From: Reinekea thalattae
Lineage (GTDB): Bacteria > Pseudomonadota > Gammaproteobacteria > Pseudomonadales > Natronospirillaceae
NCBI RefSeq assembly: GCF_008041945.1
Contig: NZ_VKAD01000001.1
Span: forward strand, 124,001-188,000
Direction: 5' to 3'
Length of the DNA: 64,000 bases
The translations under genes were made by a program, and so were the position numbers. Numbering within the stretch: position 1 is the first letter of the stretch; each line of letters opens with the position of its first letter. Under the pieces are notes generated by a model. The model saw only the letters and a list, made by a program, of their open reading frames with translations. It did not search any database and was not told the DNA's origin. This document shows, piece by piece, positions 1 to 64,000 of this stretch.

Positions 1-2
1 TT

Positions 3-1301
3 GAACGTTACAACGCGCAGTTGGCGGCGTTAGATATCAGCAAGGTCGACTCACTGGACGACCTAGAAAAATATCAAGATGCGCTATCGGACTTAGCAGA
101 CAGCATTAAGAGCGACACGGCCAAGGCAAACCAAGCCACTAAGGATGTAAAAAACCTAACCGAGGCGAACCAGGCGGCGTTTAAAGCATTAGTCTCTGCA
201 CCAAGCCAAGATTGGGCAAACATTCAACAGAACTACCCACTGAATAAACAGAGTGCAATTAAAGTCTCCGAGCGTTTATTAGGTGACGGGCTGTGGCAAA
301 AAATAGAAACCGCTGTTAATTGGTACAACAAGGCTAAGCCTTGGTTAGCAAAGCTTCGTTCCGATAAACAAGAAGACGATGATCAGCGCACGCGCAGCGA
401 GGGCCGCTTTGTACAGTTTGAGCATCCTGACCCAAGCGCTAAATTCCAGCTCGACCATGCATTGCTGTCGTTCTATTCCGACGGTTGGCCGTGGCATTTT
501 AGCCTCGACAATGTTCGTTCTACACTCAAAGGTGCGGTTGCACCGGTAACGCTAGAATTACGCCGCGGCGAGCAGGGCAATGCTCGCTTTCTAGTGACTG
601 GTTTATTAGAGCGAAACGATGACCGCTCTATCGATACCTTTAATTTGCAAGGCAATGCTATCGAAGTCGCCAGTCGTCGGCTCAGCATTGCTGGCAGCGA
701 GCTTAATTGGCAACCGAACAAAGCCGATGTTAATGGCACTCTAGTGATTATCGATGGCGAATTAGATGGCAAGGTCGCAATAAACTTTGCCAGCAATCAA
801 TTCTCGGTGATCGGTGACGGCGTTACCGCGCGCTTTTTGCAAGATGCCTTGTCGCGGATTGACCAATTCAGTATCGACATTGCGTTATCGGGTGAAGCCA
901 CGCGACCAAAGTTTGCCATCAGCTCAACACTGGATAACCAACTAAGCTCGGTATTACAGCAGGTCGCCGAAGAAGAGTATCAAGCTTGGTTGAGTGACGT
1001 ACGCAATCAGTTTGACCAGCAGGTGGCTCAGCTGACCGAGCCTGCCCGCTCGCAACTGGATCAACTAAACGATGTCGAGAAAAACATCGAGCAGCGCATC
1101 GAACAATTCCAGCAGCAGGTTACTGAGCCATTAGACCGGCTAGAAGATGAGGTCGCGGCCAAGCGCAAAGCAATAGAAGATAAAATTAAAGCTGAGAAAA
1201 AAGCCTTAGAAGATAAAGCCAAGGCAGAGCAAAAAGCCCTAGAAGATAAGTTAAAGGACGAAGCCAAAGACAAGGCCAAAGATCTTTTTAACGGCTTTTA
1301 G
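3..1301 (+). CDS. AsmA-like/TIGR03545-type protein, C-terminal part (5' end outside window)
   Basis: The reading frame is open from the first full codon at base 3 (E-R-Y-N-A-Q-L...), so the gene starts before the window; the TTG at 21 is not a convincing start. The visible 433 residues begin with a helical stretch, then a beta-rich region (about residues 150-310) resembling AsmA-like lipid-transport proteins, and end in a strongly charged coiled coil with Lys/Glu/Ala repeats of the type 'KAEKKALEDKAKAEQKALED'. Size and organisation recall the uncharacterised TIGR03545 family, but this assignment is from memory of the family and is tentative. It lies 13 bp before the next gene, so the two may be cotranscribed. 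Confidence 0.6.
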   Translation, partial: ERYNAQLAALDISKVDSLDDLEKYQDALSDLADSIKSDTAKANQATKDVKNLTEANQAAFKALVSAPSQDWANIQQNYPLNKQSAIKVSERLLGDGLWQKIETAVNWYNKAKPWLAKLRSDKQEDDDQRTRSEGRFVQFEHPDPSAKFQLDHALLSFYSDGWPWHFSLDNVRSTLKGAVAPVTLELRRGEQGNARFLVTGLLERNDDRSIDTFNLQGNAIEVASRRLSIAGSELNWQPNKADVNGTLVIIDGELDGKVAINFASNQFSVIGDGVTARFLQDALSRIDQFSIDIALSGEATRPKFAISSTLDNQLSSVLQQVAEEEYQAWLSDVRNQFDQQVAQLTEPARSQLDQLNDVEKNIEQRIEQFQQQVTEPLDRLEDEVAAKRKAIEDKIKAEKKALEDKAKAEQKALEDKLKDEAKDKAKDLFNGF

Positions 1302-1314
1302 TGAAAGCAGGCTT

Positions 1315-2220
1315 ATGTTTAAAACAGAGCCGAAAGCGAAAATTTACCCCAACGCGCGCGCAAGCGGCGCGATAAAAGAACACAGAGGAAAGTTTAAACG
1401 CATGGAAATTGATGCAGTTTTAGAAGTTGAAGCCGGCGACCCGCAAATCGCTATCGATTTTTTGGTGGCTAACGTCAACCTATCTAAATCGCGTTTAAAA
1501 GACTTGATGAATAAGGGCGGCGTTTGGCGAGTCGATCAACGTGGTCAGCGTGAACGCATTCGTCGCGCCATGACCGATGTTTTGGTTGGCGAGCAGATCG
1601 AAATTTTTTACAACGACGAGCTGCTGGCACTAAAGCCGCAGCGTGCCGAACTGATCGAAGATCTAGGCCAGTACTCAGTCTGGAATAAACCTGCCGATAT
1701 GCCATTAGAAGGCAGCGACTGGGGCGACTTTAATAGCTTTGCCCGCGCCGTCGAACTAGAGTTTTCACCGCCACGCGAATGCTTTTGGCTGACCGCATTA
1801 GACTACCAAGCTGCAGGCCTATTGGTGTTAGCCCACAGCCGTAAAACCGCCTTGGCGTTTTCTGAAACCTTTGCCAGCGAAAAGTTTACCGACGCGCAAC
1901 TGCATTATCGCGCCGATGTTGCTGGCGATATTGGCCAACTCACCGAAATTGACTTAGAACTCGACCAGCAAGCCGCCACCACTCAGCTGGCAAAAGTGCG
2001 TTACGACGAGCGGCCTAATCGCAGTGTTGTCGACCTTTGGCCTAAAACTGGTGTGAAAGATCAATTAGTGCGTCATCTCAATGCTAAGGGTTTTCCAATT
2101 ATTGGCGATGAGCGCTATGCTCACGACTTAGAAAGTCACGAAGGTTTACGCTTACGCTTGGTTGAAATGTCGTTCCTTTGTCCGGTAACGGGTGAAGCGA
2201 AAAACTATTCGTTGATTTAG
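1315..2220 (+). CDS. RluA-family pseudouridine synthase-like protein with degenerate active site
   Basis: A 301-residue protein. An S4-like RNA-binding segment (about residues 45-105, 'AIDFLVANVNLSKSRLKDLMNKGGVW') precedes an RluA-type catalytic fold. The usual HRLD-x-x-TSG motif is replaced by 'TALDYQAAGLLVL': the catalytic Asp is present, but the His-Arg before it and the Thr-Ser-Gly after it are gone. The late GRTHQ(I/L)R motif has become 'GVKDQLVRHL'. Architecture therefore supports RluA descent, while activity is uncertain; it may bind RNA without modifying it or use an unusual substrate. It follows the preceding gene by 13 bp. A canonical RluA paralogue is present at 17816. Confidence 0.7.
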   Translation: MFKTEPKAKIYPNARASGAIKEHRGKFKRMEIDAVLEVEAGDPQIAIDFLVANVNLSKSRLKDLMNKGGVWRVDQRGQRERIRRAMTDVLVGEQIEIFYNDELLALKPQRAELIEDLGQYSVWNKPADMPLEGSDWGDFNSFARAVELEFSPPRECFWLTALDYQAAGLLVLAHSRKTALAFSETFASEKFTDAQLHYRADVAGDIGQLTEIDLELDQQAATTQLAKVRYDERPNRSVVDLWPKTGVKDQLVRHLNAKGFPIIGDERYAHDLESHEGLRLRLVEMSFLCPVTGEAKNYSLI

Positions 2221-2313
2221 TGCACAGCCGTGCTCGAGCAGTAAAGAAACAAAGCAGCAAAAAAGTACAACCAAAACTGAAAAATTCACAACAGAGGCTA
2301 ATAGGGTTTAATC

Positions 2314-3504
2314 ATGTTTGAACAAGTGTCAAAAGCGCCTGCAGACCCAATCTTGGGTTTAACTGAAGCATTTAACGCCGAACCGCGTGCCGAAAAGGTC
2401 AATCTAGGTGTCGGTGTATTTAAAAACGAAGACGGCATTACCCCTATTTTAAATACAGTTAAAAAAGCCGAGCAGCGTTTACTGCATGATGAAGCCACCA
2501 AAAGTTACCTAGCAATCAGCGGCTTTGCCGACTATGGCTATCAGGTACAGCGTCTGTTGTTTGGTGAAGGGCATAACATTATTACCAGCCAGCTTGCGCA
2601 AACCGCACAAACACCCGGCGGTACAGGTGCATTGCGAGTCGCTGGTGAATTTATGGCAAGCAAGCTTGGCGTTAACAATATTTGGGTTAGCAACCCAACG
2701 TGGGCCAACCACGGCAGCGTTTTTACGGCGGCCAAGCTTGAGGTAAAGAGCTACCGTTATTACGACAAAGCCACGCAAGGCTTAGATTTTGAAGGCATGC
2801 TGCAAGATTTAAAACAGGTACCTAAAGGCGATGCAGTGTTGCTGCATGGTTGCTGCCATAACCCAACCGGTATCGACCCAACGGCGGAGCAGTGGCAAGC
2901 CATTGCACAGGTTGCTGCCGAAAACGGCTTTGTTGTACTGTTCGATTTTGCCTACCAAGGCTTTGCCAAAGGCGTGGTAGAAGATGCCGAAGGCCTGCGT
3001 ATTTTGGCGGATAAAATCCCAGAAATACTCATCGCCAGTTCGTTCTCAAAAAACTTTGGTTTGTATAACGAGCGTGTCGGTGCCTTTACTTTAGTTGCCA
3101 AAACAGCCGAAGTTGCAGCCGATGCTTTCAGCCAAGTCAAAACAGTCATTCGCGCCAACTACTCAAACCCGCCAGCACACGGTGCTAAAGTAGCAGCGGT
3201 TATTTTGGCGGACGATGAATTACGAGCAGAATGGCTAGAAGAGCTAAAAGCCATGCGCGTGCATATTCGTAACTTGCGCGAACTCTTTGTTAAGGCATTG
3301 GCAGAGCAGGGCGTTAAGCAAGATTTCAGCTTTATTGAACAGCAAAACGGCATGTTCTCCTTTACCGGTTTAAGTAAAGAGCAGGTGGCAACACTGAAGC
3401 AAGATTACGCCATCTACATGGTCGACAGTGGCCGTATTAACGTAGCGGGCTTGTCATCTAAAAACATGGCTTATGTTTGTAAGGCGATTGCAGCGGTACT
3501 GTAA
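2314..3504 (+). CDS. tyrB: Aromatic amino acid / aspartate aminotransferase (class I, PLP-dependent)
   Basis: 396 residues, full length for the AspC/TyrB family. The N-terminus 'LGLTEAFNAEPRAEKVNLGVGVFKNEDG' is diagnostic. The PLP-binding lysine lies in 'SSFSKNFGLYNERVGAFT', the cofactor-contacting Asn in 'HGCCHNPTGIDP', and the Asp/Tyr pair in 'FDFAYQGF'. It transfers amino groups between aromatic amino acids or aspartate and 2-oxoglutarate in the cytoplasm. Sequence alone does not firmly separate TyrB from AspC, so the symbol is provisional. It is followed by a hairpin terminator before uvrB, consistent with a single-gene transcript. Location next to uvrB is common in gammaproteobacteria such as Pseudomonas. 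Confidence 0.88.
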   Translation: MFEQVSKAPADPILGLTEAFNAEPRAEKVNLGVGVFKNEDGITPILNTVKKAEQRLLHDEATKSYLAISGFADYGYQVQRLLFGEGHNIITSQLAQTAQTPGGTGALRVAGEFMASKLGVNNIWVSNPTWANHGSVFTAAKLEVKSYRYYDKATQGLDFEGMLQDLKQVPKGDAVLLHGCCHNPTGIDPTAEQWQAIAQVAAENGFVVLFDFAYQGFAKGVVEDAEGLRILADKIPEILIASSFSKNFGLYNERVGAFTLVAKTAEVAADAFSQVKTVIRANYSNPPAHGAKVAAVILADDELRAEWLEELKAMRVHIRNLRELFVKALAEQGVKQDFSFIEQQNGMFSFTGLSKEQVATLKQDYAIYMVDSGRINVAGLSSKNMAYVCKAIAAVL

Positions 3505-3604
3505 GAAATTGCGGTAAGTGCATTGTTTTATAGATTTTTCATCGATGAAACGGCCTTGCTAAAAGTAAAAGCCAGTAGAAATTAAAAGCAAGAGAGTTGA
3601 CAAG

Positions 3605-3635
3605 AAGGGCTTTGGTTAAAAACCAAGCCCTTTTT
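3605..3635 (+). terminator. Rho-independent terminator after the aminotransferase
   Basis: The stem AAGGGCTTTGG / CCAAGCCCTT has one bulged T and a loop of TTAAAAA, and it runs into TTTTT. It lies about 100 bp after the aminotransferase stop and just before the uvrB ribosome-binding site. Confidence 0.8.
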
Positions 3636-3647
3636 ATTGGAGCGGTT

Positions 3648-5672
3648 ATGAAGCCTTTTAAGGTCGAGTCTAAGTATCAGCCAGCGGGCGATCAGCCCAA
3701 AGCCATTGCGACGTTAGTCAGTGGTATTAATCAGGGCCTTGCAGCGCAAACACTATTAGGTGTGACGGGTTCTGGTAAAACCTACACCATGGCGAAAGTG
3801 ATCGAAGCGGTGCAGCGTCCTACCATTGTTATGGTGCATAACAAAACACTGGCGGCTCAGCTCTATTCAGAATTCCGTGAATTCTTTCCCTCCAATGCGG
3901 TCGAATATTTTGTTTCTTACTACGACTATTATCAGCCCGAAGCTTACGTGCCTTCTTCGGATACCTTTATCGATAAAGATTCATCGGTAAACGAACACAT
4001 CGAACAGATGCGGCTTTCGGCTACCAAAGCGTTGTTAGAGCGTAAAGACACCATTATTGTCGCCACCGTTTCTGCGATTTATGGTCTTGGCTCACCAGAC
4101 AGCTATTTAAAAATGGTGCTGCATTTGCGCCGCGGTGATAGCGTCGATCAACGAGAATTATTGCGCCGTTTAGCCGAGCTGCAATATGCCCGTAACGATG
4201 TTGAATTTGGTCGTGGTAATTACCGAGTTCGCGGCGATATTATCGATATCTTCCCAGCAGAATCCGAATTAGAAGCCATTCGTGTTGAACTGTTCGATGA
4301 AGAAATCGAAAACATCAGCCTGTTTGATCCACTCACAGGCGAAGTGCTGCAAAAGTTACATCGCTATACTATTTATCCAAAAACGCATTACGTGACACCA
4401 CGCCAAACCATTTTAGACGCTGCCGAAAATATCGAAAAAGAACTCAAAGAACGGCTCAAGGTTTTTGAAACAGACAACCGTTTAGTTGAAGCGCAACGTT
4501 TAGAACAGCGCACCAAGTACGATTTAGAAATGATGCGCGAGCTGGGTTTTTGCACTGGCATCGAAAACTATTCACGTTATTTATCTGGCGCGAACCCGGG
4601 CGACCCACCGCCAACGCTTTACGAATATTTGCCCGACGATGCACTCATGCTGATCGATGAGTCGCATGTTTCCATTCCACAGATTGGCGCCATGTACAAA
4701 GGTGACCGTTCGCGTAAAGAAACCTTAGTCGAATACGGTTTCCGTTTACCTTCGGCGTTAGATAACCGCCCGCTGCGTTTTGAAGAATGGGAGCAAGCCG
4801 CGCCGCAAGCGATTTATGTTTCGGCAACACCGGGCAAATATGAAAAAGAACACTCGCAACAAACCGCCGAACAGGTGGTGCGGCCAACCGGCTTACTCGA
4901 CCCCATTATCGAAGTGCGGCCAGCGCAAAGCCAAGTCGACGATGTACTGGAAGAAATTCGCCTGCGTATTGCTGTTAACGAGCGAGTGTTGATCACCACT
5001 TTAACCAAACGCATGGCCGAAGATTTAACCGATTACCTACACGACAACGGCATTCGTGTGCGCTATTTGCATTCTGATATCGACACCGTAGAACGAGTCG
5101 AAATTATTCGCGATTTACGTCTAGGCGAGTTCGATGTCTTGGTGGGCATTAACTTGCTGCGAGAAGGTTTGGATATGCCAGAGGTGTCGCTGGTGGCGAT
5201 ACTTGATGCCGACAAAGAAGGCTTTTTGCGCAGCGATCGCTCATTGATCCAAACCATCGGTCGTGCTGCTCGTAACCTAAACGGTAAAGCCATTTTATAC
5301 GCCGACAGAATGACCGGCTCTATGGAGCGCGCCATTGGCGAAACCGAACGCCGCCGTGCCAAGCAGATTGCGCACAACGAAGAACAAGGCATTACGCCGC
5401 AAGCGTTGAATAAATCGATTACCGATATTATCGATGGCGCACCACAAGCGCCGGGCCGTAAAGGTAAAATGGCCAAGAACAAGAAAAAGGTTGAGCATAT
5501 TAATGGCGAAGAAGCCAAGAGCTACATGCAAATGACTGTGGCAGAACTCGGCAAAGAAATTGTTAAAATTGAAGACAGCATGCACAAGGCCGCGCGCGAC
5601 TTAAAATTTGAAGAGGCCGCCGCAATGCGAGACCAATTAGTTGAACTGAAAGACCTACTCAAAAGCCGTTAG
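3648..5672 (+). CDS. uvrB: UvrABC system protein B (excision nuclease subunit)
   Basis: 674 residues from the ATG at 3648. This start is chosen because GGAG lies 6-8 bases upstream and the protein begins with the family N-terminus [20 protein letters not shown]; an upstream in-frame start at 3597 would put the preceding terminator inside the gene. Walker A is 'GVTGSGKT', the beta-hairpin that clamps DNA is '[12 protein letters not shown]', helicase motif VI lies around '[19 protein letters not shown]', and the C-terminal UVR motif ('[15 protein letters not shown]') binds UvrC. UvrB verifies damage handed over by UvrA and loads UvrC in nucleotide excision repair. Single gene, not obviously in an operon. 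Confidence 0.97.
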
Positions 5673-5863
5673 CTAGATTAGCTACAGCAAGTAATAAACA
5701 TAAACACAGGCGCAAAAAAAATACTTTTTAGAAAGTAAAAGTTTTTTAGAAAGTAAATACTTTTAGAGAGAAGTATTTTTAGAGATAAGTGTTTTTTGAA
5801 AAAGTTAAAGAGAAATTAAAACCAGCAACTTTAAACGATAAATTGTTAACAACGGGACGGCGC
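5673..5863. repeat. AT-rich spacer with imperfect short repeats between uvrB and pyrC
   Basis: From about 5716 to 5800 the spacer consists of imperfect copies of a unit like TTTTTAGAAAGTAAA and TTTTAGAGA(T/G)AAGT. A long in-frame extension of pyrC could be read through here from 5789, but the conserved dihydroorotase N-terminus starts only at 5864. No terminator with a clear T-run was seen. Confidence 0.5.
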
Positions 5864-6901
5864 ATGACACAAGAGATCACCCTAACAAAACCGGATGACT
5901 GGCACTTACACTTTCGCGATGGCGATATTTTACAAGAAACCGTCGCTGCCACGGCGCGCTGTTTTTCTCGTGCCATTGTTATGCCAAATTTGGTGCCGCC
6001 TGTTACCAGTGCCGATCTAGCCCTAAGTTATAAAGAGCGCATTCTTGCCGCTCGGCCGCTGGGTAATAGCTTTATGCCGTTGATGGTTTTATACCTAACC
6101 GATAACACCACACCAGAGATGATCATTGCTGCCAAGCAAGCCGGTGTTGTTGCCGCCAAACTTTACCCAGCTGGCGCAACCACTAACTCAGCCTTGGCTG
6201 TTACTTCCATTGCAAACTTGCAGCCGGTTTTAGAAACCATGGCAGAGCAGGGCATGCTGCTGTTAATTCATGGTGAAGTGACCGATAAAGAAATCGATAT
6301 TTTCGACCGTGAACAGGTGTTTATCGACACCCACTTAAAAACCATTGTTGCCAATAACCCAACACTTAAGATTGTGCTAGAACACATCACAACCGCCAAC
6401 GCCGCCGAATTTGTGATGAATGCAGCAGATAACATTGCCGCCACACTGACACCGCAGCATCTAATGTACAACCGTAACGACCTGCTTGCTGGTGGCATTC
6501 GTCCGCACAACTATTGCTTGCCGATCTTAAAACGTAACACCCACCAAAAAGCCTTGCAGGAAGCCGTTGCAACCGGCACTAAAAAAATATTTTTAGGCAC
6601 CGACTCAGCGCCACACGAAAAGGGAGCCAAAGAAAGCGCCTGCGGTTGCGCTGGCTGTTACAGCGCTTGGAGTGCTATTGAACTGTACGCGCAAATTTTT
6701 GAACAGCTGGGTATTTTGGATAAGCTCGAAGGCTTTGCCTCACACTACGGGCCAGACTTTTACGGCTTGCCGCGTAATAACGAAACCATCACCTTGGTAA
6801 AGGAGTCGTGGCAATTACCAGAAGAAATCACCTTGCCAAACGGTAACCCAATTGTACCGTTTTATGCTGGCCAAACGGTCAACTGGAAAGTCAAAGCCTA
6901 A
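5864..6901 (+). CDS. pyrC: Dihydroorotase
   Basis: 345 residues from the ATG at 5864 ([20 protein letters not shown]), the usual length of the class II PyrC family. 'HLHFRDG' supplies the first two zinc-ligand histidines, '[13 protein letters not shown]' the bridging carboxylated lysine, 'LLIHGEV' and 'VLEHITT' further His ligands, and 'GTDSAPH' the catalytic Asp. The enzyme interconverts N-carbamoyl-L-aspartate and L-dihydroorotate, the third step of de novo pyrimidine synthesis. A 26-codon upstream extension is AT-rich and repetitive and is not supported as coding. A perfect stem-loop follows the stop. Confidence 0.96.
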
Positions 6902-6915
6902 TCGTCACATCTTTT

Positions 6916-6947
6916 ATTGAGCGGCGGCTAAGTTGTCGCCGCTCAAT
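6916..6947 (+). terminator. Stem-loop after pyrC
   Basis: A perfect 11-bp inverted repeat, ATTGAGCGGCG / CGCCGCTCAAT, with a 10-base loop lies 15 bp after the pyrC stop. There is no T-run directly after it, so termination efficiency is uncertain. Confidence 0.55.
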
Positions 6948-7165
6948 GCTCTGCATAATTTAAAATAAATTCGTTAAAAAAAATCCGTTCAATTATTTTT
7001 GCCGTGCTAGTCTTAAAAGGTAGCGAGCAAAATCATCGACAATTGTTATTGTCGCTTTCTTCGGTAGTCTGCTGCGTCGGTTAATTTTTAAGCTGTAAAA
7101 GCCGTCATCAAACACTCAATAAAAATAATAATGAATAGCCGCAACCAATGCGGTGAGGTGTTTTT

Positions 7166-10100
7166 ATGGACACTCAAAAACCACAGCGACACTTCAGCAT
7201 GAAAGCAATGGTGCTAAGCTGCTTTTTAATTATTGCCTTTACTGGCACGGGTTTGGCGCTGGCGTTGCAATACAGCTTTGGCGTTTCGTTAGCAAAAGAA
7301 GCTGCGCAGCGAGTGTTTAGCCAAATAGCCGAACAGGTGAGCGAACGTATCCACAACATGGATGAGCAAAGCTCCGTGCTGGTGAATATCCTTTCAGAAT
7401 ACCCCGTTATTCATAACTCGGTTTCGCGCCAAGTCGAGTACGATCTGTTGCCGGTGCTGGCTCGTTCGATGGAGTTACACCCTTATGTTTATAGCATTTA
7501 CTTAGGCCACGCCAACGGCGATTTTTATGGCCTAATCAACCTAGAAAGCGACAGCCATTTACACCAGCACTTTAATGCCAACGCGCAAGACCGCTGGGTG
7601 CTTATCCATATTTTTAATCAGGCGGGCGAGCAAGTTCGCGAGTCTTTTTATTACGATGCGCAACTGAATTTACGCAGCAGCGAACAGCAGGCCAGTAACT
7701 ATTTAAGTTACGACCGCCCGTGGTATCGCGATGCCATACTCGCCAACCAAGTCACCAAAACCAAACCCTATATGTTCAGCCTGCTAGGAGAGCCTGGTGT
7801 CACCTATTCAAAACAGATTGCCGGTACCGACAGCGTTATTGCCGTTGATGTGTCGTTATCGATCTTATCCGAATTTTTAAAACAACAACGAACCCTGCCG
7901 GAAAGTGAAGTGATGATCTTCGACCAGCAAGGGCGTATTTCGGCGCACTCTTATGAGCTGGATAAAAAACAACTCGAATGGCAAACCGAACCGCTCACGC
8001 TTAGCGAACAGGAGCAAGCCTTTATTGCCGCGCTGCCTGCATTGCGTGTTTCTAATCAGGCCAACTGGCCGCCATTCGATTACGCCGACGGCGGCCAGCC
8101 TTATGGTTATTCGGTCGATATAGTAAACCTAATCGCGGCGAAAATAGGGCTTAATATTGAATACATTAACGGCTACAGCTGGCTCGAAATTATGGAACTG
8201 TTCGAGCAAGGAAAAATAGACTTGGTACAGTCTGTTTTTAAAGCCGACAACAGCGCCAGCTGGGGTTTGTATTCTCAGCCCTACAGCAAAACCGAGCTTG
8301 GCGTTGTGGTTAAAAAAGACAGCGCAGCGTTAAAAAGCATGGCCGAATTAAACGGCAAAATAGTCGCCATGACAGAAGGGCGAGCGTGGACTAGCCAAGT
8401 ACAGAACAGCTTCCCAGAAATAAAAGTTCTATTGGTGAGCGACAATTTAGCCGCGCTCAAAGCAGTCGATCAAGGCTTGGCCGATGCCGCGATCGACAGC
8501 AAACAAAGCCTGAGCTTTTTACAGCGCGCCAACTTTTTACAACAGCTGCAAGTGCTTGCCGCACCGCAAGGGTTAAATGCTATTCAGCGCGAGCAAACTC
8601 TGCTGCTTGGGCACCAGCAACAGCAATTGCAAAGCATTTTAAATCGCGCCATCAGTGCGATAACGCCGCAAGAATACCAAGCCATAGAACAGCGCTGGCT
8701 CGGCGATGATAATTCCAACCAGCTGTTGCATTCGATCAACGCCAGCGTTGTACCGCACCCAAGTTTACTGCCGCAAAATTGGCAAAGCACTGACGAGGCA
8801 ATTGGCGAGTCGATCATCGAAGGCATTCAACCTTTCACGACGAGCAGCAATGTTAATAACGCTAACGTTAATAACAGTAACGTCAATAACAGTAACGGCA
8901 ATAACATCAATACCAGCAGCGACAGCCTGTTTACCAATAACAACGCTCAGCCAGAGCAAAGCAAAGAACGCTACAATTACTCGTTCGAGATCGACCGAGA
9001 AGCTTACCTAGCTTACGCCCAGCCGATCGACTCACAATTTGGTCAGCAGCAAAACCTAGCCATTGTTGTACCGCTAAAAACAGTGCTTGGCCCGTACGTA
9101 AAACGCTTGCGAACCACAGTGATTGTTTCGGCAGCCTTTATGGCGTTGCTGTCGCTTATTGTTATTTACCTAACCCAGTTTATTGTTAAACCAGTTAATC
9201 AGCTGGCCCAAGAGAACGAAAAAATAAAGCGCCGCGATTTTAAATCGGTACGCAAAATCCATTCAAATATTAAAGAAATTGCCGAGCTTTCAGAGTCTAT
9301 CGTCGCTATGTCGAGCGCTATCGAACAACACCAAGCCTCGCAACAAGAACTGTTGGACTCCTTCACTCGCGCCTTAGCGCAGGCTATTGACCAAAAATCG
9401 CCTTACACCGGCGGCCATTGCGAGCGCGTGCCAGCCTTGGCAATGATGCTCGCCGAGCAAGCGGCAAATTCAAACGACGCCGCCTTTAAAGATTTTAAAT
9501 TAGAAAACCCAGACCAATGGCGCGAATTTGAAATGGCCGCTTGGCTGCACGACTGCGGCAAAGTCACCACACCAGAACACATAGTCGACAAAGGCAGTAA
9601 ATTAGAAACCGTCTACAACCGCATTCACGAGGTGCGCACTCGCTTTGAAGTTTTATGGCGCGACGCCGAGCTAAACTATTGGCAAGGCATCGCTGCCGGT
9701 AAAAACCCAACCGAACTGGCGCAGCAGCTAACCGCCGAACAACAACGCCTACAGGATGAATTTGAATTTATCGCCCAATGCAATATTGGCGAAGAACAAA
9801 TGCCCGAAGAACACCTCAACCGGCTCAGCAGCATTGCAGGCCAAACTTGGCTGCGCCACTTTGATGATCAACTCGGCCTTTCACCAGTAGAGCAACGCAG
9901 GCTAAACACACCGCCAGCAAGCTTGCCCGCAGTCGAAACGCTACTGGCAGACTTACCCAAGCATTTAGTGCCGTGGCCTAAAAAGCCCGAGTACGATAAA
10001 AAATACGGTTTCCAAATGGACGTGCCAGACTACCAAGCTAACTTGGGCGAACTGTATAATTTATCGATACGCAGCGGCACACTCAGCAAAGAAGATCGCT

Positions 10101-10507
10101 ACCGTATTAACGAACACATTATGTCCACCATACAAATCCTCAACGAACTGGCCTTACCAGAAGACTTATCGCACGTGCCCGAATACGCAGGCGGCCACCA
10201 CGAAACGCTGATCGGCACCGGCTATCCATGCAAACTTAAAGGCAAAGAATTACCCACAGCCGCACGCATCATCGCCATTGCCGACGTATTCGAAGCACTC
10301 ACCGCTGACGACCGGCCGTACAAAAAAGCCAAAACGCTGAGCGAATCACTCGATATTTTATACCGCATGGCAGAACGCCAGCATCTGGATATAGACCTAG
10401 TACAACTGCTGGTAGAAAGCGGCGTCTATCGCCAATACGCCGAACGCTTTTTGCACCCGCACCAGCTCGACGAAGCCGAACAGCCCAACCATAAACACAG
10501 CGCCTGA
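7166..10507 (+). CDS. Membrane receptor: Cache + solute-binding (SBP_bac_3) + HAMP + HD-GYP phosphodiesterase
   Basis: 1113 residues. A transmembrane helix (about 13-34) precedes a Cache-like periplasmic domain (about 40-265), then a bacterial extracellular solute-binding domain of the amino-acid-binding type (about 275-513, 'LPALRVSNQANWPPFDY...GYSVDIVNLIAAKIGL'). An Asn-rich linker (about 561-585) follows, then a second TM helix (about 649-673), a HAMP-like linker and a C-terminal HD-GYP domain with 'HDCGK' near 795 and 'HHETLIGTGYP' near 1010-1020. HD-GYP domains hydrolyse cyclic di-GMP. The HD and GYP motifs lie about 220 residues apart, against roughly 60 in classical members, so a helical insertion is present. 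Inferred role: sensing a small ligand and adjusting c-di-GMP. No partner genes are adjacent. Confidence 0.88.
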   Translation: MDTQKPQRHFSMKAMVLSCFLIIAFTGTGLALALQYSFGVSLAKEAAQRVFSQIAEQVSERIHNMDEQSSVLVNILSEYPVIHNSVSRQVEYDLLPVLARSMELHPYVYSIYLGHANGDFYGLINLESDSHLHQHFNANAQDRWVLIHIFNQAGEQVRESFYYDAQLNLRSSEQQASNYLSYDRPWYRDAILANQVTKTKPYMFSLLGEPGVTYSKQIAGTDSVIAVDVSLSILSEFLKQQRTLPESEVMIFDQQGRISAHSYELDKKQLEWQTEPLTLSEQEQAFIAALPALRVSNQANWPPFDYADGGQPYGYSVDIVNLIAAKIGLNIEYINGYSWLEIMELFEQGKIDLVQSVFKADNSASWGLYSQPYSKTELGVVVKKDSAALKSMAELNGKIVAMTEGRAWTSQVQNSFPEIKVLLVSDNLAALKAVDQGLADAAIDSKQSLSFLQRANFLQQLQVLAAPQGLNAIQREQTLLLGHQQQQLQSILNRAISAITPQEYQAIEQRWLGDDNSNQLLHSINASVVPHPSLLPQNWQSTDEAIGESIIEGIQPFTTSSNVNNANVNNSNVNNSNGNNINTSSDSLFTNNNAQPEQSKERYNYSFEIDREAYLAYAQPIDSQFGQQQNLAIVVPLKTVLGPYVKRLRTTVIVSAAFMALLSLIVIYLTQFIVKPVNQLAQENEKIKRRDFKSVRKIHSNIKEIAELSESIVAMSSAIEQHQASQQELLDSFTRALAQAIDQKSPYTGGHCERVPALAMMLAEQAANSNDAAFKDFKLENPDQWREFEMAAWLHDCGKVTTPEHIVDKGSKLETVYNRIHEVRTRFEVLWRDAELNYWQGIAAGKNPTELAQQLTAEQQRLQDEFEFIAQCNIGEEQMPEEHLNRLSSIAGQTWLRHFDDQLGLSPVEQRRLNTPPASLPAVETLLADLPKHLVPWPKKPEYDKKYGFQMDVPDYQANLGELYNLSIRSGTLSKEDRYRINEHIMSTIQILNELALPEDLSHVPEYAGGHHETLIGTGYPCKLKGKELPTAARIIAIADVFEALTADDRPYKKAKTLSESLDILYRMAERQHLDIDLVQLLVESGVYRQYAERFLHPHQLDEAEQPNHKHSA
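8844..8923 (+). repeat. In-gene tandem repeat encoding Asn-rich linker
   Basis: Imperfect 15-base units of the form AACGTTAATAACAGT encode the run N-V-N-N-(A/S)-N-V-N-N-S within the receptor gene, between the solute-binding domain and the second membrane helix. Its length may vary between strains by slippage without breaking the frame. Confidence 0.7.
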
Positions 10508-10513
10508 GCAGGG

Positions 10514-10584
10514 CGCTGAATAGGACGTTGAATAGGACGTTGAATAGGACGTTGAATAGGACGTTGAATAGGACGTTAAATAGA
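10514..10584. repeat. 12-bp tandem repeat array after the HD-GYP gene
   Basis: About six copies of TTGAATAGGACG (the first and last imperfect) start seven bases after the stop codon at 10507. The copies are contiguous, with no unique spacers, so this is not a CRISPR array. The array contains no hairpin. Confidence 0.92.
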
Positions 10585-10678
10585 GTGCCTAACCAAACAA
10601 GAAAGCAGCCCAAAAACCAGAGCCCGAAAGCCGCACCTAACCGATATGATAAGTTGTTGATTTTAATAATAAAAATGG

Positions 10679-10706
10679 TTGATCTTTAGCGACCAATCAT
10701 TAATAT
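10679..10706 (+). promoter_or_regulatory. Sigma-70-type promoter of tRNA-Glu
   Basis: TTGATC (10679-10684) and TAATAT (10701-10706) are separated by 16 bp. A GC-rich stretch (gccgccg) follows just downstream, as is common at stable-RNA promoters. The tRNA begins 22 bp further on. Confidence 0.6.
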
Positions 10707-10728
10707 AGCCGCCGTTCGCAAGCCTAAT

Positions 10729-10804
10729 GTCCCGTTCGTCTAGTGGCCTAGGACACCGCCCTTTCACGGCGGTAACAGGGGTTCGAGTCCCCTACGGGAT
10801 ACCA
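10729..10804 (+). tRNA. tRNA-Glu (anticodon TTC)
   Basis: A 76-nt sequence with encoded CCA. The anticodon loop CTTTCAC is centred on TTC inside the CCGCC/GGCGG stem, the T-arm is AGGGGTTCGAGTCCCCT, and the acceptor pairs GTCCCGT with ACGGGAT. It is identical in sequence to the tRNA-Glu at 46387. Its last 24 bases plus four following bases are duplicated at 10905-10932. Confidence 0.97.
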
Positions 10805-11139
10805 TCTTTCTTAGAAAATCTAATCTGCAAAATCACCCTTCGCCTTAGAAAAGCCGGTGTCTCACCGCACTCTCTGTTCAAACTCAAGCACGGCGACTAT
10901 CAAAGTTCGAGTCCCCTACGGGATACCATCTTCTTTTCAAAACATCTATATCACCTTCAGATACTCAACAATTCGACTAATGTTTCCCCGTATTCTCTTA
11001 GATGCTAATGCAAGGCAAAACGAAGCGAACAGAATCGGTTCACTGAACGTACCGCTCGGTAATACTCCATAGTCCCTCATTGACGCAACAAAGAGTTAGC
11101 ACCTATTTTAGCTTGTCGCCTATAATCCAATGGATTACC
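10805..11139. other. Gene-free region after tRNA-Glu containing an integration-like scar
   Basis: This 335-bp stretch has no credible gene. It contains a 96-bp segment (10809-10904) enclosed by direct copies of the tRNA-Glu 3' end, followed by AT-rich DNA leading to the toxin gene. TATAAT at 11121 is a candidate -10 for the toxin-antitoxin operon. Confidence 0.6.
10905..10932 (+). repeat. Duplicate of the tRNA-Glu 3' end (att-like direct repeat)
   Basis: 28 bases identical to 10781-10808: the T-arm 3' half, acceptor strand, CCA and the next four bases (ATCT) plus T. The upstream parts of the tRNA are missing. Identity past the CCA shows it was copied from this locus and not from the second tRNA-Glu, whose flank differs. 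This is the structure left by a tRNA-targeting integrase, but no integrase gene is present in the window. Confidence 0.85.
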
Positions 11140-11487
11140 ATGATAATGCAGACAATCGTAGAACTACCGGAATTTCAAAGGAAAGCGCTGAATATCCTCT
11201 CCATAGAAGAGAAGGTGAGTATTATCAATTACTTAGCAAGCCATCCTCAGTCAGGGGATCTAATGCAAGGGACAGGTGGAATACGAAAACTACGCTGGTC
11301 GGCGCAAGGAAAGGGTAAAAGTGGCGGGGCAAGAGTCATTTATTACTACCACAATGGAACTGTACCGTTGTTTCTTCTAACGGTTTTTGGAAAAGGAGAA
11401 AAAGCAAACCTGAGTAAAGCAGAACGTAATGAACTTGCTCAGCTCACAAAACTATTGCTTAAGCATTATGGTGAAAACAATGACTGA
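11140..11487 (+). CDS. RelE/ParE-family toxin (HigB-2-like)
   Basis: About 115 residues from the ATG at 11140; the following ATG at 11146 is an alternative, and no strong ribosome-binding site precedes either. The earlier in-frame start at 11080 would lie upstream of a good -10 (TATAAT at 11121) and lacks family resemblance. The core 'GDLMQGTGGIRKLRW...GGARVIYYYHNG...FLLTVFGKGEKANLSKAERN' is typical of HigB-2/RelE toxins, ribosome-dependent mRNA endonucleases. The toxin gene precedes and overlaps its antitoxin, the order characteristic of higBA systems. It lies in an AT-rich accessory segment beside a tRNA. Confidence 0.85.
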   Translation: MIMQTIVELPEFQRKALNILSIEEKVSIINYLASHPQSGDLMQGTGGIRKLRWSAQGKGKSGGARVIYYYHNGTVPLFLLTVFGKGEKANLSKAERNELAQLTKLLLKHYGENND

Positions 11488-11767
11488 ATCATTTTTAAGT
11501 ATCAAACAGGGCCTAACCGAAGCCATTGAGTTTTCAGAAGGCAAACCAAACCAAGCTGTTGTGCATGAGTTCAGTCCCGTTGATGTAAAAAATATCCGCG
11601 CAAAAATAGGCATGTCCCAAAATGAATTCGCATCGGCTTTTGGCATTAGCGTCAGCACACTAAGGCATTGGGAAAGAGGCGACCGAACGCCACAAGGCCC
11701 AGCTCTTGTTCTACTGAATGTCGTCGCAAAAGAGCCAGCACTGGTACTTAAAGCACTCAGTTCTTGA
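11480..11767 (+). CDS. HigA/NadS-like antitoxin, XRE-type helix-turn-helix
   Basis: 95 residues from the ATG at 11480, chosen because GGTGA lies five bases upstream; ATG at 11468 is the alternative. It overlaps the toxin stop by 8 bp, so translation is probably coupled. The C-terminal half holds the HTH, 'IRAKIGMSQNEFASAFGISVSTLRHWERGDRTPQGPALVLL', the hallmark of HigA-2/NadS antitoxins that bind the toxin through the N-terminus and repress the operon. A terminator overlaps the stop codon. Confidence 0.88.
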   Translation: MTESFLSIKQGLTEAIEFSEGKPNQAVVHEFSPVDVKNIRAKIGMSQNEFASAFGISVSTLRHWERGDRTPQGPALVLLNVVAKEPALVLKALSS

Positions 11768-11776
11768 GTGCTTTCT
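11750..11776 (+). terminator. Terminator of the toxin-antitoxin operon
   Basis: A perfect 10-bp stem AAAGCACTCA / TGAGTGCTTT with a five-base loop. The antitoxin stop codon lies within the descending arm. Confidence 0.75.
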
Positions 11777-12052
11777 CCGTTGCTAACGCAAAATAAAAAT
11801 AAAGCAAACTCGTCACTCCAGCTGTTTAATTTTTAAACAATCCCTTAAGCCAACTCAAATATCCAATAACCTAACTCTGTTCAAAAACAGAGAAAGTACC
11901 TATATGCCGAATTATTATTAATAATCAATTTGACAGGTTAAATTAAGAAATAGGATATTAGGGGAGTTGAGATGGGCGGTTATTTAAAACTGATCCTTCT
12001 AAATGCCACTTAAGTTGTATAAGAAACTGTTAAATTCTCACTGGAGTCGATA

Positions 12053-13300
12053 ATGTCAAAATGGATAGATAGATTTAATTCACATGCTCTTACAGGGGTA
12101 TGGGCTAATTTGATCCAGTTGATTCAAGATAAAAGTCTTGATGAAGGTGTTACTGAGGATGCTGTCGAAGACATTGCTAGGCTTAGAAAGGTAATTTATT
12201 ATCTCAATGGGATATATGAAAGTATCGATCCGGAAGTAACTCCTTTTAATCATTTAACAAACCTCCAGAAGAATTCACAGAATTGTATAAACGAAATTAA
12301 TGCATATAAAGGCAATAAAAATCCAGGGCATCTAACAAATGCAAACAATTATGCCGACTCTATTGTGATACAGTTTCAGCAGATTCCAGCATCAGTAAAT
12401 GCAGCGAGCACTGAGAATATAAAAAAATCTGTAAGTGCATACTCGGAAACAATTGGTTCATACATATCAAAATATAAAAACGAGACTAAAGAATCAGTTG
12501 AGAATCTATTCAAACGAATTGAAGACCTTAATGGTGAAATTCTCATTAAAGAAAAAAAACTCATTGACTTGACCTCTCAAATCAAGAGTGTAGAGCAAAC
12601 GATTCAACAGCAAACCACCGAATTTAACACCCAATATCAAGCAAGCGAAAAAGTAAGAGCAGATAAATTCGAAAAGGAATTAGCTGATTATTCAACTCAA
12701 TCAGAAGATAACATCGAGAAGTATACCAATAAAACAGATGAGGAGTTCAAAAGTCTTTCTGTAAAAGCAGGGAAGATAATTGAGGTGTTAACTAATCTTC
12801 AAGATGATGCTTCTAAGGTATATGGAGTCACCATTAATACGCTACAAGCTGGCGCATATTCATCTTATGCAAATAATGAGGAAAAAGTAGCGAATAGGTA
12901 TCGACTTTACGCATCTTTTTTAATGTTGTTGGGTGTCGGATTTTTGATTCTACCTGAGGTAAAGCTTATATTGGAAAATGGTAACTACAACTTTGAGTGG
13001 GTAAAAGTAATAGGTAGAATTCCGCTATCTCTTGTGGTTTTTGTTCCTGCATTTTATTTTGCTAGAGAATCAGGCAAGCATCGGTCTAATGAAATAACCA
13101 ATAGACGCCGCCAGCATATCCTCACAACTTTAGACCCTTACATTGAATTGATGAAGCCAGAAAACGCGGAAGACCTTAGGGTTCATGTGGCGAAAACTAT
13201 ATTTTCTGAGAGTCTTCCTACGGGGGAGTCTAAAGACAATGAAACAGGTAACATACTGTCGCAATTAGCTAATTTAGCGAAACAAATAAAAGAAAACTGA
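12053..13300 (+). CDS. Unrecognised coiled-coil membrane protein
   Basis: 415 residues, not recognised as a named family. A helical N-terminal part (1-130) leads to a long coiled coil (about 145-240, rich in Glu, Lys and Gln), two closely spaced membrane helices (about 285-303 and 322-337), and a basic loop 'RESGKHRSNEITNRRRQH' followed by a cytoplasmic tail. There is no signal peptide. CTGGAGTCGATA just upstream gives a good ribosome-binding site. AT-rich codon use sets it apart from the housekeeping genes around the segment and suggests transfer. The 79-bp gap to the next gene, similarly AT-rich and also a membrane protein, suggests a two-gene unit. The layout recalls membrane-anchored sensors or effectors of defence modules, but no catalytic motif is visible. 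Confidence 0.75.
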   Translation: MSKWIDRFNSHALTGVWANLIQLIQDKSLDEGVTEDAVEDIARLRKVIYYLNGIYESIDPEVTPFNHLTNLQKNSQNCINEINAYKGNKNPGHLTNANNYADSIVIQFQQIPASVNAASTENIKKSVSAYSETIGSYISKYKNETKESVENLFKRIEDLNGEILIKEKKLIDLTSQIKSVEQTIQQQTTEFNTQYQASEKVRADKFEKELADYSTQSEDNIEKYTNKTDEEFKSLSVKAGKIIEVLTNLQDDASKVYGVTINTLQAGAYSSYANNEEKVANRYRLYASFLMLLGVGFLILPEVKLILENGNYNFEWVKVIGRIPLSLVVFVPAFYFARESGKHRSNEITNRRRQHILTTLDPYIELMKPENAEDLRVHVAKTIFSESLPTGESKDNETGNILSQLANLAKQIKEN

Positions 13301-13322
13301 ATATAACAAGCGTATGCTTTCG

Positions 13323-13338
13323 GACTGGTTGACCAGTC
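13323..13338. promoter_or_regulatory. Perfect short inverted repeat between the two accessory membrane genes
   Basis: GACTGG-TTGA-CCAGTC lies 42 bp upstream of the second gene. It is followed by AAAAA on this strand and so is not a typical terminator; it could be an operator or a processing hairpin. Confidence 0.4.
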
Positions 13339-13379
13339 AAAAATCTGAGCGTTAAGCTTACAAGGAGTAGTGACCTAAT

Positions 13380-14597
13380 ATGGACGAATTTTTTAAAACC
13401 AAGGTAGGGTTCACTATAGGGCTTCTCGCAGCAGTATTTGCGTTCAAGCCGTTAGTCGATTCCAATTCTGGTGCTGGCTTTAGCGTATTTAATATAAAAA
13501 TCACAATTGGATATGCATATGTGTTTTTAACTGCATCTTTAGGGTTGGCCGTTTACTTTATATCGCTTCAGTTTGCATCATCTAAGCATGTTAAAACCTT
13601 TGATGCAATTAGCGATACTTGTTATTCAATTGCACTTGCAACTCCTCCGGTATTTCTAGCATTTTGGTTGATCACAATAACTTTTAGCTATATTGGGTCG
13701 TATGTAAGTCAAATATCTGTTTACGTAGTTAACTTTCTTGCTGGTGTACTCTCTAGCATTTTGGCTGGTGTGATCTACTCATTACTACAAAAATCCATAA
13801 AGACAAATTTTTTGAAAACAGAGAAGCAACAAGAGAGAAAAGAGGATATTGAGAGTCTTGCTAAAGCAAAGGAACTCATTAACATCGGTATGTATGATTT
13901 ATCTTTTTTAGAATCGAGCAAAATTGTTGAATCTGCGTTAAGGAGATTATTAGTAGTAAGAGGTATATCAATAAAAAAAGGCAGTATGATTGATCTGGTA
14001 CATCTATCAGAAAAGCATAGAATACTTAGCAGTGAAGAAATTAAATTTATAAACGAGATAAGGCGAAAGAGAAATGAATCTGTTCATTCAATTCATGCTG
14101 TAGATAAAACTTCGGCAGATAGAGTTTTACAAATTTCACGGGAGTTAATTTCCAAACTTGATGAAGTTACACAATCATCTGGTTACGAATGGCTAAAGAA
14201 CAATAGAGAGAAGGTAATACAGCAGTTTAAAGAGGGCGATCTTCAAAAGAGTCGTCATGCATTAAGCATGCTCAAGGAAGCCTGGAAGAATCGCGATGGA
14301 GCTGCTTGGTTACATATGAGTGACTTCTTTGAAGTCGCGCTCACTTCCAATCCGGAATTAATTGTTACTATGTTTGAATATGATGAAGAGTTGCTTGATA
14401 GTTGGCTTGAAAGAGCTGGTATTCAATTATTCACGGATTTTCTTGGTGGGGAAAAAGATCGGCTTATAGGGGTTAGATTTGAAATTATCTCACAACTAAA
14501 TAAGTATATTAATTCAACAAATAAAAAAAATAGAATAAAAATAGCCAATAAAATTCTTTCAACAATTGAAGAATCTGAAGTTAGAGAGGTTGACTAA
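13380..14597 (+). CDS. Membrane-anchored protein with HEPN-like domain
   Basis: 405 residues. Four predicted membrane helices (about 7-23, 42-62, 81-101, 110-138) are followed by a helical domain (about 155-262), 'AKELINIGMYDLSFLESSKIVESALRRLLVVRGI...EEIKFINEIRRKRNESVH'. The segment R231-N-E-S-V-H236 matches the R-x4-6-H signature of HEPN RNases with the usual polar residue after Arg. A further helical C-terminal region (265-405) is unrecognised. HEPN domains often act as RNases in toxin-antitoxin and anti-phage systems, though some are only binding domains. The AT-rich composition and the preceding coiled-coil membrane gene mark it as accessory DNA. The HEPN call is motif- and context-based, not confirmed by a profile search. 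Confidence 0.72.
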   Translation: MDEFFKTKVGFTIGLLAAVFAFKPLVDSNSGAGFSVFNIKITIGYAYVFLTASLGLAVYFISLQFASSKHVKTFDAISDTCYSIALATPPVFLAFWLITITFSYIGSYVSQISVYVVNFLAGVLSSILAGVIYSLLQKSIKTNFLKTEKQQERKEDIESLAKAKELINIGMYDLSFLESSKIVESALRRLLVVRGISIKKGSMIDLVHLSEKHRILSSEEIKFINEIRRKRNESVHSIHAVDKTSADRVLQISRELISKLDEVTQSSGYEWLKNNREKVIQQFKEGDLQKSRHALSMLKEAWKNRDGAAWLHMSDFFEVALTSNPELIVTMFEYDEELLDSWLERAGIQLFTDFLGGEKDRLIGVRFEIISQLNKYINSTNKKNRIKIANKILSTIEESEVREVD

Positions 14598-14639
14598 AGA
14601 ATTTAGCAATAAAAAGGCTAAGATCCTTTGGAATTTTAA

Positions 14640-14963
14640 ATGAACGATCAAACTCGCGATGCCATTGTGCGCATAAGCGCTTACGGTTTTTTAGCTTGCA
14701 TAGCCTTGCTGCTGGTTAGCTCGTTTATATTCGGCAAAGACGTCGGCTTTTGGTTGCTGGCAAGCCTTATGCCTGCTTACTCCATTTATTACGCCATTAT
14801 GTATTGGCAACTGTGCAAAAACTATTCGGACGAAGTTAAGCGTTTATCGGCATTTGGCACCATAGGCCGAGGCACTTTGGCCGGTGCAATTTATTACGTG
14901 AGTTTGTTTTTAATTATTGTGTTTGGTTGTATAGTTTTTAGCCTGTTGATGGATGGCGCTTAA
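14640..14963 (+). CDS. Small integral membrane protein, unknown
   Basis: 107 residues with about three hydrophobic helices (14-32, 37-57, 83-104) and no recognised domain. Base composition returns to that of the chromosome here, marking the end of the AT-rich segment. It precedes the DUF5675/holin pair by 69 bp and could belong with it, but nothing in its sequence proves this. No ribosome-binding site stands out upstream of the ATG. Confidence 0.6.
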   Translation: MNDQTRDAIVRISAYGFLACIALLLVSSFIFGKDVGFWLLASLMPAYSIYYAIMYWQLCKNYSDEVKRLSAFGTIGRGTLAGAIYYVSLFLIIVFGCIVFSLLMDGA

Positions 14964-14965
14964 GC

Positions 14966-14997
14966 ATTCATATTAACGTCATTCATATTAACGTCAT
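14966..14997. repeat. Two direct 15-bp copies in an intergenic spacer
   Basis: CATTCATATTAACGT occurs twice in direct succession right after the stop of the small membrane protein, followed by a partial third copy (CATTAAT). Confidence 0.8.
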
Positions 14998-15032
14998 TAA
15001 TAGAAGTTGTTATATCCAAGGAGGGAATAGCA

Positions 15033-15443
15033 GTGAAGTCAGCACTTTTAATTCGTAACGATATCAGTAGTGAGTGCATTCGCGGCGTGCTCTATGCCGA
15101 AGGTGAAATCTTCCACACCTTAGAAAGGCCGTGGTTAAATAATAGAGTCAACCAAAGCTGCATAAGTGCAGGCACTTACGATGTCGATTTTTTACCAAGA
15201 TCGAGCAGTGGCAAATACCGTAATGTATTTTGTTTGCGCTCCGTTCCCGGCCGTTCTGGCATTCTTATTCACAGTGGTAATACCGTTAACCATTCTAAGG
15301 GTTGCTTAATTATTGGTAAGCGCCGAGGCGTGCTTGCTGCAAAAAGGGCGGTGTTAAATTCTAAAACTGCGTTATACGAGTTGGTGGATTTAATGGCGAA
15401 AGAATCGTTTGTTATTCATATTTATGGAGATCAGCAATGTTAG
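15033..15443 (+). CDS. DUF5675-family protein
   Basis: 136 residues with a GTG start at 15033 preceded by a strong AAGGAGGGA. The pattern '...LERPWLNNRVNQSCISAGTYDVDFLPRSSSGKYRNVFCL...RSGILIHSGNTVNHSKGCLIIG' is characteristic of DUF5675, a family seen in phages and bacterial islands and suspected, but not proven, to act on the cell wall; the His and Cys in 'IHSGN' and 'SKGCLIIG' resemble L,D-transpeptidase-like spacing. It overlaps the holin-like gene downstream by 7 bp, a lysis-cassette style arrangement. Confidence 0.75.
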   Translation: MKSALLIRNDISSECIRGVLYAEGEIFHTLERPWLNNRVNQSCISAGTYDVDFLPRSSSGKYRNVFCLRSVPGRSGILIHSGNTVNHSKGCLIIGKRRGVLAAKRAVLNSKTALYELVDLMAKESFVIHIYGDQQC

Positions 15444-15967
15444 AAGTCATCGCAGGTATTTTTTCTTCTTCTGGGTTAGGGGCCATTGTTGGGCTGTTTG
15501 GCAGTTGGTTAACCAAACGTGAAGAGCGCAAAAACCTAAACCTTAAATACGATTACGAAGTGCAGATGGCGCAGATTCGTAAATCCGAAGCGGAGCTGGA
15601 ATTTAATCACGAGCTGGCGCTGGCCGATAAGCACATAGAACGCGCGCAAGTCGAAGGCGACATTCAGCGCGATATCGATGAAATGAGTGCTTTTACCGAA
15701 AGCCTCAAAGAACAGCAGCAGATGTATAAAATCAGCTTTGTCGATGCCATTCGCGGCCTGATGCGCCCGCTTATCACGGTGTATCTGTTGGTTATCGGTA
15801 CTTATGTCACTATTAAAATCGGCGGCTATGTCGGCGGTATCGAAGGCGCTATGGATGCAGATGAAATGATTAAAATGTACAAAGAAACCATTAATCAGGT
15901 GATGTTTCTGTTAACCACCGCTGTAACATGGTGGTTTGGTTCTCGGCCAAGTAGCCAACGTAAGTAG
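15437..15967 (+). CDS. Holin-like protein (3-TM gene-transfer-agent holin type)
   Basis: 176 residues. One hydrophobic stretch at the N-terminus (about 3-24), a charged helical middle ('KREERKNLNLKYDYEVQMAQIRKSEAELEF...'), and two membrane helices at the C-terminus (about 113-133 and 152-168). This arrangement is typical of the Holin_3TM family found in gene-transfer agents and prophages. The overlapping DUF5675 gene supports a lysis-type module. No capsid, terminase or tail genes are near, so it is either a domesticated remnant or an independent cassette. Confidence 0.72.
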   Translation: MLEVIAGIFSSSGLGAIVGLFGSWLTKREERKNLNLKYDYEVQMAQIRKSEAELEFNHELALADKHIERAQVEGDIQRDIDEMSAFTESLKEQQQMYKISFVDAIRGLMRPLITVYLLVIGTYVTIKIGGYVGGIEGAMDADEMIKMYKETINQVMFLLTTAVTWWFGSRPSSQRK

Positions 15968-16125
15968 GTTTGAATAAATAAATTTGAGTAACCAAAGGAG
16001 CGGCTTGGTCTTGGCTTGGGCCATTGTTGCTTAATTTTACTCTGAGTCTCATTATTTCAAAAAATTTTAGAGTGCCAGCGCACTAGAGCTATCCCAAGCG
16101 TGAGCGTTAAAGAGGTAAGAGTTCG

Positions 16126-17070
16126 ATGTTTAATCTAATGAAAGCACTGTTTGTTAGCCTGTTATTGTTCACCGCAGGGCAGAGCCTCGCCAATTGTTTA
16201 CCGGATGACATTGTGACACTAAGAAACAGTGCGTTAGCCGATTATAACGCTGGAAGTCATGCACTGGCCGAGCAAAAACTAGCCAGTTATTACGAAAGCC
16301 AATGTGGCTATTATGAAATGAGTCAAGAATCTGATGCTGACTTTAATAAAGCTTTGTGGCTGGTGAGTGACTTAATGTTTTATCGTGAAAAAGTCGGCGA
16401 TTATTTAGGTTGCTTGGCGTTATCTAACGAGGTGTTTTTTACTTGGAGAGTAAGCGAGCCACATCGTTATCAAAGCCGTGTCGACTCGGCTATGAAGGCA
16501 AATTATGAAAAATGTAAGAGTTCGCTAGCTGCCCTGTATCCAGAAGCAGAATCCTGCCCGATTGTTGGTTATGAAGATATGTTTGCCGTGCCTTCTGGTT
16601 GGCAAGAACAGGATGAACTCTATTTTGAAATTGCCTGCATTGGTTTTGTCGGTAATTATGCTTCAATGCGTGGTGTAGAACGAGACGGGCCTAAAGGTGG
16701 CAGTGAAGGTTTATCGGTAAGGCCAAGGTTAGAAGTTCTGTATGTTGAACGGGTTGAAAGAGCCGACGGTTCTACCTTGACTGACTGGCTTAGAAGCGAC
16801 GAAGAAAACTGGTGGAATGAATTTTATAACGGCGAATGGGTGTCGTTTTATAAGGTTAACGAAGTGTATTTTTCGTCTCTTGAAGGCAGCCTCTGGGGCG
16901 CGGGTTATTGTTACTCGCTAACGCCTAAGTTTGGTCAGCAGGCCGGCATGATCTACCTAGCGGGAACGTCTTCTCCCTGTAATGGAGGTTCAGCCAGCTA
17001 TACCGATAACCTTATTGTGAGATTAGACTACCCATTTAAAGCTCAGCTAATCGACGCTCAGAAACAATAA
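16126..17070 (+). CDS. Secreted hypothetical protein, cysteine-containing
   Basis: 314 residues. A signal peptide is evident (MFNLMKALFVSLLLFTAGQSLA, cleavage before N-C). GAGGTAAG lies 8 bases before the ATG. The mature protein contains about ten cysteines, so disulphides are likely in the periplasm. No family is recognised. It begins a run of exported proteins of unknown function reaching to 21.5 kb. Confidence 0.7.
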   Translation: MFNLMKALFVSLLLFTAGQSLANCLPDDIVTLRNSALADYNAGSHALAEQKLASYYESQCGYYEMSQESDADFNKALWLVSDLMFYREKVGDYLGCLALSNEVFFTWRVSEPHRYQSRVDSAMKANYEKCKSSLAALYPEAESCPIVGYEDMFAVPSGWQEQDELYFEIACIGFVGNYASMRGVERDGPKGGSEGLSVRPRLEVLYVERVERADGSTLTDWLRSDEENWWNEFYNGEWVSFYKVNEVYFSSLEGSLWGAGYCYSLTPKFGQQAGMIYLAGTSSPCNGGSASYTDNLIVRLDYPFKAQLIDAQKQ

Positions 17071-17137
17071 ACGCCAAGACGAGGCATCGCGATTATTAGC
17101 GATGCCGCTTAAACGGCAGGAAAAAAGTTAGGTAACT

Positions 17138-17647
17138 ATGATTAACACTCGGCAAGCCATTCTCATTTTAGTTATTTTATTCACCCTTAGCGGCTGTGCT
17201 GGCTTTGTGGGTGGTGATCTTAAAAACATAAATACCGACATCGATGTTAACTACTGTGACGAGAGTGCTTTTGAATATCACCTAAGTGTCAGTACAGAAG
17301 CAGAAAATGATTATGGTAGTGATAATCTATCGGGCAAAATATCGTCCTATTCGTTTGGTTTAATCCCAACCTATTGGCTCTCGTCTGAAAGCAGCCAAGT
17401 TGAAATAACACAGGGTAACGAGGTCGTTTACAGCCGCACAGACGAAAGCAGAATCCATAAGTTTTATGGCTTTTTGTGGCTCTTTGTATTCTTCTCTGAT
17501 GGCGTTAACTCGCTCGATTGGGATGAAGGCGCAGGCTTAAGAGTAGAAGAGGGCATTAAAGATCGCGCGATTGCGAAAACGGTTATGCAGTTACCGCAAG
17601 GCATTGATAGCAACCAGCTGTGTGTTGAGTCGTTTTATTTTTATTAG
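17138..17647 (+). CDS. Putative lipoprotein, unknown
   Basis: 169 residues. The N-terminus 'MINTRQAILILVILFTLSGCAG' has a hydrophobic helix and a lipobox (L-S-G-C), so it should be lipid-modified at Cys20. The residue after Cys is Ala, not Asp, which favours the outer membrane under the Lol +2 rule. The rest, with a hydrophobic patch 'FYGFLWLFVFFSDGVNSLDWDEG', is not recognised. It lies 68 bp after the previous exported protein gene, on the same strand. Confidence 0.68.
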   Translation: MINTRQAILILVILFTLSGCAGFVGGDLKNINTDIDVNYCDESAFEYHLSVSTEAENDYGSDNLSGKISSYSFGLIPTYWLSSESSQVEITQGNEVVYSRTDESRIHKFYGFLWLFVFFSDGVNSLDWDEGAGLRVEEGIKDRAIAKTVMQLPQGIDSNQLCVESFYFY

Positions 17648-17815
17648 AGCCTACTTTTATTAGTCTGTTTGGTTGTTGCTAGAATTAAGGTTTTACTCGC
17701 GGTGCTGAGGTCTACATCTCGCTTTTGCGCTGCTGTTATCAGTATTGCTCGCGGCATTGCAGAAAGGGTGTTAAGTTCTGCCTTAACGACAGTAAGTAAG
17801 CAGTACCTGATCATT

Positions 17816-18562
17816 ATGCAGCCACAAGTTGACCCATTTATTGCGCCTCCGTGCGTTGAACAAATATCGATTGTTTATCAAGATGAGCACTTACTGGTTA
17901 TCAATAAACCGTCTGGCCTATTAAGTTTGTCTGGCAAACATCCGCTTAATAAAGACTCTGTGCATTGGCGCTTGGTACAAGACTTCCCTACGGCAACTCT
18001 TATTCACCGGTTAGACTTCGGCACTTCGGGTTTAATGATTGTTGCGTTAAACAAAGCAGTTAATAAGCAGCTCTGTGAGCAGTTTAGTCAACGTAGCGTG
18101 ACTAAATATTATCAGGCCATTTTAGATGGTGCGCTGCTCATAAACGGCCAACAGCAGGTTGGGCAGGGCGGTGAAATTAATATTCCAATTATTAAAGATG
18201 CCGATAACTTCCCGCTACAAAAGGTGTGTCAGCAAACGGGTAAAACCGCAATAAGTCAGTATCAGGTGATCAGTTATGATGCTTATGATGCTTATGATGC
18301 ATCCTGCTTTCTCAGTTCTGAGCTTTCCTTTAATTCTGACAGCATTACCACAAAAGTCTTGTTTAAGCCGCTTACTGGCCGGACTCATCAGCTACGTATT
18401 CACAGCCGCGAAATAGGCCACCCGATAATCGGCTGCGACCTCTACGATGCAGGCCAATCTTACTTTAAAGCGCCAAGGCTGATGCTGCATGCCAGCCGGT
18501 TGATCTTTAGTCATCCTGTCAGCGGTAGCGAAATGGATGTTCAATTAGCCGCGCCTTTTTAA
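17816..18562 (+). CDS. rluA: RluA-family pseudouridine synthase
   Basis: 248 residues from the ATG at 17816. The in-frame extension back to a TTG at 17669 adds a stretch with no family resemblance, so the shorter start is preferred although no clear ribosome-binding site precedes it. The catalytic motif 'IHRLDFGTSGLMIVA' has the Asp nucleophile, and 'KPLTGRTHQLRIHSREIGHPIIGCDLYD' is the late RluA motif. Without an S4 domain and of RluA length, it probably isomerises uridine in 23S rRNA and/or tRNA position 32. A GATGCTTAT triplet repeat inside the gene adds 'YDAYDAYDA' to a loop. Confidence 0.82.
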   Translation: MQPQVDPFIAPPCVEQISIVYQDEHLLVINKPSGLLSLSGKHPLNKDSVHWRLVQDFPTATLIHRLDFGTSGLMIVALNKAVNKQLCEQFSQRSVTKYYQAILDGALLINGQQQVGQGGEINIPIIKDADNFPLQKVCQQTGKTAISQYQVISYDAYDAYDASCFLSSELSFNSDSITTKVLFKPLTGRTHQLRIHSREIGHPIIGCDLYDAGQSYFKAPRLMLHASRLIFSHPVSGSEMDVQLAAPF

Positions 18563-18771
18563 AGGCCGACATTGGCTATTTTTATGCTAGTTGGTTATGT
18601 TGGCTAGGCTTTATAGGTAAAAATAGGCTTTTGGGTATTGTTAAGCTGTTCTTTCCTATGGTTGTTTATTTAGGCTGAGTTGCTATCTGTACTTAGCTAG
18701 TCTCTATGAGCAGGGCCTGATGAGTTATCAGGCCGTTGTTATTTTTAGGTTTAACTAGGGCGGGGAGTCAG

Positions 18772-19635
18772 ATGTTTTTTTCTAATAGAGTGCGCAGTCA
18801 CTCTGTATGTTCACCTGTTAAGGCTTTCGGCTTGCTGGGTGTGTCTTTGTTATTGTGTATCCATACTAGCCAAGCGAATACTCTGAATAGGTACATTGAA
18901 CAAGAGTTGGTTGGCTATAACGCAGAAGTCATTGCTGCTTATCAAGAACAGGTCAGCGGTTCTGGTGGCCAGCGTACGTACAGTTGCAGCTATTATTTTG
19001 AAAAAATAGCCAAGCTAGTTAATGACCTTGGCGGCTTAGCAAACAGTGATATTGCCAAAGAAACCCTCGCGAATTCAGTTAATTGCTTAGATTCAAAATT
19101 AGGTGGCTTGCAAAACTACTCGCCACCCTGTTCTGTGCCTGGTGAATTTTGCCAAGCGCTTAAAAATTCGTTTAAACAAAAAATAATAGCTAGCCGATTT
19201 GGTTACATACAGGCGGGATGTTCTGTTGACAACCTAAAGGGTGTGTCGATTATTCAGGGTGCTAAATCGGGTTGCCTTCTTTTTGAACCTTCTAACAGTC
19301 AAGAAAAGTCCGCCAGTTGCCCAAGGCTATATTGGTCGCAACAGGGGTTGATAGAACCTGTGGATATTGTTTTTGCTGCGGGGCCAGGAGGCCCAGAGCC
19401 GGAGAATAATATTTTGTACTCGGGCAAGTGTTGCAGTATTAATGAGCAAAGCCTATCTGTATATATGGCTGGCGATGAGTCGTTAATAAGAATTGCTTAC
19501 GATGGTCATACCTGCCCAGACGGAGATCGTTGGTTTTATTCAGATGAGGTTCACTCGTTTAATCTGGAAACTAAAGAGTTGAATCTATTGGATAGCAAAG
19601 AAGTCTACTTTGGCAAAATTTCTGCCGACTTCTGA
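18772..19635 (+). CDS. Secreted hypothetical protein
   Basis: 287 residues from the ATG at 18772, preferred over an upstream ATG at 18736 because GGGGAG precedes it by about 6 bases and the product then begins with a plausible signal peptide ending at 'HTSQANT'. The mature part has many cysteines ('YSCSYYFE', 'PPCSVPGEFCQAL', 'GKCCSINEQ'), in keeping with an oxidised periplasmic protein. No family is recognised. A repeat-rich spacer separates it from the next exported protein. Confidence 0.68.
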   Translation: MFFSNRVRSHSVCSPVKAFGLLGVSLLLCIHTSQANTLNRYIEQELVGYNAEVIAAYQEQVSGSGGQRTYSCSYYFEKIAKLVNDLGGLANSDIAKETLANSVNCLDSKLGGLQNYSPPCSVPGEFCQALKNSFKQKIIASRFGYIQAGCSVDNLKGVSIIQGAKSGCLLFEPSNSQEKSASCPRLYWSQQGLIEPVDIVFAAGPGGPEPENNILYSGKCCSINEQSLSVYMAGDESLIRIAYDGHTCPDGDRWFYSDEVHSFNLETKELNLLDSKEVYFGKISADF

Positions 19636-19666
19636 TAAATAGTTAAGCATGCGTTTTAGGTTTTAT

Positions 19667-19711
19667 ATTTTTAGTTTTGTACTTTTAGTTTTGTACTTTT
19701 AGTTTTTTATC
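19667..19711. repeat. Short tandem repeat in intergenic spacer
   Basis: The 14-base unit TTTTAGTTTTGTAC occurs twice and then partially a third time, immediately upstream of the Sel1-like gene. Confidence 0.8.
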
Positions 19712-19748
19712 TTAGATTTTAAGTGCTCATATAATGAAAGGTTATTTT

Positions 19749-21539
19749 ATGAAAATAATGATGACGATGTTCTTTGTTAGTGTTCTCGCGTTAAGTGGTT
19801 TTTCATCTGCATCGAATCAAGGCGATTCAGTTTTAACACAACAGGATCCTAAAGAAGTATTAATTGAAAGAGCCAACAGTGGCGATGTAGAAGCCATGAT
19901 TGAGCTTGATGAACGGTTTTTGTTTCACCAATACCTTCCCGGCTTAATTTTATATAAAGAGTGGTACGACATTGTTTTAGAAAGTACCGATGCTGACGCT
20001 ATTTATTTATATGCCAGCATGTATATTAAATACCAAGATATGTATTTCGATGGCATGATCAAATATCTTGATTTATTAGATCGCGCGCAACAGTTGGGTA
20101 GTAATGAAGCCTTTTATCAATTAGTAAATATGTATGAGTCTGTTCACACTGTCGGCGTATTTGGCACAGGTTACCCAGGCTCTGATGAGGTCTATTTTTA
20201 TAATAACCGTAAGGTATTTAATGACGATTACTCACTAGAAGATTTACATATAGATCTGATTGAAACCAGTTCTGTAGAAAGGCTGGATGATTTGTATGAG
20301 TACTATAGAACAAATAATGGTTCCAAAGAGCTTGCGAAAAAATTGGCTGAGGATATTAAAGATAAACTGAAGGACGAGGGTTTTAGCCTTACTCTCGAAC
20401 CTGCCTATGAAGCTTTTTTTGATAAACGAATTTCTGAGCAGAAAAAAGCCAAATTAATAGACGATCTTTTACTTTCTGATAACAAAAAGGTGATTCTTTT
20501 TGCTGCGGGAAGATTGCGATATTCCAATCCAGATAAGTCGATAGAGTTTTATGAGAAATCATTAAGCTTAGATCTAACAGAACGAGAGCGTCTCATATCT
20601 TACTCGGTTATAACGCACATCTACAAAAAAGCAAAAGACGAAGCATCATTGGTTTATTTTACAGAAAAAGAAATTGAAGATATCGGTGGCTATAATGCGA
20701 CTTCTGATTTGTTAGAAATCTACCAAAAAGATGCAGAATCTAAACAAAAGTATGAAGATAATTTTAATAGAATCGAACCCTATATCTTGAAAGATCCTAA
20801 CGCAAAAAGAGCCTTAGCGGATTATCTTTATAAGTCAGGGTTAAGGTCTGTCGGCGTTAGCATGTTAGAAGAGCTGGCAAACCAAGGTGATGATGAGGCG
20901 ATTGTTTCGCTTGCTAAAAAAACCAACGATAAAGCTATTTCTGATAAATGGCTAAAACACATCTTAGACAGCAACAATCCCAAGCTTATGTTAGAGGTGT
21001 CTGAAGGGCATCATTATTATGAAAAGGGCTTGTTGAAAGCTATATACGATCAAACTATTTCGAACGGCTATATCTATTATCTGCGTGATAGCTATTTCGC
21101 TTTTTATAACGAGGACGAGGCTTACGCTATTGACTCCATGCGTCAGCTAATCGAAGCCGGTGATGCGGAGTCCATATCTAACTTTGTTTCTCAATATGAT
21201 TCATACGATGATATTTTAAAACAAGAATACACCGCGTATGTAGAAGATCTCTACCAAGAGCTGGTGGAAGCAGACAACCTTCGTGTGATACACGATTTCG
21301 CATTAATGCATTACAAATCTCAATATTTTTTAAATAAACGCCTTGGTGATCCAAAAGAAGCGCTGAAATATTTTGAAAAATCTGCTGACTTAGGTAATGA
21401 CTTTGCGGTTTACCAAATGGCAAGGTTTTATAAATATGGCGATGAGACTCTCGGTATAAGGCCGAACTCTAGAAAGGCTAAATTTTATCTTAAACGCCTT
21501 GAGAGTATCGGTGCTGATAATCGAATTAAAAGACTATAA
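19749..21539 (+). CDS. Exported Sel1-like/TPR repeat protein
   Basis: 596 residues from the ATG at 19749, which has AAAGG seven bases upstream; an ATG at 19734 is possible but would contain that ribosome-binding site. A signal peptide (MKIMMTMFFVSVLALSGFSSASN) leads to an all-helical repeat protein. Sel1-type repeats are clearest near the N-terminus ('LIERANSGDVEAMIELDERF') and C-terminus ('DPKEALKYFEKSADLGNDFAVYQMARFYKYGDE'); the middle repeats are divergent. Such proteins are scaffolds for protein contacts in the periplasm; no partner can be named. Codon use is somewhat AT-rich. Confidence 0.72.
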   Translation: MKIMMTMFFVSVLALSGFSSASNQGDSVLTQQDPKEVLIERANSGDVEAMIELDERFLFHQYLPGLILYKEWYDIVLESTDADAIYLYASMYIKYQDMYFDGMIKYLDLLDRAQQLGSNEAFYQLVNMYESVHTVGVFGTGYPGSDEVYFYNNRKVFNDDYSLEDLHIDLIETSSVERLDDLYEYYRTNNGSKELAKKLAEDIKDKLKDEGFSLTLEPAYEAFFDKRISEQKKAKLIDDLLLSDNKKVILFAAGRLRYSNPDKSIEFYEKSLSLDLTERERLISYSVITHIYKKAKDEASLVYFTEKEIEDIGGYNATSDLLEIYQKDAESKQKYEDNFNRIEPYILKDPNAKRALADYLYKSGLRSVGVSMLEELANQGDDEAIVSLAKKTNDKAISDKWLKHILDSNNPKLMLEVSEGHHYYEKGLLKAIYDQTISNGYIYYLRDSYFAFYNEDEAYAIDSMRQLIEAGDAESISNFVSQYDSYDDILKQEYTAYVEDLYQELVEADNLRVIHDFALMHYKSQYFLNKRLGDPKEALKYFEKSADLGNDFAVYQMARFYKYGDETLGIRPNSRKAKFYLKRLESIGADNRIKRL

Positions 21540-21587
21540 ATTTAATTTATAAGCAAGAGATAGAGTTAAATTATTATTAACATGTAA

Positions 21588-21776
21588 GGCCATGAAACGG
21601 AGTATGCAATTGAAAGCCTATTTGATGTCAGCCCATGGATTAAGATTATAATTCATATGTTACGCTGTGATAATGAACGTGCTTGCTATTCAAATTATGC
21701 CGCATTGGTAAATAACTCCATTGATGAAACAATGCTAAATGTGTTGGATAAGTACCTAGAGCTGAGGGTGATATGA
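21588..21776 (+). pseudogene. Possible gene fragment upstream of the racemase
   Basis: An open frame of 62 codons after a stop (TAA at 21585) reads 'HETEYAIESLFDVSPWIKIIIHMLRCDNERACYSNYAALV...' and ends in a TGA that overlaps the racemase ATG as ATGA. It has no start codon except an internal ATG at 21657. The overlapping stop/start looks like translational coupling, and the sequence looks protein-like, so it may be the 3' remnant of a lost gene. No family is recognised. Confidence 0.35.
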
Positions 21777-22489
21777 AAACAATTGGTCTGTTAGGTGGTA
21801 TGAGCTGGGAAAGTTCTGTTGGGTACTATAAGGCAATTAATGAGGGCATTAAGCATTCTTTGGGTGGGCTGCATTCAGCAAAAATTGCGATGTACAGTGT
21901 CGACTTTGACCCTATTGAAAAGCTACAACATGAGGGCGATTGGCAAGGTACTGCAAAAATATTGAGTGCAGCGGCTAAAAATGTGCAATCTGCTGGAGCG
22001 GACTTTTTACTTATCTGTACAAATACAATGCATAAGGTTGCTCCACAGATAGAAGAGTCCATTGATATTCCTTTACTGCACATAGCCGATGCAACAGCAG
22101 AAGTTCTTGTGAAAAAAGGAATCAAAAAAGTAGGGCTATTAGGAACGGCTTTCACAATGGAACAAAATTTCTATAAGGGTAGGTTAAGTGAAAATTACGG
22201 TTTAACTGTTTTAACACCTAATTCAGAAGATAGAAAAGTTGTTCATGACATTATTTATAAAGAACTTTGCTTAGGAAAGTTACTACCATCTTCTAAAGTC
22301 GAATATTTACGAATTATTGAATCACTTGCTGATCAGGGAGCAGAAGCTGTCATCCTTGGCTGTACAGAAATAGGGATGCTTGTAGAGCAAGCAGATACCG
22401 CAATTGAACTTTTAGACACAACTTACATCCACGCAGAAAAAGCAGTGGAATATGCAATTCAAAATATCACTCAACTAACTCAGAGTTAG
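21773..22489 (+). CDS. Aspartate/glutamate racemase family protein (YgeA/RacX type)
   Basis: 238 residues, full length. 'MKTIGLLGGMSWESSVGYYKAINE' is the typical N-terminus. The two catalytic cysteines are in 'DFLLICTNTMHKVAP' and 'AEAVILGCTEIGML'. The enzyme interconverts D- and L-amino acids without PLP; the precise substrate (Asp, Glu or a broader range) cannot be told from sequence. A stop codon of a short upstream frame overlaps its ATG. It sits after the exported-protein run, with no biosynthetic partner. Confidence 0.88.
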   Translation: MKTIGLLGGMSWESSVGYYKAINEGIKHSLGGLHSAKIAMYSVDFDPIEKLQHEGDWQGTAKILSAAAKNVQSAGADFLLICTNTMHKVAPQIEESIDIPLLHIADATAEVLVKKGIKKVGLLGTAFTMEQNFYKGRLSENYGLTVLTPNSEDRKVVHDIIYKELCLGKLLPSSKVEYLRIIESLADQGAEAVILGCTEIGMLVEQADTAIELLDTTYIHAEKAVEYAIQNITQLTQS

Positions 22490-22570
22490 GTAGATTTTTC
22501 GTTATGTCAGTAGTGAACTTAGCGGTGGCTTTGCCCTCTAATAAAACAATTATGTTTATTTAGGATTTAT

Positions 22571-23155
22571 ATGAGCAAAGCATTTTCGCCTTCATGCGAG
22601 CGTAACCAGCAGCCTATTTTAGAACAGCTAGCAGAGCATCTAAAAGACAGCAAACGGCTATTGGAAATTGGTTCCGGTACTGGTCAGCACGCGGTTTACT
22701 TTGCTGAGCGGCTGCCGCACCTTACTTGGTATTGCAGTGATGCGCCGGATAATCATGCGAGCATCAATGCTTGGTTGGCTGAGGCGAATTTAGCTAATGC
22801 AGTGGCTCCCTTTGCATTTCACTTTGGTAAAAACGATTGGCCAGCATTGGAAGTCGATGCTGTATTCACGGCGAATACCACACACATTATGCCACCGAGT
22901 GCGGCGAAGTTAATGATGCAAACGGTGGCGCAGCAGTTACCTCTGGGCGGGGTGTTTTGTCAGTACGGGCCAATGAATGTGAATGGCGAATACACCAGTG
23001 AGGGGAATCGAGAGTTCGATCTGCACTTGGCGCAATCTGGGTGTGGCGGTATTCGTGATATCGATGAGTTAAAAGAGTGGGGCACAGGCCTGACCTTGGT
23101 CGATCAAATTGCGATGCCTGCGAATAACTTCTTATTGGTCTGGCAGCGCTTGTAA
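22571..23155 (+). CDS. DUF938 SAM-dependent methyltransferase-like protein
   Basis: 194 residues. It begins 'FSPSCERNQQPILEQLAEHL', followed by the SAM-binding glycine loop 'LLEIGSGTGQHAVYFAERLP' and an acidic loop 'YCSDAPDN'. 'TANTTHIMP' and 'YGPMNVNGEYTSEGNREFDLHL' are conserved DUF938 segments. The family adopts a class I methyltransferase fold, with the substrate unknown. AGGA lies about 6 bases before the ATG. Confidence 0.87.
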   Translation: MSKAFSPSCERNQQPILEQLAEHLKDSKRLLEIGSGTGQHAVYFAERLPHLTWYCSDAPDNHASINAWLAEANLANAVAPFAFHFGKNDWPALEVDAVFTANTTHIMPPSAAKLMMQTVAQQLPLGGVFCQYGPMNVNGEYTSEGNREFDLHLAQSGCGGIRDIDELKEWGTGLTLVDQIAMPANNFLLVWQRL

Positions 23156-23205
23156 TTAAGCGCTGACGCTGCCTGCTTTACGATTAACCCTAATTTGTCT
23201 AACCG

Positions 23206-24606
23206 CTAAGCAAACATGCCTAACAGTTGCCACCACAAATAGTCCAGCGGCATTAACACCACCAATGTAATCAACGCTAAACGTAAGGTGACTCGCATAA
23301 GCTGGTTGAGTGGTTCTTTCGACAGCTGCATGGCGATAATTAACGGCGCCACCTGATATGGAAATATCACGGTAGAAAAGCCAATCACCTGAGTCATCAG
23401 CACGGCATTTAACGAAAGCCCAGTGGCTTGGGCAAAGTCCGCTGCCATTGGCGTTAATACTGTCGGTGCGCCCGGAGTTGTAGCAATAAGGCCTGCCAAA
23501 GTTGAGGTGATTGAAAGCAGCATAAAGTTTATAAAGTCGTGACCTGGGCCTATCAAAACATGGCTGAGCAAGCTCGCAGCGGCCGAGCCTAAACCAGAAT
23601 AATTCACCAATGCACCGAGCCCGAGTGCAGCCGAAACAAAGACCAAGGTGCCAAAATCGACTGAGCTGTTAAAGCTTTTGGTTTCGACGACACCGATCTT
23701 AGGTAGCAACAAAATGACCGCTGTTGCCAAGCCAACCCAAGCTGGATTAATACCGTGCAGTGAATCGGTGATCCAAAGTAATAATGTTATCGATAACAGT
23801 AGTGTGGTTTTAATTTGTTGACTGATATGATGCGTTTGCTCTTCTACAGAGGATGGCGTTTCTGGTTGCAGGTTTATTTGGTCTGGGAACATTCGCAATA
23901 CCAACGCTCCCAGTAATAACATTTTTAAAATGCCCAGTACCGGGAAGTGCAGTACTAGGTATTCAAGGTAGCTGAACTGAACGCTATAAATGGTTTCGCT
24001 AGCGCCTGCAAAAATCATGTTTGGAATATTGGCAGGCAATACGGCAAAGCTTGGCATGTTACAGGCAATAGCCAACGAGGTTGCAATGCCTAAGCGACCG
24101 TTGCTGCCGCCTTTAAAGCCGACTTTGTCAGCCAGTGCCATCGCAATAGGCACCAACACCACGGCGCGGCCAACCGAGGAGGGCATAATAAAGCCCAGTG
24201 CTGAGGCAATAAATATGAGCCCGAAGATGAGCGCTGAGTAACTGGCAGTAATGTGCGGTGCAATGACGGAGGCTAGCTTTTTACCTAGACCTGAACTGGA
24301 AATAGCCGACCCGATCACAAAACCAGAAATGATTAACCAGACAGCCGTAGAGCCAAAGCCAGAAAACAGTAGACTGGTTGGCATTAAATCCAGAATGCTG
24401 ACCATGGCAAAAAAGCCAAGAGCAATTAAAAAGGGTGGTAATACGCCCGTACTCCAACCCACTAATGTAATTAAAATGACCGCAGCATGGTGGCTAAATT
24501 GCTCGGACTGCGCAGTGTTGGGTAGTACTGCAATGATGATTGCGAACAGAATAGTCGCAATGAAAAAGGTCGGTTTAGCTTTTAAAGATTTTAAAGACAG
24601 CGTCAT
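23206..24606 (-). CDS. SLC13/DASS-family anion permease
   Basis: 466 residues with about 11-12 hydrophobic helices. 'IMPSSVGRAVVLVPIAMALAD' and 'TTPGAPTVLTPMAADFAQATGL' resemble the paired SNT-type hairpin motifs of divalent anion:Na+ symporters, while 'GFGSTAVWLIISGFVIGSAISSSGLGKKLA' is the family's N-terminal half. Likely substrates are dicarboxylates or related anions; the sequence does not say which. It is divergent from the WYL regulator at 24931, which may control it. The protein ends 50 bp from the convergent DUF938 gene. Confidence 0.85.
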   Translation of the reverse strand: MTLSLKSLKAKPTFFIATILFAIIIAVLPNTAQSEQFSHHAAVILITLVGWSTGVLPPFLIALGFFAMVSILDLMPTSLLFSGFGSTAVWLIISGFVIGSAISSSGLGKKLASVIAPHITASYSALIFGLIFIASALGFIMPSSVGRAVVLVPIAMALADKVGFKGGSNGRLGIATSLAIACNMPSFAVLPANIPNMIFAGASETIYSVQFSYLEYLVLHFPVLGILKMLLLGALVLRMFPDQINLQPETPSSVEEQTHHISQQIKTTLLLSITLLLWITDSLHGINPAWVGLATAVILLLPKIGVVETKSFNSSVDFGTLVFVSAALGLGALVNYSGLGSAAASLLSHVLIGPGHDFINFMLLSITSTLAGLIATTPGAPTVLTPMAADFAQATGLSLNAVLMTQVIGFSTVIFPYQVAPLIIAMQLSKEPLNQLMRVTLRLALITLVVLMPLDYLWWQLLGMFA

Positions 24607-24930
24607 GGCGAGGTCCTACGAGAAGTGGCTCAAAGTGTAGAAAGGCTTATATTAGAAAATACTAACATAATTTCAAGCTGCTATAGTCATTAGATGCGCT
24701 TGTCATGATGTTGAGCAGCTTATAACGCAGATTCCAGCGTTGCTAAAAAGTGAACGATGGGGTGCGAAAGTCAGATCAAAGGCTGTACACTATTTGTTCA
24801 AATGTGCAGAAATGAAGCGTTTTATAATACCAATTTGGTAAATTGACAGCCTAGGTAGCTGTATCTAGAGTGCAGCGATTCAATTATCCAACACTTAATT
24901 TTTTAAATTAGATAATAAGTAGAAGAATTT
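24607..24930. promoter_or_regulatory. Divergent intergenic region with two palindromes
   Basis: This 324-bp region contains no gene. TACCAA-T-TTGGTA (24828-24840) is a perfect 13-bp palindrome overlapping a TATAAT at 24823. ACAGC-N7-GCTGT (24846-24862) follows directly. Both lie about 70-100 bp upstream of the WYL regulator, where an autoregulatory operator would be expected. Confidence 0.5.
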
Positions 24931-25764
24931 ATGACAGAGAACGATCAACCGACCCTAAAAGAACAGTCGCAGCCGCAACAGGAGCGATTGTTTTATTTAG
25001 AGTTTCGCCTGTATTTTTTGGGTCATGCTAATCGCAGTGACTTGCAGAGCCGATTTGGCCTAAAAGAGTCGTCGGCATCGCGTGATATAGCGCTCTATAA
25101 AAAGTTGGTTCCTGATAATGTTGTTTACGATTACGGCATTAAATCCTATATCCCTCAGGAACACTTTAAGCCGTTGTTTTCGTACACGGCAACGCAAGTA
25201 CTAACAGCATTATCACACGGCTTTGGTGATGATTACTCTGGGCCGAAGTACCCAGAAATTGCCACCGAGTGCCCTTGCCAAACACCATTGCCTTATATTC
25301 CTACATTGGCGGCAGTGACTCGAGCTATTCATAAGCAGCAGTCGGTTCGCATCAGCTATTTGGATGAGAACGAAGGCGAAAAGTCGATGACCTTGGTACC
25401 GCACGCACTGATCAATACCGGCATACGTTGGGCGGTTCGTGCTTACGATCGTCAAAGCCGAGAGTTCAATAACTATGTCATTAACCGTATTAAAGCCGTG
25501 CATGGCCCAGATGTGGCGCCACTAGTTGACGAGACTCGTGGCGCTGATGACGGTTGGAACAAAATTGAAGAGCTGCACTTGGTGGCGCACCCGTCATTGC
25601 CTTACAAAGAAGCGGTTGAGCAAGAGTTTGGTATGCATAAAGGCGTATTAAAAATGACTTGCCGCAGCGCCCTTAAAACTGATCTGTTGGCGCAATGGAA
25701 TGTCGACTTAGGCAGTGTTGCTAAAGCCGACTCAAACAATTATCTACTCTGGCTTAAGCCTTAG
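24931..25764 (+). CDS. WYL-domain transcriptional regulator, CapW/BrxR-like
   Basis: 277 residues. An N-terminal winged helix-turn-helix ('QERLFYLEFRLYFLGHANRSDLQSRFGLKESSASRDIALYKKLVPDNVVYDYGIKSYIP', about 18-77) is followed by a WYL domain (about 120-200, 'AIHKQQSVRISYLDENEGEKSMTLVPHALINTGIRWAVRAYD') and a C-terminal WCX-like extension. This order and the wHTH sequence match the CapW/BrxR family, repressors first described with CBASS and BREX defence operons. No such operon is adjacent here: the divergent neighbour is an anion permease and the downstream 450 bp have no gene. It may regulate itself, the permease, or a defence locus since lost. Confidence 0.82.
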   Translation: MTENDQPTLKEQSQPQQERLFYLEFRLYFLGHANRSDLQSRFGLKESSASRDIALYKKLVPDNVVYDYGIKSYIPQEHFKPLFSYTATQVLTALSHGFGDDYSGPKYPEIATECPCQTPLPYIPTLAAVTRAIHKQQSVRISYLDENEGEKSMTLVPHALINTGIRWAVRAYDRQSREFNNYVINRIKAVHGPDVAPLVDETRGADDGWNKIEELHLVAHPSLPYKEAVEQEFGMHKGVLKMTCRSALKTDLLAQWNVDLGSVAKADSNNYLLWLKP

Positions 25765-25786
25765 TGCTCCAGTAGTAAGAATCTAA

Positions 25787-25815
25787 AAAGCGCTCCAATA
25801 GGGGCGCTTTTTTTT
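25787..25815 (+). terminator. Rho-independent terminator after the WYL regulator
   Basis: The stem AAAGCGCTCC / GGGGCGCTTT (one G-T pair) with loop AATA is followed by a run of T. Confidence 0.88.
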
Positions 25816-26213
25816 GCCCTTTATTTGTCGAGGGTTGTGAGTCCATCGTACCGAACGCTAATTATCATAACTTCACGCCAAGCGTTTATTAGTTCTGCTA
25901 GCGCTGATCAGTTCTGCAAGCATCTATTATTTTTACAAGCACTAACATCGCACTTTTCCGTTGTGCATGGTCTAGCACAGTGCGCTAGGCAGAATGGCAG
26001 TTGGTTTTGTTGGCGGCATCGGCTATGTTGTAACCAGTGATGTTTACTGGTTATGACGCTGGGCGATTGTGATCGGCGCGACAATGTTGCACAAATAATC
26101 GGCAGCGCTGCATAAAAAATCGACAGTATTGAGTAAATAATCGGCAGTTCTGCATCTGTGAGTGGCTGGTACATATTGTGCTAATCATCTATGTTGATGA
26201 AAAGGGAACCAAC
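25816..26213. other. Gene-free 400-bp region with direct repeats and a hairpin
   Basis: Open frames here on both strands lack family resemblance and ribosome-binding sites. The region holds a perfect 8-bp stem hairpin TAACCAGT-N7-ACTGGTTA (26031-26053). It also holds two 21-bp direct repeats differing at two bases, starting AAATAATCGGCAG (26093-26113 and 26135-26155). It may be degraded accessory DNA. Confidence 0.55.
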
Positions 26214-27107
26214 GTGACGCTAGATTCACTATTTGAAAATTTTTTGACACAACAGGCGCTGCCAAGCAGCTATAAAAAGATAGCGGAGCAGCACTTTATT
26301 CCGCTGGCACAACGCATTTATGAACAGGCGATGGCTTCCGAGCAGCCGATTATTGTCGGCATTAATGGTTGCCAAGGTTCGGGTAAATCGACGGTCACCG
26401 ACTTATTAACGCTGCTACTAAACGAATACCACGCTTGCCCAGCCATGGGTATGTCGATCGACGATTTCTATCTCACCCAACAACAACGAAACCAGCTGGC
26501 TGAGCAAGTACATCCCTTGTTTGCGACTCGAGGCGTACCCGGTACGCACAATACTGAGTTGATGCACGAAACGCTGAATCGATTAAAAAACAGTCAGCTT
26601 CCAGTGCAAATTCCTAAATTTAATAAAGCGATTGATAATCCTTATCCTCAAGCGCAGTGGCCGTTAGTTGAACAACCCGTTAAGGTGATTTTGTTCGAAG
26701 GCTGGTGTGTTGCAGCCATGCCACAAGCAGACTCCGAGCTGGTTGAGCCGGTTAATAAGCTTGAACGTGAAGAAGATCCAAAAGCCATTTGGCGCGGCTA
26801 TGCTAATAAAAAATTAGCTGAAGAATATCAACAGCTGTTTTCTTTAATCGATCGAATTGTTATGTTGAAGGCACCGGGTTTTCACACCGTGCAGGCTTGG
26901 CGCTTACAGCAAGAACATAAATTGCGTGACCGAGTGACAAAAGAAAAGGGCGACAGCAGTGCGGTGATGAGCGATGAACAGGTTGAGCGTTTTATTCAGC
27001 ATTATCAGCGAGTAACGCAGAACTGTTTTAATCAGTTGCCGGAAAAAGCAGACGAATTATTTTTAATGGATGAACAACGACAAATTCAGCAAAGTGTTTG
27101 TCGATGA
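26214..27107 (+). CDS. P-loop D-glycerate kinase family protein
   Basis: 297 residues from the GTG at 26214, chosen because AAGGGA lies six bases upstream; an ATG-like start at 26178 has none. Walker A is 'GINGCQGSGKST' and 'MGMSIDDFYL' carries the Walker-B-like acidic pair typical of the GLYK/YghG-like glycerate 3-kinase family ('ATRGVPGTHN' is also diagnostic). It phosphorylates D-glycerate with ATP. The next three genes make and break glucosylglycerate, so the kinase probably recovers the glycerate released by the phosphorylase, or returns it to 3-phosphoglycerate for synthesis. Confidence 0.85.
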   Translation: MTLDSLFENFLTQQALPSSYKKIAEQHFIPLAQRIYEQAMASEQPIIVGINGCQGSGKSTVTDLLTLLLNEYHACPAMGMSIDDFYLTQQQRNQLAEQVHPLFATRGVPGTHNTELMHETLNRLKNSQLPVQIPKFNKAIDNPYPQAQWPLVEQPVKVILFEGWCVAAMPQADSELVEPVNKLEREEDPKAIWRGYANKKLAEEYQQLFSLIDRIVMLKAPGFHTVQAWRLQQEHKLRDRVTKEKGDSSAVMSDEQVERFIQHYQRVTQNCFNQLPEKADELFLMDEQRQIQQSVCR

Positions 27108-27201
27108 TGCTAATACTTAATAGGCAACGACTCATTCACTATTGCAGCAGGGTGTTTAAATAATAACGATGATAAATGGCGCATAATATGAGAACAACCT
27201 T

Positions 27202-28053
27202 ATGAATTATGTTGTCTATACCGACCTTGACGGTACGTTGCTAGACCACGATAGCTATTCTTATCAGGCGGCTTTACCAGCGCTGGCTCGATTGGTTGAT
27301 CTTGATATTCCAGTAGTGCCGGTTACCAGTAAAACAAGAGCTGAGCTGGAACCCTTGTGTACAGAACTAAAGCTGCAAACTCCTTTTATTGTTGAAAATG
27401 GCGCTGCCGTTTTTTTGCCAAAAAACTATGCGGTTGAAACAGAAGAGCAACAATCTGAGGCCGGTGTTGAACTATCGTCTTGTGGCTGCTATTGGGTAAA
27501 GGCATTTGCGCCGAGTATGCCTTATTGGTTGCAGTTGATTGAACAACTACAGCAGTTACAGCCGAATACTTTTGTTGCCATGCACAGTATGAGTGTGGCA
27601 GAAATGGTAGAACTGACTTCTCTTTCTACCGTTGCAGCTGAGCGAGCATTAACACGCGAATACAGCGACCCATTGCATTGGTTCGGTAATGATGAACAGT
27701 TACAGCAGTTGAGCGATTACTGCGCTCAACAGGATGTGCAGGTGGTTAAAGGCGGGCGCTTTGTGCATCTACTAAAAGACACCGATAAAGGCATGGCATT
27801 GCGCTGGTTAAATGATTATTTATCTGAATTTATGCAACAGGCCGACCTAGAAAGTATTGCCTTAGGTGACGGTGAAAACGATCTGTCGATGTTGCGCCAA
27901 GCCGACATTGCGGTGCAAGTAAGGTCGCCGGTGCATGAATTTCCAGAATTAGAAAAAACAGCACTCTATCGAACTGAAAGGTTTGGTCCGGAAGGCTGGG
28001 CTGAAGCAATAACAAAAATTTTAAACTCATCAGCTAAGCAGTCTTATAGCTGA
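27202..28053 (+). CDS. Glucosyl-/mannosyl-3-phosphoglycerate phosphatase (HAD, MPGP family)
   Basis: 283 residues. HAD motif I 'YTDLDGTLLDHDSY', motif II 'PVTSKTRAELEPL', lysine motif 'LLKDTDKGMAL' and motif IV 'ALGDGENDLSML' are all present, in the order of the Cof-type MpgP subfamily. It dephosphorylates hexosyl-3-phosphoglycerate to hexosylglycerate, a compatible solute. The GT81-type synthase follows by 62 bp and makes its substrate; the GH13_18 partner suggests the sugar is glucose, not mannose. Confidence 0.86.
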   Translation: MNYVVYTDLDGTLLDHDSYSYQAALPALARLVDLDIPVVPVTSKTRAELEPLCTELKLQTPFIVENGAAVFLPKNYAVETEEQQSEAGVELSSCGCYWVKAFAPSMPYWLQLIEQLQQLQPNTFVAMHSMSVAEMVELTSLSTVAAERALTREYSDPLHWFGNDEQLQQLSDYCAQQDVQVVKGGRFVHLLKDTDKGMALRWLNDYLSEFMQQADLESIALGDGENDLSMLRQADIAVQVRSPVHEFPELEKTALYRTERFGPEGWAEAITKILNSSAKQSYS

Positions 28054-28115
28054 ACTATTAAAACGACCTATTAAAACGATTAATAGAAAAACTTTACCGT
28101 TGACCGAGGGCTATC

Positions 28116-29348
28116 ATGGCGGACTTTCATCAAAATGGAATTATTACCACGCTGCATAATTTGTCTCATCGCAGCATCGAAGATTTGGAGTATGACCTAC
28201 AGCATTTTTCTCATTTTCGTCCTATGGGTCTTATTTTACCGTCGCTGTTTTCAGAACTAGAAGGCGATGCGTTACCTAAAATTGTTAATCAACTGAAAGA
28301 GGTTTCTTACCTTTCAGAAATCGTCATTGGCCTTGATCGAGCCGATCGCGAGCAATACTTTCACGCCTGCGAATTCTTTTCGGAGTTGCCACAGCATCAC
28401 CGCATTCTTTGGAATGAAGGTCCAAGGCTGCAAGCGCTCGACAAAGAACTCGGAGAGCTTGGTGTTTCACCAAAAGAGTTAGGCAAAGGCCGTAATGTTT
28501 GGTATTGCATGGGCTACACATTGGCGACTGGGCGTTCGGAGTCTATTGCATTACACGACTGCGATATTGTCACTTACGACAGAGGCCTGTTAGCGCGCCT
28601 GCTTTACCCGGTAGCGCATCCGCAATTTAACTATGAATTCTGTAAAGGCTATTACGCCCGAGTTGCCGACGGGAAAATGAATGGCCGTGTTTCGCGTCTA
28701 TTGGTGACGCCGTTGATCCGAGCGTTAAAGCGTACTTTAGGGCCGAATGAATATTTGGATTTTATGGACAGTTTCCGTTATCCGTTGGCGGGTGAATTTT
28801 CATTCCGTAAAGACGTGCTAACTGATATTCGTATTCCGAGTGACTGGGGTTTAGAGATTGGTGTGCTTTCGGAAGTTTATCGTAACTACGCCAATAACCG
28901 ATTGTGCCAAGTAGATATTGCCGACACCTACGATCATAAACATCAGGATTTAAGCTTAAACGATGCCGAAGCGGGTCTGTCTAAAATGTCGATCGATATC
29001 AACAAAGCATTGTTTAGAAAGCTGGCGACTTACGGACAAACCTTTACCAGTGAAACCTTCCGCTCACTTAAAGCAACGTACTTCCGTATCGCGTTAGACT
29101 TTGTTGAAACCTATAACAACGATGCAAAAATGAACGGTCTGGTTCTGGACACTCACAGTGAAGAAAAAGCCATTGAAATGTTTGCTCAAAATATAATGAC
29201 AGCAGGGCAACGCTTCTTAGAAGCACCAATGGAGCGTCCATTTATTCCGAGTTGGAACCGAGTGGTCAGTGCTATGCCAGATGTATTTGACCGGTTAATA
29301 CAGGCGGTAGAAGATGATAGAGCTGAGTTTTTATCGCAAAAAGGTTAA
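28116..29348 (+). CDS. Glucosyl-3-phosphoglycerate synthase (GT81-type glycosyltransferase)
   Basis: 410 residues. 'RPMGLILPSLFSELEGDALPKIVNQLKEVSYLSEIVIGLDRAD' is the nucleotide-sugar fold start, 'ALHDCDIVTYDRGLLARLLYPV' contains the metal-binding D-x-D equivalent, and 'AGEFSFRKDVLTDIRIPSDWGLEIGVLSEVYRN' is the conserved acceptor-side block of GpgS/MpgS enzymes. It joins a hexose from a nucleotide sugar to 3-phosphoglycerate. It lies between the phosphatase and the phosphorylase. No signal or membrane helix: cytoplasmic. The donor (UDP/ADP-glucose or GDP-mannose) is inferred from context only. Confidence 0.86.
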   Translation: MADFHQNGIITTLHNLSHRSIEDLEYDLQHFSHFRPMGLILPSLFSELEGDALPKIVNQLKEVSYLSEIVIGLDRADREQYFHACEFFSELPQHHRILWNEGPRLQALDKELGELGVSPKELGKGRNVWYCMGYTLATGRSESIALHDCDIVTYDRGLLARLLYPVAHPQFNYEFCKGYYARVADGKMNGRVSRLLVTPLIRALKRTLGPNEYLDFMDSFRYPLAGEFSFRKDVLTDIRIPSDWGLEIGVLSEVYRNYANNRLCQVDIADTYDHKHQDLSLNDAEAGLSKMSIDINKALFRKLATYGQTFTSETFRSLKATYFRIALDFVETYNNDAKMNGLVLDTHSEEKAIEMFAQNIMTAGQRFLEAPMERPFIPSWNRVVSAMPDVFDRLIQAVEDDRAEFLSQKG

Positions 29349-29424
29349 CCGCCGTACAGGGAAAATACATTCGGCAATATAAAGCGACGTTGCGTTAAGG
29401 CGCTTCTTTAAAGAGTGAATATTT

Positions 29425-31194
29425 ATGAACGATGTCATTGAAAAGTTATCGGTAACTTTACAGAACCAGTTGGATGTGATTTATAAGGATGTCGAACTAA
29501 CCACTAGCTATGAAACTATCGTTAGCCAGTTGTTAGAAATTATGCGCCTCAACGAGTTTGCTCATGAGCCTAAACCCTTTACTAACCACTGGAGCGAAAA
29601 GGATTCTATCCTGATCACCTATGGTGACAGCATTGAGTTAAAGGATGGCCAAAAGGTTGTCGAGCCGCCATTAAAAACCTTGCATCAATTTTTGGCTGGG
29701 CCGTTAAAAGAGGCCTTTAACTCGGTGCATATTTTGCCTTTTTATCCTTATAGCTCGGACGATGGCTTTGCCGTTATTAACTATTCGCAAGTTAATGAAT
29801 CGTTGGGTGATTGGAAAGACATCAACGCCATTGCCTACGATTTCAGACTGATGTCAGACCTGGTTATTAACCATTGCTCCAGCCGCAGTATGTGGTTTGA
29901 TCAGTTTATTCATAACGAAGCGCCGGGTAACCAGTTTTTTAAAACTGCCGACCCAGACGCGGATGTTAGCGCTGTTGTTCGGCCACGTGTATCACCGCTA
30001 TTGAGAGAAACTCAAACCGCTGACGGCACTAAATATGTTTGGTGTACCTTTAGCCATGATCAGGTCGATTTCGACTTTGGTAATCCTGATGTGTTGCTCG
30101 AATTTGTACGTATTATTCGTTTGTATTTAGATGAAGGCGTGCGTATTTTCCGGCTCGATGCGGTAGCGTTTTTATGGAAACAGCTGGGCACTTCATGCAT
30201 AAATTTACCGCAAACACATGAAGTCATTCGTCTGTTACGAACTCTAATAGAATATGCCTGTTCGGACTGCATTATCATTACCGAAACCAATATCCCAAAT
30301 AAAGAAAACCTGACTTATTTTGGTAACGTCAACGAAGCGCATGCGATCTATAACTTTTCTTTGCCGCCGCTGTTGGTCAATACATTGGTGACAGGTGATT
30401 GTACGCATTTAAAACAATGGTTAATGACCATGCCACCTTGCCAAGACGGTACTGCCTATTTTAATTTCATTGCCTCGCACGATGGCATAGGCTTGCGCCC
30501 AGCTGAAGGTTTACTGGACGAAAAAGAAATTAATAATCTGGTCAATACCATGATGAACTTTGGTGGGCGTGTTTCGATGCGTACACTGGATGATGGTTCT
30601 TCAAAGCCTTATGAAATTAACATAGCGCTTTACGATGCTTTGCAAGGTACCGAGAACGGCCCCGATAAATGGAATTTTGAACGCTTTACCTGTGCACATG
30701 AAATTATGTTCTCGCTAGAGGGCATTCCGGGTGTCTACATCCATAGCATGTTAGGCACGCAAAACGATTACGCGCGCCTTGAGCACACCAATCATAATCG
30801 CCATATTAATCGCCATCGTTGGGATTTAAATGCTTTGCAGGCTGAACTGGCCGAAGAAAAATCACACCATGCTCGTGTTTATAAGCGCTTAACGGAGCTG
30901 TTGGTTATCCGTAAGGAGCAAAAAGCTTTTCATCCCAATGCTACTCAGTTTACCTTGCAGTTAGGTTCTCAGCTGTTTGGTGTTTGGCGGCAGAGTATTG
31001 ATCGCAAGCAGAGTATTTTTTGCATCAGTAATGTGACGGATGAGCCGGTGAGCCTGATGCTCAGTGCCATTAATTTGATTAGCACCAACGATTGGGCCGA
31101 TCTTATCAGCGGTACAGCGGTAGATGATATTGCCGGTGAAATTTTGCTCAGCCCCTATCAAACCGTTTGGCTAAGCAACCAAGTCGCCAGCTAA
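29425..31194 (+). CDS. GH13_18 glycoside phosphorylase, probably glucosylglycerate phosphorylase
   Basis: 589 residues. This is the sucrose-phosphorylase-type GH13 fold: the nucleophile Asp is in '[13 protein letters not shown]', the acid/base Glu in '[14 protein letters not shown]', and the third Asp in '[17 protein letters not shown]'. Subfamily GH13_18 includes sucrose, sucrose-6-phosphate and glucosylglycerate phosphorylases. Gene context with the glycerate kinase and the glucosyl-phosphoglycerate synthase/phosphatase points to glucosylglycerate, which would yield glucose 1-phosphate and D-glycerate. A strong terminator follows, closing the cluster. Confidence 0.87.
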
Positions 31195-31214
31195 TTACTG
31201 AGGCGCAAAAAAAT

Positions 31215-31248
31215 AAACCGGACAGCCGTTTCGACTGTCCGGTTTTTT
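31215..31248 (+). terminator. Terminator of the glucosylglycerate cluster
   Basis: An 11-bp perfect stem AAACCGGACAG / CTGTCCGGTTT with a nine-base loop, followed by T residues. Confidence 0.93.
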
Positions 31249-31300
31249 AATGCTCGTTAGGAGCTGCTTTCGGTTTAATACAATGAGGGTTTCGTTTAGC

Positions 31301-32263
31301 TTAGGCCAGATCTGAATGAACGTTACCAACGAGTGAGGTCACAGTCTGGTTACGGCCTTGAGTCTTGGCTTGATACATGGCGTCGTCGGCGCGCTCAACC
31401 AATTCAGGCCAATCAGATTCACCATCGTAATGGGCGATGCCAAAACTTGCGGTTATGCGGCGCTCTTTGTCAGGCAGAAATGCTGTTTTAGCAATTGCCA
31501 CACGGATACGTTCAGAAACGACCTGCGCTAGCGATGCGGTAGAGTTTGATAGGCAGATTAAAAATTCTTCACCGCCCCAACGGAAACAAGCATCACAACC
31601 ACGAATAGTGGTTTGAATAATTTGCGCCACGGTTCTTAATACAGAGTCACCAACTAGGTGGCCGTAACGGTCGTTAATGGCTTTAAAATGATCGATGTCG
31701 ACAACCACAATACTCATCGACTGGTCGCTATGACGGCGGGCACGTTCAATTTCTCGCGTTAAAGCAACCGACATGGCACCACGATTACTAAGCCCAGTTA
31801 GCGGGTCAATCATTGCCGTGGTCATGGCTTCTTGGTATTTGAGTGCGTTTTTAATCGGGAAAATCACCACATCCATGATCGATTCAATGGTGGAAAGCTC
31901 TTTTTCGCTAAAACGACGGCTGCGGGTAAAGATGATTTCACCGTAGTTAATTTTGCTCATGCTGAGCTGGTAACTGCAGCGGTGTTTTTGGCTACGGCCT
32001 GCGGCAGTTTCAATGCTAGGTTGCTTGCAACGGTAATTGATCCCTGAAACATTGACGATCTTATTGAGATGTCGGTAAAGGATGTTGATCAGCTGATCGA
32101 CTTCTAAAGTTGTCTGCAATTGGCTAGAAAGCTGGAATCTAAAATCTTTTAGATCTTCAGCCGTTAACGATTCAAGTGATATTGGTTGCACCTCTGCCAT
32201 CTTCGGAGTCGAAGAGCCCGATTTTGAGGTACCAAAATTGATTTGAGTGAATCCGTTAGCCAT
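31301..32263 (-). CDS. GGDEF-domain diguanylate cyclase
   Basis: 320 residues. The C-terminal domain (about 150-310) has 'DPLTGLSNRGAMSVAL', 'VVDIDHFKAINDRYGHLVGDSVL' and the active-site 'FRWGGEEFLIC', so it is expected to make cyclic di-GMP. The N-terminal 145 residues resemble a degenerate GAF-type sensor with no membrane helix, so the enzyme is cytoplasmic. No RxxD-type inhibitory site is obvious five residues before GGEEF. It faces the glucosylglycerate cluster convergently and seems monocistronic. Confidence 0.9.
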   Translation of the reverse strand: MANGFTQINFGTSKSGSSTPKMAEVQPISLESLTAEDLKDFRFQLSSQLQTTLEVDQLINILYRHLNKIVNVSGINYRCKQPSIETAAGRSQKHRCSYQLSMSKINYGEIIFTRSRRFSEKELSTIESIMDVVIFPIKNALKYQEAMTTAMIDPLTGLSNRGAMSVALTREIERARRHSDQSMSIVVVDIDHFKAINDRYGHLVGDSVLRTVAQIIQTTIRGCDACFRWGGEEFLICLSNSTASLAQVVSERIRVAIAKTAFLPDKERRITASFGIAHYDGESDWPELVERADDAMYQAKTQGRNQTVTSLVGNVHSDLA

Positions 32264-32351
32264 GGAGTTACCAGTTATTTAATATTAATGAACGCTAATT
32301 AAGCGATAACTGTGCCAATGACGGTAAGTCCTTTTAATATCAATGACTTAC

Positions 32352-32385
32352 GGAGATTTTAAGGGCTTTAAGGGCTTTAAGGCGA
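32352..32385. repeat. Short tandem repeat upstream of the diguanylate cyclase
   Basis: TTTAAGGGC occurs three times in tandem (the last copy partial) in the 229-bp spacer between the GGDEF gene and yciK. Confidence 0.75.
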
Positions 32386-32492
32386 AGGTTTTTTCCGCTT
32401 AGCGGCAATCATATGCCGGAATTCCGTCATATGTTGCGAGTCTACAAGGTGGGTGACTTATTCTTGGCGGCTAAGTCTGACAGGTGAACAGT

Positions 32493-33260
32493 TTAAAGAT
32501 AGTCGTAAGCGTCTAGCGATAAGCCATGGCAGTGATCAGACTGTTCGGACATTAAATAGCGGTACAGCGGCATGTGCTGTTTAGCGCTGGGCAGTGTTTC
32601 GGGGGCTTCTTGTGGGAAGGCGCTGGCGCGCATCTGAGTGCGAGTACCGCCGGGATTGACGGCAAATACTTTAACGCTTGAGCTGTCTTTAACTTCATCT
32701 GCCAGCGTTTGCATCAAGCCTTCGGTGGCGAATTTAGACACAGCATAGGCGCCCCAAGTTGCCCGACCCTTACGACCGACACCAGAGCTGGTAAAAACAA
32801 TGCGACCCGCATCGGCGGTTTCGAGTAATGGTAAGAGCGCTTGAGTGAGGTAAAAGCAGCTGTTGAGATTGGTGTTGATGACATCGAGCCACTGTTGCGC
32901 GGGGTAATCTGCAATGGTGGTTTTGCTGCCAAGAATCGAGGCGTTAAATAGCACGCCATCGAGCCGGCCATATTCCTGTTGAATGGCCTGTGCCATTTCT
33001 AGTGCGATATCTGGGTTGAGAGTATTCAGATCGTATGGGAACAGCGTTGGTCGAGTATCTGTAGTCGCTTCTATCTCGTCGTAGATGGCTTCGAGCTTGT
33101 CTTGCGAACGAGCAATAAGCACCACGTGCGCGCCTTGGCGTGCAAATTCTAACGCTGCCTCTTTACCAATGCCGTCGCTGGCACCGGTAATTAAAATTAC
33201 TTTGTCGGTTAACAGGTTTGCGTTGACGGCATTAACTTGAGCTTTGCTCGGTGCGCTCAT
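32493..33260 (-). CDS. yciK: YciK-family short-chain oxidoreductase
   Basis: 255 residues. 'ILITGASDGIGKEAALEFARQGAHVVLIAR' is the NAD(P)-binding TGxxxGIG motif, and 'WGAYAVSKFA' holds the catalytic Tyr-x3-Lys. 'LDGVLFNASILGSKTTIADY' marks the YciK subfamily. Substrate unknown. Its ATG overlaps the ubiG stop by 4 bp (ATGA), so translation is coupled. In Pseudomonas a mupP phosphatase gene lies between ubiG and yciK; it is absent here. Confidence 0.92.
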   Translation of the reverse strand: MSAPSKAQVNAVNANLLTDKVILITGASDGIGKEAALEFARQGAHVVLIARSQDKLEAIYDEIEATTDTRPTLFPYDLNTLNPDIALEMAQAIQQEYGRLDGVLFNASILGSKTTIADYPAQQWLDVINTNLNSCFYLTQALLPLLETADAGRIVFTSSGVGRKGRATWGAYAVSKFATEGLMQTLADEVKDSSSVKVFAVNPGGTRTQMRASAFPQEAPETLPSAKQHMPLYRYLMSEQSDHCHGLSLDAYDYL

Positions 33261-34000
33261 GATGCCGTCGCTTCGTTGCTGCTCGCTTGTTTCTCAGTTG
33301 CCATCAGGTAATTCACCGAAACATCATCGGTTAGTTTAAAGCCTTTGCTAATGGGGTTGTATTGCATGCCCGCTAGGTTGAGTGTTTTTAAGCTAGCGTT
33401 TCTGGCGAATTGGGTGAGTTCCGAGGGCTTAATAAACTTTTTAAACTCATGCGTGCCTTTCGGTAACAGCTTTAATACATATTCTGCCCCTGCAATGGCA
33501 AACAACCAGGATTTAGGGTTGCGATTAATAGTCGAGAAAAATGCTTTACCACCGGGTTTTAGCAAGCGCTCACAGGCGTGCACAATTTGCTGCGGCTCGG
33601 GTACGTGCTCCAGCATTTCCATGCAGGTAATAACATCGAATTGGCCGGGTGCTTCATCTGCCAGCTGTTCGGCGGTCATTTGTCGGTATTCAATGTTTTC
33701 CACACCCTCGTCTAGGGCGTGCAGTTTGGCGACCTGTAATGGCGTATCGGTCATATCGATACCCAAGACCTGTGCGCCTCGTTTGGCTAGGGTTTCGCTT
33801 AAAATGCCGCCACCGCAACCGATGTCGAGCACCTTGAGGCCAGCGACATTGATGTAGCTGTCGATGTAACTCATGCGCAGCGGGTTAAGGTCGTGTAGCG
33901 GTTTAAAGTCGGAATCCGGATCCCACCAACGGCTGGCAAGCGCTTCAAACTTCGCAATTTCTTCTGGATCTACGTTATTAGTTGCACCTAGCTTTGCCAC
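33257..34000 (-). CDS. ubiG: Ubiquinone biosynthesis O-methyltransferase
   Basis: 247 residues starting at GTG, with CGGAGA upstream. The family signature 'NNVDPEEIAKFEALASRWWDPDSDFKPLHDLNPLRMSYID' and the SAM-binding loop 'VLDIGCGGGILSETLAKRGAQVLGIDM' are both clear. UbiG carries out both O-methylations of ubiquinone synthesis at the membrane surface. It sits between the deaminase gene and yciK in the order seen near gyrA in Pseudomonas. Confidence 0.96.
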   Translation of the reverse strand: MAKLGATNNVDPEEIAKFEALASRWWDPDSDFKPLHDLNPLRMSYIDSYINVAGLKVLDIGCGGGILSETLAKRGAQVLGIDMTDTPLQVAKLHALDEGVENIEYRQMTAEQLADEAPGQFDVITCMEMLEHVPEPQQIVHACERLLKPGGKAFFSTINRNPKSWLFAIAGAEYVLKLLPKGTHEFKKFIKPSELTQFARNASLKTLNLAGMQYNPISKGFKLTDDVSVNYLMATEKQASSNEATAS

Positions 34001-34081
34001 TGTGAATCTCCGTTTTAAATCAAAGCCGGCCTGTTGGCCGGCGGGTTTTGCTTATGTTGGCAATATTGCTTATCGACGATC

Positions 34082-35395
34082 TTAGCCGCGAATTTTCTTT
34101 TGCCATTGCTGCGCGTTTTCAATTACCGCGGCCTTATCAATGGTGGTCAGTTCACGGTCGTTGAGCAACTGCTTGCCATCAACCCAGACGTGCTTGATTT
34201 GGTCACGTGTTGAAGCGTAAACAATGTGCGATACCGGGTCGTAAATTGGCTGTGACTCTAAGTCGTCCAATGCGATAGAGGCTATATCTGCGCGTTTGCC
34301 GACTTCTAGGCTGCCAATTTCTTTATCCCAATCTAAGGCGATAGCGCCGTTAATCGTTGCCATTGCAAGCGCTTCATAGGCTGGCAATGCAACAGCACTT
34401 TGAGCCACTGGCTTGGCGATCATCGCTGCGGTACGCATTTCGCCTAGCATGTCTAGGTCGTTATTACTGGCTGCGCCATCGGTTCCTAGGGCGACGTTAA
34501 TGCCGCGTTTTTGCAGCTTGTCGACAGGGCAAAAACCACTGGCCAGCTTTAGGTTGGACTCAGGGCAATGCAGAACGTGAGCGCCAGCTTCGGCGATGTC
34601 ATCGATATCTTCATCGCTTAAGGCCGTCATGTGTACAGCTTGGAACTTGTCGTTTAACAAGCCAATGTTTTTAAGGCGACGAATCGGGCGGTTGCCGCGC
34701 TCATCCAATTGGCCTTGTACTTCAACTTCGGTCTCATGTACGTGCATCTGTACCGGTACGCCAAGTTGCTCAGATAATTCTTTAATGCGAATTAACGGCT
34801 CGTCAGAGCAGGTGTACGGCGCATGAGGACCAAAAATTACTTTAATTTTGTCGTTGTCTTTATATTTACCGATTAATTCCGCAATTAGATCAATATGCTC
34901 GTCTGGCGTTTGTGCCCAGTTGGTTGGGAAGTCCAGAATCGGTGGGCACAATTGTGCTCGCATGCCGCTTTCGATGGCAGCGCGTGCGGCAGCATCGGCA
35001 AAGAAGTAGTTGTCAGAGAATGTCGTGGTACCGGAACGAATCATTTCGGCAGCGGCAAGTAGGGTGCCGTCCTTAACAAATTCGTCGCTGACCCATTTGC
35101 CTTCGGCAGGCCACATGTGGTCGTTTAGCCAAGTCATCAGCTCAAGATCGTCAGCCATGCCACGGAATAGTGACATCGCGCAGTGGCCGTGAGTATTTAC
35201 AAAACCAGGAATCAGCGCTTGGCCTTCTAGGTTTAGAGTGTTTGCGGCGCTGTACTGGCTGCTGGCTTGATCACTTGGCAGAATGTCGATAATTTTGCCG
35301 TCCAAGATGGCGACGCTGTGGTGTTCTAGTACATCTCTTTGCTTGTTAACCGGAATAACCCAGCGGGCGTTAATAAGAGTGTCGATCGTTTGCAT
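34082..35395 (-). CDS. mtaD: TRZ/ATZ-family amidohydrolase (5'-methylthioadenosine/S-adenosylhomocysteine deaminase-like)
   Basis: 437 residues. Metal and catalytic motifs of the cytosine-deaminase-like amidohydrolases are present: 'GFVNTHGHCAMSLFRGMADDLELMTWL', 'VQMHVHETEVEVQ', 'HCPESNLKLASGF' and 'VALGTDGAASNNDLDMLGEM'. Family members deaminate S-adenosylhomocysteine, 5'-methylthioadenosine or adenosine. The homologue holds the same place beside ubiG and gyrA in Pseudomonas; the usual mtnA neighbour is missing. Divergent from gyrA, with a 227-bp shared upstream region. The symbol is by family resemblance. Confidence 0.85.
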   Translation of the reverse strand: MQTIDTLINARWVIPVNKQRDVLEHHSVAILDGKIIDILPSDQASSQYSAANTLNLEGQALIPGFVNTHGHCAMSLFRGMADDLELMTWLNDHMWPAEGKWVSDEFVKDGTLLAAAEMIRSGTTTFSDNYFFADAAARAAIESGMRAQLCPPILDFPTNWAQTPDEHIDLIAELIGKYKDNDKIKVIFGPHAPYTCSDEPLIRIKELSEQLGVPVQMHVHETEVEVQGQLDERGNRPIRRLKNIGLLNDKFQAVHMTALSDEDIDDIAEAGAHVLHCPESNLKLASGFCPVDKLQKRGINVALGTDGAASNNDLDMLGEMRTAAMIAKPVAQSAVALPAYEALAMATINGAIALDWDKEIGSLEVGKRADIASIALDDLESQPIYDPVSHIVYASTRDQIKHVWVDGKQLLNDRELTTIDKAAVIENAQQWQKKIRG

Positions 35396-35622
35396 AGGTT
35401 TTATCCTGCTAGCGTTGAAGGGAAGTTAAATTGTCTAAAGCGCGTATGCTAGTCAAAACGTCGGCTAATCTCCAGTTTGTCAGCGAATAGATCGCCAATT
35501 TCCTGTCTATCTCATTGATTTGTGGTATTATTTCTAGCTTTGTTGGGCTCGAATACTGATGCCCGGTAACACGGTGAGCCAGTTAGGCTGGCAGTGCCAA
35601 TTAGAAAGGATAGTGATACCTC

Positions 35623-38256
35623 ATGGGTGAATTAGCCAAAGAGATTTCTCAGGTCAATATTGAAGAAGAACTGAAACAGTCTTACTTAGATTACGCAATG
35701 AGCGTGATTGTTGGTCGAGCGTTACCAGATGTACGCGATGGATTAAAACCAGTGCACCGACGCGTCCTCTTTGCCATGAATGTATTAGGCAACGATTGGA
35801 ATAAAGCCTATAAAAAATCTGCCCGTGTGGTCGGTGATGTGATTGGTAAATATCACCCGCACGGCGACTCAGCTGTTTACGACACCATTGTTCGTATGGC
35901 TCAGCCGTTTGCTATGCGTTATACCCTGGTCGATGGTCAGGGTAACTTCGGTTCGATCGATGGTGACTCTGCCGCGGCGATGCGTTATACCGAAATTCGC
36001 ATGGAAAAGCTGGCACATTCGCTGTTAGCTGACCTTGAAAAAGAAACCGTCGATTACGTCGAAAATTACGACGGCTCTGAGCTGATCCCAGAAGTCCTAC
36101 CGACTCGTGTGCCTAATTTATTGGTCAATGGCTCATCCGGTATTGCTGTGGGTATGGCGACTAACATTCCGCCGCACAACCTTAATGAGGTTGTTAATGG
36201 CGTATTGGCGCTTATCGATAACCCCGATTTGGATATCGATGCGTTAATGGAATACATCCCGGGCCCCGATTTCCCAACGGGCGCCTACATTAATGGCCGT
36301 AAAGGCATTGTAGAAGCCTATCGCACCGGTCGTGGCCGTATTTACATGCGCGGTAAGGCCGATGTTGTTGTCGATGAAAAGACAGGCCGTGAAAGCATTA
36401 TTGTTCACGAAATTCCGTATCAGGTGAACAAAGCACGACTCATTGAAAAAATTGCCGAGCTGGTTAAAGAGAAGAAGATCGAAGGTATTTCTGAACTTCG
36501 TGACGAGTCTGACAAAGATGGCCTGCGTATTGCGATTGATCTTAAGCGTGGCGAGTCTGGCGATGTACTGTTAAACAATCTTTATGCTCAAACTCAGCTA
36601 GAAACTGTCTTTGGTATTAATACCGTTGCCTTGGTCGACGGTCAGCCTAAGGTGTTAAACCTTAAAGAACTGCTTGATGCCTTTATTCGTCACCGTCGCG
36701 AAGTTGTGACGCGTCGAACTGTTTTTGAATTACGTAAAGCTCGTCAGCGTGGACATATCCTCGAAGGTCTGGCTGTTGCGCTAGCGAATATCGATGAAAT
36801 GATCGAATTGATCCGTTCTTCTGCAACAGGCGCCGAAGCCAAAGAGCGTATTTTGGATCGCAGTTGGGCGTTGGGCGATGTTTCAAGCATGTTGGAGCGC
36901 GCTGGTGCCGACGTTTGCCGTCCAGAAAACTTGGATGAGCAGTTTGGTGTTCGAGATGAGCGTTATTTCTTATCGCCAGAGCAAGCGCAGCAGATTCTTG
37001 ATATGCGTTTACAAAAGCTGACGGGTTTAGAACACGAAAAACTGATCGGCGAATACAAACAAATTATTTCTGACATCAGTGAGTTGTTGCATATCTTGAA
37101 CAGCTTCGAGCGCTTGATGGAAGTGATTCGTGAAGAACTTGAGCAAGTTAAAGAAGAGTTTGGTGACGAGCGTAAAACGGAAATTCTTTCCAGCCGCTTA
37201 GATCTTTCTATGGAAGATTTGATTACCGAAGAAGATATGGTGGTGACCATCTCTCATGCTGGTTACGCCAAGACTCAGCCGCTAACCGATTACGAAGCAC
37301 AAAAGCGCGGTGGTAAAGGCCGTTCTGCTTCAAGCTTAAAAGATGAAGACTTTATTGAGCATCTATTAGTGGCGAACACGCACGACACCGTGTTGTGTTT
37401 CTCTAACTTTGGCAAGGTGTATTGGTTGCGAGTGTTCGAAATACCGCAAGCCAGCCGCGCCGCCAAAGGTCGTCCAATGGTCAACCTATTACCACTGGAT
37501 GCAGAAGAGCGAGTCACGGCTATTTTGCCGATTCGTGAATACGATGCCGATCACTTTATCTTCATGGCAACCGCTAACGGTACCGTGAAGAAAACCTCGC
37601 TTGATTCCTTCTCACGTCCACGCAGCAGCGGCTTGATTGCCTTGTCACTGGATGAAGGCGATCACCTAGTCGGCGTAGCGCTGACCGACGGTGAGCGTGA
37701 AGTGATGTTGCTTTCTGATGCCGGTAAGGTTGTACGCTTTAAAGAAGAGCATGTGCGTGCAATGGGCCGTACTGCTCGTGGTGTTCGTGGTATTCAATTG
37801 GAGTCTGGCCAAGCGGTTATCTCTTTGATGGTACCAACTGAAGAAGGCACCGTATTGACGGCTTCTGAGCGTGGTTACGGTAAGCGTACTGCGATGAGCG
37901 AATTCCCAACCAAAGGTCGTGGCACTAAAGGCGTTATTGCCATGGTGTGTAATGATCGTAATGGTAAGTTGGTAGGCGCTAAGCAGGTGTTCAATAACGA
38001 TGAAGTGATGTTGATTTCTGACAAGGGCACCTTGGTACGGACTCGCGTTGAAGAGATTTCGACTCTGGGTCGTAACACCCAAGGCGTTACGCTGATTCGT
38101 ATTGCTGAGGATGAAACCTTAGTGAGCATTGAGCGTATCCAAGAGCCTGAAGAAGTACTTCAGATCGAAGCGGACGGCACTGCAGCACCAGAATCTGAAA
38201 GCGCAGTCGATTTGCCTGCTGCTGACGATTCTGAGACTCAGGAACCTGAAGCTTAA
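35623..38256 (+). CDS. gyrA: DNA gyrase subunit A
   Basis: 877 residues. The catalytic tyrosine lies in '[11 protein letters not shown]', and the quinolone-resistance region '[18 protein letters not shown]' carries Ser and Asp at the two positions most often changed in resistant strains, so it is wild-type there. The C-terminal beta-pinwheel has the GyrA-box 'QKRGGKGRS' and ends in an acidic tail. GyrA breaks and rejoins DNA for negative supercoiling with GyrB. The ATG at 35623 follows AAAGGA at 35606-35611. It heads a conserved run of same-strand genes to lapB. Confidence 0.98.
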
Positions 38257-38304
38257 TCAGAACTAGGTACTAACTAAGTAGGCGTTAAAATCAAGTAGGT
38301 AAAG

Positions 38305-39426
38305 GTGGCGATGGTCGGCGCAAAGAAGACATATAATTTTTGTTCTGGCCCGGCCATGCTTCCGGAAGATGTTCTACTTAAGGCGCAAGCCGAACTGTTA
38401 AATTATCAAAATCAGGGTGATTCAGTGATGGCACTGTCTCACCGCTCTGATGCCTTTCTCGAGATCCTAGCCCAAGCGCAGCAGCGCTTAGCGGCGTTGC
38501 TGGATTTACCCGATCACTATCGAATCTTATTTATGCAAGGCGGTGCCAGTGCGCAGTTTTCTGCTGTGCCGTTGAATCTTAGGCAGAACAACTTGCCGAT
38601 TGGTTTTTTAGACAGTGGTTATTGGTCGCAAAAAGCTCTCGAAGAAGCTCAAAAATACGCCGAGGTTGATGTCATCGCGAGCTCTCAGTCGTCCGGCTAT
38701 CTAAAGGCGATCGAGCAAGCTGATTATCAGCTTTCTAAGCCACTGTCTTATTTGCATTACACGCCAAACGAAACCATCGATGGCAATGCGTTTTATTGTA
38801 TTCCAAACAACCAGTTGCCGAATGGCCAAGAAGTACCGCTGGTGGCAGATATGTCCTCCTGTATTTTGTCTGAACCGATCGATGTTTCGCGTTTTGGAGT
38901 TATTTACGCCGGTGCGCAAAAGAATATCGGCCCAGCTGGTTTGGCGATTGTTATAGTGCGTGAAGACTTATTAGCGCGTTCGCAGCAAAACCAGCAGGCT
39001 ATGCCGCGATTATTAAACTACGCCACGGTGGTTGAGCAAAATTCAATGGCTAATACGCCGCCGACCTTTGCCATCTATATGGCGAATTTGGTGTTTCAGT
39101 GGTTGCAGCAGCAGGGCGGTTTAGAGGTGATTCAGCAGCGTAATCAGGCAAAAGCAGAGCTGCTTTATCAAGCTATTGATAGCAGCCGGTTGTTTGTCAA
39201 CAATGTTGAAAAAAACCACCGTTCTAAAATGAATGTGCCTTTTAGTAGCCAAAATGCAGAATTAGACGCAAAATTTGCCGAACAAGCACAGCAACAAGGC
39301 CTGATTAGTTTGCAAGGTCACCGCAGTAAAGGTGGTTTACGTGCCAGTATTTATAACGCAATGCCTTATCAAGGAGTTGAGGCGTTGGTGCAATTCATGA
39401 AGAGTTTTGAGAACCAATATGTCTGA
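38305..39426 (+). CDS. serC: Phosphoserine aminotransferase
   Basis: 373 residues. 'YNFCSGPAMLPEDVLLKAQAEL' is the diagnostic N-terminus, and the PLP lysine lies in 'IYAGAQKNIGPAGLAIVIV'. SerC converts 3-phosphohydroxypyruvate to phosphoserine in serine synthesis and serves pyridoxine synthesis. The start could be GTG at 38305 or ATG at 38311; both have AGGTAAAGG-like sequence close by. The end overlaps pheA by 8 bp, as in related genomes. Confidence 0.97.
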   Translation: MAMVGAKKTYNFCSGPAMLPEDVLLKAQAELLNYQNQGDSVMALSHRSDAFLEILAQAQQRLAALLDLPDHYRILFMQGGASAQFSAVPLNLRQNNLPIGFLDSGYWSQKALEEAQKYAEVDVIASSQSSGYLKAIEQADYQLSKPLSYLHYTPNETIDGNAFYCIPNNQLPNGQEVPLVADMSSCILSEPIDVSRFGVIYAGAQKNIGPAGLAIVIVREDLLARSQQNQQAMPRLLNYATVVEQNSMANTPPTFAIYMANLVFQWLQQQGGLEVIQQRNQAKAELLYQAIDSSRLFVNNVEKNHRSKMNVPFSSQNAELDAKFAEQAQQQGLISLQGHRSKGGLRASIYNAMPYQGVEALVQFMKSFENQYV

Positions 39427-40537
39427 TCAAAAAAAAACAACCGACGCTAAAGACGAAAGCGAATTATTAGGCTTGCGTGACGAGATTGACCGCATCGACG
39501 GCGATATTCTGCAGCTTATTTCGCAACGTGCAAAATGCGCCGAACGCGTTGCCGAAGTAAAATTAAAAGCCGACCCAGAGCACGCTGTTTTTTATCGACC
39601 AGAACGTGAAGCTCAAGTCTTGAATCGCATTATGGCTGCCAACCCTGGGCCGCTTGCTAATGAAGATATGGCGCGTTTGTTTCGTGAAATTATGTCTGCC
39701 TGTTTGGCTCACGAAAAACCGATTGAAGTAGCCTACCTTGGGCCTGAAGGCACCTTTACTCAGCAAGCGACGAAAAAGCATTTTGGTCAGTGGGTAAAAA
39801 GCCGACCGATGCCTGCCATTGATGAGGTTTTCCGCGAAGTTGAAGCCGGTGCTGTTCAGTACGGCGTAGTGCCAATCGAAAATTCGACCGAAGGCGTGGT
39901 TAACCATACGCTCGACACCTTTATTACATCGAATATTCATATTTGCGGTGAAGTAGAGTTGCGTATTCATCAGCATCTAATGGCTGGCCCAAATACCAAA
40001 CGCGATAAAATCACTCGAATTTACAGCCACCAACAGTCGTTGGCGCAATGTCGTAAATGGCTCGATGCGCATATGCCGCATGCCGAACGTATTGCTGTAA
40101 ACAGCAACGCTGAGGCGGCTAAACGAGTGCAGGGCGAGTGGAATTCTGCGGCCATTGCCGGTGAGTTGGCCAGTGAACTGTACGATTTAGACATCATTGA
40201 GTCGAATGTCGAAGATAGCCCAGATAATTCAACTCGATTCCTAATTATTGGCCGTGAAGAAGTTGGCCCTTCAGGTGATGATAAAACCTCGCTGGTGGTG
40301 TCAATGCGCAACGAGCCTGGCGCACTCTATAACCTATTAAAGCCTTTTAAAGAGTTTGGTGTTGATATGACACGGCTTGAGTCTCGTCCATCGCTGACAG
40401 GTAACTGGACGTATGTGTTCTTTATCGACTTTGTGGGTCACACCAGCGAAGAAAATGTTCAAAAAACATTGGCCTCGCTAAAGCAGACCGCTGCCGATGT
40501 GAAAGTGCTGGGTTCTTATCCAAAGGGCGTTATTTAA
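39419..40537 (+). CDS. pheA: Bifunctional chorismate mutase / prephenate dehydratase
   Basis: 372 residues from the ATG at 39419 (MSDQKKTTDAKDE), which overlaps the serC stop. A chorismate mutase domain (about 15-95, 'LRDEIDRIDGDILQLISQRAKCAERVAEVK'), a prephenate dehydratase domain (about 105-280, 'YLGPEGTFTQQA', 'VPIENSTEGVVNHTLDTF') and an ACT domain with the 'ESRPS' phenylalanine-binding motif are all present. It makes phenylpyruvate for phenylalanine. tyrA follows after 4 bp. Confidence 0.97.
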   Translation: MSDQKKTTDAKDESELLGLRDEIDRIDGDILQLISQRAKCAERVAEVKLKADPEHAVFYRPEREAQVLNRIMAANPGPLANEDMARLFREIMSACLAHEKPIEVAYLGPEGTFTQQATKKHFGQWVKSRPMPAIDEVFREVEAGAVQYGVVPIENSTEGVVNHTLDTFITSNIHICGEVELRIHQHLMAGPNTKRDKITRIYSHQQSLAQCRKWLDAHMPHAERIAVNSNAEAAKRVQGEWNSAAIAGELASELYDLDIIESNVEDSPDNSTRFLIIGREEVGPSGDDKTSLVVSMRNEPGALYNLLKPFKEFGVDMTRLESRPSLTGNWTYVFFIDFVGHTSEENVQKTLASLKQTAADVKVLGSYPKGVI

Positions 40538-40541
40538 TATT

Positions 40542-41429
40542 ATGAATCAACAGCCTAAAGTGCTCGTTATCGGGCTTGGTTTAATCGGAGCATCCTTTGC
40601 TAAGGCTCTAAAATCCCGACACGCCGCCTATGTTTATGGCTATAACCGAGGTGCTGGCGTTGCTCAGCAAGCTAAAGAATTGGCGGTAATCGATGAGGTG
40701 GTTGACGATTTACAGTCATTACCGCCGCTTGATTGCATCGTGCTTGGTGTGCCTGTGTTGGCTATCGCACCAGTGCTTGAGCAAATTAAGCCAGCCTTAT
40801 CCGGTTTGACGCTATTGACCGATGTTGGCAGCGTTAAGGGTGAAGTTGTCACCATTGTGCAGCAAACCTTAGGTGAATTACCGGCCTGTTTTGTACCCGG
40901 TCATCCTATTGCTGGGGCTGAGAAAAGCGGTTTAGCGGCGGCCAATGAGACGTTGTTTGACGATCACATGCATATCATAACGCCGTTAGCATCGAGCTCA
41001 GCTGCAGCGATTGAGCTGGTAACACAGCTTTGGCAAGCCTGTGGTGCCGATGTTATCTCTATGTCGGTAGAAAAACATGATGAAGTGCTAGCGGCAACCA
41101 GTCACTTACCTCATCTGTTGGCTTTTTCATTGGTTGATACCCTGTCTCGTGAATCTGAAAACAGCGAGATTTTCAAATACGCCGCTGGCGGCTTTCGGGA
41201 TTTTTCCCGCATTGCGGCTTCCGACCCAACCATGTGGCACGACATCTTTTTAACCAATCAGTCGGCATTGTTAGCGGTACTTCGGCGCTTTCAGGCCGAT
41301 TTAAGTCAATTAGAACAGGCTGTCGAGCAGGGCGATGGTGCCTACCTCAAACAGGTGTTTACGCAAGCTAAGCAGTCGCGAGACCACTTTTCTGACCTAT
41401 TGGCGGCGCGCAAAAAAAAATCTCAATAA
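40542..41429 (+). CDS. tyrA: Prephenate dehydrogenase
   Basis: 295 residues. 'VLVIGLGLIGASFAKAL' is the NAD-binding Rossmann loop, and 'GHPIAGAEKSGLAAA' the prephenate-binding block. It commits prephenate to tyrosine. In Pseudomonas this gene is fused to aroA and preceded by hisC; here it stands alone, is followed by a terminator, and both partners are absent from the run. An oligo-A tract (caaaaaaaaatctc) lies at the 3' end of the gene. Confidence 0.95.
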   Translation: MNQQPKVLVIGLGLIGASFAKALKSRHAAYVYGYNRGAGVAQQAKELAVIDEVVDDLQSLPPLDCIVLGVPVLAIAPVLEQIKPALSGLTLLTDVGSVKGEVVTIVQQTLGELPACFVPGHPIAGAEKSGLAAANETLFDDHMHIITPLASSSAAAIELVTQLWQACGADVISMSVEKHDEVLAATSHLPHLLAFSLVDTLSRESENSEIFKYAAGGFRDFSRIAASDPTMWHDIFLTNQSALLAVLRRFQADLSQLEQAVEQGDGAYLKQVFTQAKQSRDHFSDLLAARKKKSQ

Positions 41430-41446
41430 CCAGTGCCGCCTTTGTT

Positions 41447-41469
41447 AATGGGCGTTAGCGCCCATTTTT
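41447..41469 (+). terminator. Terminator after tyrA
   Basis: AATGGGCG-TTAG-CGCCCATT with a following T-run, 17 bp after the stop. Confidence 0.9.
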
Positions 41470-41617
41470 CATCATTGTCATAAAGAATATTTCGCTAGGC
41501 GGTTGCTATTCGCTGACAAGATGCAAGAATGCGCGCCAAAATTCGTTGTCTCAACGTGAAATATGACACACAGCTTTTATTGATCAGCAATCTGTCTTGA
41601 TCGGTGTCGGTGTTTTT

Positions 41618-41703
41618 ACGTCGCCGGAAATTTTGTGAAGTAAGTAGTGACGTCACCGGAAATGTGAAGTACCGGAAAGATGACGTCGCCGGAAATTTAA
41701 AGT
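41618..41703. repeat. Interspersed GACGTC-CCGGAAAT repeat cluster upstream of cmk
   Basis: Three imperfect copies of (G)ACGTC(G/A)CCGGAAAT followed by TTT/GTG and (G/A)AAGTA occur in 86 bp, with an extra partial copy ACCGGAAAG. They are direct repeats of about 23 bp and span the likely cmk promoter. Confidence 0.75.
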
Positions 41704-41732
41704 AACCCCTAATTAAATAAGTAGGAATGGAC

Positions 41733-42413
41733 ATGAGCAGCCAAGCTCCAATTATAACTCTTGATGGACCAGGTGGTGTTGGCAAGGGAACAATCAGTGC
41801 ATTACTGGCGGAAAAACTCGGTTGGCACTTTCTAGATTCTGGTGCGTTGTATCGACTCACCGCTCTTGCAGCAATCAATCATGGCGTGTCACTCAAAGAT
41901 GAGCAGGCGGTTGCCTTGATCGCTGAGCACTTGGATGTCCAGTTTGTTCAGAACGACACAGTGACTCATATCGTGCTAGAAAACGAGAAGGTGACCGAAG
42001 CCATCCGTACCGAAGAAATCGGCACCAGCGCCTCTATTGTGGCGGCTTACGGCCGTGTACGTGATGCATTATTAAAGCGTCAACGAGCGTTCGCGGTAAT
42101 GCCAGGTCTAGTGGCTGACGGTCGAGATATGGGCACGGTTGTGTTCCCTGATGCGCCGCTAAAAATATTTATGAATGCGTCGGCGCAAGAGCGTGCAAAA
42201 CGCCGCGTTAAGCAATTACAGCAAAAGGGTTTATTGCCCGATTACGATACCGTTTTGGCAGACATTACTGCTCGTGATGAACGTGACCAAAGCCGCAGTG
42301 CAGCGCCTTTAAAACCTGCTGACGATGCCATCTTAATTGACACAACAGAGCTGTCTATCGAGCAAGTTTTGGACGCTGTTTTAGAAGCGGCGCAGCAGCG
42401 AGCTTTGGTTTAA
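41733..42413 (+). CDS. cmk: Cytidylate kinase
   Basis: 226 residues from the ATG at 41733, preferred over ATG 41727 because AGGA is then at the right distance. 'ITLDGPGGVGKGTISALLAEKLGWHFLDSGALYR' is the P-loop and CMP-binding region, and 'LVADGRDMGTVVFPDAPLKIFMNASAQERAKRR' the lid region. It phosphorylates CMP and dCMP. Placement before rpsA is conserved across gammaproteobacteria. Confidence 0.97.
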   Translation: MSSQAPIITLDGPGGVGKGTISALLAEKLGWHFLDSGALYRLTALAAINHGVSLKDEQAVALIAEHLDVQFVQNDTVTHIVLENEKVTEAIRTEEIGTSASIVAAYGRVRDALLKRQRAFAVMPGLVADGRDMGTVVFPDAPLKIFMNASAQERAKRRVKQLQQKGLLPDYDTVLADITARDERDQSRSAAPLKPADDAILIDTTELSIEQVLDAVLEAAQQRALV

Positions 42414-42722
42414 GACATCTGTATCGAATTTGGTGCTAAGTGGCGTTAGATTTGGATTTTCCCTGGTTTTCGAGTTTTTTGGCGGTTTTTTCGCCAAAAA
42501 AGCCTCGTAAGTACTTGGGTTTTAGTCTGCTATCCGTATAATACGCCACCCAATTTCAGACGAAACTGCATTGCTGTGTATGTTTCGAACTGTGCTCTAG
42601 AGCCTCACTTGGACCAGCAGCGTCGAGGTTTTAGGGAATTTAGACAGACCCGTGAAAGCTGGATCACGGCCTTGTTGTAAAAGATTATTTTACGACGCTA
42701 ATCGCTTAGGAAATTTAATTAA
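42414..42722. promoter_or_regulatory. rpsA leader with strong promoter
   Basis: TTGGGT (42515-42520) and TATAAT (42537-42542), 16 bp apart, form a strong sigma-70 promoter. They are followed by a 170-nt untranslated leader, as expected for the autoregulated S1 operon. A hairpin TTTTTTGGCG-N7-CGCCAAAAAA (42475-42501) lies just upstream, after cmk. Confidence 0.78.
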
Positions 42723-44405
42723 ATGACTGAATCTTTCGCTGATTTATTTGAAGAAAGCTTACAAACAATCGAAATGGAGCCAGGCTCCATTGTTACCGGT
42801 GTTATTGTTGACATCGATTCTGACTGGGTAACAGTCCACGCTGGCCTTAAATCTGAAGGTGTTATTCCACGCGCTCAATTCTTGAATGATTCAGGTGAAA
42901 TTGAGATTGCAGTGGGTGACGAAGTTAAGGTCGCGCTTGAAGCCGTTGAAGATGGTTTCGGTGAAACACGTCTTTCACGTGAAAAAGCAAAACGTGCTGA
43001 AGCTTGGGCAGAACTTGAAAAAGCTTACGAAGCGAAAGAAGTGGTTATTGGTGTTATTAACGGTAAAGTCAAAGGCGGCTTCACTGTTGATGTTAGCTCT
43101 GTACGTGCTTTCCTACCGGGTTCATTGGTTGATATCCGTCCGGTACGTGACACGCTTCACCTAGAAGGTAAAGAGCTAGAATTTAAAGTGATTAAGCTTG
43201 ATCAGCGTCGTAACAACGTTGTTGTTTCTCGTCGTGCGGTTCTAGAAGCGTCTAACAGCGCTGAGCGTGATGAGCTATTAGCTAACCTACAAGAAGGTCA
43301 AGAAGTTAAAGGTATCGTTAAGAACCTAACCGACTACGGTGCTTTCGTTGACTTAGGTGGTGTAGACGGTCTATTGCACATCACTGATATGGCTTGGAAG
43401 CGCATTAAGCACCCAAGCGAAATCGTACAGGTTGGTGACGAAATCGACGTTAAAGTATTGAAGTTCGATCGTGAGCGTAACCGTGTTTCTCTAGGTCTTA
43501 AGCAGTTGGGTGAAGATCCATGGATCGACATCAAAGCTCGTTACCCAGAAGATGCAAAAGTAACTGCGAAGGTAACTAACCTAACAGACTACGGTTGTTT
43601 CGCTGAGCTAGAAGAAGGCGTTGAAGGTCTTGTTCACGTTTCAGAAATGGACTGGACTAACAAAAACATCCACCCATCTAAAGTTGTTCAAGTGGGTGAT
43701 GACATCGACGTTATGGTTCTTGATATCGATGAAGAGCGTCGTCGTATTTCTCTTGGTATTAAACAGACTGTTGTTAACCCATGGGAAGACTTCGGTACTC
43801 GTTTCAACAAGAACGACAAGATTTCAGGCAAGATCAAATCGATCACTGACTTCGGTATCTTCATTGGTTTAGAAGGCGGTATTGACGGTCTTGTTCACCT
43901 ATCTGACATCAGCTGGAACGAGTCAGGCGAAGAAGCGGTACGTAAGTACAAGAAAGGTGATGAGCTAGAAACGACTATCCTTTCTATCGATCCTGAGCGT
44001 GAGCGTATTTCTCTAGGTATCAAACAGCTTGATATGGACCCATTCGCAGCCTATGCCGCTGAGAATGACAAGGGCACTATCGTTAAAGGTATCGTTAAAG
44101 AAGTAGACGCGAAAGCTGTTATCGTAACGCTTGAAGATGAAATTGAAGGCACTTTGAAAGCGTCTGAAATCTCTCAAGACCGCGTTGAAGATGCTCGTAA
44201 CGTTCTTAACGTTGGTGACGAAGTTGAAGCTAAGATCGTTAGCATCGACCGTAAGAACCGCGTTATCAGCCTATCTATCAAGTCTAAAGATGTCGACGAT
44301 GAGAAGACAGCTGTTAAAGAATTGAAAGAAAAAGCTGTAGAAGCTGCAGGTCCAACCAACATTGGTGACCTTATTAAAGCGAAACTAGAAGAAGGTAACA
44401 GCTAA
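42723..44405 (+). CDS. rpsA: 30S ribosomal protein S1
   Basis: 560 residues with six S1 (OB-fold) domains. The last four are clear from repeated blocks such as '[37 protein letters not shown]' and '[30 protein letters not shown]'. The first two domains, starting '[30 protein letters not shown]', bind the ribosome. Codon use is strongly biased, as for a highly expressed gene. S1 recruits mRNA to the 30S subunit. Confidence 0.98.
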
Positions 44406-44424
44406 GCCTGTTTCTCTCTTATTG

Positions 44425-44455
44425 AAAAAAGCCAGCATTTAGCTGGCTTTTTTTT
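44425..44455 (+). terminator. Terminator after rpsA
   Basis: AAAGCCAGC-N5-GCTGGCTTT with T-run, 20 bp after the stop. Confidence 0.93.
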
Positions 44456-44647
44456 GCCTGTAAAAAAGCCTTTGGTGCGGCGATTGTCTAGCTCTTTTTT
44501 TGATTTGATTAATGATCTTGCTCAGCACCGCTTAAGCAAAGCCCGTGTTAAATGAAAAGTCGTTTAAAAATAAATACTTGTGTTATTTTTGGGGCTGAAT
44601 TAGTCTAAATATTAAGCACCTAATATAGCCTTGTTTTGGGAGGTTTT

Positions 44648-44938
44648 GTGACTAAGTCCGAACTCATTGAACGCATTGTTGATCGGCAGGGGCAGTTATC
44701 GGTTAGAGATGTCGAGTTAGCAATAAAAACAATGCTCGATCATATGGCGCAAGCGTTGGCCGAAGGCGAACGAATCGAAATTCGTGGTTTTGGTAGCTTT
44801 TCGCTACACTACCGCTCTCCAAGAGTCGGTCGTAATCCGAAAACTGGTGAGTCTGTCGAGCTGGAAGGCAAATATGTACCGCACTTTAAGCCCGGTAAAG
44901 AGCTGCGAGAGTCGGTTAACGACAGTATTGACGAGTAG
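44648..44938 (+). CDS. ihfB: Integration host factor subunit beta
   Basis: 96 residues from the GTG at 44648 ([18 protein letters not shown]), with GGGAGG just upstream; the further-upstream ATG-like start would add residues not found in the family. '[27 protein letters not shown]' is the DNA-wrapping arm. With IhfA it bends DNA, including at sigma-54 promoters such as the one proposed for gmaS at 63107. Confidence 0.97.
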
Positions 44939-44974
44939 CGTCATGGTCTTTTTTCTATCCGGAGGATTCCGAAC

Positions 44975-45193
44975 TTGCGTTTGACCAAATGGTTATTGTT
45001 TGTCGGGGTTTTAGTACTGGGCTGGCTGTTAGGCTGGTCGAATAGCAATCTAATTCAGTTGCAGTTCCTTTTTTGGCGTTCGCCAGAAATTCCAATTTAT
45101 TTAGTCTTACTGATGACCTTTTTTATCGGCCTAATTTTAGGTGTGTTGTTGGGCTATTTTTCTCGTCGTTCTCGTTCCAGCAAAAATGAATAA
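44975..45193 (+). CDS. lapA: LapA/YciS, lipopolysaccharide assembly protein A
   Basis: 72 residues with a TTG start after GGAGGATT. Two membrane helices ('WLLFVGVLVLGWLLGW' and 'YLVLLMTFFIGLILGVLLGYF') and a basic C-terminus, as in DUF1049/LapA. It acts with LapB in control of LPS synthesis. The end overlaps lapB by 8 bp. Confidence 0.9.
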   Translation: MRLTKWLLFVGVLVLGWLLGWSNSNLIQLQFLFWRSPEIPIYLVLLMTFFIGLILGVLLGYFSRRSRSSKNE

Positions 45194-46307
45194 GCTGATT
45201 GACCTCATTAAACAATGCTTGCCCAGTCGTTTTAGACCTCGGCGTTATCCAGTCACTGATGACACCTTTGAACTAACTACCTTTGAAGGCGATATCGAAC
45301 AGTGGCTACAAAATTACCCAGTTTGCCAAACCAATGTCGATATTTATTACAACCTTGCTGAGTTGTTTCGTCGGCGTGGTGAGTTTGATAAGGCCGTATC
45401 CATCCATCAGGCCATCTCATTAGCAAAGCTTGAAGGTCATGAACCCTTTAAATTAGCCATTGAAATCGCGCACGATTATTACTCGGCAGGGGTGCTTAGC
45501 CACGCCGAGGAAATGTTGGTCGGTGCCTTAGATGAGGCCGATGATCATACTTCTCGACAAGCCTTTCGTTTATGGTTGGCGATTTTAGAAAAAGAACAAG
45601 ATTGGCACCGAGCCATTGAATTGATCGAAAAACACGGCACGCCAGGGTCGGGTAGCTTACGCTTGGCTAATCTTTATTGTCAGTACGCTATTGAGCTTGA
45701 ACAGCGCGGCGATTATGCCGAGTCGGCCAGTTTATTAACCAAGGCGATGCGCATTGAAGGTTGCAGGGCGCTTTTTCTTTCTGGTTTGTGGCAAGAGCGT
45801 CATGGTAAGCAAGTACTCGCATTTCAGCATTATGTTGCGGTATTAAAAAATAACCCACTGCGAGCAGATCTGGTCGTATTACCGCTACAGCAGTTAGCCT
45901 TAGAGCTTGGCCGCCAAGCAGAATTACTGGCGTTATTTGCTGAGCTTTATCAGCGTCAGCCGTCGGTTCGTTTTGTCGAGTCGGTCATTGAGCTGTGCCG
46001 ACTGTCACATCAACCCGTATCAGAGTCTTGGTCAGCGGCGATCCGGCAGCAAGCACATCTGGGCCGGTCAACCATTGTGAGCCGTTATTGGCTAGAGCAA
46101 AATGCTGACTGTTCAGAAACAACCTTGGCGCTGGTCGATTCTGTACTGGCGTCAGCCGATTTATCGACGACAGAGCATTATGTTTGCGCTCAGTGTGGTC
46201 GAGCAGTCGAAAAATTGCTTTGGCAATGCCCTCAGTGTGAAGCTTGGGAAACCATCTATTCCAGTTATGAACTGAAATTATCGAGCAGTTCGACACAATC
46301 GCTATAA
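45186..46307 (+). CDS. lapB: LapB/YciM, lipopolysaccharide assembly protein B
   Basis: 373 residues from the ATG at 45186 (MNKLIDLIKQCLPSRFRPRR). TPR repeats fill about 50-330 ('DIYYNLAELFRRRGEFDKAVSIHQ'), and the C-terminal rubredoxin-like metal site is 'CAQCGRAVEKLLWQCPQCEAWETI'. LapB guides FtsH to degrade LpxC. Unlike the E. coli protein, no clear N-terminal membrane anchor is seen in the chosen start; LapA could provide membrane location. Confidence 0.94.
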   Translation: MNKLIDLIKQCLPSRFRPRRYPVTDDTFELTTFEGDIEQWLQNYPVCQTNVDIYYNLAELFRRRGEFDKAVSIHQAISLAKLEGHEPFKLAIEIAHDYYSAGVLSHAEEMLVGALDEADDHTSRQAFRLWLAILEKEQDWHRAIELIEKHGTPGSGSLRLANLYCQYAIELEQRGDYAESASLLTKAMRIEGCRALFLSGLWQERHGKQVLAFQHYVAVLKNNPLRADLVVLPLQQLALELGRQAELLALFAELYQRQPSVRFVESVIELCRLSHQPVSESWSAAIRQQAHLGRSTIVSRYWLEQNADCSETTLALVDSVLASADLSTTEHYVCAQCGRAVEKLLWQCPQCEAWETIYSSYELKLSSSSTQSL

Positions 46308-46333
46308 TTCATTGATTTTTATAAGAAAAAAAG

Positions 46334-46361
46334 TTGCATCACCGAAATTTTTCGGTATTAT
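46334..46361 (+). promoter_or_regulatory. Promoter of the tRNA-Glu/tRNA-Gly unit
   Basis: TTGCAT (46334-46339) and TATTAT (46356-46361) at 16 bp, followed by a GC-rich discriminator (gcgctcg) typical of stringently controlled stable-RNA promoters. Confidence 0.78.
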
Positions 46362-46386
46362 AGCGCTCGTTCTTGAGGTACACAGT

Positions 46387-46462
46387 GTCCCGTTCGTCTA
46401 GTGGCCTAGGACACCGCCCTTTCACGGCGGTAACAGGGGTTCGAGTCCCCTACGGGATACCA
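46387..46462 (+). tRNA. tRNA-Glu (anticodon TTC), second copy
   Basis: 76 nt with encoded CCA, the same sequence as the copy at 10729; the flanking sequences differ. Cotranscribed with tRNA-Gly. Confidence 0.97.
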
Positions 46463-46506
46463 TTTTAAAACTCAAGAATTTACCGAATAGTGAAAGCTTC
46501 GGTCTT

Positions 46507-46581
46507 GCGGGAATAGCTCAGTGGTAGAGCACAACCTTGCCAAGGTTGGGGTCGGGAGTTCGAGCCTCCTTTCCCGCTCCA
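46507..46581 (+). tRNA. tRNA-Gly (anticodon GCC)
   Basis: 75 nt. The acceptor pairs GCGGGAA with TTCCCGC, followed by T and CCA; the anticodon loop TTGCCAA is centred on GCC, and the T-arm is GGGAGTTCGAGCCTCC. Confidence 0.97.
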
Positions 46582-46587
46582 AATTCT

Positions 46588-46614
46588 AAAAAGCAGCCTT
46601 ATGGCTGCTTTTTT
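46588..46614 (+). terminator. Terminator of the tRNA unit
   Basis: AAGCAGCC-TTAT-GGCTGCTT followed by TTTT. Confidence 0.92.
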
Positions 46615-46655
46615 CGTTTCTGAAGCTCTATTTTTAACATCGAGGTTTTCTCGAC

Positions 46656-46691
46656 AAAAAAAATCCCAACGTCGAATGCAACATTGGGATT
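46656..46691 (-). terminator. Terminator of the periplasmic cupin gene
   Basis: On the minus strand: AATCCCAATG-N12-CGTTGGGATT running into a T tract, about 50 bp after the cupin stop. Confidence 0.85.
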
Positions 46692-46741
46692 ATCGATTGT
46701 TATCTATTAATTCGCTTAGCCTTGATGACTGGTAGCGTTAA

Positions 46742-47548
46742 TTACTGGCCTTCATAGGCTTTCAGTTTTTCAGCGAAGTACTCTACATTGGTGCCGTAAG
46801 GACCTAAGCCCATTGACTCTTTGCGCCATTCGTTAACTTCAGCAAAGGCTTCCTCAGCAGGGCGTAAGAACTGAACGTCTTTGATCCAGTAATATTTAAA
46901 GCCACTGAAGTTACCGTTTTTAGGGTACCAGTAGAATACGCCGAAGCCAGATGGATCTTCGATTGGCGTATTGTGGATGGTGTTGCCAGGAATATAAAAA
47001 TACTGCCCCGTTTCCATCCACTGGTATTTACCTTGCGAAAGTGTACGTGCACGGCCAGAAACCGCGTAGTAACACTCAGGTTGGCCGTGGAAATGTGGTG
47101 CGTGGTCAGAAGGCTTACCATTGGTAATACCAATCGTGACAGGCCAATCACTGAGTTCTTTCCAAAGATAACCAACAGGAGCGTTATCTAGGCTACATTG
47201 AGCCGCTTCTAATACGTTACCATCGTCATCAATTGTTAAGCAGCCTTGGTTTTCTTTTGGAATGCTTTTGTCTGATTTAATGGTTTCAAAGTTAACTTTG
47301 CCTGCTTCCCAATCTTTAATGTAGGCCTCGATCGTTGGGTTAGAGCACTGCTCTGGCATAGTATCTTGAGGCGCATAAGGACTGGTTACATAGGGTACAG
47401 GTGTCGCCTGTTGGAACGGCTGCTGTGCCCGAACAAAGTGACCATGCTCGCTCATGTTAATGGTGGTGTGATCTTCTGCACTGGCTTGGCTTGTTGCTAT
47501 TGCTATTAGTGCTGGGACTACGGTCGTTAAAAGTAAAGCTTTCTTCAT
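46742..47548 (-). CDS. Periplasmic cupin protein, DMSP-lyase-superfamily-like metal site
   Basis: 268 residues. A signal peptide (MKKALLLTTVVPALIAIATSQASA) indicates the periplasm. The cupin core (about 140-190) has 'HAPHFHGQPECYYAVSG', giving H-x-H-x3-E-x-Y, and the distal His in 'YFYIPGNTIH', 32 residues after the Tyr. The same ligand spacing with that Tyr is reported for DddK-type DMSP lyases, though H-x-H-x3-E...H alone is general to cupins. It lies 281 bp downstream of tmm on the same strand. Tmm can oxidise dimethyl sulphide, so a DMSP-cleaving neighbour would make sense, but no acrylate-handling genes are present. An unrelated role with methylated amines is equally possible. Confidence 0.8.
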   Translation of the reverse strand: MKKALLLTTVVPALIAIATSQASAEDHTTINMSEHGHFVRAQQPFQQATPVPYVTSPYAPQDTMPEQCSNPTIEAYIKDWEAGKVNFETIKSDKSIPKENQGCLTIDDDGNVLEAAQCSLDNAPVGYLWKELSDWPVTIGITNGKPSDHAPHFHGQPECYYAVSGRARTLSQGKYQWMETGQYFYIPGNTIHNTPIEDPSGFGVFYWYPKNGNFSGFKYYWIKDVQFLRPAEEAFAEVNEWRKESMGLGPYGTNVEYFAEKLKAYEGQ

Positions 47549-47780
47549 GCTATCTATTCCTTAAAGGTTTTATAGAACATTAAAAGTACTTTCAAATTTA
47601 AGTGCGCAATTAACGTCGGCACTGTGTTTTTTGCACCGTCTTATGGTTATCGAGCTGGCAGAATAGAATTGCATTCCACCATATTCAGACAGTGTTCGAA
47701 CAGTAAGCTAAAGTTTACTCGCAAAACCTGCCTGTTAGCGGTTATTCCATTAAATTTCACAAAACTATAATAATTGGAGC

Positions 47781-47808
47781 GAGACCCTTGGCGGTTATCA
47801 AGGATCTC
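47781..47808 (-). terminator. Stem-loop between tmm and the cupin gene
   Basis: On the minus strand GAGATCCTTG-N8-CAAGGGTCTC, one mismatch, starting about 20 bp after the tmm stop. There is no strong T-run, so it may be partly read through into the cupin gene. Confidence 0.55.
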
Positions 47809-47829
47809 TGCTTGGGCCAGTCGGCGGAT

Positions 47830-49197
47830 TTAACCGACTTTTGGCACCTCGCTGCTCTCTGCCAGATAGGCTTCAAGGGAATCGTCTAAAGCATCGATCC
47901 ACGGAGTGTGGTGTGCCGGCGACATTGAACCTGTCATCAACGAGCGGAAAGAATAATCACGGAACGTCATGATGTTTTCTTTCTTATGGTGCTTCCACTC
48001 TAAGAAGGTTTTATTGACGCCGGCAACGTCGAAGGTGGGGTAGTCTGTCGCCTCAATTAATTCAAGAATATAGTCGCCCTGATAGGTATACATTTCTTCG
48101 GCGGTTTCGAGCGTTAATTCACGCTCACGCCAAGCCATGCTGTCGGCGGTCATCTCTTCAGTGGTTGCTGGTAGTGGAATTTTTCCAACAATAAGATCAC
48201 GCACATACCAAGCTTGGGCGTCGAACATATTGAAGGTGTACCACTGGTCCTGCATACCTAAATAAAACAGTTTTGGGTTAGCTTCCCAGGCAACGCCTTT
48301 ATAGAGATTCAACGGCCATAAGCGGTTGTCGGTTTTTAAACGTAGCGACTCTTCCATGAATGGGAAATGATGCAGGTAGCCAGTACATAAAATAATGGCG
48401 TCGACCTGTTCGCTGGTGCCATCTTGGAAGTAGGCTTTATCGGTATCGACTTTAATTAGATTGGGTTTTTCATCCCAGTTGTCTGGCCATTTATAACCCA
48501 TAGGCGCGGTTCGGTAACAGTTGATTAAACGCTTAGCGCCGTATTTGTAGCACTGCGAGCCGATATCTTCAGCGGAGTAACTGCTGCCAATAATCAACAC
48601 GGTCTTGTCTTTAAACTCTAATGCATCGCGGAAATCGTGGGCATGAAGAATGCGGCCTCCAAACTTACTGAAGCCTTCAAATTCAGGTACGTTTGGTGTT
48701 GAGAAGTGGCCCGAGGCACAGATAACATAGTCAAACTCTTCGCTGTATACGTTGTCTGTATTGTGGTCGTGAACGGTTACCGTGAACAGCTGGCTTTCAT
48801 CACTAAACTCAACATGACGCACAGGTGTGTTGAAGCGAATGTACTTACGAACACCAGCCTTCTCTACGCGTCCTTTTATGTAATCCCAAAGCACTTCGCG
48901 TGGCGGATAGGAGGCAATCGGTTTACCAAAATGCTCATCAAAGCTGTAGTCAGCAAATTCCAAACACTCCTTCGGACCGTTAGACCAAAGGTAGCGATAC
49001 ATACTGCAATGCACTGGCTCACCATTTTTATCTAAGCCGGTGCGCCATGTGTAATTCCACAGGCCACCCCAATCTTCTTGCTTTTCAAAACAAACTAATT
49101 CTGGAATGTCTTCGCCTTTTTCTTGCATTGACTGAAAGGCTCGCAGTTGCGCTAAACCACTTGGGCCTGCACCTATGATCGCAATACGTGCTGTCAT
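47830..49197 (-). CDS. tmm: Trimethylamine monooxygenase (FMO-type)
   Basis: 455 residues, the usual size for bacterial Tmm. '[18 protein letters not shown]' is the FAD-binding motif, '[23 protein letters not shown]' the NADPH-binding motif, and '[21 protein letters not shown]' the FMO-type C-T-G-Y motif. '[51 protein letters not shown]' is highly characteristic of Tmm. It oxidises trimethylamine to TMAO with NADPH and O2; known Tmm enzymes also oxidise dimethyl sulphide to DMSO. GGAGA precedes the ATG by five bases. Upstream, on the same strand, lies a candidate activator site at 49293. Tdm, the next enzyme, is across the regulator operon. Confidence 0.95.
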
Positions 49198-49292
49198 AAT
49201 CGTCTCCGGTTAGTGCTAATTCTCAACGTTCAGGCTGCATTATTGATTACAGCGTTATTGCGACTAATAAATCACGTTAGCTGGGGTAAAAA

Positions 49293-49310
49293 AATTCCTA
49301 CGAATGGGTA
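49293..49310 (-). promoter_or_regulatory. Candidate NarL-type activator site, tmm promoter
   Basis: On the minus strand TACCCATTCGTAGGAATT, matching the shared consensus TAYYCMYTCKDRRGRATT. TACCCAT fits the NarL heptamer TACYYMT. It ends at a T-rich poor -35, with an AT-rich -10 region about 17 bp further, and is 96 bp before the tmm start. Confidence 0.6.
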
Positions 49311-49346
49311 ATTCAAAGGGGGTAAGCAAGGGTATTTTGGGCAATG

Positions 49347-50141
49347 TTAGTCGTGATTTTTTCGTTGCGTCTGAAAAATAAATCCTTCAACACCGAGCAC
49401 AACACCGCTTTCAGAATATTGGCCGTGACCCTTGTCTCTTACCCAAATTTCTTTGCCATCTTTTTGTACTAAAACATATTCCAAGTCAAAGCTGCTGTAT
49501 TGTTGCAATGCGCCCTGTACACCTTCCCAAACATAAGAGGCGTAATCGGGATGAATCATGGTGCCGATGCTGATTTCCAATTGATTCAATAATTCATCGG
49601 TGGAGTAACCGGTTAAGGCTTGGCAGCCGCCGCTGACATAATCGATGGTCCAGCTAATATTGTTGCGTGTTCGATACAGCATGGCCGGTAGGCGATTAAC
49701 CAAACTTTGCAGGCTGCGGTGACTGGCTTGGCGAATCTGTTCGTTACGAACTTGCGGAGTGATATCGCACAGCGTCGCCGATAAGGGGTACAGACTAGAC
49801 TCCCGCATTGATTGAATACGCATTTCACACCAGCGGAATTCACCGCTGCTGTGTAATAGGCGAAACCAAATAAGCTCGCTCTGATCAGGACTGAGTCGCT
49901 GCAATAATTGATGCCATTGGTTGATATCTTCTGGGTGAATAAAATGATTCAGTGGTAGGTCTAAACTCTGATCGACGCTGACACCTGTTAAATTTTGCCA
50001 GCATTGATTTACCGTTAAAATTTTCTGATCTTTATCCAAGGCGAGTACAACGTCATTTAAACTATTGAATAACTGCCAGAGGTGACGTTCAGATAATTCT
50101 TTGTTTGTGTTTTTGATCGGCCATTTCAGTAGTGCCATCAT
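49347..50141 (-). CDS. PAS-PAS protein without output domain
   Basis: 264 residues. A first PAS domain (about 20-130, 'LFNSLNDVVLALDKDQKILTVNQCWQNLTG') and a second (about 145-258, 'LPAMLYRTRNNISWTIDYVSGGCQALTGYSTDEL') with a PAC-like segment 'YVLVQKDGKEIWVRDKGHGQYSESGVVLGVEGFIFQT'. There is no kinase, GGDEF, HTH or membrane segment. It lies 6 bp after the response regulator stop, in one operon with the soluble kinase. Inferred role: a small-molecule or redox sensor passing its state to the kinase. The ATG could equally be the second one, three bases on. Confidence 0.82.
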   Translation of the reverse strand: MMALLKWPIKNTNKELSERHLWQLFNSLNDVVLALDKDQKILTVNQCWQNLTGVSVDQSLDLPLNHFIHPEDINQWHQLLQRLSPDQSELIWFRLLHSSGEFRWCEMRIQSMRESSLYPLSATLCDITPQVRNEQIRQASHRSLQSLVNRLPAMLYRTRNNISWTIDYVSGGCQALTGYSTDELLNQLEISIGTMIHPDYASYVWEGVQGALQQYSSFDLEYVLVQKDGKEIWVRDKGHGQYSESGVVLGVEGFIFQTQRKNHD

Positions 50142-50147
50142 AGACCC

Positions 50148-50819
50148 CTAATTCATTTCATCTTCCGTCAAATTCTTATGCGCCCATGCGGCTAACTCTA
50201 GGCGAGAATGCATCCCCAGTTTTCGCAATAGGTTTTTAACGTAGACTTTTACAGTGCCATCGCTAATACCCAGTTCACGGGCGATGAGTTTATTATTCAG
50301 GCCTTTGGCAATGTAGAGTAACGTCTCGCGCTCGCGTTCGGTCATATCGGCCAGAGTTGCATGATTATTGGTTGACTCCAATTGACTGCTTTCTCTTAAA
50401 TGGCTGGCTATGGATGTTACAGCGTCGGCGTTTAAGGCGATGTTGCCATCAATAACAGACAGCAAATGGCTGAGTAATTCATCCGGTGGCGTGTCTTTTT
50501 GCAAGTAGCCGTTGGCGCCATATTTGAGTGCTTCTAGCATTTTTTCCTGTTCGGTACAGGCCGTCATGATGACAATTTTTAATTGCTCATTACATTCCCT
50601 TAACTGTTTGAGTAAGGTCAGTCCGTCTTTATCGGGCATTTGTAGGTCGAGCAATAAAATGTCTGGATAGGCCGCTTCTAGATTATCCAGCAGGCTAAAG
50701 GCATTGTTGTATTCAGCAATAACTTGCATCTGTTCGCTGTCATTCAGTAGCTCAACAACGCCACGTCTAAACAGTGGGTGGTCATCGACAACAGCGACTT
50801 GAATGGCTTGTTCACTCAT
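50148..50819 (-). CDS. NarL/FixJ-family response regulator
   Basis: 223 residues. A receiver domain (about 5-122) has acidic residues in 'VAVVDDHPLFR', the phosphoacceptor Asp in 'DILLLDLQMPDKDG', and the Lys in 'YLQKDTPPDEL'. A LuxR-type HTH (about 155-215, 'LADMTERERETLLYIAKGLNNKLIARELGISDGTVKVYVKNLLRKLGMHSRLELAAW') follows. GGAGAG precedes the ATG. It is 14 bp after the kinase gene, so the two form a two-component pair. It is the obvious candidate to bind the TACYYMT-type sites before tmm, tdm and the dimethylamine monooxygenase genes. Confidence 0.93.
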   Translation of the reverse strand: MSEQAIQVAVVDDHPLFRRGVVELLNDSEQMQVIAEYNNAFSLLDNLEAAYPDILLLDLQMPDKDGLTLLKQLRECNEQLKIVIMTACTEQEKMLEALKYGANGYLQKDTPPDELLSHLLSVIDGNIALNADAVTSIASHLRESSQLESTNNHATLADMTERERETLLYIAKGLNNKLIARELGISDGTVKVYVKNLLRKLGMHSRLELAAWAHKNLTEDEMN

Positions 50820-50833
50820 AGTTCTCTCCGATT

Positions 50834-52015
50834 TTAAGACTCAGAAGAGTCTTCGACGTTTAACAATAGCCGAGTTTGGCTGCCGCCCTGATCACGATTG
50901 GTAATCGATAGGCTGCCGCCAATGCGCTCGGCCCGTTCACGCATAATTTGCATACCAAAACTATCGCGTCTTGCCGCAGAAGGCTCGATGCCGATGCCGT
51001 TATCTTCGATAACCACTTCCAGTTGGTTGCTGTTAACAGGGTTTAATAAAATGCTGGCATAGGTTGCATGCGAGTGGCGAACAATGTTGCTCAAGCTCTC
51101 TCGAATAATGTACAGGATTTGCAACGACTGCTTTGGGCTCAGTGTGTTAATGCGCATACGATTATCCAATTCAAAAAATATCGCAGACTGGTGTTTAAAT
51201 TCATTGATTGAATTAATAACGCCTTCAGCCAGGTTGTCCGTTTGCATGGTGATGCGTGAAGAGGTGATCAGTTCGCGAGTTTGACGGTAGGCGCATAAAG
51301 TGTAACTGCGTAAGTCTTCGGTGATCGGCTGTAATTCTTTATAGGGTTCTTGCTGGCAGAGCTTATCGAGTTTGGCGCTTTTAATACGCAAGTAGCCCAA
51401 CACCTGTGCCAGTGAGTCATGTAATTCTGCCGCGTAAATTGAGCGCTCTGTTTGCAGTGCGTTTTTTACTCGCTGCTCACGTTGATACCAGGCGTAAATA
51501 CCTTTCATTAAGCCTTGTTCAATGGAGCTAAGGGCCCAGTTTATTTTTTTACTGTCCGGTACTTTATCGTCGAAACTGCACAGTAACCAAACCACCACCT
51601 TGTCATACCTTAAGATTCGTTTGGCGAGCAATTGCCAATGCTTAGATTGGTGCGAAATGGTGAGTAATTCGTTTTCGGCTGGCGTGTTTTTGGTGAACTC
51701 TCGATGCAGCGACTGCAATAATTTTGGATGCGGTTGGTTTTGTTGCGCATGATGTACATAGGTTTCTGAGGTTTCTGGCATCGAAAAAATCACCAAAAGA
51801 TCGCACCGCTGTCGGCTGGTAAATAAATCATTCAGTGACATCTGTAAGTTTTCGATAATGCGCGGTAAGCGTTCACTTAACTGATCGGCCGTGGCTAATT
51901 CAAATGCTAAATCATTAAGGTCTGGAGCCTTGATTGGTTTATGCACTGTCATTGTTTGCGAGGTCAATAGTGGCAGATCGATACTCTGCAACCACTTTCT
52001 TATCGTTAGTGCCAT
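50834..52015 (-). CDS. Soluble NarX-type histidine kinase
   Basis: 393 residues from the ATG at 52015, where GGGAG lies six bases upstream; an in-frame GTG at 52060 is the alternative. The HisKA_3 phosphoacceptor box is 'YAAELHDSLAQVLGYLRIKSAKL', and the ATPase domain has 'YIIRESLSNIVRHSHATYASI' (N box) and 'VVIEDNGIGIEPS' (G1). The N-terminal 190 residues form a degenerate sensor region with no membrane helix or signal peptide, unlike NarX itself, so it must sense an internal signal or a partner such as the PAS-PAS protein of the operon. Divergent from tdm. Confidence 0.9.
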   Translation of the reverse strand: MALTIRKWLQSIDLPLLTSQTMTVHKPIKAPDLNDLAFELATADQLSERLPRIIENLQMSLNDLFTSRQRCDLLVIFSMPETSETYVHHAQQNQPHPKLLQSLHREFTKNTPAENELLTISHQSKHWQLLAKRILRYDKVVVWLLCSFDDKVPDSKKINWALSSIEQGLMKGIYAWYQREQRVKNALQTERSIYAAELHDSLAQVLGYLRIKSAKLDKLCQQEPYKELQPITEDLRSYTLCAYRQTRELITSSRITMQTDNLAEGVINSINEFKHQSAIFFELDNRMRINTLSPKQSLQILYIIRESLSNIVRHSHATYASILLNPVNSNQLEVVIEDNGIGIEPSAARRDSFGMQIMRERAERIGGSLSITNRDQGGSQTRLLLNVEDSSES

Positions 52016-52186
52016 TGCGCGCTCCCACGTTACTTTCTGATCACTCAACTTCCTGATCACTCATTATCAAGATTGAGACTGCTGTTCTGATTCGTATGTT
52101 CTTGGTACGTATGTTCTGAGTACGGACATTTGAAGGGCACTATCTATGCCATAAATTTAATTTTTATTTTACTAACCCAAAAGGGG

Positions 52187-52204
52187 TATTCCCTCTGGAG
52201 GATT
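52187..52204 (+). promoter_or_regulatory. Candidate NarL-type activator site, tdm promoter
   Basis: TATTCCCTCTGGAGGATT, preceded by GGGG, matches the shared consensus TAYYCMYTCKDRRGRATT. It abuts TTGCCT (52203-52208) as a weak -35, with an AT-rich -10 region about 16 bp further. Confidence 0.6.
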
Positions 52205-52280
52205 GCCTGAATTTTCCTACTGGTAAATATTTATTAACTGAAAAGCGGACTCCATTCAACAGCAAAGTAGGAGTGGAAGG

Positions 52281-52409
52281 ATGCTCAGCTTTGGTGACGC
52301 GAAGGTCTTTATTCGCACTCATAAGGCGCATTATTGGATGTTGTTAGGCTTTAGTCGTAGGGCTGATTTCCAGTGCACAGCAACGACAATTTATTTTGTT
52401 AAGACGTGA
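52281..52409 (+). CDS. Possible small ORF in the tdm leader
   Basis: 42 codons, ATG preceded by GGAGTGGAAGG, starting MLSFGDAKVFIRTHKAHYWM. It lies within the likely tdm 5' leader. There is no family resemblance; it could be a leader peptide or chance. Confidence 0.25.
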   Translation: MLSFGDAKVFIRTHKAHYWMLLGFSRRADFQCTATTIYFVKT

Positions 52410-52448
52410 TTTTATGAATAACAGAGTTCCATTGCGTAGGGTGAAAGT

Positions 52449-54779
52449 ATGCGTGAAGAGCAACAGAGTGATGGCGATGTTTCAGAGCTTTATAATTTTA
52501 GTGTTGATCGTCCAGTAGACAAGCAGCTGTTTAGAATTGATGCGCAAAAGGCATTGGCGTTAACGCTGAACAAAGGCGATCAGTTAAAGCTAGACAGCCC
52601 AGACCAAGCTCAGATTTGTGAAATTTTGGTGCTCGATGAGCAGGGCCAGTCGGTACCTGAGGCATTGAGTCAGCAAGCCGTTTCGGTGGCAGAGCAAACC
52701 TTAAAACAGCTGCAAGGCAAGGGTGCTTCGGCAAAGCAATTACAGCAACAGTTTGATGCTTGGGGGATTGAAGAATCTCATCTCAACAAGGCGTTGCAGT
52801 TTTCCGGTGAAGGCAGTGTTTTTTTAGAAGTGGCTGAGCCGGTGCGAGTTATTTTTATTGCCGCAGGCGAGGACATGCTGGTTGAGCAACATACGCCAGT
52901 CGGTGAAGTGCATCTTACCGTGCAATATGCGTCGCCGTGGAGTGAATACCTGCCGGAGCCGTTGGCAGAAGTTAAAGAAGAAATTCGTATTCCGCGCGAA
53001 ACCGCACGCAGCTACGAAGTTAAAGCCGGTGAGTGGATCCAAATTATCGATGTTTCTGGTAAGCAGTGTTCCGACTTTCTGGCCTTTGATCGTGCCGAGT
53101 TAGTTGCCGGTAACGAGCTGGGTTTAGACTCAACCGCGACTCGCTCGGTTATGTCTAGATCAACGCCACAGCCTGGCTTGTTTTCACGATTTTTAGCCAG
53201 CGACATGCAGAGTATGGTTGAGGTTGTGCAAGATACCGTTGGCCGTCACGACAGCTTTTTAATGGCCTGCAATCCAAAATATTACGAAGACAGTGGTTAT
53301 TTTGGCCACAAGAGTTGCACCGATAATTTTAATCGCGTGTTGTCCTTTTACGACATTGCACCGCGCGCCGCTTGGCCTGCGATTAATTTCTTTTTTAACA
53401 CCGGTGTAGAGCCTTGTGGCACCGTCTTTATGGATGAACCTTGGTCTCGTGCTGGCGACTATGTCTTGCTGCGAGCAACGCGAGATCTTGTCTGTGCATC
53501 GTCCGCTTGCCCTGATGATATCGACCCTGCCAATGGTTGGAATCCTACCGATATTCATGTCCGTATTTATGACGCAGAAAACGAATTTCCTCGTGCCAGT
53601 GCGCATCGACTTTTACCTGAGGAGTTGCCTCGAATGACTAAGACCACCGGTTTCCATAAGCCGATTTCTGAAATGACTAAGCAGTTGAGCGAATATCGAG
53701 GCTACTGGGTTGCATCGGAATACGAAGGCTGGGGCGCAAAAGCAGAATATTTAGCCTGCCGTGAACGCGTTGCCATGATTGATCTTTCGCCACTAAGAAA
53801 GTTTGAAGTAACTGGGCCAGATGCCGAAGCCTTTTTGCAATATGTGCTGACTCGTAACGTGCGGCGGTTGGCGATTGGTGAAATCGCTTACTCTGCAATT
53901 TGCTTTGATACCGGCGGCATGATCGATGACGGTACGGTTTTCCGTATGAACGAACAAGCCTTTCGCTGGGTTTGTGGCGACCCTTACACCGGTATTTGGA
54001 TGCGCAATAAAGCGCGCGAAAAAAACTACCGCGTCAATATCCGAAACTCAACCGACCAGCTGCATAACGTAGCCGTTCAAGGCCCAGAAAGCCGTAACTT
54101 ATTGCGCGAAATTATTTGGTCGGCAGAATGCCAGCCTAGTATGGACAGCCTAGCCTGGTTCCATTTTTTGATTGGCCGAATCGGTGGTCCAGAAGGTATT
54201 CCGGTTATGGTTTCACGAACTGGCTACACCGGCGAGTTGGGGTTTGAAGTCTGGTGTCACCCTGATGAAGCAGAGCTCGTTTGGGCTGCAATTTGGAGCG
54301 CGGGCGAAAAATATGGCATTGCGCCGCTCGGTTTTGATGCACTCGATATGTTGCGAATTGAAGCCGGATTAATTTTTGCTGAGCATGAATTCTGCGCCGA
54401 AACCAATCCTTTTGAAGCTGGAATTGGTTTTACCGTGCCGTTAAAAACAAAGGAAGATGAGTTTGTAGGTCGTCAGGCAATCGCGCGTCAGGCGCCAGAA
54501 AGCCGCAAAAAATTAGTCGGTCTTATTTTAGATCAGGATGAGCCAGCAGAGCATGGTGATCAGGTTTTTCAGGGCCGTTATCCGGTTGGAATTATCACCA
54601 GTGCAACGCCTTCGCCATTACTCGGCAAACAAATTGCATTATGTCGAGTCGCCCCTGAATTTGCGCAGGCGGGGACTGAACTAGAAGTAGGGAAGTTAGA
54701 TGGCCATCAAAAACGGCTGTCAGCAACGGTAACTACGTTGCCATTTTACGACCCAGACAGAACCCGAGTTCGTTCTTAA
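52449..54779 (+). CDS. tdm: Trimethylamine N-oxide demethylase (DUF1989-GcvT fusion)
   Basis: 776 residues. After an N-terminal region (1-170) comes a DUF1989 domain (about 175-385) with cysteines in 'GKQCSDFLAF', 'GHKSCTDNFN', 'VEPCGTVFMD' and 'CASSACPDD' able to bind metal. A C-terminal GcvT-type tetrahydrofolate-binding domain (about 415-770, 'YLACRERVAMIDLSPLRKFEVTGPDAEAFLQYVLTRNV', 'GYTGELGFEVWC') follows. This two-part architecture defines Tdm, which splits TMAO to dimethylamine and formaldehyde and can pass the one-carbon unit to folate. It is not a glycine-cleavage T protein: no gcvH or gcvP is near. It is the first gene of the plus-strand run and carries its own activator-like site upstream. 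Confidence 0.94.
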   Translation: MREEQQSDGDVSELYNFSVDRPVDKQLFRIDAQKALALTLNKGDQLKLDSPDQAQICEILVLDEQGQSVPEALSQQAVSVAEQTLKQLQGKGASAKQLQQQFDAWGIEESHLNKALQFSGEGSVFLEVAEPVRVIFIAAGEDMLVEQHTPVGEVHLTVQYASPWSEYLPEPLAEVKEEIRIPRETARSYEVKAGEWIQIIDVSGKQCSDFLAFDRAELVAGNELGLDSTATRSVMSRSTPQPGLFSRFLASDMQSMVEVVQDTVGRHDSFLMACNPKYYEDSGYFGHKSCTDNFNRVLSFYDIAPRAAWPAINFFFNTGVEPCGTVFMDEPWSRAGDYVLLRATRDLVCASSACPDDIDPANGWNPTDIHVRIYDAENEFPRASAHRLLPEELPRMTKTTGFHKPISEMTKQLSEYRGYWVASEYEGWGAKAEYLACRERVAMIDLSPLRKFEVTGPDAEAFLQYVLTRNVRRLAIGEIAYSAICFDTGGMIDDGTVFRMNEQAFRWVCGDPYTGIWMRNKAREKNYRVNIRNSTDQLHNVAVQGPESRNLLREIIWSAECQPSMDSLAWFHFLIGRIGGPEGIPVMVSRTGYTGELGFEVWCHPDEAELVWAAIWSAGEKYGIAPLGFDALDMLRIEAGLIFAEHEFCAETNPFEAGIGFTVPLKTKEDEFVGRQAIARQAPESRKKLVGLILDQDEPAEHGDQVFQGRYPVGIITSATPSPLLGKQIALCRVAPEFAQAGTELEVGKLDGHQKRLSATVTTLPFYDPDRTRVRS

Positions 54780-54799
54780 AACTAGGCCTTGGCCTAGTT
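54780..54799. terminator. Perfect inverted repeat after tdm
   Basis: AACTAGGCC-TT-GGCCTAGTT directly follows the tdm stop. There is no T-run after it, so it may be a weak terminator or an mRNA-stabilising hairpin before the cupin gene. Confidence 0.6.
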
Positions 54800-54907
54800 G
54801 AGAAAGATCCGTTCGTTAAAATTCTTTTAGTATTTACCTAGCCTAATTATTAACAGAATTTTTTAGCGAATTGTTAACAAGCCAAATAAACCAGAAGGGG
54901 AAAATCA

Positions 54908-55267
54908 ATGGCTGAAGCAATGACGTACTATGAGAAAGCAGTAAAAACAGATCTACCAACAATGGGAGTTCCCGGTGTTAATGCATTTTTAGGTGACATT
55001 GCGGTCTCTAAAGATGAGGATAAAACCATTGTTGCTGGTTTTTATCGAATGGAAAAATCAGACGAGCCATTGGTTTATGAATATCATTATCACGAAATGA
55101 AAATTATCGTTGAAGGTGAAATGATTATTTCAGATGCAGCAGGCAATGAAGTTCACGCGACAGCTGGCGATGTATTTTATTTTCCGAAAGGCAGTGTTAT
55201 TACCTTTCAATCGCCGAATTATGGTATTGGATTCTTTTGTGGCCAGCGTAAAGAAGGCGAAGCCTAA
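54908..55267 (+). CDS. Small cytoplasmic cupin (EutQ-like)
   Basis: 119 residues, a single cupin domain. 'VYEYHYHEMKIIVEGEMIISDAAGNEVHATAGDVFYFPKGSVITFQSPNYGIGFFCGQ' gives H-x-H-E...-type ligands and resembles EutQ-like cupins. AGAAGGGG precedes the ATG. It lies between tdm and amt, so a role in methylamine or formaldehyde metabolism is likely, but the reaction is unknown. There is no signal peptide. Confidence 0.82.
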   Translation: MAEAMTYYEKAVKTDLPTMGVPGVNAFLGDIAVSKDEDKTIVAGFYRMEKSDEPLVYEYHYHEMKIIVEGEMIISDAAGNEVHATAGDVFYFPKGSVITFQSPNYGIGFFCGQRKEGEA

Positions 55268-55397
55268 GCTTCACTAATTTAAGCCGGTAAAAACTTATTA
55301 CTACAAAGTTTTCTTTTAATTAAGAAACAAAAAAAGCAATCACATGTATTAGCCATTAATAACTTAAATCTGTTTTAGAGCAGTTGGAGAGAGTCAA

Positions 55398-56711
55398 ATG
55401 GATCAAACTGAAGTTGCAACAACACTAGCGAGCCTACAGGCTCAGTTAGACATGACAGGCATTATCAATATGGAAGTTTTTTATTGGTGGTGTACTGGCC
55501 TTATGGTGATCATTCACGCAGGTTTCTTGGCCTACGAAATGGGTGCATCTCGGCTAAAAAATGCATTGGCATCGGGTGTTAAAAACATTCTTGCTTTTGC
55601 CTTTATTATTCCTACCTTCTTCTTTTTTGGTTGGTGGATTTACCTTGCGATGTACAACGGATTTGTTCCAGATTTCGCAGCGGCAGCAGCCGGTTTGCCT
55701 TGGTCACAATATATGGGGCCAAACCTAACCGATAATGCCAGCGGTATTTTCTGGGGTGCATTCGTACTGTTTGCAGCAACAACCGCTTCGATTTTCTCGG
55801 GCGCTGTTATCGAACGTATCCGCATGAGTTCATTCATTGTACTGGCCATTCTTTTGGGCTCGGTTGTATGGATTCTTGGCGCATCTTGGGGCTGGCACCC
55901 AACCGGTTGGTTAACCGTTAAATGGGGCTTCCATGACTTTGGTGCTGCTGGTGCGGTACACATGGTTGCAGGCTTCTTCGCACTGGGTGTAACGATCAAC
56001 CTAGGCGCACGTTTAGGTCGCTTTGCTCCAGATGGCACGCCAGTGGATATCAAAGGCCACAGCATGCCAATGACGATCATCGGTCTTATGCTTATTATCG
56101 TTGGTTTCTTCGGCTTCCTAGGCGGCTGTATTATTTATGCAGGCAACGCTCAGTGGACGACCATCTTCGGTACGCCAGTAACGCTATCTGCTATTAGCTT
56201 CAATACCTTGATGGCATTCTCTGGCGGCATCATCGGTGCTTACTTCGTAACTCGTCAGCCATTCTGGATGATGTCTGGTGCGCTAGCCGGTATTTTCTCA
56301 GCAGCGCCAGGCTTAGACCTTTACTACCCACCATTGGCTTTCCTAATGGGTATCACTGGCGGTATCGTCACTCCATTGGTTGATAAGTTCATTACCAGCA
56401 AGTTCAAGTTGGACGATGCTGTTGGTGCTTTCGCAGTACACGGTGTCGGTGGCCTAATTGGTATCGTCGGTCTTGGTATCTTCAGCGGCTTCCCGAACGT
56501 TATCGAAGGTGCACCAAACATTACCTTCTTCGGTCAGTTAGCCAGTGCTGTTGTTATGGCGCTACTGGGCTTTATTCCTGGCTTTGTTGTGTCTTTCTTT
56601 ATGGCCAAAGCGGGCGCATTACGCGTACCACCAAAAGCCGAAGAAATGGGTCTGGATATCGTCGAAGTACCACTCGTCGCGTACCCAGAATCTGTACCTG
56701 CTTCTAAATAA
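55398..56711 (+). CDS. amt: Ammonium/methylammonium transporter (Amt family, divergent)
   Basis: 437 residues with about 11 membrane helices. The pore histidines are present, in 'FGAAGAVHMVAGFFALG' and 'FAVHGVGGLIGIVGLG', and the signature 'SIFSGAVIERIRMSSFIVLA' is a variant of the family's. Several conserved positions differ from AmtB (for example the 'GGTVVHINAG' block is 'AAGAVHMVAG'). No glnK is adjacent, unlike most amt genes; instead a 55-residue membrane protein follows. Location among TMA genes suggests uptake or recapture of ammonium or methylated ammonium. Substrate preference is inference. Confidence 0.92.
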   Translation: MDQTEVATTLASLQAQLDMTGIINMEVFYWWCTGLMVIIHAGFLAYEMGASRLKNALASGVKNILAFAFIIPTFFFFGWWIYLAMYNGFVPDFAAAAAGLPWSQYMGPNLTDNASGIFWGAFVLFAATTASIFSGAVIERIRMSSFIVLAILLGSVVWILGASWGWHPTGWLTVKWGFHDFGAAGAVHMVAGFFALGVTINLGARLGRFAPDGTPVDIKGHSMPMTIIGLMLIIVGFFGFLGGCIIYAGNAQWTTIFGTPVTLSAISFNTLMAFSGGIIGAYFVTRQPFWMMSGALAGIFSAAPGLDLYYPPLAFLMGITGGIVTPLVDKFITSKFKLDDAVGAFAVHGVGGLIGIVGLGIFSGFPNVIEGAPNITFFGQLASAVVMALLGFIPGFVVSFFMAKAGALRVPPKAEEMGLDIVEVPLVAYPESVPASK

Positions 56712-56758
56712 GTTACCATTTCAATCAATACTGCCAAGTGCAGTAAAAGGAGAACAGT

Positions 56759-56926
56759 ATGAATGCAAGTCCAATTACCAGCTGGGATGGCGCTGAAGCT
56801 TACTTCACGTTCGCTGACAGTCCTGTAGCTATGGGGATTATCTTAGTACTCTCTGTTGTTGTAACCGTTGGTGCCATTGTTGCCTCGGTTAAACATGAAA
56901 ACGACACCTATATTGATTATCAATAA
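56759..56926 (+). CDS. 55-residue single-span membrane protein following amt
   Basis: MNASPITSWDGAEAYFTFADS, then a hydrophobic helix 'PVAMGIILVLSVVVTVGAIVASV' (about 22-44) and the tail K-H-E-N-D-T-Y-I-D-Y-Q. AAAGGAGAA lies about eight bases before the ATG. It starts 47 bp after the amt stop, with a strong terminator behind it, so it is cotranscribed with amt. Not recognised as a named family; the position suggests a small partner or regulator of the channel in place of GlnK. Confidence 0.78.
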   Translation: MNASPITSWDGAEAYFTFADSPVAMGIILVLSVVVTVGAIVASVKHENDTYIDYQ

Positions 56927-57006
56927 GACGGCTATCAATAAGATGTTAGTTACCCCAAGGTAACTCGTTGTAACATCTTTGCCGCTTGCGGCAGTCGTTA
57001 AAATAA

Positions 57007-57040
57007 AAGCCAGTAATCCTTTGGATTACTGGCTTTTTTT
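57007..57040 (+). terminator. Terminator of the tdm-amt run
   Basis: A 13-bp perfect stem AAGCCAGTAATCC / GGATTACTGGCTT with loop TTT, followed by a T-run. Confidence 0.95.
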
Positions 57041-57150
57041 ATGCTGACTTTTTGCGTGGATCTGCATTTTATAAATAAATTTATTTTGCCCTAAGCAGTC
57101 CGTGTTTTTTTTGTATCCAACCTTGACCTCAATGCTTACCCCCATCGGGG

Positions 57151-57194
57151 TACTCCTTCTAAGGGATTGTTTAAATGGCTGTTAAAAATACTAT
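57151..57194 (+). promoter_or_regulatory. Candidate NarL-type site and promoter of the dimethylamine monooxygenase operon
   Basis: TACTCCTTCTAAGGGATT (57151-57168), preceded by GGGG, matches the consensus shared with tmm and tdm; TACTCCT fits the NarL heptamer TACYYMT. TTGTTT (57167-57172) and TACTAT (57189-57194) lie 16 bp apart. The site centre would be about 41 bp before the expected start point, the class II activator position. Confidence 0.65.
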
Positions 57195-57273
57195 TTAACC
57201 TATGTTTTGTGATTTAAGTTTTTGTTTGGGCATATCGCCCTAATTGAGCTGTCGTTAAATAGAGGAGGGCATT

Positions 57274-57804
57274 ATGCAGTCAGACATCTTACCCGAGGTT
57301 GTCAGCAAGCCAGTTTATCGCTCTGTGGTAAAGCACCCTCGTGCTCAGCATCATCTGTTTGTCAGTAACGAACCGTTAACCGGCGCGGCTGAGTCGATTT
57401 TTAACAGCTGCGCGGAAGGTGAGCGCAGCCTCATTGTGGTAGCCGACAGTCAAAATTTGGCAGCCAATGTTGCTGAATTAGTATCCGAATTACCACTGGC
57501 AAGCTGCCTTTATTTAGCTGGTGAAGAATCCTTTATGTGGGTCGTTGCTGAATTGTTTTTTGCCGAGGGCTTACGCGAAGATCAGCTGCAGTTTTTTAAA
57601 CCGACTAGCCAAGGCCGCGCCATTTTTTGTTGCCACTGTTATCAGGTAACGCAAGGCGTAACACACAGCCCTTCGGCGTGCGCTGGTTGTGGTCGTTTGT
57701 TATTAGTGACTGATCATTTTTCGCGTAAAAATGCTTCTTATTTTGCCTACCAAGCCAATGCCGAAGATCCGCAGGATATTCCTAAAACGGAGAAGTTAAG
57801 CTGA
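57274..57804 (+). CDS. Dimethylamine monooxygenase small subunit, DmmA-like
   Basis: 176 residues. An alpha/beta N-terminal part (about 25-110) and a C-terminal zinc-ribbon-like site 'AIFCCHCYQVTQGVTHSPSACAGCGRLLLVTDHFSRK' resemble the DmmA-type family linked to dimethylamine monooxygenase. AGGAGGGC precedes the ATG. The stop TGA overlaps the ATG of the reductase gene (TGATG), so synthesis is coupled. With the next two genes it should convert dimethylamine to methylamine and formaldehyde. Letter assignment within dmmDABC is uncertain, so no symbol is given. Confidence 0.84.
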   Translation: MQSDILPEVVSKPVYRSVVKHPRAQHHLFVSNEPLTGAAESIFNSCAEGERSLIVVADSQNLAANVAELVSELPLASCLYLAGEESFMWVVAELFFAEGLREDQLQFFKPTSQGRAIFCCHCYQVTQGVTHSPSACAGCGRLLLVTDHFSRKNASYFAYQANAEDPQDIPKTEKLS

Positions 57805-58754
57805 TGAGTGCTGATCAAATCCTTGTTGAAGTGACCTCGGTGGTCGATGTTTCGCCGTCGATTCGAGAATTTACGTTAAGCCCGGTTAACGCCGAATTTT
57901 ATCCGTTTTCTCCTGGCTCTCACGTGGTTGTTGAAATGCCCGCAGCAAAGAAGACGATCAAGAATGCCTATTCTCTGTTGAGCGACCCACTGGATACCGC
58001 TGTTTATAAAATAGCCGTGCGTTTGCAAGAACAGTCACGTGGTGGTTCGGTTTATATGCACCAGCAGGTGACGCCGGGTGATCAATTAAAAATCTCACCG
58101 CCAGCCAATTTATTTGCGCCACAGTGGCAAGCTAAAAAACATATATTGATTGCCGGCGGTGTCGGTATTACGCCCTTTATGTCCTACTTGCCTGAGCTGG
58201 AACGACGCCTAGCCGATTACGAATTACATTATTTGTATCGTAGCGACTTTACCGGCGCTTACCGAAAAGAATTGGCCGAGCAATTGGGCGAGCGTTTTTT
58301 CGATTACGATTCTAGCCAGAGTCAACGCTGTGATCTGGCGCAGATTATGTCTGATCGCACGGTAGGTACGCACTTTTATATTTGTGGCCCAGAAGTATTG
58401 ATCGACAGTGTCAAGGCGCAAGCAGAAGCCTTTGGTATTCCTGCCAGTGTGATTCATTACGAAGAGTTTGCCGCACCTGCACCAGGTGAACCTTTTGAAG
58501 TGGAATTGAAAAAAACCGGTCAAGTTGTCTCGGTTAGTTCTGATGAAAGCATGTTAGAAGCCTTAGAGGCGGCGAATGTTGATATTCCTAATTTATGTCG
58601 CGGCGGCGTTTGCGGCCAGTGTGTTTGCCAAGTTGCCGACGGCGATATTGAACATCGCGACAACTTTTTATCGGAATCAGAAAAACAGGCGGGCACTGCT
58701 GTGATGCCATGTGTGTCCCGTGCCAAGAGTGATCGATTGGTCTTGGATATTTAA
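57804..58754 (+). CDS. Dimethylamine monooxygenase reductase subunit (FAD/FMN + 2Fe-2S)
   Basis: 316 residues. A flavin-binding barrel (about 1-105, 'NAYSLLSDPLDTAVYKIAVRLQEQSRGGSVYMH'), an NAD(P)-binding domain (about 110-220, 'HILIAGGVGITPFMSYL', 'HFYICGPEVLIDSV') and a C-terminal plant-type ferredoxin with 'CRGGVCGQCVCQ...C' give the phthalate-dioxygenase-reductase layout. It passes electrons from NAD(P)H to the haem-type oxygenase encoded next. Coupled to the gene before it by TGATG. Confidence 0.9.
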   Translation: MSADQILVEVTSVVDVSPSIREFTLSPVNAEFYPFSPGSHVVVEMPAAKKTIKNAYSLLSDPLDTAVYKIAVRLQEQSRGGSVYMHQQVTPGDQLKISPPANLFAPQWQAKKHILIAGGVGITPFMSYLPELERRLADYELHYLYRSDFTGAYRKELAEQLGERFFDYDSSQSQRCDLAQIMSDRTVGTHFYICGPEVLIDSVKAQAEAFGIPASVIHYEEFAAPAPGEPFEVELKKTGQVVSVSSDESMLEALEAANVDIPNLCRGGVCGQCVCQVADGDIEHRDNFLSESEKQAGTAVMPCVSRAKSDRLVLDI

Positions 58755-58777
58755 GCTTTATTGTGTGGAGTAATGTT

Positions 58778-59797
58778 ATGCGATTAGCACCAAAAGAAAT
58801 TCAAACCTTCCGGGATGACTTCACCTATACCAACAGTGCCGAAGCGATACGTCGATTTCCGTTCCCGTTTCCTGAAGACGAATACCGTTACAGCGTAAAC
58901 ATCGAACCACATGAGCCTAAAGACGGCGAAGGTTCGGTGTATGAAAATTTGTTGGACATTGATGAGCATTACCTTTCAGAAATGCACGAGCGTTCGTTGG
59001 TGTTAAAAGAAATGCCGCATCGTTGTTTAGCCATGGATCATATGGAACTGGCCAGCTGGGACATGATTGAACGCTGCATGACCTCGATGGCAGAAGATTA
59101 CCCAGAGTATTTTTCACTAACCAAAGAGGGTGAACACTGGACGTGGGAAAACAAACTGCTTGGTATTAAAGACGATTTTATTTTTGCCGACAGCGACTCG
59201 CTACCGATGCCGCCGTTAGAGTATATCGGCCGACAAGTTCAGGGTGACTTTGCTCTGCTTGACCAGCGTGACGGCGATCTATTTATGGACGCCGGTATCA
59301 TTACTTGCCCTGCCGATTGGTCGTTAGCGTTTGATGCTGGAATGAGTTTTTCACAATGGCACGGACCGGTGCCGATGGCGCATAAAGAGGGTATTTTTGA
59401 CCGAGCACTAAAATACCTGACGGCAATTCCAGTAGGTAAACCGGTGCGTCGATTAAATTGGACGTTGACAGTTAATGCCCGCATGGATACCGCGCCAGAA
59501 AACTACCACGAATGGGGCCATGAACGTACCAGTGTAACGCCTGAAAATGTCGGCGAAAAAGTTTACCTGCGCGTTGAGTTACAAGTGATCGACCGTATGC
59601 CGCGCAGCAATGCATTGATGTTCAGCATCCGAACCTATCTCATGAGTCTAGAAGATATCGTGACTAACCCACAGTGGGCGCAGCGGTTACATCGCGTCAT
59701 GAAAACCTTGCCGCCAGCACTGATTGATTACAAAGGCTTGTCCCGTTACCACAGTACCGTGGTGGATTACCTTGCTCATTTCGATCAAACCAACTGA
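58778..59797 (+). CDS. DUF3445 haem-dependent oxidative N-demethylase (dimethylamine monooxygenase subunit)
   Basis: 339 residues from the ATG at 58778, with GGAG seven bases upstream; an earlier in-frame start at 58763 lacks one. 'RFPFPFPEDEYRYSVNIEPHEP' at the start and 'DLFMDAGIITCPADWSLAFDAGMSFSQWHGPVPMA' are typical of DUF3445, the haem-dependent oxidative N-demethylase family. It is expected to be the oxygen-activating subunit, releasing formaldehyde from dimethylamine. It lies 23 bp after the reductase in the same operon. Confidence 0.9.
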   Translation: MRLAPKEIQTFRDDFTYTNSAEAIRRFPFPFPEDEYRYSVNIEPHEPKDGEGSVYENLLDIDEHYLSEMHERSLVLKEMPHRCLAMDHMELASWDMIERCMTSMAEDYPEYFSLTKEGEHWTWENKLLGIKDDFIFADSDSLPMPPLEYIGRQVQGDFALLDQRDGDLFMDAGIITCPADWSLAFDAGMSFSQWHGPVPMAHKEGIFDRALKYLTAIPVGKPVRRLNWTLTVNARMDTAPENYHEWGHERTSVTPENVGEKVYLRVELQVIDRMPRSNALMFSIRTYLMSLEDIVTNPQWAQRLHRVMKTLPPALIDYKGLSRYHSTVVDYLAHFDQTN

Positions 59798-59864
59798 TTG
59801 CTAAAACCAGTTATTTGACCTAGCCAGCTAATTAATCATTGCGCTAAACGAGCCAACTTTTTAG

Positions 59865-61007
<1,143 letters not shown>

Positions 61008-61020
61008 TCGATTAAACGCA

Positions 61021-61053
61021 AAGGCTTATGAGCTGGTGAGTGCTCATAGCCTT
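61021..61053 (+). terminator. Hairpin between frmA and the formylglutathione hydrolase gene
   Basis: AAGGCTTATGAGC / GCTCATAGCCTT, with one bulged T and a loop of about eight bases. No T-run follows; likely partial termination or mRNA stabilisation. Confidence 0.5.
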
Positions 61054-61109
61054 GGCCGATAAAAACCGATTAAAGCTGCCAGCGGTACGAAGCGTAAGGA
61101 TAAAAAATC

Positions 61110-61949
61110 ATGCAACTTATCAGTAGTCAGGCTTTGTTTGCTGGCAAGTATCAACGTTATCAACACACTTCAGCGGCAACACAGTGTGACATGGTGTTTT
61201 CCATCTATTTGCCGCCAGCGGCATTGGCAGGAAAAAGTGTGCCGGTGCTGTATTGGTTGTCTGGCTTAACCTGTACCGATGAAAACTTTATGCAGAAAGC
61301 AGGGGCGCAACGTATTGCAGCAGAACTAGGCATCGCCTTAGTTGCACCAGATACGTCACCACGTGGCGAACAAGTCCCAGACGATGCTGACGCAGCTTAC
61401 GACATGGGTTTAGGCGCAGGGTTTTATTTAAATGCTACTCAGCCGCCATGGAATCAGCATTACCAGATAGAGCGTTACATTGTTGAAGAGTTGCCTGCCT
61501 GTATCGAAAGTAATTTTCCGGTGACTTCGCAAGCCAGTATTTCTGGTCACTCGATGGGTGGCCATGGCGCGTTGACATTGGCGTTAAAAAATCCGAAAAA
61601 ATTTAAATCTGTTTCTGCTTTTAGCCCAATTGTTAGTCCAATGAATTGCCCTTGGGGTGTTAAAGCATTGAGCCAATATTTAGGTGACGATCAAACAGTA
61701 TGGCAGCGTTACGATAGTTGCGCTTTGATCGAGCAGGGTGCAGAACAGTTGCCAATGCTGATTGACCAAGGCAGTGCTGATGACTTTTTAGAAGCGCAAT
61801 TAAAAACAGAGCTTTTGCTCGATACGCTAAACCGAAAAAACTATAAAGCGACAGTAAGAATGCAGCCAGACTACGATCATAGTTATTATTTTATTGCGAC
61901 CTTTATCGAAGAACACTTACGTTTTCACGCTGGTTATTTGTTGGATTAA
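61110..61949 (+). CDS. frmB: S-formylglutathione hydrolase
   Basis: 279 residues. 'VLYWLSGLTCTDENFMQKAGAQR' and 'APDTSPRGE' are family blocks, and the nucleophile serine is in 'SISGHSMGGHGALT'. The late Asp and His lie in 'LIDQGSADDFL' and 'QPDYDHSYYFIATFI'. It frees formate from S-formylglutathione, completing glutathione-dependent formaldehyde oxidation after FrmA. The symbol fghA is also used for this enzyme. Confidence 0.95.
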   Translation: MQLISSQALFAGKYQRYQHTSAATQCDMVFSIYLPPAALAGKSVPVLYWLSGLTCTDENFMQKAGAQRIAAELGIALVAPDTSPRGEQVPDDADAAYDMGLGAGFYLNATQPPWNQHYQIERYIVEELPACIESNFPVTSQASISGHSMGGHGALTLALKNPKKFKSVSAFSPIVSPMNCPWGVKALSQYLGDDQTVWQRYDSCALIEQGAEQLPMLIDQGSADDFLEAQLKTELLLDTLNRKNYKATVRMQPDYDHSYYFIATFIEEHLRFHAGYLLD

Positions 61950-62027
61950 CACCTGTTGTTAGATTAAAGCTTGTTGCTAGATTAGAACGAGATGTTATTG
62001 GGTATTAGTGAATAAGGAATCGTAGTT

Positions 62028-62345
62028 ATGGGTTGGATTTATTTAGCAATAGCAGGATTTTTTGAGTTTTTTTGGGCGATAGGTTTAAAGCAAAGTGATG
62101 GCTTTTCTAAATTTTGGCCGTCGGTAATTACAGCGGTTTTAATTGTCGCTAGTTTGTTTTTATTGTCGCTGGCGATGCGCACCATACCGATTGGTACTGC
62201 CTATGCAGTTTGGTCTGGTATAGGCGCTGCGTTGTTAGCTATTTATGGCATTACATTTTTAAATGAGTCGGCAAGTCTATTACGCATTGCCTGTATTTTG
62301 ATGATTATTGGCGGTGTTGCTGGGCTAAAATTTTTAGCCCATTAG
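62028..62345 (+). CDS. SMR-family small multidrug/guanidinium-type exporter (SugE/Gdx-like)
   Basis: 105 residues and four membrane helices. The key glutamate of SMR proteins lies in 'GFFEFFWAIGLKQSDGFSKFWPS', close to the Gdx/SugE pattern, and 'GTAYAVWSGIGAALLAIYGITFLNESAS' is the family loop. SMR proteins exchange protons for small cations. The neighbours suggest export of a methylated amine or related cation, which is inference. The gene ends 19 bp from the convergent XRE regulator gene. Confidence 0.9.
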   Translation: MGWIYLAIAGFFEFFWAIGLKQSDGFSKFWPSVITAVLIVASLFLLSLAMRTIPIGTAYAVWSGIGAALLAIYGITFLNESASLLRIACILMIIGGVAGLKFLAH

Positions 62346-62363
62346 GTTTTGTTAGTTTTTTTA

Positions 62364-62957
62364 TTAATCATCTGAGTAATAAATTAACGATAAAATTTCT
62401 ATCGGTACATCGGTTAGTTTTTCTGGCCCGTGCGGCAGCTCACCATTAAAGGCTAGGCTGTCACCTTCGGTCATTTCGTACATCTTATTACCCACGCGAT
62501 AGGTTAGTTTACCTTTCAGTAAATAAATAAATTCTTCACCTGGATGCGAAAAAGTAGGGAAGGTTTCGCTGAGATCATCGATGCTGACTAAAAAGGGTTC
62601 TAGGTGGCGATGACTACCGCGTTGGTAACCTAAAAGTCGGTAAGTGTGGCCTTTTTCTGTACCGCGCCGCACCACCTCGATGCCGTTTCCTGCTTTGGTG
62701 AAAAGAGCACCGCCGTCTGGCAAATTGTAATCGCTAAATAATTTAGCGACCGGAATACCAATGGCGTTACAGAGTTTGTCGATGGTTTCTAAACTGGGCG
62801 AGACTTGAGCGTTTTCGATTTTAGAAATCATGCCTTGGCTAATGCCAGAAATGGCAGCGATGTCGGTAATTTTTAATGCCTCAGCTAGACGTTCTCGCTT
62901 GAGTCGAATACCAACGTGACGATCTAAGGATGACTTATCTTCTTTGCTTTGGTTCAT
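62364..62957 (-). CDS. XRE-cupin transcriptional regulator
   Basis: 197 residues. An N-terminal XRE-type HTH (about 15-70, 'IGIRLKRERLAEALKITDIAAISGISQGMISKIENAQVSPSLETIDKLCNAIG') and a C-terminal cupin_2 domain (about 115-190, 'FPTFSHPGEEFIYLLKGKLTYRVGNKMYEMTEGDSLAFNGELPHGPEKL'). Such regulators (as PuuR or SutR) respond to small metabolites. Divergent from gmaS, so it probably controls it. A 22-bp palindrome lies about 22 bp from its start. Confidence 0.92.
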   Translation of the reverse strand: MNQSKEDKSSLDRHVGIRLKRERLAEALKITDIAAISGISQGMISKIENAQVSPSLETIDKLCNAIGIPVAKLFSDYNLPDGGALFTKAGNGIEVVRRGTEKGHTYRLLGYQRGSHRHLEPFLVSIDDLSETFPTFSHPGEEFIYLLKGKLTYRVGNKMYEMTEGDSLAFNGELPHGPEKLTDVPIEILSLIYYSDD

Positions 62958-62978
62958 CGATTTGCCCCAAATTGGAAA

Positions 62979-63000
62979 TGCGACGCATTAATGTTGCGCA
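62979..63000. promoter_or_regulatory. Imperfect palindrome, candidate XRE-cupin operator
   Basis: TGCG-N3-CATTAATG-N3-CGCA, with 16 of 22 bases symmetric, in the region where the regulator's own promoter would lie. Confidence 0.5.
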
Positions 63001-63106
63001 CAGATGGAAAAGATTGTTTTAACTAGTTTGCCATATCTCTGGCGTGTGACGTAGGAAAAAAATTTATTTTATATAAATCAAAGGCTTAGCCTTTTTCGCC
63101 GATGAC

Positions 63107-63122
63107 TGGCACGGCTCCTGCT
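63107..63122 (+). promoter_or_regulatory. Sigma-54 promoter of gmaS
   Basis: TGGCAC-N5-CTGCT fits the -24/-12 consensus TGGCAC-N5-TTGCT at all but one base, with the GG and GC at the correct spacing. It lies 121 bp before the gmaS start. Confidence 0.78.
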
Positions 63123-63131
63123 TTCCTATTG

Positions 63132-63146
63132 GGAATATTATATTCC
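63132..63146. promoter_or_regulatory. Perfect 15-bp palindrome at the expected gmaS start site
   Basis: GGAATAT-T-ATATTCC begins about 12 bp after the -12 GC, so a protein bound here would cover the transcription start. The XRE-cupin protein is a candidate. Confidence 0.55.
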
Positions 63147-63242
63147 TGAGGTTGTTCGATATAACAGCAGGCAATGTAGTCGCTCATTTGCGTACGAATT
63201 GCTTAAAAAATTTTAAGCGCGCCCATACTGAGGAGAGTAGTC

Positions 63243-64000
63243 ATGACCGTTAATACAGAAGCGTTTATTAAAGAAAATAATATCAAATATGTGCTTGCCC
63301 AATTTGTCGATATCCACGGTGTTGCAAAAACCAAGTCGGTGCCTGCGCATTGTTTACAAGATGTTGTCGACACCGGAGCAGGCTTTGCCGGCTTTGCAGT
63401 TTGGGGTTTAGGTATGGAACCGCACGGGCCAGATTTTATGGCGCGTGGTGATTTAAAGTCGATGACCGTGGTGCCTTGGCAACCAGGTTATGCTCGCATC
63501 GTTTGCGACGGCTATGTCAACAACGAGCCGTACCCTTACGACAGTCGAGTCGTTTTGAAAAATCAGCTAAAAGCATTTGATGAAAAGGGTTGGACATTAA
63601 ATACAGGTTTGGAGCCAGAATTTTCTTTATTCCAACGTCGCGAAGACGGACTGGTTGAAACGGTCGATAACAGCGATGTGTTGGATAAGCCCTGTTACGA
63701 CTATAAAGGCCTGTCTCGTTCACGCCAGTTTTTAGAAACCTTTGTTGAATCGCTACAGCAGGTCGGTTTGGATGTTTATCAAATCGACCACGAAGATGCT
63801 AACGGTCAGTTTGAAATTAATTACACCTACAGTGACGCACTCGACTCTTGCGACAGCTACACCTTTGTTCGTATGGCCGGTGGTGAAATTGCTAACGACC
63901 TAGGCATGGTGTGCTCCTTTATGCCAAAACCGGCTTCAGATAAAACCGGTAATGGCATGCATATTCACCTATCGTTGAGCGACAAAGACGGCAAAAACCT
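63243..64000 (+). CDS. gmaS: Gamma-glutamylmethylamide synthetase, N-terminal part (3' end outside window)
   Basis: 252 codons visible, ATG preceded by GAGGAGAG. '[27 protein letters not shown]' opens a glutamine-synthetase type III fold; '[18 protein letters not shown]', '[40 protein letters not shown]' and '[19 protein letters not shown]' give the metal-binding Glu and His of that family. GmaS joins methylamine to glutamate using ATP, the entry to the N-methylglutamate route. Location after the dimethylamine genes supports GmaS over ordinary GlnA or puuA-type enzymes. Possible mgs and mgd genes would lie beyond the window. Confidence 0.88.

Follow-up and report, generated by a model that had tools for sequence, protein, structure and literature searches.

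The locus raises the question of what controls the genes for trimethylamine degradation in Reinekea thalattae. In the window (the whole 64,000-nucleotide stretch of DNA that was analysed), three pathway promoters carry the same short motif, and, as the preliminary description had noted, genes for a NarL-type regulator and a kinase lie between tmm and tdm. That description proposed a methylated-amine regulon under the control of this two-component system. The genes of the locus, in which the kinase, regulator, and PAS-PAS genes constitute the cassette, are:

47830..49197, minus strand: tmm, trimethylamine monooxygenase (828 bits; cut-off 675)
49347..50141, minus strand: PAS-PAS protein without an output domain, the third cassette gene and a candidate co-sensor
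50148..50819, minus strand: NarL-like response regulator, predicted to bind the operators
50834..52060, minus strand: histidine kinase of 408 aa, predicted to be soluble, with HisKA_3 and HATPase domains and similar to the cytoplasmic part of NarX/NarQ
52449..54779, plus strand: tdm, TMAO demethylase (1075 bits, below the cut-off of 1100)
57274..59797, plus strand: dimethylamine monooxygenase (dmm) genes (DmmA-like, reductase, and HODM-like subunit)
59874..61949, plus strand: S-(hydroxymethyl)glutathione dehydrogenase and S-formylglutathione hydrolase, close after dmm
62364-62957: XRE-cupin regulator

Judging from spacing and shared strand, the glutathione-dependent formaldehyde genes are probably co-transcribed with dmm.

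The 18-bp motif occurs at the three positions originally given for it, each copy directed at its own gene, but it is only part of a longer element. An upstream half, TACCCC-N4-GRGGTA, had been overlooked; it extends the element to 34 bp and is followed by a second 7-2-7 that abuts the -35. The 18-mer was rejected as the full operator because the left half is about equally informative. The elements and the putative promoters beside them are:

49293..49326, minus strand: 34-bp composite operator (binding predicted) before tmm, with the 18-bp motif as its promoter-proximal part (49293-49310)
52171..52204, plus strand: 34-bp composite operator (binding predicted) before tdm, also upstream of the divergent kinase gene (18-bp motif 52187-52204)
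57135..57168, plus strand: 34-bp composite operator (binding predicted) before the dimethylamine monooxygenase operon (18-bp motif 57151-57168)
49266..49294, minus strand: weak putative -35/-10-like pair at tmm, TTTTTT ... TTTATT
52203..52231, plus strand: putative promoter-like pair TTGCCT ... AATATT, the hexamer picked by best match
57167..57194, plus strand: putative promoter-like pair TTGTTT-N16-TACTAT, overlapping the operator end

The upstream half is close to the Escherichia coli NarL 7-2-7 site. At the dimethylamine promoter it reads TACCCCCATCGGGGTA, a NarL-type 7-2-7 whose outer 12 bases are common to the engineered NarL site TACCCCTAAAGGGGTA (PMC4549865). The TACYYMT heptamer is exact (7/7) at the tmm and dimethylamine sites and matches at 5/7 at the tdm site; the right end of the motif coincides with a -35, and the TTGTTT-N16-TACTAT pair at the third site is present, all as first described. 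The -10 hexamers are poor, and were selected by best match. Across 25 sites, the 7-2-7 form was found with heptamers H1–H3 matching at 4–7 of 7 positions, except for one H1 of 3, and H4 at 3–6. H2 is degenerate (4–5/7) at 7 of the 12 tmm sites; thus, two overlapping 7-2-7 sites are not a strict requirement. Before tdm, ATTG is followed by GTAAATATT, which recurs before tdm in relatives. A known riboswitch in the tdm leader was rejected, as the only Rfam gathering matches in the window are three tRNAs, and the leader folds no better than shuffled sequences (z -0.35).

Could the resemblance between the sites be due to chance, or could the motif be a promoter remnant that was conserved as the genes were inherited? 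There is no further exact match to the 18-bp pattern in the window (0 in 100 shuffles), and the 2.94-Mb genome contains three, before tmm, tdm, and the dimethylamine operon. With up to two mismatches allowed, the genome yields 23 matches (3 exact, 0 with one mismatch, 20 with two) vs. 26 for a reversed control pattern; since the pattern was itself formed by merging the three sites, this count is partly circular. A non-circular test used a position matrix built from other families only, without the family of the window: the three sites score 29.1, 29.0, and 28.4 bits, the top three in the window, whereas every non-overlapping position scores ≤12.5 bits, and the maxima of 100 shuffled windows average 12.9 bits and never exceed 20.8. 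In a genome search with a model lacking the window sites, in which 150 of 268 first-look candidates were scored, the three operators rank first (E 7.7e-4, 2.5e-3, and 0.01; next 0.52), and operator sites in this genome were found only at methylamine promoters. There was no site at gmaS, the next pathway step, or at the reading frames after it. An additional model match in this genome, at C1:2160791, has no methylamine gene nearby. Chance was rejected on the shuffled windows, which never reach the window scores, together with the genome counts and the other-family matrix. Some conservation by descent is expected, since the genomes share orthologous tdm and tmm promoters; however, the same element stands at three unrelated promoters of one genome, and 33 orthologous tmm/tdm promoters without the cassette stay at or below 10.2 bits, so that chance or inherited remnant is an extremely improbable account.

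Among relatives, the element tracks the cassette. Of the 28 other genomes of the order whose Tmm passes the cut-off, 13 carry the cassette, as does one genome elsewhere in the class (G533, from another order); among 29 fetched loci, 12 have it no more than 20 kb from tmm. Upstream of tmm and tdm orthologs, 24 of 26 cassette-locus promoters outscore all 33 cassette-negative promoters, namely the tmm/tdm promoters of fetched loci without the cassette (medians 20.6 vs. 0.4 bits; negative maximum 10.2). This count leaves out the operon-internal tdm genes of L091, L093, and L095, the tmm of G366 (L106), and L203 and L204, where tdm starts at the contig end. With one family left out at a time, the best positions in loci of 16–64 kb are tmm, tdm, or dmm promoters in 12 of 13 cassette loci (24 promoters). 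Weak sites occur at tmm in L100 (0.6 bits; the core 7-2-7 is visible and H1 spacing differs), L201 (5.6), and G366/L106 (5.2), and at tdm in L158, L201, and L100 (11–12 bits). In two cassette-bearing genomes, G314 and G366, the window-free model gave no site at E ≤1. In G366, the cassette adjoins tdm and dmm about 107 kb from tmm, and the core TACCCTCACTGGGGAATG can be seen by eye upstream of tmm.

Because 15 of the 17 cassette-free tmm genomes of the order that were searched also lack Tdm, cassette and pathway are partly confounded. Genome-wide kinase searches in the cassette-free tmm genomes returned kinases of 441–707 aa or none (G366 excepted); the fetched neighborhoods of the other 13 class-wide tdm genomes, some cut by contig ends, contain no cassette; and a contig search with the kinase gave two loci only, of which one is truncated by the end of its contig. 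A window-free match in cassette-negative G349 (E 0.0097) was rejected, since it lies within an opposite-strand reading frame. Matches at E 0.1–1 in G131 (two), G127, and G198 are not at tmm; the stronger one in G131 has only a weak receiver-type match nearby. The extra matches at C160:37596 of G296 and on C8 of G150, both cassette-bearing genomes, are not near any methylamine gene.

The regulator matches PF00072 and PF00196 over cut-off, which places it among NarL/FixJ (LuxR-type) response regulators, although it scores 197 bits against the curated NarL equivalog (NCBIfam), below the cut-off of 250. The phospho-acceptor Asp is conserved in 13/13 cassette regulators. The recognition helix is KVYVK in 12 of 13 and KIHVK in L091, compared with KVHVK in NarL; the helices of DevR and VraR differ from those of the cassette regulators. 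The base-contact residues of NarL, which we take to be K188, V189, and K192, are all conserved in 12 of the 13, with Ile at 189 in L091.

It could be argued that another regulator, either the XRE-cupin protein or a TmaR-like AraC protein, binds the sites and that the two-component genes are mere neighbors. An XRE-cupin gene does recur near methylamine genes (L086, L089, L193, and L203), and TmaR controls the pathway in Ruegeria (PMC13390433); yet L193 has the XRE-cupin gene with no cassette in the 20 kb fetched, and its tdm and tmm promoters are without sites. Moreover, the sites take the NarL heptamer form and track a NarL-type cassette, the core is visible at the G366 tmm although the cassette is unlinked, and the cassette regulator itself is GerE-type with no AraC match, and so not an AraC-type protein such as TmaR. 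We regard such a bystander role as very unlikely, and a link between the cassette regulator, the element, and the target genes as highly probable.

If the cassette regulator does bind, it might mainly repress, or its phosphorylation state might set the direction. The operators overlap the -35, where binding could block polymerase; NarL sites close to the start mediate repression of frdA (PMC4549865); and TmoR, and mildly also TmaR, repress tmm in Ruegeria (PMC13390433). Against this, the inferred operator center near -43.5 is that of the NarL-activated yeaR, napF, and ogt (PMC4549865; PMC7419079), and poor -35/-10 hexamers are as expected of activator-dependent promoters, which makes a mainly repressive role improbable.

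Activation by the cassette regulator would depend on the kinase, in which H214, N325, D353-G355-G357, and G369 (HisKA_3 His, N-box, and G-boxes) are invariant in 13/13. The closest known proteins to kinase and regulator are NarX/NarQ and NarL, although the kinase alignment is limited to the cytoplasmic part (NarQ 334-561, NarX 262-587). A membrane segment is usually called at a hydropathy of 1.6; none is predicted in the 13 kinases (top 19-residue values 0.59–1.47). The kinase therefore lacks the periplasmic nitrate sensor, transmembrane helices, and HAMP domain of NarX/NarQ, and has no Pfam PAS match. Its N-terminal domain may be GAF-like by strand order; whole soluble kinases and DesK-type cores are among the 50 best fold matches listed. 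A resident nitrate NarXL system was rejected, there being no second match to the kinase at 1e-20 and no NarG over cut-off in this genome. The PAS-PAS gene stands beside the kinase and regulator genes in 13/13 loci compared, as well as in L054, L158, and L201.

What the kinase senses is a separate matter from the regulator–operator link, with which a general cue, be it nitrate, oxygen, redox, or nitrogen status, would be compatible. Such a signal is suggested by the kinship with NarX/NarQ and NarL, and by the PAS model of the third protein, whose matches include FixL and LOV-PAS proteins; oxygen or redox is a common input of PAS proteins, and both Tmm and dimethylamine monooxygenase need O2. 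However, the NarX/NarQ alignment covers cytoplasmic parts only, no membrane segment is predicted, and this genome has sites at methylamine promoters only and no narG over cut-off. We consider a general signal unlikely, and a methylated amine, or a product of one, reasonably probable.

The cassette thus resembles NarX/NarQ-NarL of E. coli in its HisKA_3 kinase core, its NarL-type regulator with the same recognition-helix residues, and its 7-2-7 operators with TACCCC...GGGGTA half-sites and a proximal center putatively near -43.5. It is unlike that system in its kinase, in the accompanying PAS-PAS gene, in its trimethylamine degradation targets, and in the operator, in which two 7-2-7 sites overlap. 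FlhSR of Paracoccus, an alphaproteobacterium, is a two-component system controlling genes for C1 oxidation; it targets methanol, methylamine, and formaldehyde genes and is likened to the cassette by description only. In NreABC of staphylococci, too, a two-component system of NarL type is paired with a soluble sensor that is a distinct protein. NreABC has a PAS-type kinase with Fe-S and a GAF nitrate receptor (NreA), whereas the cassette kinase has no Pfam PAS match and the accessory protein is PAS-PAS. For activation by NarL, yeaR has a single 7-2-7 immediately before the -35, and ogt has tandem sites (PMC7419079). The tmm, tdm, and dmm genes are also under coordinate control in Ruegeria pomeroyi, but there TmaR is an AraC-type regulator and TmoR a tmm repressor, and the available text describes no two-component system in trimethylamine control (PMC13390433).

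Our best reading of the sequence is that a dedicated two-component system activates the degradation of trimethylamine to methylamine. The three motifs would be operators of the NarL-type regulator. The soluble kinase, probably with the PAS-PAS protein, would respond to a signal in the cytoplasm indicating that methylated amines are present or being broken down, and would phosphorylate the regulator, which would then bind as dimers: one on the promoter-proximal 7-2-7, centered at about -43.5 and abutting the -35, with further contact at the upstream TACCCC half-site or 7-2-7, at about -57.5. Bound regulator would activate tmm, tdm, and, in this genome, the dimethylamine operon and the formaldehyde-oxidation genes. 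Of the preliminary proposal, the regulon under a two-component system is supported by the element tracking the cassette, the NarL-type 7-2-7, and the recognition helix, whereas the element is a 34-bp composite and dmm is not a constant target. Among 10 cassette-bearing relatives with dmm genes, dmm in five has its own site or apparently belongs to an operon that a site precedes (L088, L092, L091, L100/L156, and L158), and no site driving dmm was found in the other five (L086, L087/L155, L089, L098, and L103); the dimethylamine operon would thus be a regulon member in only some genomes.

A literature search on trimethylamine pathway control returned the AraC-type TmaR (2026, Ruegeria) and no two-component system; control of trimethylamine and TMAO breakdown was, according to that work, unclear until then (PMC13390433). 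In a bolder version, which we put forward tentatively at a little under even chances, a membrane-free, NarX-derived kinase and a dedicated PAS-PAS protein would directly read a methylated amine or its oxidation state, would have captured the NarL operator code, and would drive the whole trimethylamine-to-methylamine and formaldehyde branch via a compact, overlapping double 7-2-7 operator. In one marine gammaproteobacterial lineage, this would be the alternative to the TmaR circuit of alphaproteobacteria. Both trimethylamine and TMAO matter as organic nitrogen compounds in the sea. For gammaproteobacteria a different solution is predicted: a two-component system of NarL type whose operator is defined. 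From this prediction come operators that can be tested directly and a candidate for a soluble methylated-amine sensor; it would also be a case of the NarL operator code for nitrate having been taken over by another metabolism.

In the Reinekea thalattae window, the gene names of the preliminary description are borne out, as Tmm scores above its curated cut-off and Pfam assigns the dimethylamine genes to their expected families; Tdm falls slightly under its curated cut-off (1075 vs. 1100 bits). The NarL-like regulator and kinase described between tmm and tdm are present there with a PAS-PAS protein alongside, the three minus-strand genes of this cassette being spaced 6–14 bp apart:

50834–52060, minus strand, histidine kinase (408 aa), between tmm and tdm
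50148–50819, minus strand, NarL-like response regulator, between tmm and tdm
49347–50141, minus strand, protein of two PAS domains, between tmm and tdm
49293–49326, minus strand, 34-bp element before tmm (site 1)
52171–52204, plus strand, 34-bp element before tdm (site 2)
57135–57168, plus strand, 34-bp element before the dimethylamine monooxygenase (dmm) operon (site 3)

Formaldehyde-oxidation genes lie downstream of the dimethylamine genes on the same strand. The gmaS gene starts at ~63243–63258 and extends beyond the window's right end, where the methylamine cluster continues with additional reading frames. In L208 (1744–13612), frames resembling mgs, purU, folD, and mgd (named by reading translations, without a family search) complete the pathway with gmaS (63243 to the window end). 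Two cupin genes also occur in the window: one downstream of tmm (46742–47548), with a signal-peptide-like start, and a small EutQ-like one (54908–55267) that recurs beside tdm or dimethylamine genes in loci L088, L089, L092, L155, L156, L158, L201, and L203.

Expectation-maximisation on the regions upstream of tmm, tdm, and dmm genes in 13 loci gave a single 34-bp element, ntTACCCCctttGagGTAcCCccTnngGgGaATT, the right half of which is the 18-bp motif described earlier; all three copies of that motif exist where and on the strands claimed, ending 95 bp upstream of tmm, 244 bp upstream of tdm, and 105 bp upstream of the first gene for dimethylamine monooxygenase. The element can be read as four NarL-type heptamers (H1–H4) that make up two 7-2-7 inverted repeats: one pairs H1 (TACCCC) with H2 (GRGGTA), and the other, which overlaps H2 by two bases, pairs H3 (TAYYCC) with H4 (GRGRAT). 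Across 25 sites, H1–H3 match TACYYMT or AKRRGTA at 4–7 of 7 positions (one H1 at 3) and H4 at 3–6 of 7; of 12 tmm sites, 7 have a degenerate H2 (4–5 of 7) and retain H1, H3, and H4. The left 7-2-7 at the window's dimethylamine promoter is TACCCCCATCGGGGTA; an engineered NarL site is given as TACCCCTAAAGGGGTA in the accessible text of PMC4549865. If the −35 is taken to begin at the TT of ATT, and the best −10 is chosen at a spacing of 15–19 bp, the centre of the second 7-2-7 falls between −41.5 and −44.5 across the 25 sites (−43.5 in 16), a geometry that serves as a consistency check and not a measurement because the −10 was picked by best match. The same accessible text places the NarL site of Escherichia coli yeaR at −38 to −47 and that of napF at −40 to −49, and at E. 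coli ogt tandem 7-2-7 sites are required, one of them abutting the −35 (PMC7419079, part accessible). The tdm leader (52205–52448) exceeds 200 nt, with operator-to-start distances of 137–244 bp among relatives; it has no Rfam gathering match, and its folding is not unusual.

Outside the three sites, neither the window nor the 2.94-Mb genome has an exact copy of the 18-mer; since a count with the pattern itself is circular, held-out models were used instead. Under a matrix built without any site of the window's family, scores are 29.1, 29.0, and 28.4 bits for the three sites and at most 12.5 bits for window positions that do not overlap them; the best scores in 100 dinucleotide-shuffled windows average 12.9 bits (maximum 20.8). 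Family-by-family hold-out places tmm, tdm, or dmm promoters (24 altogether) as the top positions in 12 of 13 loci. The exception is L100 (genome G314), where the tdm site scores best on the opposite strand (16.7 bits; 12.3 in the correct sense) and tmm fails, TACCC-type repeats there preceding TACCCTGATCAGGGAATG. These direct repeats form a row within ~140 bp before tmm, ahead of the operator core, suggesting extra predicted regulator half-sites. When 150 of 268 genome-wide candidates were scored with a model lacking the window sites, the three sites ranked first (E 7.7e-4, 2.5e-3, and 0.01; next 0.52).

Tmm lies above cut-off in 29 of 390 genomes of the order, including R. thalattae; the other 28, with one below cut-off, gave 29 loci for comparison. 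In 12 of these, kinase, regulator, and PAS protein lie in this order no more than 20 kb from tmm, and all 12 have tdm in the same stretch; a thirteenth genome (G366) carries the cassette beside tdm and dmm, ~107 kb away from tmm. When the 400 bp ahead of each tmm and tdm gene were scored with matrices that left out the family concerned, the median was 20.6 bits for promoters with the cassette in the locus (n = 26) and 0.4 bits (maximum 10.2) for those without (n = 33); 24 of 26 exceed the negative maximum (Mann-Whitney p 1.7e-10, relatedness ignored), the other two being tmm of L100 (0.6 bits) and of L201 (5.6). Either half alone is nearly as discriminating (21/26 for the right and 23/26 for the left exceed the negative maximum). 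Among 13 other genomes with the cassette, the window-free model reaches E <=1 in 11 (failing in G314 and G366; G533 not in the set); among 16 cassette-free genomes it does so in 4, never at tmm; one cassette-free match proved on inspection to lie inside a reading frame. The cassette tracks the TMA-TMAO-DMA route in addition to the site, given that most cassette-free tmm genomes lack a true Tdm (2 of 17 genomes of the order without a cassette near tmm have it, G131 and G366). A site-cassette link is easier to tell from this pathway-cassette link with the help of G131, which has Tdm, no cassette, and 4.9 bits upstream of tdm, and of the tdm loci from across the class: 4.9 bits is the maximum among the 14 scored tdm promoters without a nearby cassette. 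Tdm is found at 1e-200 in 15 of 369 genomes of the class, R. thalattae included, and of the 14 others only G533 has the cassette nearby. A Neptuniibacter MAG contig (L054, 1–4130) carries a close relative of the cassette, with regulator, PAS protein, and a kinase cut by the contig end, followed by a convergent ptsP-looking gene where tmm otherwise sits.

The regulator aligns with NarL along its length (143 bits), under the NarL equivalog cut-off (197 vs. 250 bits). Its recognition helix (KVYVK) keeps NarL K188, V189, and K192 in 12 of 13 family members, unlike DevR and VraR. The cassette regulator is the best match in all 15 cassette genomes, and in each the second among the matches listed is far weaker (97 bits at 33% in R. 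thalattae; 143 bits vs. 213 for the cassette regulator in G533). Kinase similarity to NarQ and NarX is restricted to their cytoplasmic parts, and hydropathy reveals no membrane-helix segment in the kinases of any of the 13 family members, which keep the His, N-box, and G-box residues. For the poorly conserved N-terminal part, the structure model suggests an alpha/beta domain ahead of a long helix (mean pLDDT 76); a fold search did not identify this domain. Conservation is higher in the PAS-PAS protein, where 38 residues, including 7 Trp or Tyr, are invariant across 14 sequences; it is modelled well as tandem PAS (mean pLDDT 87). A membrane-free kinase with an outputless PAS partner points to a signal that is probably cytoplasmic.

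Only in the window, L088, and L092 does a site lie directly at the dimethylamine promoter; in L091, L100/L156, and L158, dmm and tdm seem to form one operon, with tdm first. No site able to drive dmm was found in L086, L087/L155, L089, L098, or L103; the 14.5-bit match immediately before the cupin-dmm genes of L155 is on the opposite strand. Site 2 lies in the gap between tdm and the divergent kinase gene, and could serve cassette autoregulation too. The genome-wide model search found no 34-bp operator at gmaS or later MMA-step genes, for which an XRE-cupin regulator divergent from gmaS (62364–62957, minus strand) is a candidate. Such a regulator also occurs near methylamine genes in L086, L089, L193, and L203, with the cassette nearby or not.

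The proposal that a two-component system governs this motif is supported and extended by these results. We think that the regulator, once phosphorylated, would activate tmm and tdm from a predicted site abutting the −35 and, in R. thalattae, the dimethylamine-formaldehyde operon as well. In Ruegeria pomeroyi, the AraC-type TmaR is the master regulator and TmoR represses tmm, with TmaR homologues in some gammaproteobacteria; the accessible part of that account includes no two-component system (PMC13390433). Nor does one for tmm or tdm appear in titles and abstract openings among the matches listed from mainly open-access literature, and, as far as searched, the cassette is thus a rewired variant of NarL-type signalling.
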